Assembly: GCF_028471905.1 (NCBI RefSeq) | Contig: NZ_CP116902.1 | Location: forward strand, 2,392,501 to 2,456,500 | DNA from: Aneurinibacillus uraniidurans | GTDB lineage: Bacteria; Bacillota; Bacilli; Aneurinibacillales; Aneurinibacillaceae | Direction of reading: 5' to 3' | DNA length: 64,000 nt | In this document: piece by piece, positions 1 to 64,000 of the stretch | Layout: every line of letters begins with the position of its first letter | Position numbering within the stretch: position 1 is the first letter of the stretch | Translations under genes and position numbers: made by a program | Notes under the pieces: model-generated | The model's input: only the letters and a program-made list of their open reading frames with translations | What the model was told of the DNA's origin: nothing | The model's database searches: none

Positions 1-720
1 ATTGGAAAATCTCATGTTAAGGGGGTCATTTTCTGGATCAGAGGCATTCACTTCTAGTGTGACAGTAGAAGATGATGTATAGGCTGCCCCAGAGTTTATT
101 GTAATGGATCCTGTCGGGGGACTAGTAACAGGGTTATTCGTAACATAAGTAGCAAATTGCTCATTGGATGTATCATGTGTTGGACTAGCCCAGCCATTAT
201 TGAAATGAGCCAGAGTTACCCATAAAGCATAAGAGGGTGGGATTTCACTAGATGTAACTACCTGACTGCCATCAATGCTATACTTGTACGTTTGATAACG
301 TATTTCCTTATTGTATGATACTGTTTCGATTTTAAATCTGGAAATCGTCGCCCAACGTGCATCTACCGGTATGGACAGTGGATTAGTCGTCTCTAGCACC
401 TGATTATTTCTGCTATAAAGATATACTTCATCCCGAGAATCTGAAGACCATCCATTATCACGAATTGTCTTAGCTACTACCCATTTTGCGCTTGAAGGAG
501 GGGTAGAGCTTTCGCTAATCTGTATCCCATCACTATAAACATAGTTCGTTACACTACCTAAATAACTACCATTATGATACGTATAGGATGCTAATACTTG
601 GGCATTAGATACTGCTGCAAAAGATTTTTCGCTTGTGAAAATGGAAAGACAGGTAAAAAAGAAAAGTATAAAGGTTAATGCTATACGCCTTGCTCTTTTA
701 GAAGAAGGGCTTTTAAGCAT
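1..720 (-). CDS. Secreted protein with Ig-like repeat, 3' end outside window
   Basis: An open frame of 240 codons runs from an ATG at 720 to the left edge of the window without a stop, so the C-terminus lies outside. An AAGGGGG ribosome-binding site precedes the ATG. The protein starts with basic residues and a hydrophobic stretch (ALTFILFFFTCLSIF, about residues 14-28), followed by an AXA-like site near residue 36, so it is probably exported by Sec. The visible body is rich in Ser, Thr, Tyr and Asn, and near residues 200-240 has a segment (SITINSGAAYTSSSTVTLEV, then ASDPENDP) typical of bacterial Ig/cadherin-like surface repeats. Function is unknown; a cell-surface or adhesion role is inference. 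It was missed by simple ORF calling because it has no stop in the window. Confidence 0.75.
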   Translation of the reverse strand, partial: MLKSPSSKRARRIALTFILFFFTCLSIFTSEKSFAAVSNAQVLASYTYHNGSYLGSVTNYVYSDGIQISESSTPPSSAKWVVAKTIRDNGWSSDSRDEVYLYSRNNQVLETTNPLSIPVDARWATISRFKIETVSYNKEIRYQTYKYSIDGSQVVTSSEIPPSYALWVTLAHFNNGWASPTHDTSNEQFATYVTNNPVTSPPTGSITINSGAAYTSSSTVTLEVNASDPENDPLNMRFSN

Positions 721-1222
721 TATTCGTAGCCCCCTTTTTGTAATTAAAATTATAGTTCATAGATAATAATGTTACCTTTATAAGTTCCACCACCTTTTGT
801 TTATTTATTTTTACGATACATCTGTGAAATGAAAAAATGGGTTGCGTGAAAATTATACCATTGACTTTACTGTCTACTCAGTCACATGTTTGGTCATAAT
901 TTCAATGAGGTAGATGGTTTTTTAGGCCTATAAGCTTGAGTTTCCTTACTCAATTACCACCAGTACGAAGCAAGTTGAAAAATCCATTTTAGGGAAGTTA
1001 GCCTGTCTAAGGAGGTTACACTACTGAGACGCACGGTTGTCGTCTAAACTTGGAGAATGATTTTGACCAAACTCAATGTATAAGAGAAAACTTAGCACTT
1101 GAAGAAAATTTCTTAATAGATTAAGATAGTTCAAATACAGATCCGCATTTTACATATTGCGAATTTGTAATTTATTAGAGAAGAAACGAGTATCTAATCT
1201 GGTTGGATGGAGTTGAGTTGTT
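721..1222. other. Gene-free stretch between divergent genes
   Basis: About 500 bases between the divergent secreted-protein gene and the FAH-family gene. It must hold promoters for both, but I could not assign convincing -35/-10 boxes. No repeat or RNA gene was recognised. Confidence 0.4.
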
Positions 1223-2026
1223 GTGGCAATGCAAGTAATACGAAAAACACAAACGATAGTTCGCTATCAGAATCATGATGGTAAAATATACTACGGAATT
1301 GTTGAGGATGACGAAATTTTACAATTGTCCAGTGATTTTACTGAAATCGCAAATAATCAACTAAAATATGATGGTGTAAGAGTTAAATATAGCGATGTGA
1401 AAATTTTGGAGCCTGTAATCCCCTCCAAAGTGGTTAATTTCGGTTGGACATATGCGGAACACGTAAAAGAAGTTGGAGGACAGGCCAATCTCAAACAACC
1501 ACTTTTATTTTTAAAACCGATATCTGCCTTGATTCCAGATCAGGGGGAAATTATTCTTCCGCCAAATGATTTAACCAATCAGGTCGAGATGGAGGGCGAA
1601 TTAGCGCTCGTTATTGGGAAACGCGGCAAAAATATAAAAGAAGAAGATGCATTAGATTATGTTTTTGGCTGTACGGTATTTAATGATGTGACTGCAAGAG
1701 ACCTTACACAAACAGATCCCCAGTATACACGCGGAAAAGGTTTTGACACGTTTGGTCCTTTGGGTCCATGGATTGTGACAGGTGTAGATCCAACTAATTT
1801 ACGAATCGTTACAACTTTAAATGACAAGACCGTACAAGATTGTAATACCAATCAGATGTCATTTTCTATTCCTTTCCTTATTAGTTGGATTTCACAGATT
1901 ATGACACTGGAGCCGGGTGATATTTTGGCTACTGGTTCACCTTCTGGCAGTTGTCCAATGAAGTCAGGCGATGTCGTATCTGTAGAAATAGAGAATATTG
2001 GCAAGCTATGTAATTATGTAAAATAA
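1223..2026 (+). CDS. Fumarylacetoacetate hydrolase (FAH) family protein
   Basis: A 267-residue protein of the FAH superfamily, soluble metal-dependent enzymes that cleave C-C bonds or decarboxylate/isomerise diketo acids in aromatic-compound catabolism. The conserved core runs from about residue 70: VNFGWTYAEHV, KPISALIPDQGEI, then EMEGELALVIGKRGKNI with the ExE metal ligands (EMEGE), CTVFNDVTARD, RGKGFDTFGPLGPW and the C-terminal GDILATGSPSG. Length is normal for a single-domain member. The frame begins with GTG at 1223, about 10 bases after a weak GGAG; an in-frame ATG at 1229 is the alternative. No pathway genes are adjacent, so the substrate cannot be named. It appears monocistronic and is followed by a clear terminator. 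Confidence 0.88.
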   Translation: MAMQVIRKTQTIVRYQNHDGKIYYGIVEDDEILQLSSDFTEIANNQLKYDGVRVKYSDVKILEPVIPSKVVNFGWTYAEHVKEVGGQANLKQPLLFLKPISALIPDQGEIILPPNDLTNQVEMEGELALVIGKRGKNIKEEDALDYVFGCTVFNDVTARDLTQTDPQYTRGKGFDTFGPLGPWIVTGVDPTNLRIVTTLNDKTVQDCNTNQMSFSIPFLISWISQIMTLEPGDILATGSPSGSCPMKSGDVVSVEIENIGKLCNYVK

Positions 2027-2113
2027 TAAATACATTCTTACAATTATCAAAATATTGCATATACAAATTTCGAAGTTTACTGAACTAACGGAAATCGATC
2101 GTTTAATAAATCG

Positions 2114-2163
2114 GGAGCAGTCTAAAACTATATTTTCTAGTTTTGGGCTGCTCTTTGTTTTTT
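2114..2163 (+). terminator. Rho-independent terminator after FAH gene
   Basis: GAGCAG..CTAAAACTA pairs with TAGTTTTGGGCTGCTC around a short loop and is followed by a T-rich run (TTTGTTTTTTT). Confidence 0.8.
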
Positions 2164-2189
2164 TCGGGTATTCAGTCTACAACTTTATT

Positions 2190-3693
2190 TTTCATTAACA
2201 CCCTTTTTGGTGTATAAAACGAGGAAAATAATTCCTCATACTTTGCTAAAACCTTGTCATAATCCTTACCCTATCGCAATCTTACCGTTTTTAAGGTGTT
2301 CGGTATGTCCGATTACACTTTAACTTCCTTCCGAAAGAAGTCTCCAACTTCTAAACGTGAAGGTGCGACAGCACCAGTGAAAGTGGGAGATGAATTTCGG
2401 TTGGCGTAAACTAAAGATATCAGAATTATGATAGAATAGAACGAACGTTCCTTATAGAAATGAGGTGATTTGATATGGCAAATAAAGCATACAAGTTCCG
2501 TTTGTACCCAACACAGGAACAGGAGTATTTTCTTGCAAAAACATTCGGTTGTGTACGTTTCGTCTACAACAAAATGCTGGCTGAACGAAAAGAAATGTAT
2601 GAGCAATTCAAGGACGATAAAGAAACGATAAAGAAGCAACCGTTTCCGACTCCTGCCAAATATAAAGATGAGTTTGTATGGCTCAAAGAAGTAGATAGCC
2701 TTGCATTAGCAAATGCCCAACTAAACCTGCAAAAAGCATACAAAAATTTCTTTTCAGGTCGTGCTGAATTTCCGAAGTTCAAAAATCGTAAGGCAAGACA
2801 GTCCTATACAACTAACGTGGTCAACGGTAATATTATGCTTTTGGATGGCTATATCAAATTACCGAAACTCAAGCTTGTAAAAATCAAACAGCATCGAAAA
2901 ATTCCATCGCATCATATCATTAAGTCTTGTACGATTTCTCGAACAAAAACAGGAAAATACTATGTGTCGATTCTTACCAAATATGAACACAAACCTCCAC
3001 AAAAAGAAGTACAAGCTGTCGTGGGCTTAGATTTTTCCATGAAAGTCTTATTTGTCGAGAGTGAAGAAGGTAAGACAGCCAATTACCCTCGCTTCTATCG
3101 TCAAGCTTTGGAAAAACTAGCAAAGGAACAGCGTATTTTATCACGCAGAAAGAAAAGTTCTAATCGTTGGCACAAACAGCGACTGAAAGTAGCCAAGCTA
3201 CACGAAAGAATTGCAAACCAACGAAAAGACTTTCTCCATAAAGAATCGCATAAATTGGCGAAACAGTATGATTGCGTGGTGATCGAAGACCTCAATATGA
3301 AAGGAATGTCACAAGCCCTCAACTTTGGAAAAAGTGTTGCGGACAATGCCTGGGGCATGTTCACGACACTTCTCAAATATAAGTTAGAAGAGCAAGGGAA
3401 AAAGCTGATCAAAATAGATAAGTGGTTTCCCTCATCAAGAACTTGCTCATGTTGTGGTCAAGTAAAGGAGTCGCTATCTCTTTCTGAGCGCACATTCCAC
3501 TGTGATTGTGGTTCTGTGGTAGACAGGGACTGGAACGCCTCGATCAATATCAAGCGTGAAGGACTGCGACGATTAGCATAATCATAGATAGAGCATGGAA
3601 CAGGCTCGATAGCTAAGTGCATTTCGTACCAGTAGGTGCGATTACCTTAGAAGCCCCCACCTCTGAGCGAAGCGTAGGTGGCGGGTAGTTCAC
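2190..3693 (+). mobile_element. IS200/IS605-group element with tnpB only
   Basis: The unit consists of a possible left end with a small hairpin (ACACC..GGTGT at about 2198-2214), a second hairpin (GGTGC..GCACC near 2360), an intact tnpB, and a 3' non-coding end that finishes with a strong hairpin and GTTCAC at 3688-3693. No tnpA (Y1 transposase) is present, so this resembles an IS1341-like non-autonomous element. The exact left boundary is uncertain; the right boundary is inferred from the usual position of the element end after the 3' hairpin. Confidence 0.65.
2475..3581 (+). CDS. tnpB: TnpB, RNA-guided endonuclease of IS200/IS605 elements
   Basis: 368 residues, full length for TnpB (OrfB_IS605). 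It has an N-terminal helix-turn-helix-like region (residues 1-45: KAYKFRLYPTQEQ, GCVRFVYNKML), then a split RuvC nuclease with all three acidic residues visible: D in VVGLDFSMKVLF (about residue 185), E in VVIEDLNMKGMS (about 272), and D in DRDWNASINI (about 350). A zinc ribbon lies between the last two (CSCCG then CDCG). ATG 2475 follows GAGGTGATTTGAT. TnpB cuts DNA under guidance of a transcript from the element's right end and helps retain the element after excision. The catalytic set looks intact, so it may be active. No partner transposase is in the window. Confidence 0.93.
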   Translation: MANKAYKFRLYPTQEQEYFLAKTFGCVRFVYNKMLAERKEMYEQFKDDKETIKKQPFPTPAKYKDEFVWLKEVDSLALANAQLNLQKAYKNFFSGRAEFPKFKNRKARQSYTTNVVNGNIMLLDGYIKLPKLKLVKIKQHRKIPSHHIIKSCTISRTKTGKYYVSILTKYEHKPPQKEVQAVVGLDFSMKVLFVESEEGKTANYPRFYRQALEKLAKEQRILSRRKKSSNRWHKQRLKVAKLHERIANQRKDFLHKESHKLAKQYDCVVIEDLNMKGMSQALNFGKSVADNAWGMFTTLLKYKLEEQGKKLIKIDKWFPSSRTCSCCGQVKESLSLSERTFHCDCGSVVDRDWNASINIKREGLRRLA

Positions 3694-3713
3694 TGGATGT
3701 ATGATAATTATCC
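3560..3713 (+). ncRNA. Putative omega (guide) RNA of the TnpB element
   Basis: TnpB guide RNAs derive from the 3' end of tnpB plus the element right end, with the guide lying just outside the element. Here the tail has a CCCCCACCT..AGGTGGCGGG stem-loop at 3653-3686 followed by TAGTTCAC, ending at 3693. The next roughly 20 bases (3694-3713, starting TGGATGTATG) would be the guide. The 5' limit is approximate. Family knowledge gives the role; the stem and position are seen directly. Confidence 0.55.
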
Positions 3714-3931
3714 ATTACAAAGTCTATTTTTTGTACCCATTTTTGGTAAATACCGCTATTATGTTTCCGTTTATGTGCCTCTTGGACTTGATGCATTCCT
3801 CGTTTTAATGCCTATGGTACAGCAGACATTGACCCCTCACCTATCTCTTCTCCTGTATTTTTTGCAATTCTTACTGCTACTCTTTCTGTATAATAGGTAT
3901 ATACTAAGCAGTTCAAAAGGAAGAGGTAAAA

Positions 3932-4120
3932 ATGCTAACAAATCAAGAAAAAGACGATGTAATCTATATGGCGCGACGGATCATGCTTTCGAATCGTGAT
4001 GTGGAATGGGAAGGATGGAAGCAGCTAGTTGAAGATGAACTTCTACAATTGGGCTGGCCAATCGAAAAACAGCAAGAAGCACTTAAATTAGTAGGACTGT
4101 TCAAGAAAAAAACACTTTAG
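3932..4120 (+). CDS. Small hypothetical protein, 62 aa
   Basis: ATG 3932 is preceded by GGAAGAGG at good spacing, and a TATAAT box lies just upstream at about 3889. The product is charged and contains no membrane segment (MLTNQEKDDVIYMARRIML..., ending LVGLFKKKTL). I do not recognise the family. It ends 20 bases before a strong terminator, so it is a complete one-gene transcription unit. A 100-residue overlapping frame from 3697 lacks a ribosome-binding site and is not supported. Confidence 0.6.
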   Translation: MLTNQEKDDVIYMARRIMLSNRDVEWEGWKQLVEDELLQLGWPIEKQQEALKLVGLFKKKTL

Positions 4121-4139
4121 AACTAACGAAAATCAAAGT

Positions 4140-4171
4140 AAGCCTCCCACTAATTCCGGGAGGCTTTTGAC
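4140..4171 (+). terminator. Terminator, member of a repeated family
   Basis: AAGCCTCCC / GGGAGGCTT with a 9-base loop, then TTGACTGTATA. Nearly the same unit occurs at 21678-21705. Confidence 0.85.
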
Positions 4172-4217
4172 TGTATATAACCTTGTATACTGTAATTGTA
4201 TGTTTATAATCAGGAAT

Positions 4218-4433
4218 TTATTGCACGTATTTTCCGCTGAGCTGCTGTTCTGCCATCTGAACGAGACGCTTTGTGATCTCGCCCCCGACAGAACCGTTCT
4301 GACGAGATGTTGTGTCCGGGCCGAGCGTCACACCAAATTCAGACGCGATTTCATACTTCATCATATCCAATGCTTGACGTGCTTGTGGAGCAACCAGATT
4401 ATTCGTATTGCGGTTTTGACTTTGTTGTGGCAT
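4218..4433 (-). CDS. Alpha/beta-type small acid-soluble spore protein (SASP)
   Basis: 71 residues, the usual size of alpha/beta SASPs, which coat and protect spore DNA in the forespore and are degraded by the Gpr protease at germination. Family hallmarks are visible: a Gln/Asn-rich N-terminus (MPQQSQNRN), [11 protein letters not shown], the Gpr-cleavage region [10 protein letters not shown], then [22 protein letters not shown], and a C-terminal AEQQL. AGGAGG precedes the ATG at 4433. A sigma-G-type promoter lies about 60 bases upstream (4497-4526), fitting forespore expression. A decayed second SASP copy is found near 14.8 kb. Confidence 0.96.
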
Positions 4434-4496
4434 ATTTTATTGCCTCCTATGGAGAATTTTACTGCTTGGTAATTTTAAGATTCCACATAGGGAAGA

Positions 4497-4526
4497 TAGT
4501 ATACATATTTCCGATTGGTAAATTCA
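4497..4526 (-). promoter_or_regulatory. Sigma-G-type promoter of the SASP gene
   Basis: On the minus strand TGAATT (4521-4526) and TATACTA (4497-4503) are separated by 17 bases, close to the sigma-G consensus TGAATA-N17/18-CATACTA. It is positioned to give a leader of roughly 55 bases. Confidence 0.7.
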
Positions 4527-4579
4527 TGAATTAGGTGAGCATAAATTAAATGCGTATGAGAGGTTAACCAAGAGAAAGC

Positions 4580-4606
4580 AAAAAGCCCCAGCATATAGCC
4601 AGGGCT
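4580..4606 (-). terminator. Terminator of the holin-like small gene
   Basis: On the minus strand AGCCC..GGGGCT hairpin followed by TTTTTG, immediately after the 4614-4781 gene. Confidence 0.65.
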
Positions 4607-4613
4607 GCCATCA

Positions 4614-4781
4614 TTATTTCGTAGCATCTACATATGATTGACCAAGAATATAAGCTACTACTACACCAGCAATAGACATAACGGATTCTTCTGGGATATT
4701 TAAGCCAAGTCCATTATTTGCAATTACAAGACCAGCTGTTACAACCGCCATCCAAAGCTTACGGGATTTAAGTTTCTCCAT
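4614..4781 (-). CDS. Small membrane protein, phage-holin-like, 55 aa
   Basis: An ATG at 4781 follows AAGGGGGAAGCAATA. The product begins MEKLKSRKLWMAVVTAGLVI and contains GLGLNIPEESVMSIAGVVVA, ending YVDATK. Basic N-terminus and two short hydrophobic segments separated by a LNIPEE turn resemble small phage-type holin or XtmB-adjacent membrane proteins found as single genes in Bacillales; the name is by resemblance only. It is followed by its own terminator. A degraded paralogue with the same C-terminal YILGQS.VDA sequence is at about 22731-22815. Confidence 0.7.
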   Translation of the reverse strand: MEKLKSRKLWMAVVTAGLVIANNGLGLNIPEESVMSIAGVVVAYILGQSYVDATK

Positions 4782-4981
4782 TATTGCTTCCCCCTTTTTA
4801 TATGGTATGTTTGTTCGTGTTTATCTGCTTGTTCGTTCGCCTTAGTTTTGCATGAAATAGAAAAAGGCGCGATTGCTCACGCCTATGCTGATTACTTGAG
4901 GTCCACAGTTCTACCTAACTTTGAAGGATTTTCTTTTATGTTGTTGAATTGAAAATACATCAAATCTTTCTGTGGTGAAAA

Positions 4982-5494
4982 ATGAACACTCATCTATATA
5001 CTATTTCAAAACTGAACATGCTGATTTTTTTGTTTCCGATCCTCTATTTCGTTCATGATATTGAAGAAATTTTGACCGTTGAAAAATTTCTTGCGAATCA
5101 TTCCGATATGATACCTTTTCGCATTACAACCGCACAATTTACATGTGCCTTTATTCTTTTATGGATTTTAACTTTATTCGGATGCTATCAAACTTTACAC
5201 CAGAAACGCTTTTTAGGTATGAGTGCTATAACGTTCTTTTCCTTTTTAGTACCTGGTATATTTCTAGCAAATGGCATCGGTCATCTACTGCAATTTATTT
5301 TTTTTCAAAGTTATGTTCCGGGCGTTGTTACATCTGTTTTGATTATATATCCGTATTCTTTTTTCACGTTAAGGTATCTGTTACGAAAGAACCTGTTGAC
5401 ACTTAAAAAGTTTCTTTTGTTTTTATTTTTAGGATTCATTTTGCAAGCTCCCTTTGCATTACTAGCGCTTCTCATTGCGAAGGTACTTCTTTAA
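4982..5494 (+). CDS. HXXEE domain membrane protein
   Basis: 170 residues, strongly hydrophobic with about five predicted membrane helices. The HxxEE signature is present near residue 25 (FVHDIEEIL), followed later by NGIGHLLQF, both features of the HXXEE family of integral membrane proteins of unknown function. The initiating ATG at 4982 has only a weak GGTG upstream. It stands alone, ending about 30 bases before a strong terminator. No function can be stated beyond a membrane location. Confidence 0.75.
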   Translation: MNTHLYTISKLNMLIFLFPILYFVHDIEEILTVEKFLANHSDMIPFRITTAQFTCAFILLWILTLFGCYQTLHQKRFLGMSAITFFSFLVPGIFLANGIGHLLQFIFFQSYVPGVVTSVLIIYPYSFFTLRYLLRKNLLTLKKFLLFLFLGFILQAPFALLALLIAKVLL

Positions 5495-5522
5495 TTTTTT
5501 CTTAGACGACGCTTCCTAAAAG

Positions 5523-5553
5523 AAAGAGTCACTCCATCGGAGCGACTCTTTAT
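5523..5553. terminator. Bidirectional terminator
   Basis: AAAGAGTC.CTCC..GGAG.GACTCTTT hairpin between two convergent genes (4982-5494 plus, 5578-6429 minus); T-rich on both sides. Confidence 0.8.
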
Positions 5554-5577
5554 CCTTGCTTATTGCCAGTATGGACA

Positions 5578-6429
5578 CTATTTGCCCTCACAAATCCACT
5601 TGATTAGTTCTCTGTCAAAGGATTGAGGCTCTTCAAACATAGGATTATGCCCACTATGCTCAAAAATTACTTTCTTCACATGCTTATACGTGTCATCAAT
5701 AGAATCCCAAAGTGAAACAGGCGCTACCAAGTAATCATATTTTCCTAAACCAATAAATACAGGTTTATCGAAAGTGTTCAGTGACTGTATAAGATTTAAC
5801 TCTCCGAACGCCTCTCCCCACAGGTAATCAATGACTGGCATATTCGTGTATACTCCATCCCACATATGCGCCGCATCAAATGTATAGTCGTAAAAGCTGT
5901 GCGCTCCCATACGAATACACATATGGACAAATCGTCGTTCAGGGTCTTTCTTGATATCACTTTCTAATAAAGCAATGTCCTTCTCAAACTGCCTCTTTCG
6001 TTCCGGGCTTGCTGTCTCATTAAAAAATGCAAAGCTTTGACGCTGCCTTTCCTGGCTATTTGTAGGTGCTGAATTTAACAAGATAACTTTTTGGACATGT
6101 TCAGGATATTTTCTTGCATATTCCAAGGCCATGAAAGCATGTCCTGAGTGCCCCAATATAATGAAATCTGTTAAACAAAGAGTTTGCCTTACTATTTCTA
6201 TATCATCTAACACTTTATCCAATGTATAATCGTCTGATTCCAGAACGCGAGGCGGCTTCACAAATCCTCGATGATCAAGGAAAATAAACTGAAATGTTTC
6301 ATATAAGTTTTCCGAAAATAGGCGGGGGTAATATACGCTGCTGCCTACCACCAATATAGGTTTTCCCGTTCCTTTTACACAATAATTCAGTTTAAATCCA
6401 TCACTGTTTATACTTTGGTATTTGTTCAT
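5578..6429 (-). CDS. Alpha/beta hydrolase
   Basis: A soluble alpha/beta-hydrolase fold protein of 283 residues. The oxyanion region (GKPILVVGSS), the LDHRGF strand-turn, the nucleophile elbow LGHSGHAFMA (Ser near residue 95), an acid in GLGKYDYLVAP and the catalytic His in FEHSGHNPMFEEP are all in the expected order. The elbow has His where many members have Gly (GHSGH instead of GHSxG), a mild variation. The longest frame begins at 6438, but AGAGG directly abuts that ATG, while the ATG at 6429 has correct spacing, so 6429 is chosen. The substrate is unknown. It resembles proline-iminopeptidase-like hydrolases, without a specific assignment. Confidence 0.88.
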   Translation of the reverse strand: MNKYQSINSDGFKLNYCVKGTGKPILVVGSSVYYPRLFSENLYETFQFIFLDHRGFVKPPRVLESDDYTLDKVLDDIEIVRQTLCLTDFIILGHSGHAFMALEYARKYPEHVQKVILLNSAPTNSQERQRQSFAFFNETASPERKRQFEKDIALLESDIKKDPERRFVHMCIRMGAHSFYDYTFDAAHMWDGVYTNMPVIDYLWGEAFGELNLIQSLNTFDKPVFIGLGKYDYLVAPVSLWDSIDDTYKHVKKVIFEHSGHNPMFEEPQSFDRELIKWICEGK

Positions 6430-6766
6430 TGTAATCATCCTCTTTTATTTAATGAGAAGAGCTACTGATCAAGTAAAAGCTCTCCCTTACATCACTTCCT
6501 TTCTTTTTTCTAATTCCCTTACATTCTCCATAAAGCGTTCTAGCACTATACATCACCTCTATCAAGGTTGCCTTCAAGTAAAAATAATTTATCATAACTC
6601 AAACTGATAGACAATGTTTCAAATAAGCAAAAAACTCATACTTCTTTCGTAACTATTCAACCTGTGGATAATTACGTATTATGTTAGGTAAATTCATCCA
6701 TATAATATAGTTGCGAGTATGTTTCTTCCGATTGGGAAAAGTAATTCACATCAGGAGGAATACAAT
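6430..6766. other. Intergenic region between divergent genes
   Basis: AT-rich. A TATAAT box at about 6703 could serve the downstream spo0E-like gene. Nothing else recognised. Confidence 0.35.
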
Positions 6767-6952
6767 ATGAACCAGATCGAAGAACTGTTAGCAAAGATAG
6801 AAGCGTTAAGAAAAATTCTGCATTCATTGGCAGCGGAAAAGGGAATAAGCGATCCGGAAGTTCTAACAGCAAGCCAGATGCTCGATGCCTTGCTGAACGA
6901 ATATGAGAAGCTAATTAGGAAAAAAGCTGAGAAAAATATTGATGCTAATTGA
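6767..6952 (+). CDS. Spo0E-like aspartyl-phosphate phosphatase
   Basis: 61 residues from ATG 6767, chosen because AGGAGG sits 10 bases upstream; the longer frame from 6719 has no such site. The protein is two amphipathic helices (MNQIEELLAKIEALRKILH, then LTASQMLDALLNEYEKLI) with the SxxLDxLLNxY pattern of Spo0E/YisI/YnzD family members, which dephosphorylate Spo0A~P and so restrain entry into sporulation. Size is typical of the short members. It lies 18 bases before the alcohol dehydrogenase gene and could be co-transcribed with it, although no functional link is evident. Confidence 0.78.
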   Translation: MNQIEELLAKIEALRKILHSLAAEKGISDPEVLTASQMLDALLNEYEKLIRKKAEKNIDAN

Positions 6953-6970
6953 GTAGGAGGTTATATCATC

Positions 6971-8104
6971 ATGAAAGCTGTAACATATCAAGGACCAAAT
7001 ACTGTAGCGGTTAACGAAGTGGCAGATGCAAAAATAGAAAAAAGTGATGACGTAATTGTTCGGATAACATCTACTACGATTTGCGGATCAGATTTGCATT
7101 TATACCAGGGGAATATGCCGTTACCTAAAGGATATATTATTGGTCACGAACCAATGGGAATTGTAGAAGAAGTTGGACCTGAAGTAACAAAGGTAAAAAA
7201 AGGGGACCGTGTTGTTATCCCTTTTACCGTTGCATGCGGTCACTGCTTCTACTGTCAGCATGAGATGGAAAGCCAATGTGATAACTCCAATCCTCATTAC
7301 GACTCGGGAGGATACTTTGGCTACACTGAAAAATTCGGAAATCATCCAGGCGGCCAAGCTGAATATTTAAGAGTTCCTTTTGGAAACTTCACTCCTTTTG
7401 TTATCCCCGAATCATGTGAATTAGAAGATGAATCCCTGCTTTTTCTATCGGATGTTTTACCTACTGCTTATTGGAGTGTCGATCATGCTGGAGTAAAATC
7501 CGGGGATACCGTGATTGTACTTGGCTGTGGTCCAATTGGATTAATGGCACAAAAATTTGCCTGGATGAAAGGCGCAAAACGTGTGATCGCTGTTGATTAC
7601 ATCGGTTATCGGTTACATCACGCCAAAAAAATCAATAATGTTGAGGTATTTGATTTTACCGAGTACCCTGATATGGGTGAACATTTAAAGGAAATCACTC
7701 ATGGCGGTGCAGATGTTGTCATTGATTGTGTAGGAATGGATGGAAAGAAATCACCCCTAGAGTTTATTGAACAAAAATTAAAGCTGCAAGGCGGAACGCT
7801 TGGACCTATTCAGATTTCTACAAAGGCTGTTAGAAAATTTGGGACAGTTCAGATAACAGGGGTGTATGGAGGAAATTATAACAGCTTTCCATTGGGAGCA
7901 TTTTTCTCAAGAAATATCGATCTTAAAATGGGACAGGCGCCTGTGATTCATTATATGCCGGAGCTTTTTCAAAAAATCGTGAATAAGGAGTTTGATCCAA
8001 CAGAAATCATTACACATAAACTTCCCCTCGAAGATGCCAGTCATGCGTATAAAATCTTTAATGACCGCAAAGATGATTGTATCAAGGTAGTTCTAAAACC
8101 GTGA
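6971..8104 (+). CDS. Zinc-dependent alcohol dehydrogenase (glutathione-independent formaldehyde dehydrogenase-like)
   Basis: 377 residues of the MDR zinc alcohol dehydrogenase family. Catalytic zinc ligands: CGSDLHLY (Cys near 38) and GHEPMGIVEEVG (His-Glu). Structural zinc cysteines cluster in CGHCFYCQHEMESQC. The NAD(P) Rossmann motif is VLGCGPIGLMAQ near residue 180, followed by VIAVDYIGYRL for the cofactor acid. The long insert before the cofactor domain (YFGYTEKFGNHPGGQAEYLR) is typical of the FdhA/YcjQ-like branch. AGGAGG precedes ATG 6971. The TGA stop at 8102 falls exactly at the edge of an IS-end-like palindrome (8102-8142), but the C-terminus (CIKVVLKP) looks native. Role: oxidation of an aldehyde or alcohol; substrate not determinable. 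Confidence 0.93.
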   Translation: MKAVTYQGPNTVAVNEVADAKIEKSDDVIVRITSTTICGSDLHLYQGNMPLPKGYIIGHEPMGIVEEVGPEVTKVKKGDRVVIPFTVACGHCFYCQHEMESQCDNSNPHYDSGGYFGYTEKFGNHPGGQAEYLRVPFGNFTPFVIPESCELEDESLLFLSDVLPTAYWSVDHAGVKSGDTVIVLGCGPIGLMAQKFAWMKGAKRVIAVDYIGYRLHHAKKINNVEVFDFTEYPDMGEHLKEITHGGADVVIDCVGMDGKKSPLEFIEQKLKLQGGTLGPIQISTKAVRKFGTVQITGVYGGNYNSFPLGAFFSRNIDLKMGQAPVIHYMPELFQKIVNKEFDPTEIITHKLPLEDASHAYKIFNDRKDDCIKVVLKP

Positions 8105-8142
8105 ACTACCCGCCCCACCTACGCTTCGCTTAAAGGCGAAGC
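8102..8142 (-). repeat. Solo copy of a TnpB-element right end
   Basis: Read on the minus strand, this contains GCGAAGCGTAGGTGG, then two extra Gs, then CGGGTAGTTCAC. Without those two Gs it matches the right end of the TnpB element (3668-3693). An extra GCTTCGCC..GCGAAGC hairpin precedes it. No transposase is attached, so it is a solo end or a palindrome-associated miniature element inserted at the stop codon of the dehydrogenase gene. Confidence 0.7.
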
Positions 8143-8265
8143 TTTCTTTCAGAAGGAAATTAAAAAAGGCGCTTTCCTAACACCGTCTACTTGACAGGGG
8201 TAAGGCCAAAGCGCCACAGATTGTAGACAAAAGGCGCCCGCACCTCCCGCCCCACCATTTCGACA
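8143..8265. other. Structured non-coding DNA next to the IS end
   Basis: Contains GGCGCTTT..AAAGCGCC as inverted repeats (8167-8216) and a C-rich tail (GCACCTCCCGCCCCACC). It probably belongs to the same miniature element as 8102-8142, and may also terminate transcription from both flanking genes. Confidence 0.45.
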
Positions 8266-8276
8266 AAAAGGATATA

Positions 8277-8561
8277 CTAAAAATTTTTTGAGAGCGGTTG
8301 CCACGGATGAATTTTTGCGTTAAATATTTTTTCAACCACAGCCGGGTCGTTGGTAGCTAAATTTGTAGCTTCTTCTACATCTTTCACTTCTAAAATGACG
8401 ATACCTCCGGAATGATCCATAAAAGGTCCACCAGCTAAGACCTTTCCTTCCTGCTTGTATTTGAGCCAATATTCTTTATGTAGATCTAAATCTTGTTCCC
8501 AAATCGGCTTCCCTTCTTGCCAACTTTCCCCTTGCGTAAAGTAAATCACAAAAAATTCCAT
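8277..8561 (-). CDS. YciI family protein
   Basis: 94 residues, matching the length and layout of YCII-domain proteins, small dimeric alpha+beta barrels with a conserved His-Asp pair: MEFFVIYFTQG, LHKEYWLKYKQEGKVLAGGPF (His near residue 28), DHSGGIVILEV and ATNDPAVVEKIFNAKIHPW. AGAGGGGATTGT precedes the ATG at 8561. Biochemical function of the family is poorly defined; some members are dehydrochlorinase-like or fused to sigma factors. It stands alone, convergent with the dehydrogenase gene. Confidence 0.88.
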   Translation of the reverse strand: MEFFVIYFTQGESWQEGKPIWEQDLDLHKEYWLKYKQEGKVLAGGPFMDHSGGIVILEVKDVEEATNLATNDPAVVEKIFNAKIHPWQPLSKNF

Positions 8562-8700
8562 TACAATCCCCTCTTTTACTTAGGATTTGATAAAACTTTT
8601 TATTTTTCATACTCTATCAAAACTTTCCTACATTTTTCAATATTTATCAAGTATTATCATAATCTAAGTTATATCATTTGAAGTGATAGGTATATATCTT

Positions 8701-9153
8701 TTACAGCTCTTGGGCAAGGCGTATCATATCACAGCACACAATTCCATTCTCCACAATTTCTTCATTGTAATGCCTGATAAAAAAGTCTCTGTCGACCCCA
8801 GTTATTCGAAAGCCACTTTTTTGGTAAAGAGCTAGCTGCCCTATACTTGAATTTCCTGTTCCGATTTCAATGGTTTTGTATCCTTGTGACTTAGCATACG
8901 TAATAGCGTGATGTATGAGATGCTTGCCTATTCCTTTTCCTTGAAAGCTTTCCATAACGGATATATTTACAATTTCAGCTGTTCCTAGTCTTGTTGGGAG
9001 CAGAATGTATACTCCTACGATTTGGTCATCCACTTTGGAAACAAAGCATTTTCCCCGATGGATATACTTTTTAACCATTTCCTCCGATGGGTCAGCTTGA
9101 AGCAGCAGCTGCATTGGAAAAGCATCTCCTAAATGTAACGGTTCGATTTTCAT
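8701..9153 (-). CDS. GNAT family N-acetyltransferase
   Basis: 150 residues with the GNAT acetyl-CoA site Q-G-K-G-I-G-K (FQGKGIGKHLIHHAITYAK, about residues 70-88), preceded by the beta4 strand IVNISVMESF and followed by IEIGTGNSSIGQLALYQKSGF and the DRDFFIRHY segment often seen in YvbK-type members. It probably acetylates a small molecule or antibiotic-like amine; the acceptor is unknown. TGTAAAAGATATATACC flanks its stop, with no clear terminator. The start at 9153 is supported by AAGGAGTGTAGT upstream. Confidence 0.88.
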   Translation of the reverse strand: MKIEPLHLGDAFPMQLLLQADPSEEMVKKYIHRGKCFVSKVDDQIVGVYILLPTRLGTAEIVNISVMESFQGKGIGKHLIHHAITYAKSQGYKTIEIGTGNSSIGQLALYQKSGFRITGVDRDFFIRHYNEEIVENGIVCCDMIRLAQEL

Positions 9154-9312
9154 ACTACACTCCTTATATGTCCAGTTTTATGGCCCTTTGCACTTTATCC
9201 CTGTATTTATGATTATATCGATTGTTTAACTTGTAGTATCCTTCATCGTTCCTGTGCAACTTGTTTTATACCGATAACGTATATATACCAGGTTAAGGAA
9301 AAGGGGGGAAAT

Positions 9313-9570
9313 ATGACGTTAAAGAAAAAACTAAGCATTGTTCAAATGATAATAGCTGTCGTTGTCGTAGCTATGGCTACCATAAACATTATATCTAGCC
9401 CGGAACACAATTACATACCAAACGAGCTTCTGCAGTTGTTTCTTGGGTTATCCATGACAATACAGGGCATTATGCTAATGATAAAGAAAGGGGAAAAATG
9501 GCTCATCGCATTGTCTTTCGTAGCTGCAGCGTTTTGTTTTTACGTTTCATTGACGACATTTTTTACATAG
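9313..9570 (+). CDS. DUF3953-like small membrane protein
   Basis: 85 residues with three hydrophobic segments (MIIAVVVVAMATINII, LLQLFLGLSMTIQGIMLM, WLIALSFVAAAFCFYVSL) separated by short polar turns, the pattern of DUF3953 (YczI-type) proteins. GGGGGGAAAT precedes ATG 9313. Function is unknown; it is an integral membrane protein by sequence alone. Confidence 0.7.
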   Translation: MTLKKKLSIVQMIIAVVVVAMATINIISSPEHNYIPNELLQLFLGLSMTIQGIMLMIKKGEKWLIALSFVAAAFCFYVSLTTFFT

Positions 9571-9589
9571 GGTAAAGAAAATATCACCA

Positions 9590-9783
9590 AACTGAGCAGG
9601 AATTGAAAGCGGATGGTGTCGAGCAAGGGATTTCGCCCGAGGAAGTAGCTGAGCTTTCGCGCTATCGAGAACAATCCGTTTTACATTATGCCTGATCCCG
9701 ACTACAGGCAAGCTGTGCAACAACGAATGGACGATATTTTAAAGCAGCAAAACCCGATATTCGTCATCCCTGATTCCATTTGA
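9590..9783 (+). pseudogene. Frameshifted remnant of an unknown soluble protein
   Basis: Two reading frames look coding. One reads EVAELSRYREQ and then a +/-1 shifted frame reads NNPFYIMPDPDYRQAVQQRM up to a stop after FVIPDSI. The changeover near 9670 suggests a single-base indel. No start codon with a ribosome-binding site is visible. The parent family is not recognised. Confidence 0.4.
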
Positions 9784-9855
9784 TTTATTTTCTTTGTTGT
9801 TTGCCATTTACTACTCCCCTGTTCATGGTAAAATATTCTTGAGGTGCAAGAACAG

Positions 9856-9897
9856 AGAATCCCTCTCCGGATGGACGTCCAGAGAGGGAATTTTGTT
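9856..9897 (+). terminator. Hairpin terminator
   Basis: AATCCCTCTC..GAGAGGGAATTTTGTTTT, stem plus U-rich tail, located before the 9939 gene. Confidence 0.65.
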
Positions 9898-9938
9898 TTA
9901 CTAAAGGAGTATCTACATACTATAGGGAGGCATGTATT

Positions 9939-10157
9939 ATGGATTTATTTCGATCTGGAAAACAGATTTTCGCCCAAATAAAACTCGAATCAAAACAACG
10001 TTTAGCTGAGACCCTTTCAACAACACTCGAAGAGATTAAAGAACAAAATCCAAAATACGATGTTGAACTCATTCAAGTTGTAAAAGAAGAAAAGAAAAAA
10101 TACACGCTCATTATGAACCTCAGCTCGAAATATGGAAAAGGTAGGCCTATGCGGTAG
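9939..10157 (+). CDS. Small hypothetical protein, 72 aa
   Basis: ATG 9939 is preceded by TAGGGAGGCATGTATT. The product is hydrophilic, lysine- and glutamate-rich and predicted mostly helical, starting MDLFRSGKQIFAQIKLESK and containing TTLEEIKEQNPKYDVEL. Not recognised. It ends well before a strong terminator at 10231, so it forms a single-gene unit. Confidence 0.6.
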   Translation: MDLFRSGKQIFAQIKLESKQRLAETLSTTLEEIKEQNPKYDVELIQVVKEEKKKYTLIMNLSSKYGKGRPMR

Positions 10158-10230
10158 CGCAATTTTCTTTATAAAATAGCAGCGATAGGTTTTTCTCCGC
10201 TTAAATTACTCTGTTGGACTTTTACACTTT

Positions 10231-10270
10231 AGGAAGCAAGATTGCGCCCCTTTCTTGCTTCCTCTTTTTT
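10231..10270 (+). terminator. Rho-independent terminator
   Basis: GGAAGCAAG / CTTGCTTCC stem followed by TCTTTTTTG. Confidence 0.88.
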
Positions 10271-10534
10271 GTTCACTTACTCTGTATATCTTAACTACAT
10301 CACCCTTGTGCCATGCTTCACTTTGATCTATACCCTTCTTGTATAGGGAAATTGTATGCTTGGATTAGTCAAGTGTTCTGGCATTTTTTTGCAAACGAGT
10401 ATATTCTTTTGTTTTTTCGGCATCCTAAAAAATAATCTAAAAAAAGGAGTATGCCTTGATTTATAAAAAGTGAACATCTGTAATTCTGCACACAAAAAAG
10501 TCTTACTACCTGATCAAGACATAGGTGAAATTCA

Positions 10535-11248
10535 ATGAAATGGATATTTTCCGTTTTACTTGTTGGAGTAATGCTGAGCTTTTACCCGTCACCCACGTTT
10601 GCTGAAAAAGAAATTTACATTAACTTGTGGCACAGAACGCTGGAACTACAGGAAAATGGAAAAACAATAAAAGCTTACCGGATCAATCCTGATATAAAAA
10701 CCGCAAACACACTAAAATTCCAAGAAAATAAAAATTCAATAAAGCGTTATCGTATCGGCTCTGGCACAAAGGATACACCATCTCCTGTAGGTATTTTTAA
10801 AATTATTAATAAAAAAAAGAATTGGTATGATGGCTTCGGCCCTAGGTGGATGGAGCTTAGTGTTCCATGGGGAACTTTTGGCATCCACGGCACCAACAAG
10901 CCGCATTCAATTGGTGGATATGTGAGTGAAGGCTGTATTCGCATGCATGATAAACAAGTCGAAGAGCTTTACGAGCTTGTTAGCGTAGGCACAAAGGTTA
11001 CAATCGATGGCCCTTTAACGGGACACCCGGATGTAAATTATCGCATCCTAGTCTGTGGATCAAGAGGGGCACTTGTGAAGATGGTCCAACACCATCTTCA
11101 AGCAGCAGGATATTATAAAGGGGCATGCAATGGTAAATTTAACCATGAGACAGAAAAAGCTGTTACCCTTTACCAAAAAGATCATGGACTTCCTATCACA
11201 GCGCAGATTCATTACGAGGACTTGCTTTACATGGGAATAATTGAATAG
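10535..11248 (+). CDS. L,D-transpeptidase with C-terminal peptidoglycan-binding domain
   Basis: 237 residues. An N-terminal signal peptide (KWIFSVLLVGVMLSFYPSPTFA) is followed by a YkuD L,D-transpeptidase domain (about residues 25-175) and a PG_binding_1 repeat (about 180-237, LVKMVQHHLQAAGYYKG ... AVTLYQKDHGL). The active-site signature is complete: FGIHGTNKPHSIGG, then SEGCIRMHDKQVEELY with the catalytic Cys. Such enzymes form 3-3 cross-links or attach proteins to peptidoglycan outside the membrane, and in spore formers several act on the cortex. ATG 10535 follows AGGTGAAATTCA. The order of catalytic then binding domain is the reverse of B. subtilis YkuD, which has LysM first. Confidence 0.92.
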   Translation: MKWIFSVLLVGVMLSFYPSPTFAEKEIYINLWHRTLELQENGKTIKAYRINPDIKTANTLKFQENKNSIKRYRIGSGTKDTPSPVGIFKIINKKKNWYDGFGPRWMELSVPWGTFGIHGTNKPHSIGGYVSEGCIRMHDKQVEELYELVSVGTKVTIDGPLTGHPDVNYRILVCGSRGALVKMVQHHLQAAGYYKGACNGKFNHETEKAVTLYQKDHGLPITAQIHYEDLLYMGIIE

Positions 11249-11305
11249 CAGTTAAAATCTTTTGTGCGGTCTCACCATTTACCTGAACCTGTCTCTTAAG
11301 TGGAC

Positions 11306-11347
11306 TTTGTCCTGGGAACCATTTCACAAGCTCCTAGGACAAAGTTA
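11306..11347. terminator. Long hairpin between convergent genes
   Basis: ACTTTGTCCT.GGA..TCC.AGGACAAAGT pairs over about 14 bases; it lies between the transpeptidase and the methyltransferase. The T-run is poor, so the terminator call is moderate. Confidence 0.5.
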
Positions 11348-11419
11348 GCTTCTACTACCTCATAAGCTTTCTCGTTAGTTAATGTGTATATATAGTTTTG
11401 TGCCTTATCATAGCTTCGT

Positions 11420-12004
11420 TTACTTCTTAAAGATCATAAGTTGACCTTTTCCCACGGAAACAATCAAAGAATCATGGGCTTCAGAACTTCTAATAACGTT
11501 AATAAATTCCTCAACCTCTTCCCGATGAGAATTTACGTTATCTACGACTAGTAAAGACTTATCTTTAAGAATTCTATTCAAGTCTTCCCACCAATTCATA
11601 TATTGCTTTCGATCAGAATCCAAAAAAATAAAATCAAACGTCCCATCCGCTTGTTCCTTGATAAATTCCCCTGCATCTCCCTTATGTAAGGTAATCGTAC
11701 TCTCCAATCCAGCTTTTCTAAAGTTATCTAATGCCATTGCTGCCTTATTATCATCAAATTCCAGCGTAGTTACATGCCCTTTTACATCTAAAAAATTCTG
11801 AGCTAACCATATTGTTGAGTATCCATTAGAAGTACCTACTTCTAAAATATTAGTAGCTTTACTGCTCTTAATTAAAATAGACAGGAATTCTCCTGTATCT
11901 TTGGTTATATTTTTCATTCTTAATGCACTGTCATTCGTATTGGAATCGTTATATATTCCGAAAGATTCTAGCTCATTCAACAACATCTCGATATTTTTTT
12001 GCAT
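11420..12004 (-). CDS. O-methyltransferase-like SAM-dependent methyltransferase
   Basis: 194 residues of the class I methyltransferase_3/24 type. SAM motif I is ILEVGTSNGYSTIWLA (about 53-68), motif II acidic end TTLEFDD, then the TFDFIFLDSDRKQY metal/substrate strand and LLVVDNVNSHREEVEEF. The DSDR and DN acids are those used as divalent metal ligands in catechol-type O-methyltransferases, so an O-methyl transfer to a hydroxylated small molecule is likely. The acceptor is unknown. GGAGGAAAAGCA precedes the ATG at 12004. It is followed by the secreted YcdB-like gene upstream on the same strand, 51 bases away. Confidence 0.88.
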   Translation of the reverse strand: MQKNIEMLLNELESFGIYNDSNTNDSALRMKNITKDTGEFLSILIKSSKATNILEVGTSNGYSTIWLAQNFLDVKGHVTTLEFDDNKAAMALDNFRKAGLESTITLHKGDAGEFIKEQADGTFDFIFLDSDRKQYMNWWEDLNRILKDKSLLVVDNVNSHREEVEEFINVIRSSEAHDSLIVSVGKGQLMIFKK

Positions 12005-12055
12005 TGCTTTTCCTCCGGCATTACATTTTGATTTTCAATTTAATTCTACATATAG

Positions 12056-13762
12056 CTATTCCTCATCATTCCACTCAATCGGTATCTTCACATAGTTTCC
12101 CGTAAATGCATCAACATAATCAGCTGCATTTTCAGAATCCTCCCACGTGTACGTGAGAATTGGCGCAGGCCCCTGCTGTTCAAAATAGGACGGCCATATG
12201 TATTGCAGTTTTAGCTTTTTGTTTTGCAGGAAAGATTCGACTGCTTTTTCTTTTGATACAATCCCCTGTGGTACAGGAAGAGAGAGTGCCTCTTTTTGCG
12301 GATCAAGCGAGAAATGACTGATTTTTCCCGTTGCTGAATCAACGGTTACTGTGTGCAAACGGTCTCTGACAGGAATGCCTTCATAGCATTCTAAGAACAT
12401 GAAATGGTAATCTGGTTGTTTGTCTTTTACATGTATAGGGACTTTTTCTTTATCAACCCATGCTGGAGGTTGTTCCGGTTCAAAGGTAACATGTTGTACC
12501 GCTAGCTCTTTGGCTGTAGGTCCGGCATATTTTTCAATAAATGCAAGCGCCGTTGTAAATGCTTCTTCTTTACTGACCGTTGCTGGATGACTATTTTCGC
12601 TGCTTATATCAAGGGCTGCATATGTAATCCATCCACTTGCTTTTTCGCCGCTAGCACTAATGTTGATGCCTTTGTCATTTGTCCAGGAATAATTAACGTA
12701 TGAATCTTGTCCTTCTCCAGAAACAGGTGGATCATCACGTTTTTGCAATTGCATCTGGCTAAAGTCAACATCTAATGCTTTGCTTATTACCTCCGCTGCT
12801 TCTTTTTCTGAACGAGCGACTAGTTTATGTCCTTGCGGATGGATTTGCACCACTTTCCACGGATCGGAAAAGAAAGATGCTGGTTTACTTTCCTCCCCTG
12901 TCATAACGCTAATCAGCTTACCGGTTTGAGCGTCGAAAAACCCGTAATTTCGTAGATGGTATTGTAATACCTGCTTGGTTTCTTTCATTTCGTTCGGGCG
13001 ACCGTCATATTTTTCAGGTTGCTTTTCCATGTACTGGAGATAAAGACTATCCGCAGTAATGAGCTGCTTTTTCATATCCTCAGCAGAGCGAATATGGGCA
13101 GTGGTTGGAACAGCTATATTTTTTAGATTAGGTGGATTGTACTCAAATTTTACAATACGTCCTGCACCGTCTACTTCTATACGAAGGAATTCACGACTGT
13201 AAACGGGAATATTGTTGAGAACAAGCGGGAATTCAACTTGGCGTTCTGCCCAGGTAGTTGGATTTTGGTCTTTGTCGTACATTGTAGATAAGCTGCTCCC
13301 ATTTGAGGTAGATTCACCAAATTGTTTTCGCCCTTCAGCACCCAGCCAGCTGACAAGGAACTGCTCTGCTTTCTCTTTCGCCAATATGGTAGACGGTTTT
13401 TTCTTGGAGGCCCATTCCTTGATTTTAATCTCAAATGAACGAAGCTCCCCTGTTTTCATATCGAAAGTCAGATATGCACTAGAGCCAATCTCTCCCTCCT
13501 TAGAATCGTCTGCAAGCGCGATGCAAAAAATTTTGCTAGTCCCATCTATACTACTCGCCTGAATATGCAATTGTTTAAAGGCAGGCTGCAGTACGAAAAG
13601 TTTATCCATCGTTTTTTGAACCGCTGGTGGAATTGGAACTCTTTCAGGAGTAGCGGTTCCTTGTTCGATAGCAGTCGGTGTGTTCCCTTGCTCTGCAGCC
13701 AGAACCGTTCCTGTCGGAAGCAGCGTGGCTGTCAGAAGAAGTGCGGTGAGTGACCGTTTCAT
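12056..13762 (-). CDS. Secreted YcdB/YcdC-domain (PepSY-like) protein
   Basis: 568 residues. A cleavable signal peptide (MKRSLTALLLTATLLPTGTVLAA) is followed by repeated PepSY/YcdB-type modules, each with a helix of the pattern KEKAEQFLVSWLG, KEEAFTTALAFIEKYAG or KEKAVESFLQNKK and a following W-x-x-R/W strand, ending TYTWEDSENAADYVDAFTG. Proteins of this type are exported in Bacillales and are often linked to spore germination (YPEB-like) or protease inhibition, but the exact role is undefined. AAAGGAGGAATACA precedes the ATG at 13762. A 51-base gap separates it from the downstream methyltransferase, so co-transcription is possible. Confidence 0.85.
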   Translation of the reverse strand: MKRSLTALLLTATLLPTGTVLAAEQGNTPTAIEQGTATPERVPIPPAVQKTMDKLFVLQPAFKQLHIQASSIDGTSKIFCIALADDSKEGEIGSSAYLTFDMKTGELRSFEIKIKEWASKKKPSTILAKEKAEQFLVSWLGAEGRKQFGESTSNGSSLSTMYDKDQNPTTWAERQVEFPLVLNNIPVYSREFLRIEVDGAGRIVKFEYNPPNLKNIAVPTTAHIRSAEDMKKQLITADSLYLQYMEKQPEKYDGRPNEMKETKQVLQYHLRNYGFFDAQTGKLISVMTGEESKPASFFSDPWKVVQIHPQGHKLVARSEKEAAEVISKALDVDFSQMQLQKRDDPPVSGEGQDSYVNYSWTNDKGINISASGEKASGWITYAALDISSENSHPATVSKEEAFTTALAFIEKYAGPTAKELAVQHVTFEPEQPPAWVDKEKVPIHVKDKQPDYHFMFLECYEGIPVRDRLHTVTVDSATGKISHFSLDPQKEALSLPVPQGIVSKEKAVESFLQNKKLKLQYIWPSYFEQQGPAPILTYTWEDSENAADYVDAFTGNYVKIPIEWNDEE

Positions 13763-13908
13763 TGTATTCCTCCTTTGCTATGTAAAAGTTACAATATATT
13801 ACCATGATACAGATAACTGAAATGATTTCAACAGTATTTTCCAAACTATGTAGCTTTGCATCAGCTGATGCTCATCCGTTTGTTTTTTTACATGAGCGTT
13901 CTGCAAAA

Positions 13909-13935
13909 TAAAAAGCTGCTCCAAAGAGCAGCTTT
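13909..13935. terminator. Terminator between DUF1540 gene and 13762 gene
   Basis: AAAGCTGCTC CAAA GAGCAGCTTT, perfect 10-bp stem. Mainly serves the minus-strand gene ending at 13945. Confidence 0.8.
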
Positions 13936-13944
13936 ATGTTCGTT

Positions 13945-14100
13945 TTACATACCCGACTTAAAGGTTTTACAATCTGTTTCTTCTGTCGTAGATGCTTGCT
14001 TTCCTTGGTGGCTTACCACATAAATCTGATCGGCGCTGCATTTATCGCCTTGCGCCCAGTACGTACAGTTATTTACTTCGCAAAGTACATCTTTTGCCAT
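13945..14100 (-). CDS. DUF1540 domain protein
   Basis: 51 residues from ATG 14100, which has a perfect AAGGAGGTGAATAACC upstream. The cysteine pattern (VLCEVNNCTYWAQGDKCSAD ... ETDCKTF) is that of DUF1540, short metal-binding proteins abundant in spore formers, several of which are sporulation-expressed. It is too short for most ORF thresholds. Its own terminator follows. Function is unknown; a spore or metal-binding role is inference from the family's distribution. Confidence 0.9.
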   Translation of the reverse strand: MAKDVLCEVNNCTYWAQGDKCSADQIYVVSHQGKQASTTEETDCKTFKSGM

Positions 14101-14367
14101 GGTTATTCACCTCCTTCGTGATTTATCATGAACGAATTTCGCTCTATATATTCATTAAGAACGCATAAAAAGCCGTCCCATTCAGAACGACTTGTTCATC
14201 TTACGGATTCAGGATTTTCTACACGATCAATGCCAACTGTTATGATTAACGTTTAGATTCCCCATACCTCTCCACTAAACCTCTTTCCACAAACGGGACT
14301 ATCGGATAGAACTGTCTTTTTATGTTAAAATAAGGAAGTGGATTAAAATGACTGAGGAGAGATAAGC

Positions 14368-14811
14368 TTGTTAACTCCCACTTTTGTTATTGATATTATG
14401 CTCGCTTTTGCAATTGTCTTTATAGCCTTCTTTGTTTTTTTATTCATTCCAAGAAATTATAAAAAAACAGGAATTAGAGTTATGATCGCTATAGTTCTAC
14501 TAGAGATTAGTTTTTTTGCTTTACGCCCGTTTTGGATTGATTATCGTGTAGAAAAAACGAGAGTAGCTGTTAACCAATACTTAGCAAGAAAATACCCTGG
14601 AGAATCATGGACAATAGTACGAGGAGACAAAGATAATCCTCATCACAAAGCATATTTTCTTAATGTAACTTTTCATAACGAAGCAAATTTTACTTATACT
14701 TATTACACAAACACCGACAATGAAGTCAAACAATCAAGCATTAGTTGTCCTGATGGAAAATTTCCGCAAGATGGAAAGCACACAGAGTGGTATCAAGACA
14801 AGCCAAAGTAA
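14368..14811 (+). CDS. Hypothetical membrane-anchored protein
   Basis: 147 residues from a TTG start at 14368 with GAGGAGAGATAAGC upstream. Two N-terminal transmembrane helices (VIDIMLAFAIVFIAFFVFLFI and MIAIVLLEISFFALRPFW) are followed by an extracytoplasmic domain of about 95 residues containing NQYLARKYPGESWTI and a C-terminal SCPDGKFPQDG. The RKYPGESW motif is common in small uncharacterised Bacillus proteins that resemble DUF3139. The assignment to DUF3139 is tentative. Confidence 0.65.
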   Translation: MLTPTFVIDIMLAFAIVFIAFFVFLFIPRNYKKTGIRVMIAIVLLEISFFALRPFWIDYRVEKTRVAVNQYLARKYPGESWTIVRGDKDNPHHKAYFLNVTFHNEANFTYTYYTNTDNEVKQSSISCPDGKFPQDGKHTEWYQDKPK

Positions 14812-14815
14812 TTAT

Positions 14816-14938
14816 TGTGGCTTTACTTTAACAATTCCTGCCACCGACAGAATCGTTCTGCGAAATGTTGTATCTGGCCCGAGTGTTACACTGAGCTCTG
14901 TAGTAATTTCGTATTTCGAATCCGAGCCTTTCTCCTAG
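14816..14938 (-). pseudogene. Decayed alpha/beta-type SASP gene
   Basis: On the minus strand the sequence encodes GSDSKYEITTELSVTLGPDT in one frame and continues, after a one-base shift, as SQNDSVGG before a stop. These match the SASP core of the intact gene at 4218-4433 ([26 protein letters not shown]). The N-terminal third and start codon are missing and an upstream in-frame TAG is present, so this is a degraded paralogue. Confidence 0.8.
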
Positions 14939-15048
14939 TTATTTTTATCAGAAACATCTGTTATAATGTCAATACATGAAATAATCTAAATTATCAACAA
15001 GAAAAAACTTAGACTACATTATCTTGTCCATTCGAAAGGAGGATCCAC

Positions 15049-15249
15049 ATGTTTTTTATCCATATCATCGCTACCCTTATCTGCATTATCAGCGGATTCA
15101 TACTGCTACTTATGGGCTTGTTCCTTTACGGCGTTCCGCTCATGGCGCTAGGTATCTTGCTTTTCGTTGCACTCTATCGTATTTATCCTCGCGAGAAGGT
15201 AGATGACTGTTTTTCAACCATTTCGGGATGTTCTACCTACTGCGACTAA
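15049..15249 (+). CDS. Small membrane protein, 66 aa
   Basis: ATG 15049 has an excellent AAAGGAGGATCCAC upstream. Two hydrophobic helices (FFIHIIATLICIISGFILLL and YGVPLMALGILLFVALY) are followed by a short cytoplasm-like tail rich in Cys and Ser. Not recognised. Its stop is six bases before the ATG of the next gene, so the two are probably translated together. Confidence 0.7.
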   Translation: MFFIHIIATLICIISGFILLLMGLFLYGVPLMALGILLFVALYRIYPREKVDDCFSTISGCSTYCD

Positions 15250-15254
15250 CGGAT

Positions 15255-15596
15255 ATGAAAGATCTCATAATGAAAATCCCTTGCCACCGCAAGCCATCAC
15301 GTTCTTTTTTTATCAACGGAAAACAGATGCCCCTTTGCGCCCGCTGCACCTCGATTTTTCTTGGTTATCTGGCGATTCCATTCCTATTATTCTTCTATCC
15401 AACCATCCCATTGTATGTAGGATTTTTACTGCAAATACCAATGTTGATTGATGGCTTTACTCAATTATATAAGTGGCGTGAAAGCACAAACTGGTTACGC
15501 TTTATCACAGGTATACTCAGCGGAACCGGACAATCTGCTGTGATCGTTTCGATCTCGATGTTCATCGTCAAATGGGTTTTAACTGTGGCCACATAA
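15255..15596 (+). CDS. DUF2085 membrane protein
   Basis: 113 residues from ATG 15255 (an upstream in-frame ATG at 15228 would add nine residues and overlap the previous gene). The DUF2085 signature CHRKPSRSFFINGKQMPLCA with RCTSIFLGYL is complete, followed by three more hydrophobic segments and LIDGFTQL. The conserved His and Cys suggest a metal site in the membrane, but family function is unknown. Neither start has a clear Shine-Dalgarno sequence, which fits coupling to the 15049 gene. Confidence 0.85.
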   Translation: MKDLIMKIPCHRKPSRSFFINGKQMPLCARCTSIFLGYLAIPFLLFFYPTIPLYVGFLLQIPMLIDGFTQLYKWRESTNWLRFITGILSGTGQSAVIVSISMFIVKWVLTVAT

Positions 15597-15664
15597 AAAC
15601 TACTCCCATACTTAGTAAGTAAGCGTAGTATCTTCATTTTTTGAGTTTTGTATAAGAAAAAGAG

Positions 15665-15706
15665 TAAACCTCCTGGATTATCCAAGAGGTTTATGACTGT
15701 TTTTCT
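15665..15706 (+). terminator. Terminator after DUF2085 gene
   Basis: AAACCTC..GAGGTTT stem followed by ATGACTGTTTTTC, similar in layout to the GCCTCCC terminator family at 4140 and 21678. Confidence 0.7.
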
Positions 15707-15726
15707 CCCCTATAATAGTATATTGG

Positions 15727-15891
15727 CTAAATTGAAAATTCTTGATACTTTCCTTTCCTATACTCTTTTAGCCAACGGTAAATCATAAAAGTATTTATTC
15801 CATTTTCCCTGGCTACTTTATTAGCATCTCGTGTTTCTAGTACTCGTTGAATCACTTGTCGTTTAAAAGTTAAAGAGTATGAGTTTCTCAT
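15727..15891 (-). CDS. IS3-type transposase OrfA-like fragment
   Basis: 54 residues from ATG 15891 with AAAGGGGGAAAAC upstream. The product MRNSYSLTFKRQVIQRVLET continues with a second helix (VARENGIN) and a recognition helix ending MIYRWLKEYRKG, the helix-turn-helix start of IS3/IS911 OrfA or related transposases. It stops soon after the HTH, about half the normal OrfA length, and no orfB follows, so it is a truncated relic that may still be translated. Confidence 0.65.
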   Translation of the reverse strand: MRNSYSLTFKRQVIQRVLETRDANKVARENGINTFMIYRWLKEYRKGKYQEFSI

Positions 15892-16278
15892 GTTTTCCCC
15901 CTTTTGACGGCTTATCCATCATGATTTTTAAACAGTAATCATATCTTTCAACGAGCTGTCACTATAAACATAATACATTTAATATAATATTTACCATAAC
16001 AAAATCTGATATTTTCCTCAAATGATTTTAGGATTATATACAATGGACAAAAAGTCCCGGCATATTGACATAATGTTAGGCTCTTTTGATGTTCACTTGG
16101 AAACGTATCTTTTAAAAATGTGGCGAAACACCACTAATACATAAATCAAACAAGCCTGAGGCAGCATCCCGTCTGTATAAGATGCTTCCTCAGGCTTGGC
16201 CTTTAACGATTTTAAAAAAATTATCTCGACTTATGCGTGAGTGTTCCCCCTAAAAATGAACAATCAACACTCATAGCA
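15892..16278. other. Gene-free stretch with one strong hairpin
   Basis: AT-rich and without a supported gene. A long stem GCCTGAGG.AGCATC..GATGCT.CCTCAGGC occupies 16150-16198 and probably ends transcription from one or both flanking genes. Confidence 0.5.
16149..16199. terminator. Strong hairpin, CCTGAGG family
   Basis: About 15 paired bases with one mismatch. Its AAGCCTGA start resembles the dispersed AAAAAGCCTGACATA terminator family seen elsewhere in the window. Confidence 0.6.
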
Positions 16279-16884
16279 TTATTTTGTATTTATAGATTTC
16301 ATAATTTGCTTGGCAACTGGTTTCCATTCTTCCATTTGCTGTTCTTTACAATTAAATGTTACTAGTAACATTTTACCTTCTAGTTCAGTATAAAACATAA
16401 GGTTGTATATTTTTCCATCTGCAGCTGGAGTTAATAGTTCAAGTACTCCAACGTTTTTATTGTTGATTTGCTCCACAGTATCGCTATACCAGGTAGCATT
16501 CGGGTACATAGTAGTGAATAATTTTTTTATTTGATCCTTAGCCTCAGGAATTTGTCCATTGGTTATAGGATTCTGAGTGTGATTCAAAGCAACGTTTACT
16601 GAACCTGACTCATCCGTATAAATTAACGTCGGTCGATTTCCTGACGGATATTTTACCTTAGCCATTTCATCTGACATAATAGTGAACTTCTTAGGCAGCA
16701 GGATTTCGACTTTATCTGAAAGCACTTTCTTTGTTTCAAGTGGTACTGTCGATTTTGCTTCTTGCTGTTCTACCTTTTGTTCTGCTGGTTTAGCAGCACT
16801 TTTTTCCGGCGCATTAGTTTCTTTGTTAGAGCATCCTGTAGCTGTAATAATTATTAACAATGCAAAAATTAACCATGTTTTCAT
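16279..16884 (-). CDS. Putative lipoprotein, PsbP-like
   Basis: 201 residues with a lipoprotein signal (MKTWLIFALLIIITATGCSN, lipobox TATGC, Cys at 18), followed by a charged linker (about 19-55) and a compact alpha+beta domain with LPKKFTIMSDEMAKVKYPSG and YPNATWYSDTVEQINNKNVG, ending AKQIMKSINTK. The domain layout resembles PsbP/DUF1795-like bacterial lipoproteins; this is a fold-level guess. It would sit on the outer face of the membrane. It stands alone. Confidence 0.72.
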   Translation of the reverse strand: MKTWLIFALLIIITATGCSNKETNAPEKSAAKPAEQKVEQQEAKSTVPLETKKVLSDKVEILLPKKFTIMSDEMAKVKYPSGNRPTLIYTDESGSVNVALNHTQNPITNGQIPEAKDQIKKLFTTMYPNATWYSDTVEQINNKNVGVLELLTPAADGKIYNLMFYTELEGKMLLVTFNCKEQQMEEWKPVAKQIMKSINTK

Positions 16885-17407
16885 TAGTATTAACCCCTAT
16901 TCTTATTAAATTAGGAAGGTACAAGTGCTGATTATCCATTTTATAAGAGGTCTACTCCCATATAAGTCGAAATAATTTTTTTAAAATCGTTGAATACCTT
17001 CCTTAATTGAAAGTCATATCGACATATAGCTGATTAATCAAACTCCCTTCTCTTCTTTATAAAAACGCGGATCAGCCTGAACGATACAACCAATACCCAT
17101 AAATTCAATTAATTACATAGAAAACATAATATTACCTTTTATACATCAAAACTTATATCGGCCATTGATTTGTAATTCTTTAGAAATACTTATATTTTTG
17201 CAATTCAACTTAATACGTCCGTTATAGTAACCAAAGGTATTCTTATTTCTAATGTAATAGGAAAAATGCTAGATAATCGTTATAAAAAAACGTTTCCAAA
17301 AGGGATTAGGGAATAATAATGACCAAAATTAGTATTTTTTTACTGTTTTTCAAAAAACCAAAAACATCCTGCCTTGATTAAGACAGAATGTTTTATAAAT
17401 CCGAAGT
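16885..17407. other. Long AT-rich gap
   Basis: No gene found. A hairpin AAACATCCTG..CAGaATGTTT at about 17362-17397 may terminate minus- or plus-strand transcripts. Confidence 0.4.
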
Positions 17408-17560
17408 ATACGATTGGAAGGATTGGTCCGGGTTTCCTACGTGTACCCACCAAACATTAAGTATGTTGATCAGTTCCAAGCAATCCAGAAAAAAGCACAA
17501 AAAGCAGGTTTAGGGATATAGCGTGCAGAAAATTATACCCAGGAGGATGGATTCCACTCA
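17408..17560 (+). pseudogene. Staphylococcal-nuclease (thermonuclease) type pseudogene fragment
   Basis: One frame reads LVRVSYVYPPNIKYVDQFQA, then IQKKAQKAGLGI, an in-frame TAG, then RAENYTQEDG. This matches the C-terminal part of secreted thermonucleases (YncB-type: AYVYPPNVKYVDQF, KEARxxGLGIW), and the TAG stands where Trp is conserved. The catalytic N-terminal half is missing and the downstream part shifts frame. It sits just before the 17681 gene. Confidence 0.75.
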
Positions 17561-17680
17561 GAAACGAAGCCCGTGCTGCTGATACAGCTCCTATTAATCG
17601 CGGAGAACCTGATTATCGACCAGCAAGATTGGGACTATGATGGAGTAGTCTACGAATCATACATACTTGGAGGTAACACT

Positions 17681-18262
17681 ATGAAACGCATTGTAAGTCT
17701 TTCAGTAGCTACACTAAGCCTGTCTTTATTGTTTAGCCCTGTATCCCCTGCCTTTGCTGCACAACTCCAAAAAGAGAAAGTTACAGTTACAGCTACAGCC
17801 CCAGCGTATAAGGTTGCTACTATCAATCTGACATTTGAGGGCGAACCGTTTACGATTTCTAAACAGCCAGTTATGATCGGCAAGACCCTCATGCTGCCAG
17901 CAAAAGACTTCTATGACGAGTTTGATATTAAAGTTAAATGGGATGCAAAGAACAACACAATGACAATGATTGACGGCGATGTAACAGCAAACTTCAAAGT
18001 CGGCAGCAAAATCGGTACGTTTCATGATCCTAGTGACGAAGTATCCGACTATGAGTTTGAGATGGATGTAGCACCAGTCATCATCAACGGAACTTTATAT
18101 GTTGAAGCAGAAACTGTTATAGCATCAATATATTGTGTAGTGGACTGGACAGACGTTAATACTTTAGATATTAGCAACTATAATGGTGATGATGAATATG
18201 ATACGTCAAGTGGAGATGACGAAGCTTACGATATAAGCGATGAATCTGGTTATGATGTATAA
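17681..18262 (+). CDS. Secreted protein with copper amine oxidase N-like domain
   Basis: 193 residues from ATG 17681, selected because TTGGAGGTAACACT lies directly upstream; the longer frame from 17573 runs through the nuclease relic. The signal peptide KRIVSLSVATLSLSLLFSP..AFA is followed by a domain like Cu_amine_oxidN1 (stalk domain): GEPFTISKQPVMIGKTLMLP, WDAKNNTMTMIDG and APVIINGTLYVEAETV. The last 25 residues are an Asp/Ser/Tyr-rich acidic tail. Such domains occur in exported wall-associated proteins of Bacillales with no catalytic role of their own. Confidence 0.78.
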   Translation: MKRIVSLSVATLSLSLLFSPVSPAFAAQLQKEKVTVTATAPAYKVATINLTFEGEPFTISKQPVMIGKTLMLPAKDFYDEFDIKVKWDAKNNTMTMIDGDVTANFKVGSKIGTFHDPSDEVSDYEFEMDVAPVIINGTLYVEAETVIASIYCVVDWTDVNTLDISNYNGDDEYDTSSGDDEAYDISDESGYDV

Positions 18263-18265
18263 CAA

Positions 18266-18385
18266 ACACCTTTACTCCCTAGTACATATTAGGGAGTAAA
18301 AATAGTATAAGAAAAAGCCTGGCATATTACCTTATACAGTATATGTCAGGCTTCTTTATGTTACTTCTATTCCACAACATATATA
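18266..18385. repeat. Dispersed ~115-bp repeat, copy A
   Basis: Contains a perfect 11-bp-arm palindrome (TTTACTCCCTA..TAGGGAGTAAA, 18271-18300), then a GCCTGGCATA..TATGTCAGGC terminator-like stem, then TATGTTACTTCTATTCCA. The same order of parts recurs at 30318-30440 with about three quarters identity by eye; the palindrome alone also occurs at 26911-26932. Likely acts as terminator for the 17681 gene. Confidence 0.7.
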
Positions 18386-18693
18386 GCGAGTCGTACCTCA
18401 AATACTTAAAACGATCTTTGGTCGTTCACTCATGGCTTGTCGACGAAAAATTAACCATGTTTTTGGAACAAACAAAATTACTCATTACTATAGTATTAGG
18501 TGGGAATGAAGTAATACAAGGAGAAAAGATTATCTATGCACCTAATAGTGGCTATATGCACGGAGAAACGTATATAGGCAGCTTGAAGCCCAGGGTGGAA
18601 AGATAATTAAGCAGGTGTCATAGTGCCATTTACGGTTTCATACTACATTATACAAGCGGGATGATATTGTACCGCAATTAGGAGGGACTAGGA

Positions 18694-19257
18694 ATGAAGA
18701 AGAACATGCTATCCGTTCTGACGCTTGCCTTACTAGGCGGATTGATCCCGGCGCAGGCTAAAGGGTTAGAAATATATCAAGCGCATAACATCGACATCAT
18801 TCAAGCACAAGACATCGAGATCGTCCAAGCAGAGGAAGTGAAGCCAGTTACTCCGCAAAAAAATAAACCGAGTACAGTACCCTCTAAGTCTAATTCGGTT
18901 GACTATGCTTTTCGGACATTTATTCTATGGGTACCTGGCACATCGTATTCTTTTGATAATTATGCGGCAGGTACGCGCACGCTGTATACATCAACCGGCA
19001 CACTTCCAAAAAGTGCACTCACTGTCAATAAGGATGGTACGTATGTGTGGAACAGCGCCTGGGACGGAAAAATCATCAAAGGAAAATGGAAGAACAATAA
19101 TAATGGAACGATTAGCCTACTGAAAGGACAGGAAGGAAAGACATGGACACTGAGCAAAGGAGGCGGAAAATACGAGGATATTTTCCTGATGGACGGATCG
19201 ATATGGTATAGCGGTAAAACAGTCACATTGAAAAAAGGAAAAGTACCAAAAAAATAA
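18694..19257 (+). CDS. Secreted hypothetical protein
   Basis: 187 residues. TTAGGAGGGACTAGGA precedes ATG 18694. A signal peptide (KKNMLSVLTLALLGGLIPAQA) leads into three imperfect tandem units (IYQAHNID, IIQAQDIE, IVQAEEV), a proline/lysine linker, and a beta-rich domain of about 120 residues with TSTGTLPKSALTVNKDGTYV, a WDGKIIKGKW strand and SIWYSGKTVTLKKGK. The last part resembles lipocalin-like wall proteins of Bacillales that have no assigned role. Confidence 0.7.
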   Translation: MKKNMLSVLTLALLGGLIPAQAKGLEIYQAHNIDIIQAQDIEIVQAEEVKPVTPQKNKPSTVPSKSNSVDYAFRTFILWVPGTSYSFDNYAAGTRTLYTSTGTLPKSALTVNKDGTYVWNSAWDGKIIKGKWKNNNNGTISLLKGQEGKTWTLSKGGGKYEDIFLMDGSIWYSGKTVTLKKGKVPKK

Positions 19258-19269
19258 TCGAGGTATATG

Positions 19270-19312
19270 CAAAACTGTCTTTTCCTATGCAGCTGAAGAG
19301 GCAGTTTTTTAT
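19270..19312 (+). terminator. Terminator
   Basis: AAAACTG.CTTTTC ... GAAGAGGCAGTTTTTT stem with U-rich tail. Confidence 0.7.
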
Positions 19313-19623
19313 ATTCTATTATCCTCTAGTAAAAAGTTCGGTGATTTTTTTAAGAAGCCAACACCTGCTCCTTCACTGTCATACTAAATTGGTCTATGAT
19401 CCATTTTTACAGATATCTCGGCTGAACTCCTTTGTGCTATCAGTTCTCTTTACTGTAGAATTATAAAATTTAGTAGCATGACTCAAGGTGTGGCGAAAAT
19501 CTAGGGAATAGGACAAGACTCTTTTCGTTGATGATGAAAATTCCAAGGTTCGTGCTGATAGGCAAGTCACCAAAACCAGCTTCAGTCAATAAGCTACCTA
19601 TATAAGCCGAAGGGGGTGAGAAA
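19313..19623. other. Upstream region of cwlJ
   Basis: About 310 bases; no gene. By analogy the cwlJ-gerQ promoter should be mother-cell (sigma-E) type, but I could not fix convincing boxes. Confidence 0.35.
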
Positions 19624-20100
19624 ATGGGTAGACGAATAAAACATACTTCACGTGACGTGGAGGAGTTAGCGAGGCTAATGCTGGCGGAAGCGGCCGGTGA
19701 AGGAGTCCAAGGGATGAACATGGTGGGAACGGTTGTGTCCAATCGGGTCGAGGCTGACTGTGCTCCTGACTTCAAAGGGTTGCGCAATATCAGAGATGCG
19801 ATCTATCAAACCATACCTGGAACTGGAATTCCTCACTTCGAGCCCGTCTTAAATGGAACATTGTATACACAACGTCCCAGAGAAGCTGACCTCCAGAGGG
19901 CTAGGAATTTGTTGCAGGGTGATCGGGACCCTCGGGCCAGAATGAGTTTGTGGTTTTTTAACCCCAGTCCGGGGAAAAAATACCGAGCTCCTTGTACCGA
20001 CACGATGCCAAGATCCCCCATGACAAAGTTCGATTTTGCGCACAAGAATCATTGCTTCTATGTCGCTGTACCAGGCTACTGTGAAGAGTTTTATAGATAA
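19624..20100 (+). CDS. cwlJ: Spore cortex-lytic enzyme CwlJ
   Basis: 158 residues without signal peptide, as in CwlJ, the SleB-type hydrolase made in the mother cell and held in the spore coat, which degrades cortex during (Ca-DPA-triggered) germination. The hydrolase_2 core is complete: SRDVEELARLMLAEAAGEGV with the catalytic Glu, GMNMVGTVVSNRVEADC, FKGLRNIRDAIYQ, and the C-terminal KNHCFYVAVPGYCEEFY. GAAGGGGGTGAGAAA precedes ATG 19624. It is 23 bases upstream of gerQ, the protein required to localise CwlJ; this gene pair is the strongest support for the name. Confidence 0.93.
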   Translation: MGRRIKHTSRDVEELARLMLAEAAGEGVQGMNMVGTVVSNRVEADCAPDFKGLRNIRDAIYQTIPGTGIPHFEPVLNGTLYTQRPREADLQRARNLLQGDRDPRARMSLWFFNPSPGKKYRAPCTDTMPRSPMTKFDFAHKNHCFYVAVPGYCEEFYR

Positions 20101-20123
20101 ATTAAAAAGGAGATAACCTTCTC

Positions 20124-20591
20124 ATGACTTGTGGAGATCTTACTTATTATCCGGTGAATTATTATCCTGGTTTTTATCCAGCTTCCATGATGCTGGGCAG
20201 TATCGCACGACAACCTGGCGGCAGCCCACCGACGACTATGCATTCTGGACCCTCTTATGCCACCCCGGTAGTTCCGATGGGGACTGGACAGCAACTTCCA
20301 ACAGGCAAGATGGAAGAATCATTTATCGAAAATATCTTACGCTTCAACAAAGGTAAGGTCGGTACATTCTACTTTACTTACCAAGGTAACAGCAAATGGA
20401 ATGCAATGGTTTACCGCGGGCGCGTAGAAACAGCTGGTCGTGACCACCTTATCATCAGCGACCCATCCAGCGGTAAACGCTACCTGCTGATGATGTCCAA
20501 TCTCGACTGGGTAGAATTCGATGAACAAATTAACTATCCTCACATAGAAATTAGTCCAGATGTCCAGGCATCCCTGACGACATCGGGGTAA
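20124..20591 (+). CDS. gerQ: Spore coat protein GerQ
   Basis: 155 residues. The N-terminal region is Tyr/Pro-rich (YYPVNYYPGFYPASMMLG), followed by the conserved GerQ domain: PTGKMEESFIENILRFNKGK, VGTFYFTYQGNSKWNAMVYR, GRVETAGRDHLIISDPSSGK, and YLLMMSNLDWVEFDEQI. GerQ is a coat protein cross-linked by transglutaminase and needed for CwlJ localisation. AAAAAGGAGATAACCTTCTC precedes ATG 20124. It forms an operon with cwlJ ending in the terminator at 20606. The Lys-rich N-terminus of B. subtilis GerQ is not obvious here. Confidence 0.95.
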   Translation: MTCGDLTYYPVNYYPGFYPASMMLGSIARQPGGSPPTTMHSGPSYATPVVPMGTGQQLPTGKMEESFIENILRFNKGKVGTFYFTYQGNSKWNAMVYRGRVETAGRDHLIISDPSSGKRYLLMMSNLDWVEFDEQINYPHIEISPDVQASLTTSG

Positions 20592-20605
20592 ATTTGTAGA
20601 ACCCT

Positions 20606-20650
20606 AAAAAGCCGCTTACTTCCTTTTTGGAAAATAAGCGGCTTTTTAGT
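20606..20650 (+). terminator. Terminator of cwlJ-gerQ
   Basis: AAAAAGCCGCTTA..TAAGCGGCTTTTT, perfect 13-bp stem with U-tail. Confidence 0.92.
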
Positions 20651-20736
20651 TCTGACCACATATAGAATGCAAATTCGGGAATATGTCAGGATTTTTTACG
20701 TACTGAAGCTTTATTCAATTACATTTCTAAGTGAAA

Positions 20737-21351
20737 TTATGACGTTGGTTCGATCGTCCATGTATGATCTTCATTTAATATAACGGTCATTGAATACACA
20801 CCAGGATCGAATTGGACTTCTACCGCGTTTGTTTTCGCTTCGGTATCTAGTACCTGTCCTTCTGTGTAGTCCCCAAACGTGATGTAATATTTTGAGTGAG
20901 GAATAAAGCGCAAATCTAGATTAGACTGTGCCTGTACCGCATATACACTATTTCCAGACATTCCGACACCAACAGATGCTTCTTTGAACGGAATATTTAA
21001 ATCTTGGTCAATGTGTAGACCATCTGAACTGCTTTGTGTGGTTTGATTTACAAATCGGTACGCTCCATCCTCATAAGCAAGTGTTACCGCGTTATTTTTG
21101 TTCAAGCCAGCTGGCAGTACTTCATTTGCTATAAATTGAACGCCTGGAGTAAGCGTCCCTGTTTCAGACCAAACAAAACTATAATCAACATTCCATTCGA
21201 AAGCCCCTTTTGTATTGGGATGCGCCATTTGAGTAAGCCATGCAAGAGATAGTACTTTTTGATCTTTTACTTTAGGAGCCTCTTGAAATACACAAAAATT
21301 ACCGCTATTAGTAGATTTGTTTAAAAAGGTTATAGAGTATTGTTCACTCAC
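20737..21351 (-). CDS. RhiA-like protein of unknown function
   Basis: 204 residues from a GTG at 21351 with AAAGAGGAGGAATAAAC upstream. The start SEQYSITFLNKSTNSGNFCV and following VFQEAP, then WLTQMAHPNTKGAFEWNVDY and the C-terminal GVYSMTVILNEDHTWTIEPT resemble the RhiA family, first described in Rhizobium as a quorum-regulated rhizosphere protein. All-beta, no signal peptide. Biochemistry is unknown. It is preceded on the same strand by a 32-codon gene. A DUF1842-like gene at 29.8 kb has a similar all-beta character. Confidence 0.6.
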   Translation of the reverse strand: MSEQYSITFLNKSTNSGNFCVFQEAPKVKDQKVLSLAWLTQMAHPNTKGAFEWNVDYSFVWSETGTLTPGVQFIANEVLPAGLNKNNAVTLAYEDGAYRFVNQTTQSSSDGLHIDQDLNIPFKEASVGVGMSGNSVYAVQAQSNLDLRFIPHSKYYITFGDYTEGQVLDTEAKTNAVEVQFDPGVYSMTVILNEDHTWTIEPTS

Positions 21352-21366
21352 GTTTATTCCTCCTCT

Positions 21367-21465
21367 TTATCGAGTAAATGTAACATAATTTCGTAAAATT
21401 ACATTCTCCCCTTCTACGAAGATCTCCAGCCCGTCTACTCTACGTACAACGTCTGTGACTTTCAT
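21367..21465 (-). CDS. 32-residue peptide gene upstream of the RhiA-like gene
   Basis: ATG 21465 is preceded by TGAGGGATAACAT; the product begins MKVTDVVRRVDGLEIFVEGE and ends with VTFTR. It stops 15 bases before the GTG of the next gene, which shares its strand. Its short beta-like sequence is not recognised. Below the usual annotation threshold, so confidence is limited, but the ribosome-binding site and tight spacing support translation. Confidence 0.5.
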   Translation of the reverse strand: MKVTDVVRRVDGLEIFVEGENVILRNYVTFTR

Positions 21466-21677
21466 ATGTTATCCCTCATTCCCTTTTATTTCTCTTATTA
21501 TATTCCATACATTTAATTCCATAAAACAAAATCGATTCAACTCGTTAAAAAATAGTGATCTTATTTGCCCAGTAAAATTGGATCTAAAGAGATTTGCTCA
21601 TTTCTTTCTGCCTATCTCCCCCCCTTATCACGAAATTTTCCCTTTCTCTTAGATACAGCACTGGTGAAAACTAAAGT

Positions 21678-21705
21678 AAGCCTCCCACTCGTCTGGGAGG
21701 CTTTT
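21678..21705. terminator. Second copy of the GCCTCCC terminator family
   Basis: AAGCCTCCC..GGGAGGCTT then TTGACTGTATA, the same as 4140-4171 apart from the loop. No plus-strand gene precedes it directly, so it looks like a displaced copy. Confidence 0.7.
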
Positions 21706-21818
21706 GACTGTATACAATGGGGGATGGTCTATTTTTTAAAATTAGTTTAGAAAACTAAAACAAAGCTCATCTCATTTGCGTATCTTGTACTAAGTTATAC
21801 CAAAGGGGATGAGATAGG

Positions 21819-22208
21819 GTGCCCATTTCCAAACAACTTTGTAACCGCTTAGCCCATATTCTTGGTGGCAAAGGTATGCATGAAAATAACCGCTGTGACG
21901 TTACAAAGAAGCGTAATCTTCGCGTAACAATGTTAGGTAAAAAATATGAGGTTGAACAGGAATTTGTTTTTGAATCGATGGATAAAAGGGGTAGGACACT
22001 AAACACAGGTGAAATCACAGTTCTACAAAGGGAAGTAAATCGCTTTGTGCGTGCTCTTCATAGACGCGGAATTAGAACCACCGCTATCCATAATCACTGG
22101 TTATTTGAAAAACCACGCTTAATGTATGTTCATTATGAATTCGTAGAACGACCAGTTATAGCAGCAAGAAAGATAAAAGAAGCCTTGAGAGAAGTAGGAA
22201 TCAGTTAG
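21819..22208 (+). CDS. DUF1259 domain protein
   Basis: 129 residues from GTG 21819 with CAAAGGGGATGAGATAGG upstream. The family pattern is clear: LCNRLAHILGGKG, VEQEFVFESMDKRGRTLNTG, EITVLQREVNRFVRALHRRG, TAIHNHWLFEKPRLMYVHYE and ARKIKEAL. DUF1259 (LpqO/LppY-like) proteins are of unknown function; the IHNHW and MYVHYE His residues suggest metal binding. At this length it is one module of a family that often has two. It has no signal peptide. Confidence 0.85.
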   Translation: MPISKQLCNRLAHILGGKGMHENNRCDVTKKRNLRVTMLGKKYEVEQEFVFESMDKRGRTLNTGEITVLQREVNRFVRALHRRGIRTTAIHNHWLFEKPRLMYVHYEFVERPVIAARKIKEALREVGIS

Positions 22209-22281
22209 CTGCCCATTTAAGGGCAGCGAGGCTAATTTTAAAACAGATTGAGGAGTTAATCAGAAGAAAGAAAAAGTAACA

Positions 22282-22320
22282 ACACTCCTACCATTTGAAC
22301 GGATGGTGGGAGTGTCTTAT
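22282..22320 (+). terminator. Terminator
   Basis: ACACTCC.ACCAT..ATGGTGGGAGTGT followed by CTTATTTCT. Confidence 0.75.
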
Positions 22321-22414
22321 TTCTAAGTTATATACCTGAAAACAGCACTGATACGGATTGATAAACACTATAAAAATCTTCTCATTCATCTGAGAGTTTT
22401 TTGACCGTACGGAT

Positions 22415-22612
22415 TTACATTTGTTTTTTATCCCTATCCATTTCAAACTCACACAATCCACAAACAATTATTTTCCTAAATGTTGTGTTTATAGCTTCTG
22501 GATGTAGAATGCGAAAAGCCTCTAGTTCAGATTCTGAAAAAACTTTATTATTTCTATCTACGTACATATATACAGTTATACTATCCGTTCCCTTACAAAA
22601 GTGACATAGCAT
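22415..22612 (-). CDS. Small zinc-ribbon-like protein, 65 aa
   Basis: ATG 22612 has GGAGGGATAAAGA upstream. Two CxxC pairs (MLCHFCKG at the N-terminus and VCGLCEFE near residue 51) frame a central segment with VFSESELEAFRILHPEAINT. The arrangement suggests a single treble-clef or zinc-ribbon fold. Not recognised as a named family. It ends away from other genes, with a hairpin of the 22686 region upstream on the same strand. Confidence 0.6.
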   Translation of the reverse strand: MLCHFCKGTDSITVYMYVDRNNKVFSESELEAFRILHPEAINTTFRKIIVCGLCEFEMDRDKKQM

Positions 22613-22685
22613 TCTTTATCCCTCCGATTTTATCCGCTTATTACCATTCTTTGTGAAGGGATTAAAAACCTCTTTAAGCAAAAAA

Positions 22686-22715
22686 AATCCCGCCATCCAT
22701 CTGGACAGCAGGAAT
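22686..22715 (-). terminator. Terminator following the holin-like relic
   Basis: On the minus strand CCTGCTGTCCA.GATGGATGGCGGG folds and is followed by ATTTTTTTTG; it ended the now degraded 22731-22815 gene. Confidence 0.6.
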
Positions 22716-22730
22716 AATAACATTACTCTA

Positions 22731-22815
22731 CTTTTTAGCATCTACATGTGATTGACCAAGAATATAAGCAATGACTAAGCTACTGTCATAATGGAATCCG
22801 TAGGGAAATGTAATC
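22731..22815 (-). pseudogene. Degraded copy of the 4614-4781 holin-like gene
   Basis: On the minus strand the 3' end encodes IAYILGQSHVDAKK with a stop, matching VAYILGQSYVDATK of the intact copy. Upstream, a frameshift and an in-frame TAG separate it from FPTDSIMTVA, and the first half of the gene is absent. Confidence 0.72.
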
Positions 22816-22937
22816 CTTGCATAATATTTAGATATACAAAAAGCCTGACTATCCATTGGTTGGGCTTTGCAGTTCTTATCGACTAATTATAATTTCGTAG
22901 TGCAGTGGCAGTGAAAACTTTGTTCATTCCAAATAGA

Positions 22938-22988
22938 TTGACATTTCAGTGATAATACCTTACCATTTATTTAGATGATTATCTAAAT
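22938..22988 (+). promoter_or_regulatory. Promoter and operator of the sdpRI-like operon
   Basis: TTGACA at 22938-22943 and TACCAT at 22961-22966 are 17 bases apart. Just downstream is a perfect inverted repeat ATTTAGAT GATT ATCTAAAT (22969-22988), a typical ArsR/SmtB-family operator, suggesting autorepression by the encoded regulator. Confidence 0.75.
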
Positions 22989-23017
22989 ATCTAATTGAAA
23001 GTTGGCAGGTGAATTTA

Positions 23018-23302
23018 ATGAATGACGCCTTTAAAGCCTTATCTGATCCTAGTAGAAGGAAAATATTGCATTTGCTAAAAACCAAAGATTTGACCGCAGG
23101 TGAAATTGCGGACCACTTTGAGATGGCGAAACCAAGCATTTCTCATCATCTCAATATCTTAAAACAAGCTAATCTTGTGGACTCTGAGAAAAAAGGACAA
23201 CAAGTTATTTACTCCCTGAATACAAGCGTTTTTGAAGAAGTAGTAGGGTGGTTTCTAGACTTTTTAGATAAGAATAAAGAGGTGAAAGAAAATGAAAAGT
23301 AA
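23018..23302 (+). CDS. sdpR: ArsR-family repressor, SdpR-like
   Basis: About 94 residues from ATG 23018, chosen over GTG 23009 because AGGTG sits 7 bases ahead. It is a winged helix of the ArsR family: NDAFKALSDPSRRKILHLLK, AGEIADHFEMAKPSISHHLN (recognition helix), LKQANLVDSEKKGQQVIYSL. No metal-binding cysteines are visible, as in SdpR. In B. subtilis SdpR represses sdpRI and is sequestered at the membrane by SdpI when toxin SdpC is bound. The stop overlaps the start of the sdpI-like gene, and a perfect operator lies upstream. Confidence 0.87.
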   Translation: MNDAFKALSDPSRRKILHLLKTKDLTAGEIADHFEMAKPSISHHLNILKQANLVDSEKKGQQVIYSLNTSVFEEVVGWFLDFLDKNKEVKENEK

Positions 23303-23921
23303 ATGGTTAGGTTTTTTGTTAATCCTGTTAGCGTTTGGCGTCACATTATTTTGTTATCGAATGTTACCGGAACAATTCCCCATTCATTGGGGTATAGATG
23401 GTAGTGTGGATCGATATGAGCACAAAGCATTCGGAGCATTCCTGCTACCAGTAATTATGCTTATTCTAGTTCCATTAATGCTTTTCTTACCAAAAGTTGA
23501 TCCCAGAAAAGACAATTACGTTCGTTTTGGGAAGACCTACGAACTAATAACTAATGGAATCCTTCTGTTTTTGTTTGTATTCCAAATCCTGGCTCTATCC
23601 CTTAGTCTAGGTTGGATTCATAACACGAACTATTTTATTCCTGTTTTTCTAGGCGTTTTATTTATTTTTCTTGGTAATTACATGCCAAAAATCAAACAAA
23701 ATTACTTTTTTGGAATTCGAACACCTTGGGCGATAGCGAATGAAGATGTTTGGAGGAGAACACATCGATTCGGCGGGAAAGTTTTAGTCATCGCTGGAAT
23801 CCTCTTTATTGGTACTATATTATTGCCCACCTCTTTGCAAAGCACAGTGATCATTATTGTTTTGTGTGTCAGTTTAATCATCACTTATCTAAGTTCCTAT
23901 TTCTTTTTTGTGAAGGGTTAA
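23292..23921 (+). CDS. sdpI: SdpI-family immunity membrane protein
   Basis: 209 residues, about six transmembrane helices. Family motifs: FCYRMLPEQFPIHWGIDGSV, LLFLFVFQILALSLSLGW, LGNYMPKIKQNYFFGIRTPW and EDVWRRTHRFGGKVLVIAG, all diagnostic of SdpI/DUF1648. SdpI gives immunity to the cannibalism toxin SdpC and relays the signal to SdpR. The gene overlaps sdpR by 11 bases, so the pair is one operon. No sdpABC toxin genes are in the window, so this is an orphan immunity pair, possibly protecting against other strains. Confidence 0.9.
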   Translation: MKSKWLGFLLILLAFGVTLFCYRMLPEQFPIHWGIDGSVDRYEHKAFGAFLLPVIMLILVPLMLFLPKVDPRKDNYVRFGKTYELITNGILLFLFVFQILALSLSLGWIHNTNYFIPVFLGVLFIFLGNYMPKIKQNYFFGIRTPWAIANEDVWRRTHRFGGKVLVIAGILFIGTILLPTSLQSTVIIIVLCVSLIITYLSSYFFFVKG

Positions 23922-24079
23922 CACTTTGAAAAATTTTTTGATTTTTTTTACTTGAATCAATTTCATAACCTAAAAACCTTGAGCCGTAAGGTTCAATAGA
24001 CATGAAAAAAAGGAGTACCTCCCCAAATCTCGAATAGAGTTGTTGACTAGACAACTCAATGAGAAAGGTTGGTCTCCTT

Positions 24080-24172
24080 ATGTACTCTATTCGTCAAGGA
24101 CATCTATTTTCCCTGCAAGATTTATTAAATTTAGAACCTACCCAACGATTAAACTACTCGTTCGCCGCTTAA
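24080..24172 (+). pseudogene. Transposase N-terminal remnant
   Basis: A 30-codon frame from ATG 24080 reads MYSIRQGHLFSLQDLLNLEP and stops at FAA. This matches the extreme N-terminus of IS1182/IS4-like transposases (xxIRQxxLFSFEDLLxLQP). Inverted repeats flank it (CGAATAGAGT at about 24032 and ACTCTATTCG at about 24084, plus GAGTTGT..ACAACTC), consistent with an IS end. The rest of the gene is missing. Confidence 0.5.
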
Positions 24173-24211
24173 AAAACGATATTCTTTTCTGCCTGGATTA
24201 ATTGAAACACA

Positions 24212-24264
24212 ATAAAGCCTGACATACTCCCCTATAGAAAAGGGCGTATGTTAGGCTTTTTTAT
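24212..24264. terminator. AAAGCCTGACATA-type terminator
   Basis: AAAGCCTGACATAC..GTATGTTAGGCTTTTTT, member of the dispersed family also seen at 18315, 27423, 29733 and (degraded) 30365. Confidence 0.8.
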
Positions 24265-24398
24265 CATTACAATATCTTCGATTTTATATTTTTATTACAT
24301 AGGTTTTTGCAGCTATATCATTCCATCTTCGTTTATTCTTTTGCCATAAAAACTATAATTATCCTATTCCTAGAGGTAATACCAGCAAAGTAGCATAA

Positions 24399-25289
24399 TT
24401 AAATCGTCTGTTTGGATATCGACCCAAAATATTCTACAACGACCTCACGGAACTCCCGAGCAGCCCACGAAATGTACCGACTTCGGTGCCATAATAAAGC
24501 GATCTCCCGTACAAATTCGTGATCCTCTACTTGGAGATATTGGATATGTTCCCGTGAATCCCTAGCCGTGCTTGGTATGAAAGCTATGCCAATTTCGGCT
24601 TCCACAAGCGTAATTAGCCTTGCTGGTTCATCTCCTTCATACACATATTTAGGTATAAATCCAACCGATTTGCATACAGAGTCCACTAAATCGCGTATAC
24701 CGTAGCCTTTCTTTACACCGACAAACCATTCATCCTTTAGTTCTATCAAGGATACGCTGTTTCGGTCTGCTAGACGATGTCCTTTTGGAACCGCAACAAG
24801 GACAGGGTCGATGCATACGATTTGACACTCAATGTCATCCCTTTGTATAGGAGGCGAGGACAAGCAGAAATCTACCTCTCCTCTATAGAGAAGCGTAACC
24901 ATTTCCTGCGTGCTCAGCATTTGCACATGAAATTGGATATTAGGCCTCCTTTTCCGAAACTGTCGAAGGATACTGGGTAACGTGCTTGCGGTGGTTACCG
25001 CCAACTTGAGCGCACCATGCTCCCGACTGGATGATAAATCTCTGAGCTCCTGTCTCCCCTGTTCCAATTCGAACAAAGCCCTTTCTGCACGGCGAAGGAA
25101 TCTGCTTCCAAACTCGTTTAATCGCAGTCTTCTCCCTATTCGATCGAATAGAGGAACCCCTAGATTCTCCTCCAAGCGTTGAATCGTTTTGCTTAGTGAC
25201 GATTGAGTAACGTGAAGACTTCGCGCCGCTTCGGTCACATGTTCCAATCGAGCTACCGCGAGAAAATACTGAAGTTGAAGAAGTTCCAT
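24399..25289 (-). CDS. LysR-family transcriptional regulator
   Basis: 296 residues, normal LTTR length. The N-terminal winged helix MELLQLQYFLAVARLEHVTE, AARSLHVTQSSLSKTIQRLE is textbook; the effector domain follows from about residue 90 (GALKLAVTTASTLPSILRQF), with FVGVKKGYGIRDLVDSVC and EAEIGIAFIP. It is divergent from the MFS exporter gene, 115 bases apart, the standard arrangement for a LysR regulator controlling its neighbour. The inducer is unknown. Confidence 0.93.
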   Translation of the reverse strand: MELLQLQYFLAVARLEHVTEAARSLHVTQSSLSKTIQRLEENLGVPLFDRIGRRLRLNEFGSRFLRRAERALFELEQGRQELRDLSSSREHGALKLAVTTASTLPSILRQFRKRRPNIQFHVQMLSTQEMVTLLYRGEVDFCLSSPPIQRDDIECQIVCIDPVLVAVPKGHRLADRNSVSLIELKDEWFVGVKKGYGIRDLVDSVCKSVGFIPKYVYEGDEPARLITLVEAEIGIAFIPSTARDSREHIQYLQVEDHEFVREIALLWHRSRYISWAAREFREVVVEYFGSISKQTI

Positions 25290-25404
25290 TTCACATCCTC
25301 CATTTATTCCTTCTAGTCAATGAAATCATAACATTAAATGCGTTAGAGTAAATATAAGATTTCAAGTAAGATATCATTAAAACACTTCGGGAGGGAACTC
25401 AAAA

Positions 25405-26790
25405 ATGAATGCTCGCGGTAGGTGGTTGATGATTTCTGTTGGACTAGGGACACTATTGAACCCATTAAACTCCTCAATGATTTCTGTTGCTATTGCAAGG
25501 CTGCAAAATGTGTACCGCCTTGACTTTACAGTTGTTTCCTGGATTATTTTTTCATTCTACATTGCAAGTGCCATCGCTCAACCTATTATGGGCAAAGCCA
25601 GCGATTTATTCGGTCGTAGAAAGATATTTCTTACTGGGCTTGTTGTATCCTTCGTTGCATCATTATTAGCCCCATTATCAGTAAGCTTTGGGTGGCTCAT
25701 CGTATTCCGCATCGTGCAATCCATCGGAACAAGCATGATAGTTGCAGTTGGAATGGCTATTGTACGAATTCATATTACGGAGAAACAAGCAACTGCGCTG
25801 TCCGTTTTAGCCATATTCATGTCCGGAGCGGCAGCAATTGGCCCATTTATTGGCGGGGTCTTGATACACTGGTGGGATTGGCCAGCGATCTTTTTTGTCA
25901 ACATTCCGTTCGTGGTGGCGAGCTTTCTATTAGCCTTACGGACGATTCCTAAGGACGAACCGTTAGCACCCGTTGCACGCAATATATCCTTTCGCAAATG
26001 GTTTGATTTGATTGATGCGTCAGGGATCCTGCTCTTCACAGTGGGTTTGGTTGCCCTACTCGTTGGATTACTGTCAACAAAATCATCCGAGCATGTCTCA
26101 TTAGGACATGTGGTTGTCGGCTTGATCGGCCTCGTTGCACTGGGGGCTTTCGTACGGCATGAGTTAAAAACAACGTCACCCTTTATTCCTTTGCGCACAT
26201 TCGCTAAATATTCTGCGATGACTTGGGTCAATGTCCAATTTATGCTCGTTAACGTACTTTTTTATGCTCTCTTTTTCGGGCTTCCGTCCTACTTGCAAAT
26301 GGTACGTCATGTAAGCGAGTTCCATACAGGGATTCTCATGCTAACCTTAGGCTTGTGTTCACTCATTGCTTCTCCAATCGCAGGACGATGGATCGATAAA
26401 TCAGGACCCATGCCTGCTTTATTGGTATCTGCAGTGCTGATGACATTTGGTTCAGTATGGATTGTAACATTGAATCAAACTTCACCGGTTATCAGTGTGT
26501 GTGTGGCGTTAGCTGCATTCGGTATTAGCAACGGGTTGAACGGTGTCGGTATGCAAGCAGCCTTGTTCCAAAATTCTCCAAAAGAAATGATCGGTGTAGC
26601 ATCCGGAATATTCAATACATCGAGATATCTGGGGACCATTTTATCTTCATTGTTGACAGGAGTCGTTATGGGGGGACAGTTTAACGCTGGAGGTTTTCGA
26701 CTGCTTGGGGTTATCCTTACAATCATTGCACTCTCCTTGGTATTCATGAGTTGGTGGCGCTGGGAGTCAAGGCAACTGGAAGAGTCGTAG
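25405..26790 (+). CDS. MFS transporter, DHA2 (14-TMS drug exporter) type
   Basis: 461 residues and about 14 hydrophobic helices. Family motifs are visible: NSSMISVAIARLQ in helix 1, the motif A loop GKASDLFGRRKIFLTG, and motif C-like IGPFIGGVLIHWWDWPAIFF between helices 5 and 6. Likely proton-coupled efflux of a drug or metabolite across the cytoplasmic membrane, in the EmrB/QacA class. GGGAGGGAACTCAAAA precedes ATG 25405. The divergent LysR gene probably regulates it. Confidence 0.93.
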   Translation: MNARGRWLMISVGLGTLLNPLNSSMISVAIARLQNVYRLDFTVVSWIIFSFYIASAIAQPIMGKASDLFGRRKIFLTGLVVSFVASLLAPLSVSFGWLIVFRIVQSIGTSMIVAVGMAIVRIHITEKQATALSVLAIFMSGAAAIGPFIGGVLIHWWDWPAIFFVNIPFVVASFLLALRTIPKDEPLAPVARNISFRKWFDLIDASGILLFTVGLVALLVGLLSTKSSEHVSLGHVVVGLIGLVALGAFVRHELKTTSPFIPLRTFAKYSAMTWVNVQFMLVNVLFYALFFGLPSYLQMVRHVSEFHTGILMLTLGLCSLIASPIAGRWIDKSGPMPALLVSAVLMTFGSVWIVTLNQTSPVISVCVALAAFGISNGLNGVGMQAALFQNSPKEMIGVASGIFNTSRYLGTILSSLLTGVVMGGQFNAGGFRLLGVILTIIALSLVFMSWWRWESRQLEES

Positions 26791-26910
26791 GTTCACTAAG
26801 TCCAAATTAAAAGGAGTATCAATGTCGGTAGGAGAACTGTTGTTATAGGTACTTATCGCCCTTTCTAAATTTAGTAAGTTCATCCTGGCAGCTCTTGCAT
26901 ACAGTTTCCC

Positions 26911-26932
26911 CTCCCTAGTACATACTAGGGAG
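26911..26932. repeat. CTCCCTAGTA palindrome, copy B
   Basis: CTCCCTAGTA CA TACTAGGGAG, perfect 10-bp arms, followed by AGTAATAAAAATA. Same palindrome as 18271-18300 and the diverged 30328-30352. Confidence 0.75.
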
Positions 26933-26943
26933 TAATAAAAATA

Positions 26944-26987
26944 ACGTAGCCCTGTGTTCTCGATTCACGGAGAGCACAGGGCTACGT
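26944..26987. terminator. Strong hairpin terminator after MFS gene
   Basis: ACGTAGCCCTGTG.TCTC..GAGA.CACAGGGCTACGT, about 17 paired bases, then TTTGTATTT. Confidence 0.85.
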
Positions 26988-27872
26988 TTGTATTTCCTCG
27001 CTATTCAACTTTTCGTTCTCCTTTCTTACTTTAGTTTATATACCTGTACACCCCTAACGATCTCGGGAAGTGCCACACCTTCCTTCTTTCGTTATTCGAC
27101 TGCTGTGTACATCGCCTTTCCCTATTTACCTGGAGCAAGCATCCATTGAATTTTACCCTCTGCAATCATCGTCATCACATCCATTCAGGTGTAGTGGGTT
27201 GAGTAGAAGGTTGTCCAACTGTTGTTGGTGTAAAATAAATATAACAAAAATTCAGAATAATTAAAACAACGAAATAGATTGTTTATCTCTTTATATCTTT
27301 ATATATCATCTTATTAATCTGTTTATCATCCGTTTTCTCTCTTTTCATCTATTTTTACGCTCGCAAAATTGGTTAATACTCACAGTTAGAGCCATACTAC
27401 ATGCCTATTAACGGAACTAAAAAAGCCAGACATACTACCCGGGAATATGTCTGGCTGTTGTTTATATTCGCCCCCCTAATTACCTATCAATTTCCCTTTC
27501 TAATTATTGAATTAACAAACTCAACAACTATAATCTCTACATGATATTCCACCAAACACTCATCAACCAAAAAACTATACAAAAAAGTAAATAAAAGTTG
27601 AAAAATAGGCTTCCTTTCGCGAAAATAGTTTGTATATTATCCTAAACTAGTACGAAAGTAGGAACCTATCATGAGAAATTCCCACCACATTCCTTCATAA
27701 TTCTGAAACGGATGATTCAGGAGAAAAATATACACTCGATCGCCGAATCAGCTAACTATACGAATGCAGAATGAAAAATTACGGTCTACTCTACTCTGAT
27801 TTATAATCCTAGTCGCAGTTTCGCAAATTATGCAAATTAAATATTTATCTCATAAATACAAGGAGGAATTTG
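26988..27872. other. Gene-poor region of about 0.9 kb
   Basis: No intact gene. A terminator-family stem AGCCAGACATA..ATATGTCTGGCT is at 27423-27457. Around 27695-27775 a short frame reads ILKRMIQEKNIHSIAESANY, faintly like an IS3 OrfA helix-turn-helix, and 27060-27230 has minus-strand coding-like fragments broken by stops. I see no functional gene. Confidence 0.45.
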
Positions 27873-29477
27873 ATGTCTCCACTATGCAAAAAAAGTCAAC
27901 GTAAACAAATAAGCCTGACTTTACTTTTAACAGGTCTAGTGTCCTTGTCTGTTCTTATAACATTAACCATTCTTCTTATTGCATCTTATCAATCGAAAAA
28001 AAAAGCATTGATCGACACTACACTCACCTTAAATTATACAAGCGCAGCCAAAATGAGTCGTACTGTAGACACTTTATTTAAATCTATGCGAAGTAGCTTG
28101 CACTATTCCTCGGGCGTCTTATCAAATATAGATTCTATGAATGCTGATGAAGTATACGCGAATCTAGAATTAATACGTCATAGTAGCAACTATTTTAATT
28201 CTATTGTCGTGGTGGATGAAACAGGAGTTGTTCGAAATATATCTCCGAAATCTGTTGATACAGTTGGACGATATATTAGCACAAAAGAAGCAAAAGCTGC
28301 ATTGGCATTAAAAGGGCCCTATCTATCTAAACCTTATATTACTACGAAGTCTAAACGCCTCATCGTATTTATGAGCGAGCCCATTTACGATAAGAAAGGT
28401 AGATACCGCGGGTATATAGGAGGAACTATTTATCTTCAAGAAAAAAACGTATTAAATATGATCTTCGAAAACAACCCTACAGATAAAATAGGTTCATATT
28501 TTTACATAGTAGGACCCAACGGGCATGTGTTGTTCCATCATTATGAAAGTCGTTTAGGCGAGGATATCAGTGCCAATCAAGTGGTTCGAAAGCTTATGCA
28601 AGGACAAAGTGGACAGGAACAGATGGTCAATTTGAAAGGAGAACATTTACTAGCAGGATACGTAAAGGTTCCGGAAAATGACTGGGGTGTAGTTGTGGTC
28701 TCTCCTATTAGTGTGGTTTATGAACAATTGAATGATCAGATAAAAGCCATTCTTTTTTATATGCTACCTCCATTTGTATTATTAATGCTAGTCGTCATAG
28801 GGCTTGCACGCGGATTAGCGAGACCCTTTGTAGCCCTTGCGGACTTTGTGACCAAAATTGGAGAAGAAAAAGTCGAACTTCCTGAAGGAAAACGACACTG
28901 GAATAGAGAGGTTGATTTGTTAACGGAAGCAGTTAGATATGCAGTAACAGATATTAAAAAACAGACTGACCAATTGACGCTTGAGGCAATGACCGATCCA
29001 TTGACCGGGCTAACAAACAGAAGAGCACTTGAGGCAATCATGCACAGATGGATTGAGGAGCAAATCTCTTTTTCTATTATTATTATGGATATTGATCGAT
29101 TTAAATCCATAAATGACACATTTGGTCATCAAGGTGGGGACGAAGTATTAAAGCATTTCGCGAAAATTATTACTTCATGCGTCCGACCAGGTGATGTATG
29201 TTGTCGTTTCGGAGGTGAAGAATTTATTTCACTTATTTCTCATGTCTCTGTCGAGGAAGCTTATCTTGTGGCTGAACGAATTCGCGTTATGCTCGAAAAG
29301 AGTTCCAATCCCATTGGACAAACTATTACAGTTTCACAAGGCATCGCACACTATTCTTCACACTCCGATTCGGCTGAAGAATTGATTCATTTGGCTGATC
29401 AAGCCTTGTATAAAGCGAAGGATTCGGGAAGAAATCAAACCATTATTGCAGAATTTGTAGAAAGGATTAGTGATTGA
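27873..29477 (+). CDS. Diguanylate cyclase with dCache sensor (GGDEF)
   Basis: 534 residues from ATG 27873 (AGGAGG at 27861; an in-frame TTG at 27870 is not needed). An N-terminal transmembrane helix ([21 protein letters not shown]), a ~240-residue extracellular dCache_1-type domain with [20 protein letters not shown] and GKRG-like [17 protein letters not shown], and a second helix ([21 protein letters not shown]) lead into a GGDEF domain: [49 protein letters not shown]. The catalytic motif is GGEEF and a c-di-GMP inhibitory site (RPGD, five residues before) is present, so activity and product inhibition are both likely. It converts GTP to c-di-GMP in response to an extracellular ligand. Confidence 0.95.
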
Positions 29478-29732
29478 AACTAAGCTAATCCAGCTAATAA
29501 GCTGTCAATATTTCTCTATAAATAAAAAAGGTAATTACACAAGTGTTGATTATCCGTTTTTAGAAATACTACCCCCATATAAGCCAGCATACTTTTGGTT
29601 CAATAGCGCTAATAGTGTTCTTAACCAAACTTCTGGAACCATAAAAGGTATCATTAAGAATACGGCTGTTTTCGATGTCCACACAGAAATCGGCCCAACT
29701 GAACCTCTATAAACACATTTGTAATATATAAT

Positions 29733-29781
29733 AAAAAGCCTGACGTAATTTCCACAAAGGAATATGTCAGGCTTTTTATAT
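29733..29781. terminator. GCCTGACGTA-family terminator
   Basis: AAAAAGCCTGACGTA..ATATGTCAGGCTTTTT between convergent genes; member of the dispersed family. Confidence 0.82.
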
Positions 29782-29791
29782 ATGAAATGAT

Positions 29792-30205
29792 CTATTCCAC
29801 TATTTTCACAGGTGCATCTGAAATACGATGTACATTGCCATATGCATCAAGATATTGATAATTTGCTACCCCTGATTTCCAATCCCCTTCTAAAACAATT
29901 CTAAATGTTAAAGTAGGAGGGTTTGAGCTAGTGTCTACACCAGGAAGAACACCTTCTCGCACTCCGTTGCCTACCACTAAAATGTGCGTATTATTAGGCA
30001 TAACGGTCATGTACGTGAAATTTCCTTGCACATGATACGTGTAGTCAATTGGTGGATTTACTGCTTGGGTGATATGACCGAGTCCACTAACCAGCTCTTT
30101 CGGGGTATTTACAGCTAAATCGAGCTGAAATAAAGGTGCACCTGGCTTATCCCCTCCGATTTGATAACGAGCAAGAAACAATCCTACTTGTACATTTGCA
30201 CTCAT
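29792..30205 (-). CDS. DUF1842-like protein
   Basis: 137 residues from ATG 30205 (GAAGGGAAAAGTA upstream; the longer frame to 30277 lacks a site). MSANVQVGLFLARYQIGGDK is followed by TPKELVSGLGHITQAVNPPI, HVQGNFTYMTVMPNNTHILV and a C-terminal beta segment ending APVKIVE; this matches the pattern of DUF1842 proteins of unknown function found in soil bacteria next to other all-beta proteins of this kind. No signal peptide. Like the RhiA-like gene at 20.7 kb, it stands alone. Confidence 0.68.
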   Translation of the reverse strand: MSANVQVGLFLARYQIGGDKPGAPLFQLDLAVNTPKELVSGLGHITQAVNPPIDYTYHVQGNFTYMTVMPNNTHILVVGNGVREGVLPGVDTSSNPPTLTFRIVLEGDWKSGVANYQYLDAYGNVHRISDAPVKIVE

Positions 30206-30317
30206 TACTTTTCCCTTCTTTCTTCGATTAATTATAAAATCACAAAAAAAGAAACGTGCAGTAGTATACGTATGCATGATTAACGGTGCATTATTCCACT
30301 AAAAAATACTCAACAAA

Positions 30318-30440
30318 AGGATACTTTGCTTCCTAGTACATACTATAGAGTGAAAATATTCATCGAAAAAAGCCTGACGTATCACCCTATCTGGTATATA
30401 CTAGATTTCTTTATGTTACTTCTACTCCATAACGTAAAGT
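30318..30440. repeat. Dispersed ~115-bp repeat, copy B
   Basis: Diverged version of 18266-18385: TTCCTAGTACATACTATAGAG (a degraded palindrome), AAAAAGCCTGACGTATCACC, then TTTCTTTATGTTACTTCTAC. The palindromes have decayed more here than in copy A. Confidence 0.65.
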
Positions 30441-30644
30441 AATAGAGTATCATGCAAAATGTGGATGAAAGGTGTACAAGCATATCCGCAATCTTTTCTC
30501 TTTTTTTCCTTCATCATCCAAATATATTGTAAAAACACGATATATTTGGTATATAATGGATACGTACATCATCGCCGATTCCATCGGCCTTATTTTTTAC
30601 CTCAAAACACGAACTTACGTTCCTGAAAAGGAGGTCTTACAAGA

Positions 30645-31175
30645 ATGTGGGAGTATTACCGACCGGGCATGATCGAGGAAACGATCGAAGACATATACAG
30701 AAGCCACAGTATTCTCCACCCCTGGGATTTACGCATTGAAAACCTCATGCGTACTTTTTCCATCGACCTACGTTATTGGTTCCTTGAACCAAAATGTATG
30801 TGGAGTGAAAACCAACGAGTTATTTTTCTAACAAAAGGGCTAACAGGCTTTGCATATAAGCAAACATTCTTTCATGAATTTGGGCACGTCTTAGTCCATG
30901 AAGGTGATCAGCTTGCCATGTCAAATGCACAGCGCCAGCTTATGGAGCTAGATATTCGCCGCTTCTTACGCTTTGCCATGATGCCTGCCTTTATGCTGCG
31001 TCAGCTTGAACCGTATCTCTTATCATCTCCCTGGGATTTGGTAGAGTCGTTTGAAGTTCCATATGAGTATGTCATCAATCGCCTGAAAGACATTCGTCGG
31101 CGTATCTGGAGTCGATACTGGCTAGAGCAAGAAGCAAAGTGGCGACGTCAACAGCAATTGGTTGTATGCTCTTGA
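30645..31175 (+). CDS. ImmA/IrrE-family metallopeptidase
   Basis: 176 residues from ATG 30645 with AAAGGAGGTCTTACAAGA upstream. The zinc protease signature HEFGHVLVHEGD (about residues 77-88) is that of ImmA/IrrE (DUF955) proteins, which cleave or inactivate phage/ICE repressors to allow induction. The C-terminal half (MELDIRRFLRFAMM, WDLVESFEVPYEYV) is helical, as in phage-encoded members. The usual Xre repressor gene beside it is missing. It precedes an integrase gene, so it is most likely a relic of a prophage or integrative element. Confidence 0.85.
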   Translation: MWEYYRPGMIEETIEDIYRSHSILHPWDLRIENLMRTFSIDLRYWFLEPKCMWSENQRVIFLTKGLTGFAYKQTFFHEFGHVLVHEGDQLAMSNAQRQLMELDIRRFLRFAMMPAFMLRQLEPYLLSSPWDLVESFEVPYEYVINRLKDIRRRIWSRYWLEQEAKWRRQQQLVVCS

Positions 31176-31342
31176 GTAGATGTCCCATATCTTTACTTTG
31201 GCTTATAGCATTTCGGATTACGTCATGCATGATAGAGGACAAAATGCCAACAACATTACTGTACGAGGGACAAGCTTTGTCTTGATCTCCTTTCCTATGT
31301 AAACATTCGATATAATTCACCAACAAGGAGGGGAAAAGAAAC

Positions 31343-32488
31343 ATGAAAGGGTATTTTCATAAACGTGGAAGCAAATGGGCGTTTACAATTGATGTAGGGA
31401 AAGACCCGGAGACCGGTAAGAGGAAGCAAAAAGCATTGAGCGGATTTAAAACAAAAAAAGAAGCTGAAAAAGCCTGTGCAAAGCTTATCATGGAGCTTGA
31501 AAACGGAGAGTATATCGAAGAAACGAAAACCACGTTCGGCGCTTTCATCAATGACTGGCTTCAGCTTGTGGCGAAACCAACACTTCGCCCCACTACATAT
31601 GCAGGATATGAAAGTGCTGTTCGCTCCCGGCTTATTCCTGCATTCAAAAATCGTAAGCTAGTTGATATCAAACCCATCCATGTAATGCGATTTTATAGCT
31701 CTTTATTAGATGAAGGTATTACAGAAGAATTTGTTCAATATTTGCATAGTATACTTAAAAATTCATTTCGCACAGCGATCAAATGGGAGTTACTGAAGCA
31801 GAACATCATGGATAAAGTCGAGCCACCAAGCCGCAAAAGAAAGCAGTTGCGTGTATGGACTTTGGAAGAAGCGATTTCTTTTTTAGAGGCAGCTAAAGAA
31901 ACACGGCAACACTTTTATATGACCTATGTCCTCGCTATTTTTACCGGCATGCGCCGCGGAGAGATTTTAGCATTAAAGTGGACGGATTGTATGCTAGATG
32001 AAGGTAAGATAAGTGTCAATAAGAGTCTTTCCTTTGTAAAAGGGCACGGAATCGTATGCCAGGAGGCGAAAACCGGGAGCTCAAACCGCGTAATCTCAAT
32101 CTCAGATATGATAGTTGAAGAACTACGAAAACATCGACTTCAACAGCAAAAAATGAAATTGATGCTCGGAGAAGCCTACCAAGATAACGGGTATGTAATT
32201 GCAAAAGAAACGGGTGAACCGGTCAATCCCAATTATATATTCAACCACTTTAAAAAGCTTTTAGGTAAGGTTGACGTGCCACCGATTCGCTTCCATGATC
32301 TACGCCATACCCATGCGACGATTATGTTGAAGCTTGGTGAACATCCAAAAGTAGTCTCTGAACGACTCGGTCACTCAAACATTCAAATGACCATGAACGT
32401 GTACAGTCATGTTACGCTCGACATGCAAAAAGAATCTTCAGATCGATTCGAACAAGCCTTCCAAGCAGCCAAGAGAAAAACAATGTGA
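31343..32488 (+). CDS. int: Tyrosine-type site-specific integrase
   Basis: 381 residues, full length for phage/ICE integrases. Order of domains: N-terminal arm-binding domain (YFHKRGSKWAFTIDVGKDPE ... KKEAEKACAKLI), SAM-like core-binding (FGAFINDWLQ, residues about 60-150), and catalytic domain with R in FTGMRRGEILALKW, K region, HDLRHTHATIML, HxxH-type SERLGHSNIQMTMNVYSHV and the nucleophile Tyr in NVYSH. All five key residues are visible. AAGGAGGGGAAAAGAAAC precedes ATG 31343. It lies at the end of the ImmA-int segment, against the mutL terminator, where an attachment site is likely. Confidence 0.92.
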   Translation: MKGYFHKRGSKWAFTIDVGKDPETGKRKQKALSGFKTKKEAEKACAKLIMELENGEYIEETKTTFGAFINDWLQLVAKPTLRPTTYAGYESAVRSRLIPAFKNRKLVDIKPIHVMRFYSSLLDEGITEEFVQYLHSILKNSFRTAIKWELLKQNIMDKVEPPSRKRKQLRVWTLEEAISFLEAAKETRQHFYMTYVLAIFTGMRRGEILALKWTDCMLDEGKISVNKSLSFVKGHGIVCQEAKTGSSNRVISISDMIVEELRKHRLQQQKMKLMLGEAYQDNGYVIAKETGEPVNPNYIFNHFKKLLGKVDVPPIRFHDLRHTHATIMLKLGEHPKVVSERLGHSNIQMTMNVYSHVTLDMQKESSDRFEQAFQAAKRKTM

Positions 32489-32540
32489 GCAAAATGTGAG
32501 CATTTTTGATTTCCTGCCGTTTCTCCATTAAGAAGAAAAC

Positions 32541-32576
32541 CGGAAAACCCTTGATATAACTTGGCTTTCCGGTTCT
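32541..32576. terminator. Terminator between int and mutL
   Basis: AACCGGAAA..TTTCCGGTT, 9-bp stem with T-rich flank, between two convergent genes. Possible attachment-site region for the ImmA-int element. Confidence 0.75.
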
Positions 32577-32603
32577 TATTTATCATAAGTAATTCAATCG
32601 TTA

Positions 32604-34631
32604 TTACATAACCCTCTTAAACATCTTCTCAATATCATACGTCGAAAAATGAATAATAATCGGTCGACCGTGCGGGCATGTAAACGGGCTCGTCGTCCGG
32701 CGCAGCCGCTCAATAAGCGCTTCTAGCTCGGCATGATTCAAATGGCGATTCGCCTTAATCGCGGCTTTGCATGACATCGTAATCGCGGCTGCTTCCCGCA
32801 GCTGTACCACATCAATGCCTTTGCGCCCCGGCTTCACAACCATCTCCACCATTTCCTGAATAATGGCCTCTTCTTCCCCCTTCGGCAGCCAGCGTGGGTG
32901 GGAACGTACAAGAAAACTGTTTAGCCCAAACGGCTCAAGATGCACACCGATCTGCTCGAACCAGTCACGGTGTGCTTCCACCGCTCCCGCTTCTGCCGTG
33001 GTCAGCTCCAGCGTAATCGGAATCAGCAAGTCCTGACTCTCCACCGCTTCTTCGTGCAGCTTATTCAGGAAATACTCATAAAAAATCCGTTCTTGCGCAG
33101 CGTGCTGGTCGATCATATACATCCCTTCCGCATTTTGCGCAATAATGTACGTGCCATGCACCTGTCCAACTGGATACATGTCCGGCACGCGCTCCCCTGT
33201 ACTTGCTGACTCTGCCTGATCCTCATTCGATACCCCTTCATCCGGCTCATAGGCAGTCTCTACCATGTCAGCTATATCTTCTTCTACTTGTTCATCTACA
33301 ACAAGCGATACGCTCGGCTCCGCTATCGAATCAGGCTCCGGCTGATCCTCAGAGCCCTGCATAGATTTCTCCACCAGCACAGCAGGCTCGGTCGCAAGCA
33401 ACGACTGTTCGTACGTTTGGCCACCTAGTGAATCGTACAGCTTGCCTGGTCGATTTGCTTCTTGTGCTTCTCCCGGACGATCTTCCGAAAAAGAAGTTCG
33501 ACGTTTGTCCAACGCGGTCGAATCTGATGTTTCCGCCTGTTCAGGCACGAACACCGACCAGTCCATTGACGTCTGAAAGGATGGTGGCTTCGGCGTGCGC
33601 GGCGCTTCGTTTAAGCGAGTGCGGCCCGGCTCGGGAATAAGACGCTTATTACTCCATACACGGCGAACTTCTTCCTCCACAAAGCTGTACAATTCCTGCT
33701 CCTTACTAAATCGCACTTCAAGCTTCGCCGGATGAACATTCACATCAACAAGCGATGGCTCCATCTCAATCGCAAGCACCGCAATCGGACTTCGGTTAAT
33801 CGGCAGCAATGTATGATACCCGCGTAAGATCGCGTTATTCACCCCATGATTACGCACGTAACGACCATTAATGATCGTCGATATATACGAGCGACCAGCC
33901 CGCGTAATCTCTGGTCGGGCAAGATAGCCAGACAGCTTGTAATCGAGGGATTCCGCTTCAATCGGAACCATGTTGCGAGCAATGTTCATGCCGTACACGG
34001 CTGCGATGGCGTGCAAGAGTTTGCCATCCCCTGGTGTTTTTAAGAGCTGCTTATCGTTATGCATCAATACAAAGGAAATGCTCGGATGCGATAGTGCCTG
34101 CCGATTCATCACATCGGATACGTGCCCGACTTCTGTATGAATTGTTTTCATATATTTAAGTCGAGCAGGTGTATTATAGAACAAATCCATCACATGCACT
34201 TCTGTCCCACGCGGATGCGCGACCGGCTCTACGACTTCCTCGACTCCGCCAGCGATCCGCACGCGCGTGCCGCCTGTGGAGCCTGCTTGTGTACTTTTGA
34301 TTTCCGTACGAGAGACAGCAGCGATACTCGGCAGCGCCTCGCCACGAAAGCCAAGAGTTCGGATATGCGATAAGTCGCGCTCCCGCATCAGCTTGCTTGT
34401 GGCGTGCCGCTCGAACGCCAGACAGCAGTCTTCTCGGTCCATGCCGCGTCCATTATCGACCACACGAATGGACATCAATCCGCCTTCTTCAAGATATACT
34501 TCGACTCGTGTCGCTCCTGCATCAATCGCATTCTCGACCAGCTCCTTCACGACAGAAGCCGGACGCTCCACGACTTCACCCGCCGCAATCAAATTCGCAA
34601 GCTGCGCATCCATTACTTGAATGTCCGCCAT
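32604..34631 (-). CDS. mutL: DNA mismatch repair protein MutL
   Basis: 675 residues. The N-terminal GHKL ATPase is intact: ELVENAIDAGATRVEV, VVDNGRGMDRED, TLGFRGEALPSIAAV and VHPAKLEVRF. A long variable linker (about 335-480) separates it from the C-terminal dimerisation/endonuclease domain, with the metal-binding DQHAAQERIFYE motif (endonuclease MutL type) and CPHGRPIIIHF. It acts with MutS in methyl-independent mismatch repair, nicking the new strand. Start at 34631 lies 12 bases after mutS, so the two are one operon. Confidence 0.98.
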   Translation of the reverse strand: MADIQVMDAQLANLIAAGEVVERPASVVKELVENAIDAGATRVEVYLEEGGLMSIRVVDNGRGMDREDCCLAFERHATSKLMRERDLSHIRTLGFRGEALPSIAAVSRTEIKSTQAGSTGGTRVRIAGGVEEVVEPVAHPRGTEVHVMDLFYNTPARLKYMKTIHTEVGHVSDVMNRQALSHPSISFVLMHNDKQLLKTPGDGKLLHAIAAVYGMNIARNMVPIEAESLDYKLSGYLARPEITRAGRSYISTIINGRYVRNHGVNNAILRGYHTLLPINRSPIAVLAIEMEPSLVDVNVHPAKLEVRFSKEQELYSFVEEEVRRVWSNKRLIPEPGRTRLNEAPRTPKPPSFQTSMDWSVFVPEQAETSDSTALDKRRTSFSEDRPGEAQEANRPGKLYDSLGGQTYEQSLLATEPAVLVEKSMQGSEDQPEPDSIAEPSVSLVVDEQVEEDIADMVETAYEPDEGVSNEDQAESASTGERVPDMYPVGQVHGTYIIAQNAEGMYMIDQHAAQERIFYEYFLNKLHEEAVESQDLLIPITLELTTAEAGAVEAHRDWFEQIGVHLEPFGLNSFLVRSHPRWLPKGEEEAIIQEMVEMVVKPGRKGIDVVQLREAAAITMSCKAAIKANRHLNHAELEALIERLRRTTSPFTCPHGRPIIIHFSTYDIEKMFKRVM

Positions 34632-34643
34632 GCCGTCATCCTC

Positions 34644-37331
34644 CTACACTTGCTTTTTAAGCTCGAACAAAAAGTTCATTGCCTGCATCGGCGTCATGTT
34701 CAACAGGTCAGCTTCTCGTAACTGCTGCACAAGTTTCTCTTCTGTTTTTGACACCTTTCCTCCTGAAGGAGAAGCAGATGGCACTGGTTCTTCAAACAGT
34801 GCGAGCTGTACCTGAGCATTCGATACCTGTTCCGAAACAGCTGCAGGCTCTTCCTGTACCTGCACGCTTTCGATCGGTTCTGGTGGAATGGCAGCTGGTG
34901 TCGTACTGGCGGTTGACGGCAGTACCATCCCTTCATAACTGCTCAACAGCTCATTCGCTCGCTCGATGATTCGCTCTGGCAGACCGGCGACTTGCGCACA
35001 GTAGATGCCATAGCTTTTATCTGCTGGACCGCTAATTAATTTACGCAAGAAAATAACCGTATCATCCACTTCATCAACTGCCATATGGAAGTTACGCAGG
35101 TGCGGCAGCGTCAATTCAAGATGCGACAGCTCATGATAATGCGTGGATACAAGCGTTTTACAGCCCACTACGTCATGCAAATATTCAATCACCGCCTGCG
35201 CAATCGACATCCCTTCCGATGTGGACGTACCACGGCCTAATTCGTCAATGATCACAAGACTGTGTGCATTCGCATTCGTAAGCGTTACTTCAATCTCTTT
35301 CATCTCAACCATAAACGTACTCTGCCCGCCTACGAGATCATCCGCTGCCCCGATCCGGGTGAAAATCCGATCTACAGGGGCAAGCGTAGCAAACTCTGCT
35401 GGTACGTAACTACCGAGCTGCGCCATAATGACAATCAGGGCCACCTGACGCATATATGTACTTTTCCCCGCCATATTCGGCCCGGTAATCAGCAGCATCG
35501 CTTGCTCATTCGTAAGTTTCGTATCATTCGGTACGAACGGCTCACCACGCAGTACCGCTTCCACAACCGGGTGTCTGCCTTCGGTAATCATCATCTGGCC
35601 GTCGGCTATGATTTGTGGCTTCACGTAGCGATTTTCCTGGGCAACAGCAGCTAGCGATTGCAGTACATCAACCGTTGCGACCTGCTGAGCCAGCGCCTGC
35701 AGCCGCTTCACTTCTCGCGCTACCGCCTCGCGAATCTCGACAAACAACTCATATTCAAGACCTGTTCGCTTCTCCTCCGCTTCAAGAATAAGCGCTTCTT
35801 TCTCTTTTAATTCTGGTGTAATGAAGCGCTCCGCATTGGCAAGCGTCTGCTTTCGCTCGTACCGTCCCGGTGGCAATGCGCCAAGATTCGCTTTTGTCAC
35901 TTCTATATAATAGCCGAACACTTTGTTATAGCCGACTTTTAAAGAACGAATGCCTGTAATTTGACGCTCTTGCTGCTCAAGACCTGCAATCCACTGCTTT
36001 CCTTCCCGACTTGCATTACGCAGCTTGTCCAAATATTCATGATAGCCTTCTTTAATGAGGCCACCATCTTTTAAAGCAAGCGGCGGATCATCCGTAATGC
36101 CCTCCTCGATAATCTCCACCACATCCAGGCAGGCATCCATGCCATCCGCAAGTTCACGCAGCACATCTGCGCCGGGGGCAAGTTCGGCCAGTGCCTGCTT
36201 CAAAGCTGGAATGGTCGCAAGCGATGTTTTCAACTGCACAAGATCACGCGCACTCGCCGTTCCGTACGCAATCCGCCCGGCGAGACGCTCCAGATCGTAT
36301 ACATCCCCAAGCAGCGTCCGCAGCTCATCCCGTACCATCCAGCCATCGATTAACTGTTCAACCGCACGCTGACGCCGCTCAATCTGTGCGACTCCAAGCA
36401 GCGGCTTATCAATCCAGCGCCGCAACAGCCGTCCACCCATCGCGGTTACGGTCTGATCAAGCAGCCAGAGCAGTGATCCTTTTTTCGTTTTGTCACGAAT
36501 CGTCTCCACCAGCTCCAGATTACGGCGGGTAAACGGATCGAGTACCATATATTCGTTTGCTTCATATAGTTGTATCCGATGCAGGTGTGCCAGTGAACGC
36601 TTCTGCGTTTCTTCAAGGTAAGCAAGAAGCCCGCGCACCGCAACAAGCATCGATCCCGTACAAGACCGCTCCCCTGCAATATCACTAAATAGTCCACTTA
36701 GCGCATCCTGCGGCCGATCGATATCATCCAGATTTGGCGAACGGCGTGTTACGACTACCTGGTAAGGAGCAAGCCGCTCTGCTAGCTCCTCTTCGTCTGT
36801 ATTTGATGTGAGCAGGACGATTTCCGACGGGCTATACTGTGTCATTTCGTCCAGCATACCTGTAACGCCCCGTACTTCTGTTGTATAGAACTCCCCGGTA
36901 GAGATATCACAGGCCGCAAGTCCAAGCAAGCCGTCTGCTTCATACACACTAAGCAAGTAGTTGTTTTCCTTCTCCCCGAGCAGCTTGCCTTCCATAACGG
37001 TACCTGGTGTAATAATACGGGTTACTTCTCGACGAACAACGCCTTTTGTTTGCTTCGGATCTTCCACCTGCTCACAAATCGCGACCTTATAGCCTTTCTC
37101 GATCAACTGTGCAATGTAGGCATCCGCAGAATGATGCGGCACACCGCACATCGGAATCCGCTCATCCGTACCACCTGCACGACCTGTGAGCGTAATCTCC
37201 AACTCTTTAGACGCTCGTATCGCATCTTCAAAAAACAGTTCATAAAAATCGCCCAACCGAAAAAATAGGAATGCATCCTGGTGGCGGGCTTTTATCGTTA
37301 AATACTGCTGCATCATCGGCGTATGTGTCAT
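34644..37331 (-). CDS. mutS: DNA mismatch recognition protein MutS
   Basis: 895 residues. Mismatch-reading motif near the N-terminus (FFRLGDFYELFFEDA, the F-Y-E form), connector, lever/clamp, and the C-terminal ABC ATPase with Walker A LLITGPNMAGKSTYMRQV and Walker B/Q-loop VIIDELGRGTSTSEGMSIAQ. A beta-clamp-binding motif QLALFEE lies in the C-terminal tail. Gene order amidoligase-mutS-mutL on the minus strand continues the conserved cotE-mutSL neighbourhood, though cotE itself is split upstream. Confidence 0.98.
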   Translation of the reverse strand: MTHTPMMQQYLTIKARHQDAFLFFRLGDFYELFFEDAIRASKELEITLTGRAGGTDERIPMCGVPHHSADAYIAQLIEKGYKVAICEQVEDPKQTKGVVRREVTRIITPGTVMEGKLLGEKENNYLLSVYEADGLLGLAACDISTGEFYTTEVRGVTGMLDEMTQYSPSEIVLLTSNTDEEELAERLAPYQVVVTRRSPNLDDIDRPQDALSGLFSDIAGERSCTGSMLVAVRGLLAYLEETQKRSLAHLHRIQLYEANEYMVLDPFTRRNLELVETIRDKTKKGSLLWLLDQTVTAMGGRLLRRWIDKPLLGVAQIERRQRAVEQLIDGWMVRDELRTLLGDVYDLERLAGRIAYGTASARDLVQLKTSLATIPALKQALAELAPGADVLRELADGMDACLDVVEIIEEGITDDPPLALKDGGLIKEGYHEYLDKLRNASREGKQWIAGLEQQERQITGIRSLKVGYNKVFGYYIEVTKANLGALPPGRYERKQTLANAERFITPELKEKEALILEAEEKRTGLEYELFVEIREAVAREVKRLQALAQQVATVDVLQSLAAVAQENRYVKPQIIADGQMMITEGRHPVVEAVLRGEPFVPNDTKLTNEQAMLLITGPNMAGKSTYMRQVALIVIMAQLGSYVPAEFATLAPVDRIFTRIGAADDLVGGQSTFMVEMKEIEVTLTNANAHSLVIIDELGRGTSTSEGMSIAQAVIEYLHDVVGCKTLVSTHYHELSHLELTLPHLRNFHMAVDEVDDTVIFLRKLISGPADKSYGIYCAQVAGLPERIIERANELLSSYEGMVLPSTASTTPAAIPPEPIESVQVQEEPAAVSEQVSNAQVQLALFEEPVPSASPSGGKVSKTEEKLVQQLREADLLNMTPMQAMNFLFELKKQV

Positions 37332-37376
37332 CCGTTTTCTCTCTCCTGTACCGCAAAAATCTACTAATCGGCTCTA

Positions 37377-38834
37377 TTATAGCATACTGGGCTCATGCGT
37401 TCGATTCACGATCATGTCGGGCTGGAACGGTGGGAGTTTCCAGGCCATCCGAATGTCCACATGCTCTTCCCACACCGCGCGCAGCGCTACTAACTCCCGA
37501 AATGGGGCAATATATGCTTCATACTCTTTGTATTCAGGAAGAGACTCAAGATCTTCCCACAGTTCTGCCACATACGGCAATAGCACATCCTGCTGACCGG
37601 TATAAAAAGCATGATGCAGCTCTGGAATTAAAAATAGTCCTCGTACTGGAAGCTTACGATACACGCGCGCTATAAGATGAGCCAGTGCCAGCACACCGCG
37701 CGTAATACGCGGTGAGACAATAAAGCTCGGCAAAGTCCGATACTCAAATCCACCGTGGAACTGGGGACGCATATCACCAAGCTGCCCATATTTCGGGCGC
37801 CGTGCCCGTGACGCTTCATTCTCCAGAAGTAATAAAGGCAGAGCCACATACGTATCGAGCGCTCGCAACAGTCTAGCATTACAAGGAATTTCGCTAAAAT
37901 GAATATGTCCACCAATCGGATATCCCCGAAGTGGCATTCCTCCGGCCTCCCAAGCTAGATTAGACGGGCCGATCAATTGAATGCCCCGACACATAGCGCG
38001 GTATACGTTACGAAACAATCCCCGCGGTGTGTCCGCAGGCGCAGGTCGCAGCTCAGCGATGGGAAACTGTCGTCGTGTAATATCCCCACGCCACCACACT
38101 CGGTCACAGCCAACAATGCCATCTCTCGGAAAATAATGCGAAGCCATTACCATTTTTCCACCCGGAGTACGCAGTACGAATTCAATATCAGCTCCAATCA
38201 TCACCGTACGTGTATATGATTGCTCATAGCCTGCTATAAATGTCTCAACTGCACACTGGAACTTCCGATTGATTTCTCCTATCTTCGGAAATGTTGGCCT
38301 AACCGCAAGCACCGCCGTCTGCCCTCGCGTATCTACTCCCACATATACAGCACCAAAATCGAGGCCAAGACTGTAGATACTACGCACCGCATACGAGAGC
38401 AAGCGGCGGATGGTTCGCTGCCCGGAATCCATCGTAATCTCTTGATATGACTCTTCTGTATCCATCACCCGATCATGCAACCAGAGTCGCTGACCATTCG
38501 CTTCATACAGTGCCAGCACCTCCTGCTGAAAAACAACTGCCATATAGCGGCGTATATTTGTGCTTTTCGCTGTTAATCCGCGTACTGTATGTACAGTCGG
38601 AATCCCTGCCTCTGCAAGTACTCCAGGCCAGATATCTCGATCAGTCGCATTTTCGATTGCTTCGCTTCCATTTAACACAATTGTGCGCGATTCTTTGCAC
38701 GACAGACCACACTCTCCCCACTGCACCGTTACAGCAGGCCAGGGTGCAGGCACGTATGTTCCAGATGACCATGAGAAATTGGATGCAAACAAGGCCGCTT
38801 CTTTTTTATCCTGATGCAGCAGGAAACATGTCAT
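37377..38834 (-). CDS. PhiEco32-like amidoligase (COOH-NH2 ligase type 2)
   Basis: 485 residues from ATG 38834, which has GAAAGGAAGTATCGTAC upstream; the longer TTG-initiated frame to 38867 runs through the ribosome-binding site. The C-terminal half carries the COOH.NH2_ligase_2 pattern: GADIEFVLRTPGGKMV, DRVWWRGD, IAELRPAPADTP, GGHIHFSEIPCN, GGFEYRTLPSFIVSP and YPIGGH. Such ATP-grasp/glutamine-synthetase-like enzymes form amide bonds on peptides or cell-wall material. In Brevibacillus-like genomes a gene of this kind sits between cotE and mutS; its role in the spore is unknown. The N-terminal 200 residues are a separate uncharacterised domain. Confidence 0.85.
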   Translation of the reverse strand: MTCFLLHQDKKEAALFASNFSWSSGTYVPAPWPAVTVQWGECGLSCKESRTIVLNGSEAIENATDRDIWPGVLAEAGIPTVHTVRGLTAKSTNIRRYMAVVFQQEVLALYEANGQRLWLHDRVMDTEESYQEITMDSGQRTIRRLLSYAVRSIYSLGLDFGAVYVGVDTRGQTAVLAVRPTFPKIGEINRKFQCAVETFIAGYEQSYTRTVMIGADIEFVLRTPGGKMVMASHYFPRDGIVGCDRVWWRGDITRRQFPIAELRPAPADTPRGLFRNVYRAMCRGIQLIGPSNLAWEAGGMPLRGYPIGGHIHFSEIPCNARLLRALDTYVALPLLLLENEASRARRPKYGQLGDMRPQFHGGFEYRTLPSFIVSPRITRGVLALAHLIARVYRKLPVRGLFLIPELHHAFYTGQQDVLLPYVAELWEDLESLPEYKEYEAYIAPFRELVALRAVWEEHVDIRMAWKLPPFQPDMIVNRTHEPSML

Positions 38835-38876
38835 GTACGATACTTCCTTTCGGGAAAGGTTCAACACTTTTATCTA

Positions 38877-38905
38877 GGAAAAGAAAAAGGGAGGACGCTC
38901 CTCCC
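38877..38905 (-). terminator. Terminator of cotE
   Basis: On the minus strand GGGAGGA..TCCTCCC is followed by TTTTTCTTTTCC, 26 bases after the cotE stop. Confidence 0.85.
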
Positions 38906-38930
38906 ATGTTAGCTGCGGTGTATGTGCCGG

Positions 38931-39242
38931 TTAATCCAGGAATGTATCAGGATCAAGGTCAGCGAAGTCATCCATGTCTTCGAATTCGTCCGTATACATC
39001 TCATCTTTTTCGTCGTCTCCGCATGAGTCACAGATAACGATACACAGCTTTGTTTCTCCGACGATTTCAACGGCGTATTCACGCTCAACAGATAAGACGA
39101 TTACCCCGTTGCTTGCTACTCGCGCTTCCACACAGTTTGGTTCCTGCGTGACACGCGCCGTTACTTCAATCTCCCCACGGCAGTTACCGTCATAGTAGGA
39201 AAGCGGTACGACCTCAACAAACTTGATCGTTTCTTTCAACAC
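38931..39242 (-). CDS. cotE: CotE, C-terminal part (gene split by intervening element)
   Basis: 103 codons from GTG 39242, corresponding to the rear of the spore-coat morphogenetic protein CotE: VLKETIKFVEVVPLSYYDG, VTARVTQEPNCVEARVASNG, VLSVEREYAVEIVGETKLCI and an acidic tail (DDEKDEMYTDEFEDMDDFAD). B. subtilis CotE has the same series (VKYVDVIKLRYRD, VLQQPNCLEVTISPNG, VQAEREFLAEVVGETKVV). The N-terminal half is absent here and lies at 56392-56643 in the same orientation. The frame is open upstream to 39254 and beyond, and if the DNA between were removed the parts would join as NNNT-E-TTVLKET without loss. The GTG is not preceded by a ribosome-binding site, so alone it would hardly be translated. 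Known role: CotE directs outer-coat assembly in the mother cell. Confidence 0.93.
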   Translation of the reverse strand: MLKETIKFVEVVPLSYYDGNCRGEIEVTARVTQEPNCVEARVASNGVIVLSVEREYAVEIVGETKLCIVICDSCGDDEKDEMYTDEFEDMDDFADLDPDTFLD

Positions 39243-39276
39243 CGTCGTCTCTCTGAAGAGAGGTTAATTGTAGATA
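39241..39276. other. attL of the cotE intervening element
   Basis: Core ACCgTCGTcTCTcTG (39241-39255) matches ACCtTCGTaTCTgTG at 56399-56413 at 12 of 15 positions, the differing bases in lower case. The inner arm (39255-39276) starts GAAG, includes AGGTTAATTGTA, and is inverted relative to 56383-56404 with 19 of 22 bases matching. The shared TCT/AGA lies at the centre of the inferred attP dyad, so the crossover is placed there. Confidence 0.85.
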
Positions 39277-39281
39277 ACCAC

Positions 39282-39575
39282 TTATAAAAATAAATTCTCT
39301 CCATCTTTTTTCTTTTGTCCCAATGTTTCTTCTTCAAAACTGTATTCATTTATCACTTTTATAATGGAAACAAAGTCTTCTTTAGGTTGGACAATAGTAG
39401 CTAGTTCTTTTCGAAGTTTTATAATATTAGATGGAGTAATAGGACCACGAAATACTGAATTCTGATGATGAAACAAGTACTTCTTACATATCTTGAAAAC
39501 TTTATGTACACGAAGTTCGTTCACGTCATAAAATAGAAAAATATAGTTATAGTTCAACTTCTTTTCAGCCATCAT
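39282..39575 (-). CDS. cas2: CRISPR endonuclease Cas2
   Basis: 97 residues starting MMAEKKLNYNYIFLFYDVNE with the ferredoxin-like core and conserved Asp in FYDVNE, then CKKYLFHHQNSVFRGPITPS and LATIVQPKEDFVSIIKV. Size and motifs fit Cas2, the partner of Cas1 in spacer acquisition. It overlaps the end of cas1 (the TGA of cas1 lies within the ATGATG start). Its stop lies six bases from the attL arm, so it ends the element's left side. Confidence 0.88.
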   Translation of the reverse strand: MMAEKKLNYNYIFLFYDVNELRVHKVFKICKKYLFHHQNSVFRGPITPSNIIKLRKELATIVQPKEDFVSIIKVINEYSFEEETLGQKKKDGENLFL

Positions 39576-40576
39576 TTCAACTCCTTAACACTGAATGGAA
39601 CGAAGGGCTTATTCTCTACAATCAATTTGATTAATTTATACGCATCCAGTTTAATGGCTGTTTTATAACTTACTTTTCGTTTAAGTACAGGGTGCTGGAA
39701 TACGCTATTAAACCGTTCTTCCAATGACGACAAAAAAATCTCCTTGCCCTGTTTATTCAGAAGACAATAATTTAACTTCCGCTCAAAATGCTTCTCAACC
39801 TGTAACTTCCTGTTATTCACATTCTCAAAAATCGTCCGAAATACTATAATCGGTTTAAATACTTCACATAAATCTAGACTTAACGAAAAACGACTTTCAG
39901 ATGGCTCATGCAGAAAGCTAATCGTTTGATTTAAATGGGTCTGGTAAATCTGCGAAACCGTCTTAGAATATAGGATTGAGTTTCCAAGAGACACAAGAGC
40001 ATTCATAGGGTTATCAGGTGGACGCCTTACTCGTTTATTCATAACAAAATCAGCTGGTAAAAAGCTTGAAAAAGAAGTATAAAACTTGCGCCAGATTTCT
40101 CCTTCTATGAACAATACCTGCTTACTATCAAGGTCTTTTGCCAAATATACAGGCACATCTTTGCGAAGCCAATCCAAAAAAGGTTTAAGATCTTTACGAT
40201 CATGCTTGTAATAGTGATACAACACTTGATGGATATTCCCAGCTATTCCCTGGACAATTGCCTTGGCAATATCCATGCGTTTGTTCATATAAGCTTGTGC
40301 CTGCATAACAGTTAGCTTTCCACTTACAAGCTGTTCCTTCGGATAAAACGTTCCGCAATATTGATGATGATAATCAAAGAAATGCACAGTTACTCCAGCT
40401 TTCGAAAGAAACTGAAACAGCTTTGTATTTAAACTCACTTCATTCAAACAGTAAATTTCTTTTATACCCTCAATCGGAATGTACGTATTTCCCTTATCAT
40501 TTCGAAACACTAACGAATGATCTTTCCTCTTTAACTCCCCCATGCTCATCAAGTACTTAGTTGACCGCCCCATCAT
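39572..40576 (-). CDS. cas1: CRISPR integrase Cas1
   Basis: 334 residues from ATG 40576 (GGAAGTGA upstream; the longer frame to 40591 begins before it). Cas1 features: STKYLMSMGELKRKDHSLVF at the N-terminus, EIYCLNEVSLNTKLFQFLSK, the metal-site Glu/His region LVSLGNSILYSKTVSQIYQT, HLNQTISFLHEPSESRFSLS and LDLCEVFKPIIVFRTIFENV. This is the Cas1b type usual in subtype I-B. It works with Cas2 and Cas4 to insert new spacers at the array leader. Translationally linked to cas2. Confidence 0.93.
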   Translation of the reverse strand: MMGRSTKYLMSMGELKRKDHSLVFRNDKGNTYIPIEGIKEIYCLNEVSLNTKLFQFLSKAGVTVHFFDYHHQYCGTFYPKEQLVSGKLTVMQAQAYMNKRMDIAKAIVQGIAGNIHQVLYHYYKHDRKDLKPFLDWLRKDVPVYLAKDLDSKQVLFIEGEIWRKFYTSFSSFLPADFVMNKRVRRPPDNPMNALVSLGNSILYSKTVSQIYQTHLNQTISFLHEPSESRFSLSLDLCEVFKPIIVFRTIFENVNNRKLQVEKHFERKLNYCLLNKQGKEIFLSSLEERFNSVFQHPVLKRKVSYKTAIKLDAYKLIKLIVENKPFVPFSVKELK

Positions 40577-40591
40577 TTCACTTCCTTCCAC

Positions 40592-41086
40592 TCAAATATA
40601 GCAATAATCATAATAAGCACAACGCTTACACTTCTTATCCAAAATTGCCGGAGAAGGTGTAGCCGAAGAACAATAATCGATAATCTCCTGCTCTAACTCC
40701 TGCAACCTTTTTTCTATATCTTCTGTTAGATCCACATAAATAATTGTTTTCTCCTGCTTATTCTTTTCATCGAATTGAATTTTTCCTTTTCGCTCAATCC
40801 CTTTATCCTTTAGTATCTTGAGATAAAAAAGTGTCTGCCACTTTGCAGCTTCAATATTAGCGTCAGATTTTTTATGTTCAATCAAATAATCTGGTGTTAA
40901 TTTGTCAATTTTGATGCTTTCAATTGCAATTTCACTATTTTTGTTTCCCTCTGCCCGTAATTCGTGAAGAATTTTTCCAATACGAACATCTTCACTGTTA
41001 TCTTCGAGGTTGATTTTGTTGGCATGAAGCCAGCATTGTCGTTTGCAATGAAAATAATAATTAACTAATGTACCTGTAACTTTCAT
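40592..41086 (-). CDS. cas4: CRISPR-associated exonuclease Cas4
   Basis: 164 residues. MKVTGTLVNYYFHCKRQCWL carries the first Cys of the Fe-S cluster; the other three are in KKCKRCAYYDYCYI at the end. The RecB nuclease motif is DYLIEHKKSD with E/K and the AAKWQTLFYL helix. Cas4 trims prespacers and selects for the PAM during adaptation. It overlaps cas3 by four bases. Confidence 0.93.
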   Translation of the reverse strand: MKVTGTLVNYYFHCKRQCWLHANKINLEDNSEDVRIGKILHELRAEGNKNSEIAIESIKIDKLTPDYLIEHKKSDANIEAAKWQTLFYLKILKDKGIERKGKIQFDEKNKQEKTIIYVDLTEDIEKRLQELEQEIIDYCSSATPSPAILDKKCKRCAYYDYCYI

Positions 41087-43650
41087 GAAAACAATCCACC
41101 TGCTTCTTTTTCGTACAGCTCATGATCAAATTTTTTAATCCCTGTAACTTTGTCTTCATACATGTAAACGGCCCCTTGCTCAATAAAAAACAAATCCCCT
41201 ATCTGCTCATCATATCGCTTTGGACGTTTATCATACCGATGGCTCGAATCAATATAAGAATATGTGAAGAAACTCATTTTCTCACGGACAGCAGAAAGCC
41301 TCACCTGCCTCTCTGCATACTCCATTGAATCAGCAGTAAGCAACTCCTTATACTGCTGCCATACCATTTCACCAGCTAATTCAGTTCCATCTTCAAATCG
41401 AATGACATGCGAAACGAATAACGTAAAAGAGCGATCTTCAATAAGCTCCATATGTTTCGCTACGCGCTTAAAATCAAGTCTTTGAACTTTTTCCGTAAAA
41501 ATAGCTGCATTTTGTTTGTTTTTCTCCTTCTTTTGTTCCAGAAGCCGGGTAAAACACATCTCATAAAAATCCTTAAAGCGCTTATTAACTAAATATTCTT
41601 TGAAATCAGGATGAAGTAGATCATATTCTAGACGCCAATCATTCCGGTAAATCTGTGAAGCGCCGTCAAGATTAAAAAAATAGGCTCGACAATCGGAACG
41701 CAAGCATGATCGATTGATCCGCCCCAAGAACTGTTCCTCACTATCAAGTAGAGAAATATCCTTAAAGCCTACATCCATATCGATGTCAACTCCAGCTTCA
41801 ATTACCTGGGTTGTAATAACAAGCACATCTTTAACCTTAAGCATCTTATTTTCATCTACCGCACCAAGTTCATCAAGAATTTTGCGGCGAAAATAACTAC
41901 TATCATCCCCGGTAATTTCAATGATTCGTCCCTCGTATCTCTCAGATGCCAAACGATAAAATTCTCGGGCTGTTTTCTTTTTAATAAACTCAATGAGAAT
42001 ACGACTAGGTCCACGCTCTTCCCGAACTTTCTCAATATCCAACAGCAACTCATCAAGTGTATACTCAGTTTTATTCAATAATGAAAAATGTAGATGGACA
42101 CGTCCTTTAAAAAGAGGATGTTGAAAATATATCTCAGGATCTTTTACTAATTCTACCTGCTTGGTCGGCTCTTGAAGCAACTGATCTAATTTCGGAAGCG
42201 TTGCAGACATAATAATAATCTTCATATTCATCCACTCGCTGAAACATTGTAAGAAACGAATAATTTCAACCCATCGATCATTCCGATAACTCTGTACCTC
42301 ATCAATAATAATTACACTATTGCACAAGTGGGCAAAAGCCAGATTAGATTCTCTACCGGTTCCAAATAAATAATGAAAAAAATTCACATGTGAAGTAATC
42401 GTAACTGGATACTGTAGCATCTGCCGATTCAGCAACTCTTCGCGATAATTAATTGTAGATTCTGCATCCTTTTCTTCCTTCTCTGTCACAATAGGGGTAA
42501 CAGAATTCACAACAGATATACGGTAACTATTTCGAACCTCTTCGTCCTCGAATGCCCTCTGCAATGTTTGATTGGTCTGTTCAATTAATGTATTAAAAGG
42601 AAATACATACACAATCTTATTCAACTTCTCATGGTGATTAAGCAGTTGAAGTGCCAGATTTATGGACATATTCGTTTTGCCACTACCAGTCGGAGCTTCG
42701 AGATAGTATATTTGTTTATCAAGATTCTGCAAAAGCCGTTCTTCTGCCTCTAAAAAAATGTCCGAGCGCAGCTTGTTAATGGCACTATCCGCAAACACAT
42801 TTTTATCTTTTTTATACGCTTCAATCCCTTGATAAATTTTCGTGTTCCGATAAGCCGTATATAATTTTTCCTTATCTGCTTCCTTTACGTATTTCCATTC
42901 AGGAGCTTGATCTTCGTTCTCATATGTATATGTTGCATAAAAATCTGCAGCAACGAGAGCTGAATACAAAAGCCTTGCTAGTATATAAAAGGAATATGCT
43001 TCATGACCATCTTCATAACGATATGTCTGTTCACTAAAAATGATCAAATTCAGCTCGTTTCGTACACGCTCACTTTCCTCATAATACTTTACATAGCCAG
43101 GAAATCCTCTTACTCTTTTTTGAAGACGCTCTAACTTGTTCTGAAAATCCGCTTCAGATAAATCCTCCAAGTACGTATGATGCCGAGAGATCACATATGC
43201 AAACGTATAAAGAACATGCCGTAAAAACCCCCGAACCCCATCTTCTTTAACCACTTCTACCGCTAGTGAAAAAATATCAACATACAAAAGTGCCGATAAA
43301 AGAGCGTGATGAGAGTCATTTAACTCCTCCTGGTCTGTATGCTGTATTGTTCGATTTCGCATCTTTACTTTTTGAAAAACCGGATTAACTTTTCCGATAT
43401 CATGCATGTAAACAGCCTGCTTAAACATCGTAATAATTAATTGGTGACTAGCTTCGTCCAGTTTTTCTCCATCAAAAGTAAGAGCAGAAACAATGGATTG
43501 AAGTGCTTCTTCTACCCCATTTTCTTGCAACAGCTTATCAAAAAAGAACTGCGTTAAATCAGAATGTTGCTCCAGCGTTTCGTTTTCTTGCTTACCAACA
43601 TGGGCCCAGATGTGATCACTTTCTCGTATATATTCAGCAATGGATATCAT
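41083..43650 (-). CDS. cas3: CRISPR-associated helicase-nuclease Cas3 (HD-fused)
   Basis: 855 residues from ATG 43650 (GATAGGGGGATTATC upstream; the longer frame to 43737 overlaps cas5). The HD nuclease domain is N-terminal: EQHSDLTQFF, AVYMHDIGKVNPVFQK, DSHHALLSALL. The SF2 helicase follows: APTGSGKTNMSINLALQLL (Walker A), SVIIIDEVQSYRNDRW (DEVQ box), IIMSATLPKLDQLL, VLVITTQVIEAGVDIDM. Cas3 is recruited by Cascade to unwind and degrade target DNA. The domain order is the normal HD-helicase fusion. Confidence 0.94.
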   Translation of the reverse strand: MISIAEYIRESDHIWAHVGKQENETLEQHSDLTQFFFDKLLQENGVEEALQSIVSALTFDGEKLDEASHQLIITMFKQAVYMHDIGKVNPVFQKVKMRNRTIQHTDQEELNDSHHALLSALLYVDIFSLAVEVVKEDGVRGFLRHVLYTFAYVISRHHTYLEDLSEADFQNKLERLQKRVRGFPGYVKYYEESERVRNELNLIIFSEQTYRYEDGHEAYSFYILARLLYSALVAADFYATYTYENEDQAPEWKYVKEADKEKLYTAYRNTKIYQGIEAYKKDKNVFADSAINKLRSDIFLEAEERLLQNLDKQIYYLEAPTGSGKTNMSINLALQLLNHHEKLNKIVYVFPFNTLIEQTNQTLQRAFEDEEVRNSYRISVVNSVTPIVTEKEEKDAESTINYREELLNRQMLQYPVTITSHVNFFHYLFGTGRESNLAFAHLCNSVIIIDEVQSYRNDRWVEIIRFLQCFSEWMNMKIIIMSATLPKLDQLLQEPTKQVELVKDPEIYFQHPLFKGRVHLHFSLLNKTEYTLDELLLDIEKVREERGPSRILIEFIKKKTAREFYRLASERYEGRIIEITGDDSSYFRRKILDELGAVDENKMLKVKDVLVITTQVIEAGVDIDMDVGFKDISLLDSEEQFLGRINRSCLRSDCRAYFFNLDGASQIYRNDWRLEYDLLHPDFKEYLVNKRFKDFYEMCFTRLLEQKKEKNKQNAAIFTEKVQRLDFKRVAKHMELIEDRSFTLFVSHVIRFEDGTELAGEMVWQQYKELLTADSMEYAERQVRLSAVREKMSFFTYSYIDSSHRYDKRPKRYDEQIGDLFFIEQGAVYMYEDKVTGIKKFDHELYEKEAGGLFS

Positions 43651-43690
43651 GATAATCCCCCTATCAAAAAAGAAGGGGGCATCCCCTTCC

Positions 43691-44455
43691 TTATAAAAAG
43701 TATAAAAATCGACCTTCTCCGGTATAGATTGGTGCATCCTCTTCTAAACTTGCCAACTTACGGTTCGTAAATCCAACTTCTTTATACTCATATGAATTTA
43801 ACTGTGTATCCAAAGCTACAGGAATCTGTTCTTTATAGGAATGAAAACTTGCACTTCCATCCGTTGTGCCGCCTCTCTTCTGATACGTAACATGTTCCGT
43901 ATAAAATAATGAATCAATCCGCTCTGTACGCTCCTGCCATTCAAGCGCAAGCATTCGAATTGAAGAAAGTGAAGCCGGATGATCATTCTTTCCAAGGTAC
44001 GGCAAGTAGACACTTTCTCCTGCTTCTAGCATTGCAGCCAGACGCGAAAAAATCTCTGTGCCATTATCCAGCACATAAACTGTCCAGTGTGGATTTTCAA
44101 TCCATTGTTCGCGAACAACAAGATTGTTTCCTTCTTCCTGACTTGCATAACCTACTGAGTTATTAAAAATCTGGATTTTTTTCGCAAAATATCCACGATC
44201 CCCATGCGGTACAATGCTTACAGGTAGATCACGAAGCAAACGATAAAATTCCGGGTACAAATTCTTTTCGTTTTTGCCATTAAGCTGAATATCTCGATAT
44301 TGGGTTGCGTATCCACCCAGACCAAGGATAGCTCCTAGCAAACCATACAACGCTATTTTATGAATATGACTATATGTAAAGTATGCATTTGCGTTCACAT
44401 CAGGCTTCTTAAAAAATGCTGTTTTTCCGGTGAGTTCAAAAGCGATTGCTTTCAT
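43691..44455 (-). CDS. cas5: Cas5 (Cas5h/I-B type)
   Basis: 254 residues beginning MKAIAFELTGKTAFFKKPDV, the Cas5 N-terminal RAMP pattern, followed by HKIALYGLLGAILGLGGYAT, LPVSIVPHGDRGYFAKKIQI, REQWIENPHWTVYVLDNG and GESVYLPYLGKNDHPASLSS. Cas5 caps the 5' handle of the crRNA in the I-B Cascade complex. It is 14 bases downstream of cas7 (44470). Confidence 0.9.
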   Translation of the reverse strand: MKAIAFELTGKTAFFKKPDVNANAYFTYSHIHKIALYGLLGAILGLGGYATQYRDIQLNGKNEKNLYPEFYRLLRDLPVSIVPHGDRGYFAKKIQIFNNSVGYASQEEGNNLVVREQWIENPHWTVYVLDNGTEIFSRLAAMLEAGESVYLPYLGKNDHPASLSSIRMLALEWQERTERIDSLFYTEHVTYQKRGGTTDGSASFHSYKEQIPVALDTQLNSYEYKEVGFTNRKLASLEEDAPIYTGEGRFLYFL

Positions 44456-44469
44456 TGATTCACATCCTG

Positions 44470-45432
44470 CTATTCAACTTTTGTACGAGTAAAAATATTT
44501 TTTCTAGTCCATCCTTCTTTAGATAGAAACCCTGCTGTCGTATAAATATCTGTCGTGTACGGATTATAAAATACTTCTACCGTCTCGATTCGATCAGCTG
44601 CTGCAGACAGTACTTCTTCTACCCGTGTAATATCAATCAGATTTCTTTCATCTTTTCGAAAATCAATATACGTATCCAGATGTGGCAAGTACAGATTTTC
44701 CCCTTCTTTGCACGTCACAAATAGCGCAAACTCATTCTCACAACCAGCCTTGCTATTTGTATTTAATGCGGTGGCCCCAACAAGTGCCGCTTCCTTAAAT
44801 TTTAAATAAGCTTCTTCTGTATACCCTTCAAAATCAGGAAGCAATCGAGTAAACTCATCATAATGATTAGGATTGACAGAGAAAGGATAAAAATAATGTG
44901 CTTCATTACTTACAACTTTCTTTCCAAGGCTTGAGGCATCCGCTTCTTCTTTAGCAGAATTACGAAACGGTGATAAAATATCTTGTACCTCTACAAGAGA
45001 ATCCTCATATTTATTAAATCCCTGACCAATTTGCACAATACCCGTCAACCCGATGTTTTGCTTTTTAACTGCAAAAGTAGCGCCAAAATTCAGAACATCA
45101 ATTGTAGAAAAAAGATTCCCTAGCACTTCTTGTGATGAGGTCTTATCAGAGATCTCTGTATCAAATAATTCGTTATATCGCTCTGCCAATTCTTTTGGCT
45201 GAATTTTGTTTTTTTCAGCTCCTTTTTGATTTAATATGTATGATTTAAAATACAGCACTTTCTCTCCCTGCGATACCCAAAGACGCTTCATGCTATATTT
45301 CAAAGCTTTGTCACTTCCAAAAATGGTTCCATCACTGCATGTCTTAGGCCGTCCCGTAAAGTCTGCATTCCAATTTGCCATCCGGCTCGCAATACCAATT
45401 ACCCCATACACTCGCTTATTCATCTTTGCCAT
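44470..45432 (-). CDS. cas7: Cas7 (Csh2-type backbone subunit)
   Basis: 320 residues: MAKMNKRVYGVIGIASRMAN, ADFTGRPKTCSDGTIFGSDK, ALKYSMKRLWVSQGEKVLYF and STIDVLNFGATFAVKKQNIG, LTGIVQIGQGFNKY, then NSKAGCENEFALFVTCKEGE. This is the Csh2/Cas7 family of subtype I-B, which forms the helical backbone covering the crRNA spacer. It starts 14 bases after cas8. Confidence 0.93.
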   Translation of the reverse strand: MAKMNKRVYGVIGIASRMANWNADFTGRPKTCSDGTIFGSDKALKYSMKRLWVSQGEKVLYFKSYILNQKGAEKNKIQPKELAERYNELFDTEISDKTSSQEVLGNLFSTIDVLNFGATFAVKKQNIGLTGIVQIGQGFNKYEDSLVEVQDILSPFRNSAKEEADASSLGKKVVSNEAHYFYPFSVNPNHYDEFTRLLPDFEGYTEEAYLKFKEAALVGATALNTNSKAGCENEFALFVTCKEGENLYLPHLDTYIDFRKDERNLIDITRVEEVLSAAADRIETVEVFYNPYTTDIYTTAGFLSKEGWTRKNIFTRTKVE

Positions 45433-45446
45433 TCTGCTTATCCCCT

Positions 45447-47303
45447 CTATTCCTGTTTTTGCAACAACATATTTTGCGCCAGCAGCCCCGCCAGCAGCAT
45501 ATCCCGATTCACTCCCTTGATATTCCCTTCAGCTGTATATCCCATTATCATTGACATTGCATTTTTAAAGCGCAGGCTTCCCATAGAAATAGCATGATTA
45601 TACACAGTAAAAAGCTCATCCAACCTTCTTTTAAGTTGCTGTCCTGTTTTCGCCTGGAGAATAGGCTCACAAAGACCAAATGTTTTTTTACTTGTTTGTG
45701 ATTGAATAAGCAAATAATAGGCAAGTTGTCCAGCTAAGAAATAAAACTCTTCATCACTCTCACATACGACCTGCTCTTTAGCAAATAGCTTATGCTGTAG
45801 AGCGGAAACAGTAGACTCAATATAGTCTGCCACCTGATAACCCCTTTCTATATCTAAATATTGCAATAATGAAAGACGCAAATTATATGCATCGGCTATC
45901 TGTTTCAAGTATAATCCCTTTGCAGTCTTGGCAATCTGCTCTTCAATTAATTGTCTCGTTACTTTGTCAATTAGCGGACGAATGGTAATGTTCGTACCTT
46001 TATACAGAAAATCGTACCAAGCTTGTCTGCTCATTAAAAATAAGGAGAGCATCCCAGCGGTAAAAACATTTGTTTTTATATCAGGATCAGCATGTAAAAA
46101 TGAATCCTTCATTCTACCCGCAAAAAACAATGACCCAATAAGCCCATGAAGCTGTCCCGGTTTTGTTACATCCGAATACCGTTTAATAAGCCTCTGCCCA
46201 TTTTCCTCTTCTGTAATCTTAAGCACATTCTTATAGGTAAACTTGATTATATCCGGCATACGAAACGGAACATTCTCAAAAAATTCAATACTTCCCCCGG
46301 AATCCAACCGAATGTGATACCGTGATGGAAGCTGTACCTTTGATTTTTCCAGCGAAAAAGCCCCTTCATAGGGAATTTGATGCTCACGAAACTTCCCCTG
46401 ACTCTCCAACCATTTATATAAGTCTTTAGTAGCCAGTGCATCTTCAAGCTGCACTCGAATCGGGACTGCTGTCTGCATTGTTTTCAGCTCTAGATATGGT
46501 TTTTTTGCATTCATGCTAATATCATAAGCTGGCAACCCTACTATATTTTCATTTTTTAGCTCATTAAACTTATTATCATTAAAAATTTTCGGCAGGATAT
46601 ATACAAGGTATTCACTTTGATACACACTTTCTTCTGCTTCGAAAAAAACTTTTACATATGTAGAAAAAGGAACTTCTTTTTTATACGACTCAAGAAAGGT
46701 AAGAAACTCAGAGAGATACACTTCCCAAAAGTTGTATGCTTGTCTGCTGATTGCGGCACGGAGTTCTGAATCAATATACTGCATAACGTCAGAATACCGT
46801 TCTTGAAAAAATTGATCTCTGTTTTGTAAAATTTGCTTTTTACTCAGCTCTTTTTTTGAATTTATCGGATACATATTGAGGAGCTTCTCACTGGCTTGTT
46901 CTAAAAGCTGATAGAAGTTTTGAAGATGTAAAAGTAATTGTGAGGTAGAGAACCCCTTTTTGTCTCCAATCAAGAGATCCACTTTCATGAAAAAAGTTAA
47001 TGCATTTGTACTATGAATCTTTTTTGCCGGAAGATCAACAGCTTTATTCATACTGTCATTTAACACACTACTGTAGTAATCTCTAGTTTTAAACCATTGC
47101 AAAAGCTCCTTATTAGCAACAGCTGTATCCTGCTTACGATGAATAATAAGCGAACGGTCAGAAATTTCAGCTATATTTTCTTGTAATGTTTTATCCAGAG
47201 CAAATTTAATGTAGATTCCTTCTTTTAGCTCGTAATTATCCATCACAATTTCAGGATGCTGGCTTACTTCTCTTTTAAATTGCTGGACGAGATCCTGAAG
47301 CAT
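45447..47303 (-). CDS. cas8b: Cas8b large subunit (Csh1-like)
   Basis: 618 residues between cas6 and cas7, the slot of the I-B large subunit. MLQDLVQQFKREVSQHPEIV, then DLLIGDKKGFSTSQLLLHLQ, KVFFEAEESVYQSEYLVYIL, and a C-terminal helical part with LCEPILQAKTGQQLKRRLDE and YNHAISMGSLRFKNAMSMIM. Cas8 recognises the PAM and recruits Cas3. The position and length carry the assignment more than the motifs, as the family is highly divergent. Confidence 0.82.
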   Translation of the reverse strand: MLQDLVQQFKREVSQHPEIVMDNYELKEGIYIKFALDKTLQENIAEISDRSLIIHRKQDTAVANKELLQWFKTRDYYSSVLNDSMNKAVDLPAKKIHSTNALTFFMKVDLLIGDKKGFSTSQLLLHLQNFYQLLEQASEKLLNMYPINSKKELSKKQILQNRDQFFQERYSDVMQYIDSELRAAISRQAYNFWEVYLSEFLTFLESYKKEVPFSTYVKVFFEAEESVYQSEYLVYILPKIFNDNKFNELKNENIVGLPAYDISMNAKKPYLELKTMQTAVPIRVQLEDALATKDLYKWLESQGKFREHQIPYEGAFSLEKSKVQLPSRYHIRLDSGGSIEFFENVPFRMPDIIKFTYKNVLKITEEENGQRLIKRYSDVTKPGQLHGLIGSLFFAGRMKDSFLHADPDIKTNVFTAGMLSLFLMSRQAWYDFLYKGTNITIRPLIDKVTRQLIEEQIAKTAKGLYLKQIADAYNLRLSLLQYLDIERGYQVADYIESTVSALQHKLFAKEQVVCESDEEFYFLAGQLAYYLLIQSQTSKKTFGLCEPILQAKTGQQLKRRLDELFTVYNHAISMGSLRFKNAMSMIMGYTAEGNIKGVNRDMLLAGLLAQNMLLQKQE

Positions 47304-47318
47304 ACACCATCGCTCCTC

Positions 47319-48011
47319 TCATATGTATGTAGCCAGACAAAATCCCCCACCTACTGCAGAATTTTTTTCTGCAAGCCCGCTTCCCATACTAATAAAAGCA
47401 AGCTTTTGTGATTGCTGATCATCCTGAATTGTTATTTTCGCTTTGTTCCCAAGTAATTTTATTCCTTTATACGAAATAGCAATCGGACGCTGATTCAAGA
47501 TTTCAATTCGCTGAATAAAAGAATGAGTAAATCGCTCTTCTCCAAACAGATTCTTATATTTCTTTTCGGCATTAGCTTGTAACCGTTCTTCTAATGTTGT
47601 CCAATCGTGCTCAACGAACCATGGTGCTCCTTTAACTGTTATGAAAAAAGGAGTAACTGTATATAATTCTTGAATGGGGCGTTGTGGCATACGGGTGATT
47701 TCCGCAGCTAAAAGTTGAAAATTATCATCGTTTACTTTTTTAAGCAAATGCTTTACCTTTGATAAAAAACCTTGTTTTAGACTACGAATCTTGTATATGT
47801 ATACTTTCCCTTCTTTATAAACACCATCTTTCTCAAAAGGATATAAATTATCAAAAACATAGTGTTTGTATTGGTTTTGTTCATGAAATACTTTTAAGTT
47901 TTCATCGAGATAAAGAGCAGCATTAATCCATTGACCAATTTTTTCACTGCTAAAACTAAAATGAATATTTTTTCGTAAAAACACTGTTACCGTAAGCTGT
48001 TCAAAGACCAT
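47319..48011 (-). CDS. cas6: CRISPR endoribonuclease Cas6
   Basis: 230 residues. Start MVFEQLTVTVFLRKNIHFSF, mid region VTPFFITVKGAPWFV, and a C-terminal glycine-rich loop GSGLAEKNSAVGGGFC, the signature of Cas6, which cuts the repeat RNA to release crRNAs. It is the first gene of the cas operon, with AAGGGGGGG then TTAG before the ATG at 48011, and 100 bases from the array. Confidence 0.85.
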   Translation of the reverse strand: MVFEQLTVTVFLRKNIHFSFSSEKIGQWINAALYLDENLKVFHEQNQYKHYVFDNLYPFEKDGVYKEGKVYIYKIRSLKQGFLSKVKHLLKKVNDDNFQLLAAEITRMPQRPIQELYTVTPFFITVKGAPWFVEHDWTTLEERLQANAEKKYKNLFGEERFTHSFIQRIEILNQRPIAISYKGIKLLGNKAKITIQDDQQSQKLAFISMGSGLAEKNSAVGGGFCLATYI

Positions 48012-48024
48012 CTAACCCCCCCTT

Positions 48025-48053
48025 ATATAAAAATGTTTTTATCATTTTTATAT
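48025..48053. repeat. Inverted repeat just upstream of cas6
   Basis: ATATAAAAATG TTTTTAT CATTTTTATAT, perfect 11-bp arms 14 bases upstream of the cas6 ATG. Could be an operator for the cas promoter or a leader hairpin. No regulator gene is close by. Confidence 0.6.
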
Positions 48054-48111
48054 GTTTTACCATAAAAAGAACTCATTGAAACTATTTGCGTAATTACAAA
48101 TAAGCAAAATA

Positions 48112-50438
48112 AGATAAATACACCATGTGTTGCTGTTCGAGTAGGAGTATATGTGAGGTTCGCCTAGAGTTGAAGATAATTTAAATACACTATGTGTTGC
48201 TATTCGAGTTTTTCCGCTTGTTTAGAACCTAACTTCGCATGAGCCATTTAAATACACCATGTGTTGCTGTTCGAGACGCCTGGCAGTTAAAACAGACACC
48301 AATCCATTTGGATTTAAATACACCATGTGTTGCTGTTCGAGCTAGCTAAAAAGAAAATGGAGACTGGCGGCCAGAATTTAAATACACCATGTGTTGCTGT
48401 TCGAGGCTGCTTGTAAAGTTTGTAGCCCATTGACCGTCATAGATTTAAATACACCATGTGTTGCTGTTCGAGGGTAACTTCTAACGTCATTCCGTCATCC
48501 TGATACCTATTTAAATACACCATGTGTTGCTGTTCGAGGATGGCTAACGCATTGCTGCTTTTGCAGGAAATCGAATTTAAATACACCATGTGTTGCTGTT
48601 CGAGCTTAAAATCGCCGCCCCAGGTAAAGCCATACTTCTATTTAAATACACCATGTGTTGCTGTTCGAGCAAAGCACGGGTAGGATTGTATGCTGTACAA
48701 GAATATTTAAATACACCATGTGTTGCTGTTCGAGGGGAAAAGGAGCGCTCCAGACAACGATCATAATTGGATTTAAATACACCATGTGTTGCTGTTCGAG
48801 ATTAGGTTTGGTGTGTAGTAGAGATATGTACCACATATTTAAATACACCATGTGTTGCTGTTCGAGCTTAGAAACTAATAGAATACAAGGTTACCATAAG
48901 GAATTTAAATACACCATGTGTTGCTGTTCGAGGCACAGGCAGTCCAGGAATATTCCCCTCGTTAGTTAATTTAAATACACCATGTGTTGCTGTTCGAGCC
49001 TGTTCCAGGCGAGCAGCATAAGTTGCTCGATGGGATTTAAATACACCATGTGTTGCTGTTCGAGGCATTAAAGCAAACTGCAACCCCCCTTTTTACTACA
49101 TTTAAATACACCATGTGTTGCTGTTCGAGAATACATACATACGTTTTACCCCTTAATTCTTTTTACATTTAAATACACCATGTGTTGCTGTTCGAGTTTC
49201 GCTTCTTCAAGCGATCTTCGTTGAGAAGCTATTTAAATACACCATGTGTTGCTGTTCGAGAGAAACGGAAGTCGTGGAATTTATCACGATCATGCTATTT
49301 AAATACACCATGTGTTGCTGTTCGAGTCAGGAATGCTAGTGGAATAGCCGTTGCAAACGCAAATTTAAATACACCATGTGTTGCTGTTCGAGCCAACCCA
49401 TTTTCGATTTCACTGATCTTTCTCTGTGATTTAAATACACCATGTGTTGCTGTTCGAGGTGAAAGCTTTGCTCGCCTTCAACAAGAGGCACATTATTTAA
49501 ATACACCATGTGTTGCTGTTCGAGTTCGTGCAGCCGATGACCTCCCTGCAGCTAGGGTGTATTTAAATACACCATGTGTTGCTGTTCGAGTGCTTCGTAT
49601 CGTCTTCATTTCGTTACTCCTCCCAGATTTAAATACACCATGTGTTGCTGTTCGAGGAAGCAATACAAGACCCGGAACCGACACGGCAACCATTTAAATA
49701 CACCATGTGTTGCTGTTCGAGGAAGGTTTGTGTTGCCATACGTCGCCCGACTGCGAATTTAAATACACCATGTGTTGCTGTTCGAGGACCGGCACGGACA
49801 GCAACCGTTGTTGTCATCCCATTTAAATACACCATGTGTTGCTGTTCGAGTTTGTCCAGGATATATTTTATTTGGATTTTTACCGAATTTAAATACACCA
49901 TGTGTTGCTGTTCGAGCGTCCCTGATACATAACTCGTAATATCACCAACACTATTTAAATACACCATGTGTTGCTGTTCGAGGCAGAAGTAGCTGCAGCT
50001 TCAGAAGTCGAGTTCTAATTTAAATACACCATGTGTTGCTGTTCGAGCGGCATGTTAGAAACAGATGATGATGTTCTTTCAGCATTTAAATACACCATGT
50101 GTTGCTGTTCGAGAAAATTAATTAAGTGCATAAAGTGGTTGAATTGCTAATTTAAATACACCATGTGTTGCTGTTCGAGTGATGAGCGCACGGTTCGTCG
50201 TTCTCTGGATCGTCTATTTAAATACACCATGTGTTGCTGTTCGAGATAGTCCTTAAAAAGAAAGTCTACCCCTTCTCTGGATTTAAATACACCATGTGTT
50301 GCTGTTCGAGCATGTACAGAGTTTGATTAGCCTAGGTCCTGGTTATTTAAATACACCATGTGTTGCTGTTCGAGAAAGTAGATAAAGCGAGCAAATTGAG
50401 TAATTTTAATTTAAATACACCATGTGTTGCTGTTCGAG
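48112..50438 (-). CRISPR. Type I-B CRISPR array, 36 repeats and 35 spacers
   Basis: Repeat of 30 bp, plus strand beginning ATTTAAATACACCATGTGTT and ending GCTGTTCGAG, every 65-67 bp, spacers 35-37 bp. I counted 36 repeats. Those at 48112 and 48179 carry mismatches; all others look identical. The degenerate end is next to cas6, so transcription probably runs right to left on the minus strand from a leader beyond 50438. On that strand the repeat ends ...GTATTTAAAT, giving a crRNA 5' handle ATTTAAAT of the 8-nt kind typical of I-B. Protospacers cannot be named without a search. Confidence 0.97.
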
Positions 50439-50611
50439 CCTATATAAATCAAGCTTTCTAAAAAATAATCTATCCTTAAACCCTAGAAAAATCAACACGT
50501 TTATCTATTTTTACCAAGCTCAAAGTCCTGTCTTATTTTTATAAAGAAAACTACCGATGAACATTTGAAACAACAGGCAAAACAGCAAAGTCGACTGAAA
50601 GAGAGGTTGGT
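50439..50611 (-). promoter_or_regulatory. Putative CRISPR leader
   Basis: A/T-rich, non-coding, beside the conserved end of the array. The last repeat ends at 50438; poly-A/T blocks such as CTAAAAAATAATC and TTATTTTTATAAAG fit a leader on the minus strand. Confidence 0.6.
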
Positions 50612-50654
50612 AAAAAAGGGCTATTCCATGCTTTACACATGGGATAGCCCTTTT
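50612..50654 (-). terminator. Terminator of the aldehyde dehydrogenase gene
   Basis: AAAAAAGGGCTAT.CCATG..CATGG.ATAGCCCTTTT stem, T-rich on the minus strand. Confidence 0.9.
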
Positions 50655-50668
50655 CTGAAAGTGATCGT

Positions 50669-52159
50669 TTAGTTTTTGAACCAGCCTACTGGCTCTACTT
50701 GCATGTTAATGTTAATCTGCTTCACTTCTGTAAACTCTTCAAGGCCAAACGTTCCGAGTCCACGACCGATGCCGCTCTGCTTGTAACCGCCCCATGGTGC
50801 TTCATTGTATGTCGGGTGGTAGCTGTTAATCCATGTAATACCGGAGCGCAGCTTCTTAATTACGCGCATTGCTTTTGCTCCATCCAGTGTGAACACGCCG
50901 CCTGCAAGACCGTATACTGTTCCGTTCGCCAGTTCAATTGCTTCCGCTTCATCTTTGAACTTCTGCACCGCAAGCACAGGTCCGAAAATCTCTTCCTGTA
51001 CAATACGCATGTTCGGTTTTGTATCCACGAAGATCGTCGGCTCAACAAAGTATCCGTTTTCAAGACCATTCTCCATAATGCGATTTCCACCGCATACGAG
51101 ACGCGCCCCTTCCTGTTTGCCGATCTCGATATAACCGAGTACTTTTTCCATATGCGCTTTGCTAACAAGCGGTCCCATTTCTGTGTCAGGATGGTCGCCA
51201 GCGCCTACTGTAATCTGCTTCGCACGCTCAACAAGACGCTCTACGAATTTGTCATGAATGCTTTCTTCTAGTAACAGACGGGAACCTGCGGAACATACTT
51301 GTCCCTGGTTGCAGAAAATACCGAACAGCGCATAATCTACCGCTGTCTCGAAGTCTGCATCTGCAAATACGATATTCGGAGATTTACCGCCGAGTTCAAG
51401 CGAGATTTTCTTGATATTTCCTGCAGCCGCTTTCATGATGCTGCGGCCTGTTGCTGTACCGCCTGTAAATGACACTTTATCAACAAGATGGCTCTCGGCC
51501 AGCTCATTCCCAACTGTCGGGCCTGCACCCATTACCATGTTAATTACACCGTGTGGAATGCCCACTTCTTCAATAATTTCAAACAGCTTAATCGCTGTAA
51601 CCGGCGTTACTTCAGATGGCTTAAATACAACCGTATTACCCGCTGCAAGAGCCGGAGCAATTTTCCATACACCCATGAGGAGCGGGAAGTTCCACGGTAC
51701 GATCAATGCACATACACCAACGGCTTCACGTACAACCATTGCCTGCATTGGGTCTGCTACATGGTATGTTTGTCCATCCGGTTTTGTTGCCAGACCTGCA
51801 TAGTAGCGGAAGCAAGCCGCCGCATCTGCGACATCGAATTCTGCTTCACGAAGCGGTTTGCCGTTATCAAGTGTTTCTAAGCGGGCAATTTCTGCCGCAT
51901 ATTCTTCAAGCTTATCTGCAATCGCGAACAAATAGCTAGCTCGCTGTACAGCTGGCATCTCCGACCAGCTACCTTCATCAAATGTACGACGTGCCACTTC
52001 AATCGCGCGGCGTGCATCTTCAACGTTTCCTTCTGCTGCTTTTGCAATGACTTGACCGTTGGCTGGACTCACAATGTCACGTGTTTCTCCACTTTGTGCA
52101 TCTACCCATTTCCCATCTACATACATTTTCAGATCAAGCACTTGTGTTACTGTTGACAT
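50669..52159 (-). CDS. NAD-dependent aldehyde dehydrogenase (betaine-aldehyde dehydrogenase-like)
   Basis: 496 residues, normal ALDH length. YVDGKWVDAQSGETRDIVSP at the start, VPWNFPLLMGVWKIAPALAA and GNTVVFKPSEVTP for the cofactor site, FTGGTATGRSIM, the general base in LELGGKSPNIVF and the catalytic Cys in FCNQGQVCSAGSRLL. It oxidises an aldehyde to the acid; closest in feel to GbsA/AldA types, but the substrate is not determined. Its position inside the cotE element as cargo is unusual. A sigma-54-type promoter (52282-52299) and a 35-bp palindrome (52351-52385) lie upstream. Confidence 0.93.
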   Translation of the reverse strand: MSTVTQVLDLKMYVDGKWVDAQSGETRDIVSPANGQVIAKAAEGNVEDARRAIEVARRTFDEGSWSEMPAVQRASYLFAIADKLEEYAAEIARLETLDNGKPLREAEFDVADAAACFRYYAGLATKPDGQTYHVADPMQAMVVREAVGVCALIVPWNFPLLMGVWKIAPALAAGNTVVFKPSEVTPVTAIKLFEIIEEVGIPHGVINMVMGAGPTVGNELAESHLVDKVSFTGGTATGRSIMKAAAGNIKKISLELGGKSPNIVFADADFETAVDYALFGIFCNQGQVCSAGSRLLLEESIHDKFVERLVERAKQITVGAGDHPDTEMGPLVSKAHMEKVLGYIEIGKQEGARLVCGGNRIMENGLENGYFVEPTIFVDTKPNMRIVQEEIFGPVLAVQKFKDEAEAIELANGTVYGLAGGVFTLDGAKAMRVIKKLRSGITWINSYHPTYNEAPWGGYKQSGIGRGLGTFGLEEFTEVKQININMQVEPVGWFKN

Positions 52160-52227
52160 CTCGATTCCTCCTCAATGTTTATTTACTTCAAGTTCAGATT
52201 ATCTGCGTTACCCCTTCAGCCAACAAG

Positions 52228-52244
52228 TTGGGCTATTATGGCAA
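52228..52244. repeat. Degenerate copy of the sigma-54-like motif
   Basis: TTGGGCTATTATGGCAA resembles the promoter block at 52282 (shared CTATTATG.CAA). Lies in the leader of the aldehyde dehydrogenase mRNA; significance unknown. Confidence 0.4.
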
Positions 52245-52281
52245 CTTAATAGGAATCCTGCTATTCTACAATTTTAAAATA

Positions 52282-52299
52282 TTGCAACTATTATGCCAA
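52282..52299 (-). promoter_or_regulatory. Sigma-54-type (-24/-12) promoter for the aldehyde dehydrogenase gene
   Basis: On the minus strand TTGGCATAATAGTTGCAA has the GG and GC doublets ten bases apart, as in TGGCAC-N5-TTGCA. It gives a leader of about 110 bases. Sigma-54 (SigL) promoters need an enhancer-binding activator. Confidence 0.72.
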
Positions 52300-52350
52300 C
52301 AAAAAACTAGCATATATGGCAGATTCATTCATTCATTTGTGATTTTTATA

Positions 52351-52385
52351 TACCCAGTTTTGCATACAGAATGCAAAACTGGGTA
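52351..52385. promoter_or_regulatory. 35-bp perfect palindrome, putative activator site
   Basis: TACCCAGTTTTGCAT, 5 bases, ATGCAAAACTGGGTA: 15-bp perfect arms. It lies about 50-100 bases upstream of the sigma-54-like promoter, where enhancer-binding proteins act. It is also just after the recombinase stop (52396) but lacks a T-run, so a terminator role is less likely. Confidence 0.6.
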
Positions 52386-52395
52386 TAGCGCTAGC

Positions 52396-53946
52396 TTATT
52401 CGTGTATATGATGAAAATGAAAATACAGAGTGGATACGTTGTTTCGATCGTACACTTCCACCCTTTTTACAAGCCGCTGAAACAGTGCTCGCAGTATGCG
52501 ATGATTTTCTGGCATTTCGAATACTCGTCGGGCCTTCAGTATCTCTTCAAGCGTATAGACCTGATTTTCCGTCTGTCCAGTATGCCTCATCTGCTCCTGT
52601 ATTGTCTTCATTTGCTGCGCTGCCGCATCCATTCGCACTTTAAGTCCAGCAAGAAAATCACGCAGCTCATCTGGTTCGAGCAGGTCACTTGCAGCTGCGA
52701 TGTTCCGCTGTTTTTTCAACAGCTTCTTCCTTTCTTCTTCAAACGCTGCGTATTTATGGGCGAGTTCCCCGCTATTGGCCTTCACACGGGAGTGTATCGG
52801 ATGTAAGGCCTGAGCCTGAGCCAGTTCGTTGATCAACAGACGAAATACCGCTTGCTCGAGCTCTTCTGCCGGAATCGGTTCATGTACACAGGCTGCACTT
52901 CCATATTTATGATTTTGACCACATTTGTAATAGCGATACCGATACGTTTTCTGGCCTGACTTCGTTGATTGAATCGTTACCATGCCCGCACCACACCGCG
53001 CACAGTATAGAAGGCCAGCAAGCGGATACTTAACCCGATTGGACGGCCTTCCTGCTTTCGTACTACGTTCGCACAATAGTTCCTGAGTGCGATCAAACAA
53101 GCTGCGCTCCACAATCGCCGGATGTGCCTGTCGAACGATGACCGGATTGCCAGTTTCGATATATTTCCGGCTTTTTTTAATGAGATTTTGATTCTCATCA
53201 TATACACGCTCAAGCTTTGTCCGCTTCACGCCGTATACAACATCTCCTGTATACACAGGATTGCTAAGCATCTTGCGAACGGTTGCCTGCTGAAATCGAT
53301 TATTGCGAGCACTGCGATAACCATATGCATTCAGCCGCTCTGCAATAGCAGGCGTTCCAAGCCGCTCATGCACATACAACTGAAAGGCTAGGCGTACTGC
53401 TTCTGCCTGTACATCATCAATTACGAGATGCTGTGTATGAGGATCACGTCGATACCCAAACGGAACATGGGATGACGGCCATTTACCGGTACGTGCCTTC
53501 TCCCGGAAACCAGCAGATACGCGACTGCTAATACGCTCTGATTCGACTTCCGCCATGAAGTTGCTAATCTTGAATAACAACTTTGACTCCGGTCGCTCGG
53601 AATCATACCCATCGTGTGACTTAATTCGCACCCCGGATGCTTCGAGAATCCGAACGATTTTCAGGTTTTCCTCTTCATCCCGCCCCATCCGGGTAATCTC
53701 CTTGAACAACACAACACGGAATTTCCCTGCTCGTGCATCCTCAAGCAAGCGCTTCATTGCCGGGCGCTCCAGAATGGTCGTATAGTAACCACTGTATCCT
53801 TCATCGACATACAGTAAGTCGTCGGCTACAGCATACTCTTGCGAAAACATGCGATGCATGTAATCTTTCATCAGCGAAATCTGATGGTCAATGGAATCTC
53901 CCTGCTGATCCGTAGAAACCCGAGCATAGATCGCAACCGGTATCAT
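52396..53946 (-). CDS. Large serine recombinase (SpoIVCA-like)
   Basis: 516 residues. The resolvase domain has the catalytic Ser in AIYARVSTDQQGDSIDHQ, then YVDEGYSGYYTTILERPAMK and FKEITRMGRDEEENLKIVRI. The recombinase domain and zinc ribbon follow: VPFGYRRDPHTQHLVID, MLSNPVYTGDVVYGVKR, LLYCARCGAGMVTIQS ... YYKCGQNHKYGSAACVHE. A coiled-coil segment lies at about 400-460. Domains, order and length match SpoIVCA, which excises skin from sigK, and other large serine recombinases. It is presumably the enzyme that inserted and could excise this cotE element. A small gene (54020-54181) lies 73 bases upstream on the same strand. Confidence 0.96.
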   Translation of the reverse strand: MIPVAIYARVSTDQQGDSIDHQISLMKDYMHRMFSQEYAVADDLLYVDEGYSGYYTTILERPAMKRLLEDARAGKFRVVLFKEITRMGRDEEENLKIVRILEASGVRIKSHDGYDSERPESKLLFKISNFMAEVESERISSRVSAGFREKARTGKWPSSHVPFGYRRDPHTQHLVIDDVQAEAVRLAFQLYVHERLGTPAIAERLNAYGYRSARNNRFQQATVRKMLSNPVYTGDVVYGVKRTKLERVYDENQNLIKKSRKYIETGNPVIVRQAHPAIVERSLFDRTQELLCERSTKAGRPSNRVKYPLAGLLYCARCGAGMVTIQSTKSGQKTYRYRYYKCGQNHKYGSAACVHEPIPAEELEQAVFRLLINELAQAQALHPIHSRVKANSGELAHKYAAFEEERKKLLKKQRNIAAASDLLEPDELRDFLAGLKVRMDAAAQQMKTIQEQMRHTGQTENQVYTLEEILKARRVFEMPENHRILRALFQRLVKRVEVYDRNNVSTLYFHFHHIHE

Positions 53947-54019
53947 CCTCTATCCCTCCCGGCTCATGCTGTACTATGATCATCAGATATATGTGTATGC
54001 ATGAGTGGGTTGTACGTAT

Positions 54020-54181
54020 TTATGTTTCCTTCTCTTGTTCCACAAAAATTCCATCTTGGTTTTCGCTGACTATTACCTCTATATCACTTCCAAATTTCTC
54101 TTCATAAAAAAGTTGAATCTGCTCTCTGAAATACACAACAATCGGCTCATCTCCATATTCCACCTGTAAAATGCGGATCAT
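54020..54181 (-). CDS. Small protein upstream of the recombinase, candidate directionality factor
   Basis: 53 residues from ATG 54181 (GCGGGTGATGAAT upstream). MIRILQVEYGDEPIVVYFRE continues QIQLFYEEKFGSDIEVIVSE and ends QEKET. Acidic, beta-alpha-beta-like. Not recognised. Recombinases of this class need a small directionality factor for excision, often encoded next to the recombinase gene and about 50-90 residues long, so its position and size make it a candidate. This is inference from placement alone. Confidence 0.6.
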   Translation of the reverse strand: MIRILQVEYGDEPIVVYFREQIQLFYEEKFGSDIEVIVSENQDGIFVEQEKET

Positions 54182-54256
54182 ATTCATCACCCGCTAGTAT
54201 ATATATGAAGCCGACTGTGCACACATATCTTGTACGCCAAATCAATTGTGTGCGGA

Positions 54257-55990
54257 CTAGAAAGTAAATCTCGCAAGCTCTTCGCGCAGCTGCCGTGAAA
54301 TACGCGCCATATCCTCAGCGTTCGCCGCAATCTCCTGAACGGTTGCCGACTGTTCCTGTGCAGAGGCCACAACTTCTTGTGTAGCTGACGCCGCCTCTTC
54401 TAGAATCGAGGTAATTTCCTCAATATGCACAAGCACATTCTCTACGGTTGACTCAATCTGGTTAAATGACTGTGCCATTCCGGATGAATCTTCCTCTGCT
54501 TCTTTCATACAAACCGCCATCGCATCGAGCGCCTGCCCACCTGCATGTACAAGCGTAATTTGTTCCGTCACCGCCTGCTCGCTTGTTCGCATAGATGACA
54601 CCGTGTGCTCCATCTCCAGCAGAATGTCCTGCACAAGTTCTGTGATCTGTCTAGCTGCTGCATTCGACTGCTCTGCTAACAACCGCACTTCGTCGGCTAC
54701 CACAGCAAACCCGCGTCCGTGTTTCCCTGCGCGAGCCGCTTCAATTGCTGCATTCAATGCAAGCAAGTTCGTCTGACTAGCAATCCCCGTAATAGCGGTT
54801 ACAATATCGCCAATTTGTGAAGAACGCTCGGTCAATCGCTCCATCGTTTCACACGCCTGCCCGACAGCATGTGAAATCGTTGGCATGTGTTCTACGGCCT
54901 GCCGAATCGCTTGCTGACCCTGTCGGGAAATATTTGCTGCCTGCTGTGTTCGATGATTGTTCTGCTCAATCTGCTTTTTCCCTGTACCAACGACATCGCG
55001 TGCCTGCTTCATCATCTGAACGATGTCACGAGCCCGTTCGTTCTGCTGTACACTTCCATCCGCTACTTCCTGAATGGTACATGCAACAGACGCAGCACTT
55101 GCTTCCGAGTACTCCGTTGCAATTGATAATCTTTCTGCATCTGCTGCTACTCCGTCCACACTCGTTTGGACATTGCGCAAAAATCCGGCCAATGTAGTCT
55201 CCATTAGTTGAAAAGCGTGCGAGAGCCTTCCCACTTCATCCTGGCTATTATCCGCTATCGTTATCTTTTGTTTCACGGGCGAAGAAAAGTCTCCCGCAGC
55301 AATTTTCTCAGCCGTTTCCGTTACGTCCTGTAATGGACGCAAACTTCGGCGGGCCAACCAGGAAAACAGCAGCGTTGACACACACACAAGCCCCACACTT
55401 GTCGGTACAAATGTCGGAATATTGTCGATGATGGCTCCCTGAACAAGATCATTCACAAAAGAAGCACTCATATCCATCTCCAATACACCAATCACCTGGC
55501 CTGTTTGATCTCGAATAGGTGCTACAGCAGGCAAATAGTCTCCATATTTTTCATCATGCACCAGATGCATACTCAGCGTCTCTCCCTTCATGACAGCCGC
55601 CACCTGTTCAGCACTAAGCGCTTCGGTCGGCTCGCCAATCGGGGAGGCAATCTTCGAGTCTTTCGGCTGTCCATCTAGCAATATGCGCACTTGATTATTT
55701 CGTACTTCTACCGTTGTGATATACAAAGCTCCAGTTTTTTCACGTAGATCATTTAATTCGCGGCGTAGTTTCCAGTAGGTCTCATCGTCAGCTGGCCGTG
55801 CAAGAAATTTCTTATACGTTTCCGTATCCATATGTGCTACCGTATTCTCAGCCATCCGGCTGCTATATTCCGCTACTGTCTGCTCCACTGCTCGATTCAC
55901 GCTGCGGTACGAAAAAACCTCACTGATTCCCACTACAAAAATAATGAGTGACGCAGATAGCAGGAATAGCTTCCGTCGCAAACTCATCAA
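54257..55990 (-). CDS. Methyl-accepting chemotaxis protein
   Basis: 577 residues with an N-terminal transmembrane helix ([20 protein letters not shown]), a roughly 150-residue periplasm-like sensory region with [16 protein letters not shown], a second helix ([20 protein letters not shown]), a HAMP domain ([20 protein letters not shown]) and a long cytoplasmic signalling coiled coil with the hairpin tip [40 protein letters not shown]. It senses an extracellular signal and controls CheA. GAGGAGGGCTGGTGAG precedes the start, TTG 55990 or ATG 55987. It lies inside the cotE element, between the recombinase and the attR. Confidence 0.93.
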
Positions 55991-56050
55991 CTCACCAGCC
56001 CTCCTCTTTTATGTATTTATGCACAATGCTATCCAACTCTGCATACGAGA

Positions 56051-56081
56051 GAAAGCCAGGCGCGCACAGCCTGGCTTTCCT
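56051..56081. terminator. Hairpin terminator
   Basis: AAAGCCAGG..CCTGGCTTT stem between the MCP gene and the small zinc-ribbon gene. Confidence 0.7.
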
Positions 56082-56092
56082 CCCACTATTAT

Positions 56093-56242
56093 TCATTCCT
56101 GAATAAACAATTCGTCTTCTGCATGAAAGGAGTCGTCATGGTAGGTCTCTACCATGATTTCGCGGCAATTTGTACACTCCGCACGGTTGCGTTCCCAGCT
56201 AACCAACTCATTCCCGCAAGAAATGCACTTATCTTCTGTCAT
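56093..56242 (-). CDS. Small zinc-ribbon protein, 49 aa
   Basis: ATG 56242 with AAGGAGGCGTATTTACG upstream. MTEDKCISCGNELVSWERNR, then AECTNCREIM and an acidic tail. The paired CxxC-x16-CxxC is a rubredoxin-like zinc ribbon. Not assigned to a family. It is the first gene inside the element at the attR side, and a second candidate for an accessory excision factor, although such factors rarely carry zinc ribbons. Unlisted by length-limited ORF calling. Confidence 0.65.
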   Translation of the reverse strand: MTEDKCISCGNELVSWERNRAECTNCREIMVETYHDDSFHAEDELFIQE

Positions 56243-56338
56243 ACGTAAATACGCCTCCTTTATAGTTGTTAGGGTGTCTGCATCGCATATGTTTTATGCT
56301 TGTTTATGTATAATGCATATAGTATGCCAAAAATAAAA

Positions 56339-56370
56339 CGGAAGCCTGCCATCTTTCTGGCAGACTTCCG
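56339..56370. terminator. Hairpin near the attR end
   Basis: GGAAGCCTGCCA..TGGCAGACTTCC, strong stem with one mismatch, 13 bases inside the right arm. Could block read-through between cotE and the element. Confidence 0.75.
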
Positions 56371-56382
56371 CTTCTATACTAT

Positions 56383-56413
56383 TATATACAATTAACCTAC
56401 CTTCGTATCTGTG
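56383..56413. other. attR of the cotE intervening element
   Basis: Inner arm 56383-56404 contains TACAATTAACCT at 56387-56398 and ends CTTC, mirror of the attL arm; core ACCtTCGTaTCTgTG at 56399-56413. The exchange point is TCT at 56408-56410. Position 56407 and below (minus-strand GATACGAAGG..) is element sequence by this reading. Confidence 0.85.
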
Positions 56414-56643
56414 TTGTTGTTGTACGAATACCAGATGTTGAATTCATACGATCCGCTTACCTCGACAGCTTCTCCGATTTTGTTCGCCCGGTATGTGTGG
56501 TTAATCACCCAGGCTCCCAAAATCGTGACTGCTTTGTGGGATGGGGTAACGGTGTGAGTGGTTTCGGAAAACTTACGACCACGACCACAAACCGCTTTCG
56601 TAATAATTTCCCGGCACTGCACTTCTTTATTTGTACTCGACAT
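56392..56643 (-). CDS. cotE: CotE, N-terminal part (gene split by intervening element)
   Basis: 83 codons from ATG 56643, with GGAGGAGGTAACAACC upstream. MSSTNKEVQCREIITKAVCG, RGRKFSETTHTVTPSHKAVT, ILGAWVINHTYRANKIGEAV and VSGSYEFNIWYSYNNNT follow the CotE N-terminal half (REIITKAVVAKGRKFTQ, ILGGWIINHKYDAEKVG, EIEGYYDINVWYSYADNT). After codon 78 the reading enters element sequence (DTKVG, then TAA). Only the first 78 residues belong to CotE. Neighbour order ricA-cotE is as in B. subtilis. As it stands the gene can only make a truncated coat protein lacking the C-terminal half. Confidence 0.95.
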   Translation of the reverse strand: MSSTNKEVQCREIITKAVCGRGRKFSETTHTVTPSHKAVTILGAWVINHTYRANKIGEAVEVSGSYEFNIWYSYNNNTDTKVG

Positions 56644-56683
56644 ATGGTTGTTACCTCCTCCATCCAGCATTTCCCTACATGTG

Positions 56684-56781
56684 TATGCAGGGCATTCATC
56701 ACGGGTGCAGCCCTCTAGCGCCCACATTATGAAGCCCCAAAATCAGCGTCTTGACTGATAATCCATAAATATGCAGGGCAT
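56684..56781. repeat. Two direct repeats upstream of cotE
   Basis: TATGCAGGGCAT occurs at 56684-56695 and again at 56770-56781, 86 bases apart. On the coding strand each reads ATGCCCTGCATA followed by CACATG or TTTATG. B. subtilis cotE has two promoters (sigma-E and sigma-K); these could be the -10 regions or a regulator site. That link is inference. Confidence 0.45.
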
Positions 56782-56890
56782 ACGCCGTGGGTGAAAGCAG
56801 AAAGTAGGCATCGTTCGATTCCCATCTGTTTTCACCTGTAACACCACCACTTGCCGCAGTAATCCGAATGCCAATCACTCCGCTGCTGCC

Positions 56891-57313
56891 TTACCCATTT
56901 TTTCGACCCGCTTCACTGTACAGCGGGTCGCCGCCGGTAGAAACGATAATGTGCTCTGAAACTTTATTTGCAATTGCACCTGTTACCATCTGCAATAGTT
57001 CATTCATCTCAGCCTGTGATTGTCTGAATTCGACTACAATTGGAATCTGATCTAACTCGTCCTGCAACGCATCAATCTCCCGCTCCAGTGCCGGAATTTG
57101 CTCATCCTTGCGGTTGTGCTCAAGCGTTACAATTCGCTTCTGCTTCTGTTTAATCTCGGCAATCAGTTGTTGTACCGTTTCATTCGCATTAATTTTCTGC
57201 TCTGCCTGCTTGAAGCGTGCTACTTCTTCTGAGTTAGCAATTAACCCCGCAAGATCACGTGCCTGTTCGAGAATCGAATCATAATCAAGCATATGCTCCT
57301 TCTTCTCTTCCAT
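56891..57313 (-). CDS. ricA: RicA (YmcA) family regulator
   Basis: 140 residues from ATG 57313 (AGAGGTGTAAGACAG upstream), five bases past the miaB stop. MEEKKEHMLDYDSILEQARD, LAGLIANSEEVARFKQAEQK, INANETVQQLIAEIKQKQKR and a C-terminal FRQSQAEMNELLQMVTGAIA helix are the YlbF/YmcA pattern. RicA with RicF and RicT forms a Fe-S-bearing complex that stimulates RNase Y processing and helps Spo0A, biofilm and competence. Gene order miaB-ricA-cotE is as in B. subtilis. Confidence 0.92.
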   Translation of the reverse strand: MEEKKEHMLDYDSILEQARDLAGLIANSEEVARFKQAEQKINANETVQQLIAEIKQKQKRIVTLEHNRKDEQIPALEREIDALQDELDQIPIVVEFRQSQAEMNELLQMVTGAIANKVSEHIIVSTGGDPLYSEAGRKNG

Positions 57314-57318
57314 CTGTC

Positions 57319-58842
57319 TTACACCTCTACTTTTGGAACAACTTCTCCATAAAGTGTCCATGTCTGCGGTTCTGTAATCTTCACATGAATCAACTGGCCA
57401 ATTGTTTCTTTTGGTGCCGTAAAATGAACAATTTTATTCGTCCGTGTACGTCCCATAAGCACATCCGGATTGTTCTTGCTCTCACCTTCTACAAGCACTT
57501 CGACGACCTGACCGCGCAGTTTTTCATTTTGCTCGCGTCCCAGACGGTTTACTAGATTAATCAGACGTTGCAAGCGATCTTTCTTCTCCGCTTCTGATAC
57601 ATTGTCTTCCATATCAGCTGCCGGTGTTCCAGAACGTGGCGAATAAATAAACGTGTACGCAGAATGGAAGCCCACTTCCTCGACAAGGGACATGGTTTCC
57701 AGGAATTGTTCTTCCGTTTCACCCGGAAAACCAACAATAATATCAGTAGTCAGAACCGCATCTGGAATAGCCACTTTAATCTTCCGAACGAGTTCTAGAT
57801 ACTGTTCGCGCGTATACTTACGGGCCATCCGCTTGAGAACTTCCGTGCTGCCGGACTGCATTGGCAGGTGAATGTATTCCATCAAGTTCCCCTTTTTCGC
57901 CAATACTTCAATCAGATGGTCATCAAAATCACGCGGATGACTCGTTGTAAAGCGAACCCGTGGCACATCAATTTTGCGCACATCATCCATTAAGTCACCG
58001 AAGCCATATTCAATATCCGTAAAATCCTTACCGTATGCGTTGACGTTCTGTCCGAGCAGGAAAATCTCCTTATAGCCCTGACGTGCCAAGTCGCGTACTT
58101 CTGCGAGTACATCTTCTGGGCGGCGGCTGCGCTCTTTACCACGTGTATACGGTACAATACAGTACGTACAGAACTTGTCGCAGCCATACATAATGTTTAC
58201 CCACGCCCGCAGTCCCTCTTTGCGCACTTTCGGCATGTTCTCAACGACGTTTCCTTCTTTGGACCACACTTCAACGACCATTTCTTTATTAAAGAATGCA
58301 TCACGAAGCAGAACCGGCATACGATGGATGTTATGCGTGCCAAAAATTAAATCTACATGCGGATAGCTTTTGAGAATACGGTTCACAACCGCTTCCTCCT
58401 GTGACATACAGCCGCAGACACCGAGAATCAGCTCTGGCTTCTCTTTCTTCAATGCTTTTAAGCGACCAATCTCGCCAAATACTTTATCTTCCGCACCTTC
58501 ACGCACGGCACACGTATTAAACAAGATCACGTCTGCCTCTGCTTCATCTTCTGTCTCGGTAAAGTTCATCGCCTGAAACAATCCGATAATCGTTTCAGTA
58601 TCATGCTCATTTGCCTGACAGCCATACGTACGAATCAAATAGGTACGGCCTTTGCCTAGCCCTTGTAACTCCTCTGGAATCCCTTCAAACTCGTTATATT
58701 CGATGCCATTCTTCGTACGCTTCTTCGCATCTTTTAAGCTTGGTGCTGTTCCTGAAAAATATTTGCTGTAATCTTTCTCCTTCTTCGGAGCGGATTTTAA
58801 GTCCACAGAAGAAGCGGAATTATTTTTTGTTTCGTGTGTCAT
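57319..58842 (-). CDS. miaB: tRNA-2-methylthio-N6-dimethylallyladenosine synthase MiaB
   Basis: 507 residues from ATG 58842 (GGAGGTTAGT precedes it; frame to 58854 passes through the site). N-terminal MTTase domain [20 protein letters not shown] with [13 protein letters not shown] and [12 protein letters not shown] for the first cluster, radical-SAM motif [20 protein letters not shown] (CxxxCxxC), then [20 protein letters not shown] and a C-terminal TRAM domain with [13 protein letters not shown]. Adds 2-methylthio to i6A37 of tRNAs. First gene of the miaB-ricA(-cotE) set. Confidence 0.98.
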
Positions 58843-58954
58843 ACTAACCTCCATAACAAATGTGATGCGTTACCTTACGATTATACATAACTGCCTTTAT
58901 AAACTCAAAAGAAACCTATCCCTTTGCTAAATACGCAGTATTTTTAAACTATAA

Positions 58955-58994
58955 AAACCTAGCAGCAGAATGTTCCCCATCTGCTGCTAGGTTT
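58955..58994 (-). terminator. Terminator of the histidine-kinase operon
   Basis: AAACCTAGCAGCAG..CTGCTGCTAGGTTT, perfect 14-bp stem; the HK stop codon (58993-58995) overlaps its first arm. Confidence 0.9.
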
Positions 58995-61917
58995 ACGATT
59001 TCTTCTCGATTTTAAGCAATTGCTCCATTGTTGCTAAAAAATCAGGGAGATGCAGCGGCTTCGTAATGTATTCCACAAACCCAGCCGCTTTTCCCCGTGC
59101 AATTTCATGTGGCATCGCATGCGCACTAATCGCTACGACAGGAATGTGTTTCGTATGTGGATCTGTCCGAAGACGACGAAGCACTTCGTACCCATTCATA
59201 CTAGGTAAATGCAGGTCAAGCAAAATCACATGCGGCTCATGCACTTGCGCTAATTCTATGCCAAGTTCCGCATCTGAGGCAGAAAGCACCTCGACGTCCG
59301 GGTAGCGGCTTAGCACACGAGATATAAGCATAAGATTAGCTGGATTATCTTCAATATATAGCACCTTACGCAGTGGTAGATGTATACGGTTATGAGTTTT
59401 CAGCAGTCTAACTTCCCCGGTATTCGCATGCTGCACCGACACACTTTCACAGCGGCATAGATCAATCCAGAAGTCACTTCCCACTCCCGGTGTGCTCCGA
59501 ACCTGCACATCACCATTCATCAAGCGAGCCAACTGACGAGCAATCGTTAGTCCAACTCCTGTTCCTTCAATTCCGTCCTGCTCGCCACGCTGAAATGATT
59601 CAAAAATTACGGCCTTCTGCATATCCGTAATCCCACACCCCGTATCTGATACCGTAATGCGCACCCAGTCCGACTGTGGCTCTTCAACGCTCACCGTAAT
59701 TAAGCCACCGTCCTGATTGTACTTCACCGCATTTGACAATAAATTCAGTAAAATTTGCTTCAGTCGAATCCGGTCCGCCATCACAACAGCCAACCCGGGT
59801 GAAAGTTCGTAACGAATCGTACACGTAATGCTTCGCCGATCAGCGAGCGGCGCAATCAGCGCCGTGCACTCCTGCAGAAGAGAATGAACATCTACAGGCT
59901 CAAGCGTGATCGATGTTTTACCGGCTTCAATCCGTGCCAAATCCAGTACATCATCAATTAAATCAAGCAGATGATTTCCTGCTTTCAAAATCTCCTCCAC
60001 ACTTTGCTTTTGCAAGGATGTGAGCGTTTCATGCGGATGGTATTCCAATAGCTGAGCGAACCCAAGAATCGCATTCATCGGTGTGCGCAGTTCATGACTC
60101 ATACTCGATAAAAACTGTGATTTAGCCCTGCTTGCCTTTTCGGCTTCCTCCCGTGCTAGAATCAGCAACTGTTCCATTCGCTTCTTCTCTGTAATATCAC
60201 GTACCAGCGCTGATACAGTTCGTTTTGCTCTAGGTCGGTTACACACTGGCGCAATTCGCGTTTGGAACCAACGCCGTCCCCATGAACCCGTAAGCTCTTG
60301 TTCGAGTACGTCAGGCTGTCCACTAGCAAGCACACGCAGCACCGCTTCGTGCATGATGCGACCTGGCTCTTCTCCAATCCGATCAGCTAGTTTTTTGCCG
60401 ATAATCTCCTCATGGTGTTTCCATTGCGTCCATACATTCACATACACGCCATCTTCATCGATCTCAAAAATAATATCGTCAATGGACTGCAAAAGCGCTT
60501 GCAAATCCTGCTCGCGTTCTTCGAGTTCGTGCTGTGCTGCACCGAGACGCTCCCCCATATCAGCAATTAGTTGTTCGGTTTCATGCAGCTCCTCAATCTT
60601 CGATCCAACAGGCTCCTGCCTGTATCTTCCCTGTTCAATACAGCGGATCATATGATTCACTCTTGTAAGGGGATGCAGTAAACTACTACTCATCCGACGA
60701 GCTTGATAATACTGAATCACAAAAAATCCAACATAAAATACGAAAAGACCAGCTAGCATCCACAATCCTGCCTGCATTAGTTCAAAACCGAGACGGTCAG
60801 CTTCCTTGTATATACTTTGCTCAGGCGTACAAATAAGTAAGCGCCAGCCTGTACGAGGAATTGTTTCCCAGGCCACAAGCCGCTTTTCTCCATTGATGTC
60901 TACATGGTTAATGCCACTTTTCTCCGCCTGTACAAGCTTATATACAGTAGAAAAATCAGGATGATCTTGTAAAAAGCCAGAGGATGGCACCAAATTTTGG
61001 GACGTATTCCAATCCCGGACTCCTTCATCTGAGAGAGCTAATACGGAACCGTCGCGCCCAAGGAGCATTCCATATCCATCCCACGGAATGTCTAGATTGA
61101 GTATATGGCGTGAAATCGTATCCAACGTTACATCAAGGCCCACAACCCCTTCTAATCGACCACTAGAATATACGGGGAACAGACAAGATGTCATCCAGCC
61201 TTTCCCGGCCAAATCAAGATACGTATTCGTCCAACATGCCTGTCGCTGTGGATTATGCTCCTGATCTGCCTCATAATAAAAGTTATAGGAGGTAAAGTTT
61301 ATGCCTTCTTGAAACCGTTTTCTCACATCCAAATAAGGGTATACAACCGCTAATGAGTTGTGGTCGGTATAGTACACCCATGTGAGCATAGACTGCGACT
61401 GCTGGACATGCTTAAAAAGCGGCTGCAGCTGTAAAAGCTGCGCCACTTTTTGTTTTCCATGGGCGGTAACGGGTTTGTGCCCGCTGTAAAAAACCGCTAC
61501 ACCATCATGATTCATGCTGTCCCTCACGGTATAGTACGGTCCGTTCGGCTGCTGAACAAGACGAGAGGCATCATCAACAGACAGAGCAGGAACGGGCTGC
61601 GCCAGTCTGTACTCGATTTGCTGATGTAGCACATTTCCAAGTGATTCAATACTAGAAAGCTTCTGCTCAATCCCGGTTGCCTCGCGACGGGCAATCCGTT
61701 GTAATTCATCGTTCGCAGTTTGCTTACTATGTATAATGATCTGCTCTTTCGTCCAAATGCCCGAGAAAAAATACAATCCCACAAAAAGCAATTCCACTAG
61801 CACAAGCGGAATCAACACGGTTCGTACATATGACTTCCATATCCACCGAAGCAGAGAAATTGGTCGGTTTTGTTTGAACTTCTTACTGTGGTGTGCTGAT
61901 ATGAACCATGATTTCAT
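58993..61917 (-). CDS. Hybrid sensor histidine kinase with receiver domain
   Basis: About 974 residues from ATG 61917 (an upstream ATG at 61986 would overlap the preceding gene by 100 bases). Two membrane helices (TVLIPLVLVELLFVGLYFFS; about residue 395 AGLWMLAGLFVFYVGFFVIQ) bracket a dCache-like extracellular sensor; a HAMP-like linker, a PAS domain (QSIDDIIFEIDEDGVYVNVW), HisKA (FLSSMSHELRTPMNAILGFA), HATPase (QILLNLLSNAVKYN, VSDTGCGI, EGTGVGLTIAR) and a C-terminal receiver (ILLDLHLPSMNGYEVLRRL, VVAISAHAMP, YITKPLHLP) follow. Phospho-accepting His and Asp are present. It is downstream of cheX- and cheY-like genes on the same strand, probably one operon. Signal unknown. Confidence 0.93.
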   Translation of the reverse strand: MKSWFISAHHSKKFKQNRPISLLRWIWKSYVRTVLIPLVLVELLFVGLYFFSGIWTKEQIIIHSKQTANDELQRIARREATGIEQKLSSIESLGNVLHQQIEYRLAQPVPALSVDDASRLVQQPNGPYYTVRDSMNHDGVAVFYSGHKPVTAHGKQKVAQLLQLQPLFKHVQQSQSMLTWVYYTDHNSLAVVYPYLDVRKRFQEGINFTSYNFYYEADQEHNPQRQACWTNTYLDLAGKGWMTSCLFPVYSSGRLEGVVGLDVTLDTISRHILNLDIPWDGYGMLLGRDGSVLALSDEGVRDWNTSQNLVPSSGFLQDHPDFSTVYKLVQAEKSGINHVDINGEKRLVAWETIPRTGWRLLICTPEQSIYKEADRLGFELMQAGLWMLAGLFVFYVGFFVIQYYQARRMSSSLLHPLTRVNHMIRCIEQGRYRQEPVGSKIEELHETEQLIADMGERLGAAQHELEEREQDLQALLQSIDDIIFEIDEDGVYVNVWTQWKHHEEIIGKKLADRIGEEPGRIMHEAVLRVLASGQPDVLEQELTGSWGRRWFQTRIAPVCNRPRAKRTVSALVRDITEKKRMEQLLILAREEAEKASRAKSQFLSSMSHELRTPMNAILGFAQLLEYHPHETLTSLQKQSVEEILKAGNHLLDLIDDVLDLARIEAGKTSITLEPVDVHSLLQECTALIAPLADRRSITCTIRYELSPGLAVVMADRIRLKQILLNLLSNAVKYNQDGGLITVSVEEPQSDWVRITVSDTGCGITDMQKAVIFESFQRGEQDGIEGTGVGLTIARQLARLMNGDVQVRSTPGVGSDFWIDLCRCESVSVQHANTGEVRLLKTHNRIHLPLRKVLYIEDNPANLMLISRVLSRYPDVEVLSASDAELGIELAQVHEPHVILLDLHLPSMNGYEVLRRLRTDPHTKHIPVVAISAHAMPHEIARGKAAGFVEYITKPLHLPDFLATMEQLLKIEKKS

Positions 61918-62344
61918 ACTCGTTATCAATGCCAAACGGGATGCTGATAAACTTGTTGACAGAACGGAATCGGCTTTCTCCCTCATTAATAATCGGTGGA
62001 GTAATATTTACATCTGTATGCCCACTGTTTGTAAGCTCGGTACAACAAGCCGCGCCTACCCAGTTTCCGAACTCAGAAAAAGCACTCCATCCCATGTCAT
62101 CAATCTCAAGAATTTCCATACCACCATACATTTTACCAATAATGGCACAAACCGTAGCGGTTGACATCCCCATGATTAGTTCTGCCTTAATAGACCCTGT
62201 TACCCCAACAATGACAGATACTTGCCCGGATAGTACGGGATTTACCTGTAATGTCGGTTTACCAGGGTTAACTTTCATACCAAGATGATTTTCCAGGACG
62301 CTACGTGTCCCAAGCAAAATGGCATTAACTTGATTTGCTTGCAT
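61883..62344 (-). CDS. CheX-like chemotaxis phosphatase
   Basis: 153 residues. The CheC/CheX active motif E-x2-N is present in SAFSEFGNWVGAACCTEL; NAILLGTRSVLENHLGMKVN and AELIMGMSTATVCAIIGKMY and the C-terminal IPFGIDNEYEIMVHIST complete the family pattern. CheX dephosphorylates CheY~P. It lies between the CheY-like gene (36 bases) and the hybrid kinase, which starts inside it. Confidence 0.88.
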   Translation of the reverse strand: MQANQVNAILLGTRSVLENHLGMKVNPGKPTLQVNPVLSGQVSVIVGVTGSIKAELIMGMSTATVCAIIGKMYGGMEILEIDDMGWSAFSEFGNWVGAACCTELTNSGHTDVNITPPIINEGESRFRSVNKFISIPFGIDNEYEIMVHISTPQ

Positions 62345-62380
62345 ACTCCCCGCCCTCCACCTGTTTCTCTTTACAACATA

Positions 62381-62743
62381 TTAACCAAGCACTTTTTTGA
62401 TTGCTTCAATAACGCGGTCTTCCTGGAACGGCTTCACAATAAAGTCACGTGCACCGGCCTGAATGGCCTGTACAACCATGTTCTGTTGACCCATCGCAGA
62501 ACACATAATAATTTTAGCGTTCGGGTCCAATGCGCGAATTTCTTTTACCGCTTCGATTCCATCCATCTCTGGCATTGTAATATCCATCGTTACCAAATCA
62601 GGCGTAACCTGCTTGTATTTCTCAACTGCTTCTAGGCCATTCGCTGCTTCTTCCGCTACTGTATATCCATGCTTTGTAAGAAATCCTTTAATCATCATTC
62701 GCATGAATGATGCATCATCCACAATCATAACTCGTTTACTCAT
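62381..62743 (-). CDS. CheY-type response regulator
   Basis: 120 residues, single receiver domain. MIVDDASFMRMMIKGFLTKH with the acidic pair, phospho-acceptor Asp in LVTMDITMPEMDGIEAVKEI, the Thr/Ser in IIMCSAMGQQNMVVQAIQAG, and Lys in FIVKPFQEDRVIEAIKKVL. GAGGAACACGG precedes the ATG at 62743. It heads the CheY-CheX-kinase set and may receive phosphate from that kinase or serve chemotaxis. Confidence 0.95.
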   Translation of the reverse strand: MSKRVMIVDDASFMRMMIKGFLTKHGYTVAEEAANGLEAVEKYKQVTPDLVTMDITMPEMDGIEAVKEIRALDPNAKIIMCSAMGQQNMVVQAIQAGARDFIVKPFQEDRVIEAIKKVLG

Positions 62744-63019
62744 CCGTGTTCCTCCTCATTCTCTGCCTAATTTATATACCAATAAGAATAGTTAGCGTCT
62801 GTTGAAAAGGTATCTAATCACTCCACTAGGAGATTATACCTATTATTTCCCATTTTTTCAACAGAAACTGGATAAAAAATTATCTTTTATTACTTCAGTA
62901 TGATGACTTTTACTGGTTTGGTCAATAACCAATCGATGAAAAAATTAGCACCCATACTGCAGTATCTGGCGGATATACTACATGTACGCCCCGAAAAAAC
63001 CTGGAGGTGACCGTAAGTA

Positions 63020-63223
63020 ATGACCAATAATCACGACCTATTCAGGAACAAACGTGACTTTGCCCGTGCTGAGTTTGCAACTGAGTTATACAAGCCACCG
63101 GGAAAACCGCGTGCTCGTGAAGCTCATACGCAGACAAATCAGGATACACCACGCAATGCCGGGTTTAAAAATGTAAAGGTTCCTTTTCAGCAGAAGGCTG
63201 GTCTACCAGGAAACCGGGCATAA
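63020..63223 (+). CDS. Small hydrophilic protein, 67 aa
   Basis: ATG 63020 with GGAGGTGACCGTAAGTA upstream. MTNNHDLFRNKRDFARAEFA, continuing TELYKPPGKPRAREAHTQTN and a basic end with QKAGLPGNRA. Rich in Asn, Lys, Arg and Gln, no hydrophobic segment; suggestive of a spore or nucleic-acid associated small protein, but the family is not recognised. Followed by a terminator. Confidence 0.6.
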   Translation: MTNNHDLFRNKRDFARAEFATELYKPPGKPRAREAHTQTNQDTPRNAGFKNVKVPFQQKAGLPGNRA

Positions 63224-63230
63224 AATACAT

Positions 63231-63267
63231 GAGGCTGTCTCAAAAGCTAGAATGAGGCAGCCTCTTC
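63231..63267 (+). terminator. Terminator
   Basis: GAGGCTG.CTC..GAGGCAGCCTC with TCTTCTTGG, GC-rich stem. Confidence 0.75.
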
Positions 63268-63297
63268 TTGGTGAAAGTTTTTCCCAAAGTATGGTGG

Positions 63298-63504
63298 AGG
63301 AGTGGGATCGGGTGGGGCCTCGTCACTTCGGTATGCTCGCTACGAAGTAGGAACTTTCCGCTTCAGGTGCCAGATGAACTCGCCCACAAAAGAGAACCCA
63401 CGATGTATTTACATCGAAGGATTGTGGGCAAAAACCCGTTCACCTGACCCCTTCCGCTGGGGATCGCATACAGGCGTTCCGTTGCCCCACCCGATCCCAC
63501 TCCT
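63298..63504. repeat. 207-bp element with perfect 21-bp inverted ends
   Basis: The left end begins AGGAGTGGGATCGGGTGGGG and the right end is its exact reverse complement through 21 bases (63298-63318 and 63484-63504). The middle can fold further (CCCACGATGT..ACATCG around 63398-63440). No open frame of note and no other copy in the window. It could be a miniature inverted-repeat element or a structured RNA gene. Confidence 0.6.
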
Positions 63505-63612
63505 AACACACTTTGAGTAAACACCATCAAGTAATATCAAGATGCTGAGCTTCGCTATGCAGGTAAAAATAAGGAAGCAAGTTTCCAAAAACCAGTTGCG
63601 ATCGAATACATT

Positions 63613-64000
63613 CTATTTTTTTTCGATCGCAATAATATAAGGTGGTCGATTGTCCGGGTTGATGTAATCGTAACGCAGAACAAGATATTCTGTGATCGGC
63701 AACGACTGTGCATATGCCTCGATCTGTGCCGCTTCCTCCTCACCACCATCGTGTCCGCGATAAATGACAAGTACAATCATGCCCCCGCGTACAAGCTTCT
63801 CACGTGCAGCCTGTATAGCTGTAAGAGTCGATTCAGCCTGTGTAATCATGGTTTTGTCCGAGCCCGGCAGATAGCCAAGATTAAATACAACAGCCTGTAC
63901 TTCCTCTTTAATATGAACGATCTCCGTATGTGAAGCATGATACAGACGTACTTGCTTCTCAACCCCTGCCGTAGCAAGCCTGTCTGCTGTCGCAGCCACC
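63613..64000 (-). CDS. YtqB-like class I SAM methyltransferase, partial
   Basis: The 3' part of a gene that continues past the right edge; 129 codons are visible. AVVFNLGYLPGSDKTMITQA and ESTLTAIQAAREKLVRGGMI, then VIYRGHDGGEEEAAQIEAYA and PPYIIAIEKK are the C-terminal pattern of rRNA_methylase-type (YtqB) proteins, SAM-dependent enzymes with tRNA or rRNA modifying roles. The SAM-binding motif I would be off the edge. Confidence 0.85.
   Translation of the reverse strand, partial: VAATADRLATAGVEKQVRLYHASHTEIVHIKEEVQAVVFNLGYLPGSDKTMITQAESTLTAIQAAREKLVRGGMIVLVIYRGHDGGEEEAAQIEAYAQSLPITEYLVLRYDYINPDNRPPYIIAIEKK

What the first reader, a model, noticed from the sequence alone, without database searches (positions are those of the whole stretch)
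39282..50438. Complete type I-B CRISPR-Cas system carried as cargo on a sporulation-gene intervening element
All adaptation (cas1, cas2, cas4), interference (cas3, cas5, cas7, cas8b) and processing (cas6) genes and a 36-repeat array lie between the two att sites, with cas2 ending six bases from an att arm. Such elements usually hold phage-derived genes. An immune system riding on a gene-splitting element would stay in vegetative cells and spores, but be lost from the terminal mother-cell lineage if excision occurs, which costs nothing. The element could also move the system to other cotE genes.
Basis: partly seen in the sequence, partly recalled or inferred. Interest (0 to 1): 0.95.

Follow-up and report, generated by a model that had tools for sequence, protein, structure and literature searches.

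The report
CRISPR immunity on a spore-gene-splitting element
In this soil bacterium (Aneurinibacillus) a complete CRISPR-Cas immune system sits inside a 17-kb DNA element that splits the spore-coat gene cotE exactly where the element's own recombinase could cut it out again, so the cell may carry its immunity on DNA that it discards in the doomed mother cell while keeping it in the spore.

Summary
Window 39282-50438 is a complete type I-B CRISPR-Cas locus (cas2-cas1-cas4-cas3-cas5-cas7-cas8b-cas6 and a 36-repeat array). It lies inside a 17,158-bp element between two GA cores (39250-39251 and 56408-56409) that splits cotE in the Glu codon of NNNT|E|TTVLK. The element ends form a 21-GA-21 attP with 17/21 palindromic arms; none of 200,000 random junctions reached 17. 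Joining the flanks on GA gives an intact 184-aa CotE.

Four other Aneurinibacillus-type genomes have cotE split at the same dinucleotide, each with an orthologous large serine recombinase (63-85% identical) and a small upstream ORF, my candidate directionality factor. Six family members with unsplit cotE lack that recombinase. Cargo differs in every element; only this one carries cas genes. Both cotE halves are under purifying selection (omega 0.12), so the gene is probably rebuilt by excision in the mother cell. Excision itself is inferred.

Known precedents: skin, SP-beta, vfbin, gin (carries restriction-modification), a CRISPR array in C. difficile skin, type III-A CRISPR-Cas on SCCmec. I found no report of a cotE element or of complete CRISPR-Cas on a sporulation-gene element. 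Verdict: new variant of a known kind.

The parts
38931..39251 (-). 3' half of cotE (C-terminal part of CotE), ending at the shared GA core
   Evidence: PF10628 match 70-175; rejoins in frame with the 5' half
39250..39251 (-). GA core dinucleotide of the att site on the cotE 3' side
39252..39272 (-). 21-nt attP arm TACAATTAACCTCTCTTCAGA (read on the minus strand)
   Evidence: 17/21 symmetric with the other arm; similarity to the sister element's end stops at 39272
39282..39575 (-). cas2
   Evidence: TIGR01573, Cas2b 9e-33
39572..40591 (-). cas1, I-B type
   Evidence: TIGR03641 8e-115
40592..41086 (-). cas4
   Evidence: Cas4b 1e-54
41083..43653 (-). cas3 (HD nuclease plus helicase; an upstream start at 43737 is possible)
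   Evidence: Cas3b 6e-280
43691..44455 (-). cas5b
   Evidence: TIGR02592 1e-39
44470..45432 (-). cas7b
   Evidence: PF05107 1e-31; Cas7b 1e-35
45447..47303 (-). cas8b (large subunit)
   Evidence: PDLC01507 Cas8b 6e-144 over the full length
47319..48011 (-). cas6b
   Evidence: PDLC01784 1e-81
48112..50438 (-). CRISPR array, 36 repeats and 35 spacers; the degenerate distal end lies next to cas6, so leader and newest spacers are inferred to be at the 50438 end
50439..50610 (-). AT-rich putative leader
   Evidence: sequence; inference from the position of the degenerate repeats
50669..52159 (-). aldehyde dehydrogenase (other cargo, shared with the sister element in G004)
   Evidence: betaine-aldehyde-dehydrogenase-like; 98% identical in L014
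52396..53946 (-). large serine recombinase of the element
   Evidence: PF00239, PF07508, PF13408; CcrC/CcrB and XisF models below cut-off; orthologues in all five split-cotE genomes
54020..54184 (-). small acidic ORF (54 aa counted from the second ATG), candidate recombination directionality factor, directly upstream of the recombinase
   Evidence: conserved in all five elements; a similar ORF precedes distant serine recombinases and the genome's second one
54257..55990 (-). methyl-accepting chemotaxis protein (other cargo)
   Evidence: PF00015, PF00672; also in the G004 and G001 elements
56093..56242 (-). small zinc-ribbon-like ORF, shared with G004
56335..56374 (-). intrinsic terminator just inside the element, after the truncated cotE 5' half
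   Evidence: 17-pair stem
56387..56407 (-). 21-nt attP arm TACGAAGGTAGGTTAATTGTA (read on the minus strand)
56408..56409 (-). GA core dinucleotide on the cotE 5' side
56408..56646 (-). 5' half of cotE (N-terminal part of CotE)
   Evidence: PF10628 match 1-74; rejoined protein 184 aa

Best explanation
The window holds a developmentally excisable cotE-intervening element of 17.2 kb. Its core is a large serine recombinase, a small upstream ORF that probably acts as directionality factor, and a palindromic attP split over the two ends. It inserted by recombination at a GA dinucleotide inside cotE, a spore-coat morphogenetic gene needed only in the mother cell. During sporulation the recombinase plus the small protein most likely excise the element in the mother cell and rebuild cotE; the forespore keeps it. 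The element collects cargo on both sides of the core. In this lineage the cargo includes a complete, apparently functional type I-B CRISPR-Cas system, placed between the aldehyde dehydrogenase gene and the att arm. The system therefore acts in vegetative cells, is inherited through the spore, and is discarded only in the terminal mother cell. SHOWN by sequence: complete cas locus and array, att structure, identical insertion site in five genomes, association with the recombinase, purifying selection on the split gene, variable cargo. INFERRED: excision, its mother-cell timing, the role of the small ORF, CRISPR activity, horizontal acquisition of the cas module.
For: Complete cas locus and array. 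Split cotE rejoins on GA to a full-length CotE in all five genomes; attP arms 17/21 symmetric here, in G004 and in G007, against 0 of 200,000 random junctions. The recombinase orthologue (63-85%) is present in exactly the five genomes with split cotE and in none of six family members with unsplit cotE. Purifying selection on split cotE between two split genomes: dN/dS 0.118, like the neighbouring gene (0.135); recombinase 0.084. Small upstream ORF conserved in all five elements. Sister element G004: same site, recombinase, chemotaxis receptor and ALDH, but no cas genes, and no cas remnant in the sequenced parts of any other cotE element read. Cas module G+C 0.376 against 0.472 for the rest of the element. 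Spacer s10 matches 30/36 the endolysin gene of a prophage in G004, with mostly synonymous-type differences. Mechanism precedents: gin with GirC and GirX (PMC5595907), C. difficile skin (PMC5025042).
Against: No read-level or experimental evidence of excision. The sigma-E consensus scan upstream of the small ORF does not beat shuffles, so mother-cell control of the recombinase is not shown. The recombinase is not at the very end of this element. No exact spacer target was found, so CRISPR activity rests on intact genes and uniform repeats. The arms of the G006 element are only 9/21 symmetric in the register used.
Confidence: 0.8

Rival explanations
1. Dead insertion: the element permanently inactivated cotE, the host does without full-length CotE, and the CRISPR locus simply sits in a fossil element.
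For: No excision data; some elements are damaged by IS elements (G004: an insertion between the small ORF and the recombinase).
Against: Both cotE halves stay in frame and under strong purifying selection in split-split comparisons (dN/dS 0.118 for G000/G004, 0.064 for G001/G006); the recombinase is intact and constrained in all five; all five rejoin exactly.
Confidence: 0.08
2. Ordinary integrative element or defective prophage that happens to use cotE as attB; excision is part of its transfer cycle in vegetative cells and not tied to sporulation. The CRISPR locus is a mobile defence island, as on SCCmec.
For: Cargo is variable and includes defence and metabolic genes; a related recombinase is the apparent integrase of a prophage in G004; the recombinase resembles SCC Ccr proteins; recombinase and cotE similarities are partly discordant (G006/G007 recombinase 79%, cotE 80%; G001/G006 76% and 88%), which hints at transfer.
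Against: Persistence of split cotE in most of the genus, with constraint on the split gene, implies regular rebuilding in sporulation; no conjugation or phage structural gene was recognised in this element.
Confidence: 0.1
3. The CRISPR-Cas locus is the older resident and the att-like ends and split cotE are secondary or coincidental.
For: cas2 ends only 9 bp from the att arm.
Against: Relatives with intact cotE have no cas genes at this place; the sister element has the att arm, recombinase, receptor and ALDH without cas; G+C of the cas module differs from the rest of the element.
Confidence: 0.02

Closest known systems
gin element in gerE of Bacillus cereus ATCC10987 (PMC5595907)
   Same: Non-prophage element splitting a mother-cell sporulation gene; serine recombinase (GirC) plus a small directionality protein (GirX, 42 aa); short consensus shared by the two gene segments; carries a defence system (restriction-modification); variable cargo between strains.
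   Different: Target gene gerE rather than cotE; three recombinases; no CRISPR-Cas mentioned; excision was shown there and is only inferred here.
C. difficile skin element in sigK (PMC5025042; CRISPR 6 array listed in skin in PMC6563280)
   Same: Sporulation-gene intervening element excised in the mother cell by a serine recombinase and a directionality factor; contains a CRISPR array.
   Different: Prophage-like, in sigK; PMC6563280 lists an array within skin and I saw no cas genes reported there. Here a complete cas operon and the genome's only array of this repeat ride on the element.
SCCmec type V(5C2&5) with type III-A CRISPR-Cas (PMC10434264)
   Same: Complete CRISPR-Cas carried on an element excised by Ccr large serine recombinases; the recombinase here is nearest to the CcrC and CcrB models.
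   Different: Type III-A rather than I-B; not a developmental gene-splitting element; attB not in a sporulation gene.
SP-beta in spsM and vfbin in spoVFB (PMC4191935; PMC10747680)
   Same: Serine-recombinase excision rebuilds a split mother-cell gene during sporulation.
   Different: Prophage or prophage-like content; other target genes; no CRISPR-Cas reported in the passages read.

Membership tests
Sporulation-gene intervening element | Splits a sporulation-specific gene whose halves rejoin in frame | tested here: met
   CotE halves rejoin on GA to a 184-aa protein in five genomes
Sporulation-gene intervening element | Encodes a serine recombinase and has att sites with a shared core and inverted arms | tested here: met
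   Recombinase domains; 21-GA-21 attP, 17/21 symmetric
Sporulation-gene intervening element | Excised during sporulation in the mother cell, as a circle | not testable with these tools
   Needs DNA from sporulating cells; purifying selection is indirect support
Sporulation-gene intervening element | Recombinase or directionality factor under a sporulation sigma factor | tested here: inconclusive
   Conserved block upstream of the small ORF, but the sigma-E consensus score is not above shuffles
Type I-B CRISPR-Cas | cas1, cas2, cas4, cas3, cas5, cas7, cas8b and cas6 in one locus with an array | tested here: met
Type I-B CRISPR-Cas | Active interference and spacer acquisition | not testable with these tools
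   Only weak spacer matches: 30/36 to a prophage endolysin gene in G004, 28/36 to phi29-like phage endolysin genes
Prophage (skin or SP-beta type) | Phage structural or lysis genes inside the element | tested here: not met
   Every sizeable ORF between 39250 and 56409 was assigned to a non-phage family; the small ORFs had no significant family match
SCC element (Ccr) | CcrA, CcrB or CcrC recombinase above the curated cut-off and attB at rlmH | tested here: not met
   Best CcrC model 175 bits against a cut-off of 900; attB is in cotE

The most novel reading that the evidence does not exclude
The element is a sporulation-coupled vehicle for adaptive immunity: in each sporulating cell the mother cell excises a 17-kb circle carrying cas genes, array and recombinase, and mother-cell lysis releases it for uptake and recombinase-driven insertion into the intact cotE of neighbours, while the forespore keeps the heritable copy.
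Probability: 0.08. Interest if true: 0.9.

Novelty: new variant of a known kind. Interest (0 to 1): 0.72.

Why it matters
Sporulation-gene intervening elements are usually described as prophage remnants, with gin as the non-phage exception. Here a family of cotE elements with a conserved two-gene core and exchangeable cargo recurs in one genus, and one member carries a whole adaptive immune system. Immunity that is removable in a terminal cell line but retained in the germ line can be tested directly, as can whether defence cargo stabilises such elements and whether a lone CRISPR-Cas locus can move between species through a developmental att site. The library searched held no report of a cotE-intervening element or of a complete CRISPR-Cas system on any sporulation-gene element; subscription journals are mostly absent from that library.

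Tried and rejected
(1) Core CAGA: a first rejoining on the literal shared CAGA gave a frameshifted cotE; in codon register the core is GA, which gives intact CotE in all five genomes. (2) Sigma-E promoter upstream of the small ORF-recombinase pair: visible conservation, but the score is not above shuffles. (3) Internal att arms that would mark CRISPR as a separately integrated module: TACAATTA/TAATTGTA occurs at the two ends and once more, inside cas3, so no module boundary was found. (4) Spacer targets: three 22-nt spacer cores gave no hit in viral contigs; phage matches E 0.001-0.7, none convincing. (5) Donor of the cas module: nearest Cas8b only 42% (G116) and 39% (G364); five plasmid hits below 30%; Cas1 not found in viral contigs.
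Full report
OBSERVATION. HMM scans identify, all on the minus strand in operon order, cas6b, cas8b, cas7b, cas5b, cas3, cas4, cas1 (I-B type) and cas2. Cas8b has no Pfam or NCBIfam match but a full-length PADLOC I-B match (6e-144). The array has 36 repeats of 30 nt and 35 spacers of 34-37 nt. No repeat copy exists elsewhere in the 3.85-Mb genome. The two degenerate repeats lie at 48112 and 48179, next to cas6, so the leader and newest spacers are probably at the other end (inference).

THE ELEMENT. cotE is split: its 3' half is at 38931-39251 and its 5' half at 56408-56646. In codon register both halves share the dinucleotide GA of a Glu codon. Sequences inside the element next to these cores form a 21-GA-21 attP, TACAATTAACCTCTCTTCAGA-GA-TACGAAGGTAGGTTAATTGTA, whose arms match at 17 of 21 positions; 200,000 random junction pairs from the window gave a maximum of 16. 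The element is 17,158 bp and holds, besides the CRISPR locus, an aldehyde dehydrogenase, a large serine recombinase (PF00239, PF07508, PF13408), a small acidic ORF, a chemotaxis receptor and a zinc-ribbon ORF. An intrinsic terminator lies just inside the element after the truncated 5' cotE. cas2 ends 9 bp from the att arm.

RELATIVES. The genus is Aneurinibacillus: contig lengths of G001, G006 and G007 equal those of A. aneurinilyticus ATCC 12856, A. thermoaerophilus L 420-91 and A. tyrosinisolvens LL-002. In the genus, G002, G003 and G005 have intact cotE; G000, G001, G004 and G006 have it split, as does G007 in another genus of the family. All five splits are at the same GA and all five rejoin to a 184-aa CotE. 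Recombinase orthologues (63-85%) occur in exactly these five and in none of the six family members with unsplit cotE. The small ORF upstream of the recombinase is conserved in all five, and a similar ORF precedes more distant serine recombinases, among them the second one in this genome; it is my candidate directionality factor. Cargo differs each time: recombinase and receptor only in G001 (4 kb); receptor, recombinase and a 98% identical ALDH in G004 (11 kb); at least 46 kb in G006 if its two contigs are collinear, with catabolic genes and a phage-spike-like cluster. No cas trace is found in the parts of the other cotE elements that were read; the middle of the G007 element is not assembled. 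The sister element G004 aligns with the window up to 39272 and again from 50642, so the CRISPR-Cas module occupies precisely the stretch between the att arm and the ALDH.

ORIGIN OF THE CAS MODULE. Its G+C content is 0.376, against 0.472 for the rest of the element. In two genome searches (300 relatives and 399 class members, overlapping) no Cas8b above 42% identity was found. The module is therefore probably a horizontal acquisition by this element. Loss in G004 cannot be excluded: its corresponding 664 bp contain repeat-like sequence.

FUNCTION. Between G000 and G004, both split, cotE has dN/dS 0.118, compared with 0.135 for the neighbouring gene, 0.119 for the receptor and 0.084 for the recombinase. 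A permanently broken gene would not be expected to stay in frame and constrained on both sides. With the known behaviour of skin, SP-beta, vfbin and gin (PMC5025042, PMC4191935, PMC10747680, PMC5595907), the best reading is excision in the mother cell by the recombinase with a directionality factor. This step is inferred. A sigma-E promoter for the small ORF could not be established. CRISPR activity is also inferred. One spacer (48735) matches at 30 of 36 positions the endolysin gene of a prophage in G004, with mostly synonymous-type changes; another (49851) matches phi29-like endolysin genes at 28 of 36. Neither is strong alone.

COMPARISON. gin is the closest precedent: a non-phage element in gerE with a restriction-modification system, a serine recombinase and a 42-aa directionality factor. 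The C. difficile skin element contains a CRISPR array (CRISPR 6; PMC6563280). SCCmec V carries a complete type III-A system that is excised with the cassette (PMC10434264). None of these is a complete CRISPR-Cas locus on a sporulation-gene element, and literature searches returned no cotE-intervening element. The finding is a new target gene and a new kind of cargo for a known kind of element.

VERDICT. Observation confirmed; interpretation supported in its anatomy and plausible in its dynamics. Interest 0.72.

Noticed in passing
window 1-32488: Low-G+C (0.35-0.43) region ending beside mutL in a tyrosine integrase (31343-32488) and an ImmA-like protease ORF (30645-31175); looks like a separate integrated island.
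   Followed up: partly
L091 and L015 (A. thermoaerophilus, contig C47): The cotE element there, at least 46 kb over two contigs, carries baseplate-hub/spike-like genes (Phage_GPD, DUF4280), a DNA/RNA endonuclease and a Ser/Thr kinase: an injection-system-like cluster as cargo of the same element family.
   Followed up: partly
L104 (G004:C1:2340000-2356000) and L095 (G000:C1:1750000-1766000): A related serine recombinase (42%) is the apparent integrase of a prophage in G004; at the same site in G000 the recombinase and its small upstream ORF remain and no phage genes were recognised next to them. A G000 spacer resembles this prophage's endolysin gene.
   Followed up: partly
window 37377-38867: Large ORF beside cotE matching the phage phiEco32-like COOH-NH2 ligase family (PF14395), conserved next to cotE throughout the genus.
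   Followed up: no
L016:11620-11640 and L088:3330-3345: In G006 the last codons and stop of the recombinase gene (LYN-stop) are themselves the attP arm TACAATTAG, and G007 looks the same: the recombinase is flush with the att site, probably the ancestral layout before cargo came between them.
   Followed up: partly
window 63268-63611; L014:8163-8510 and L014:2083-2235: A sequence at the window's end recurs twice inside the G004 cotE element, probably an IS-like repeat.
   Followed up: no
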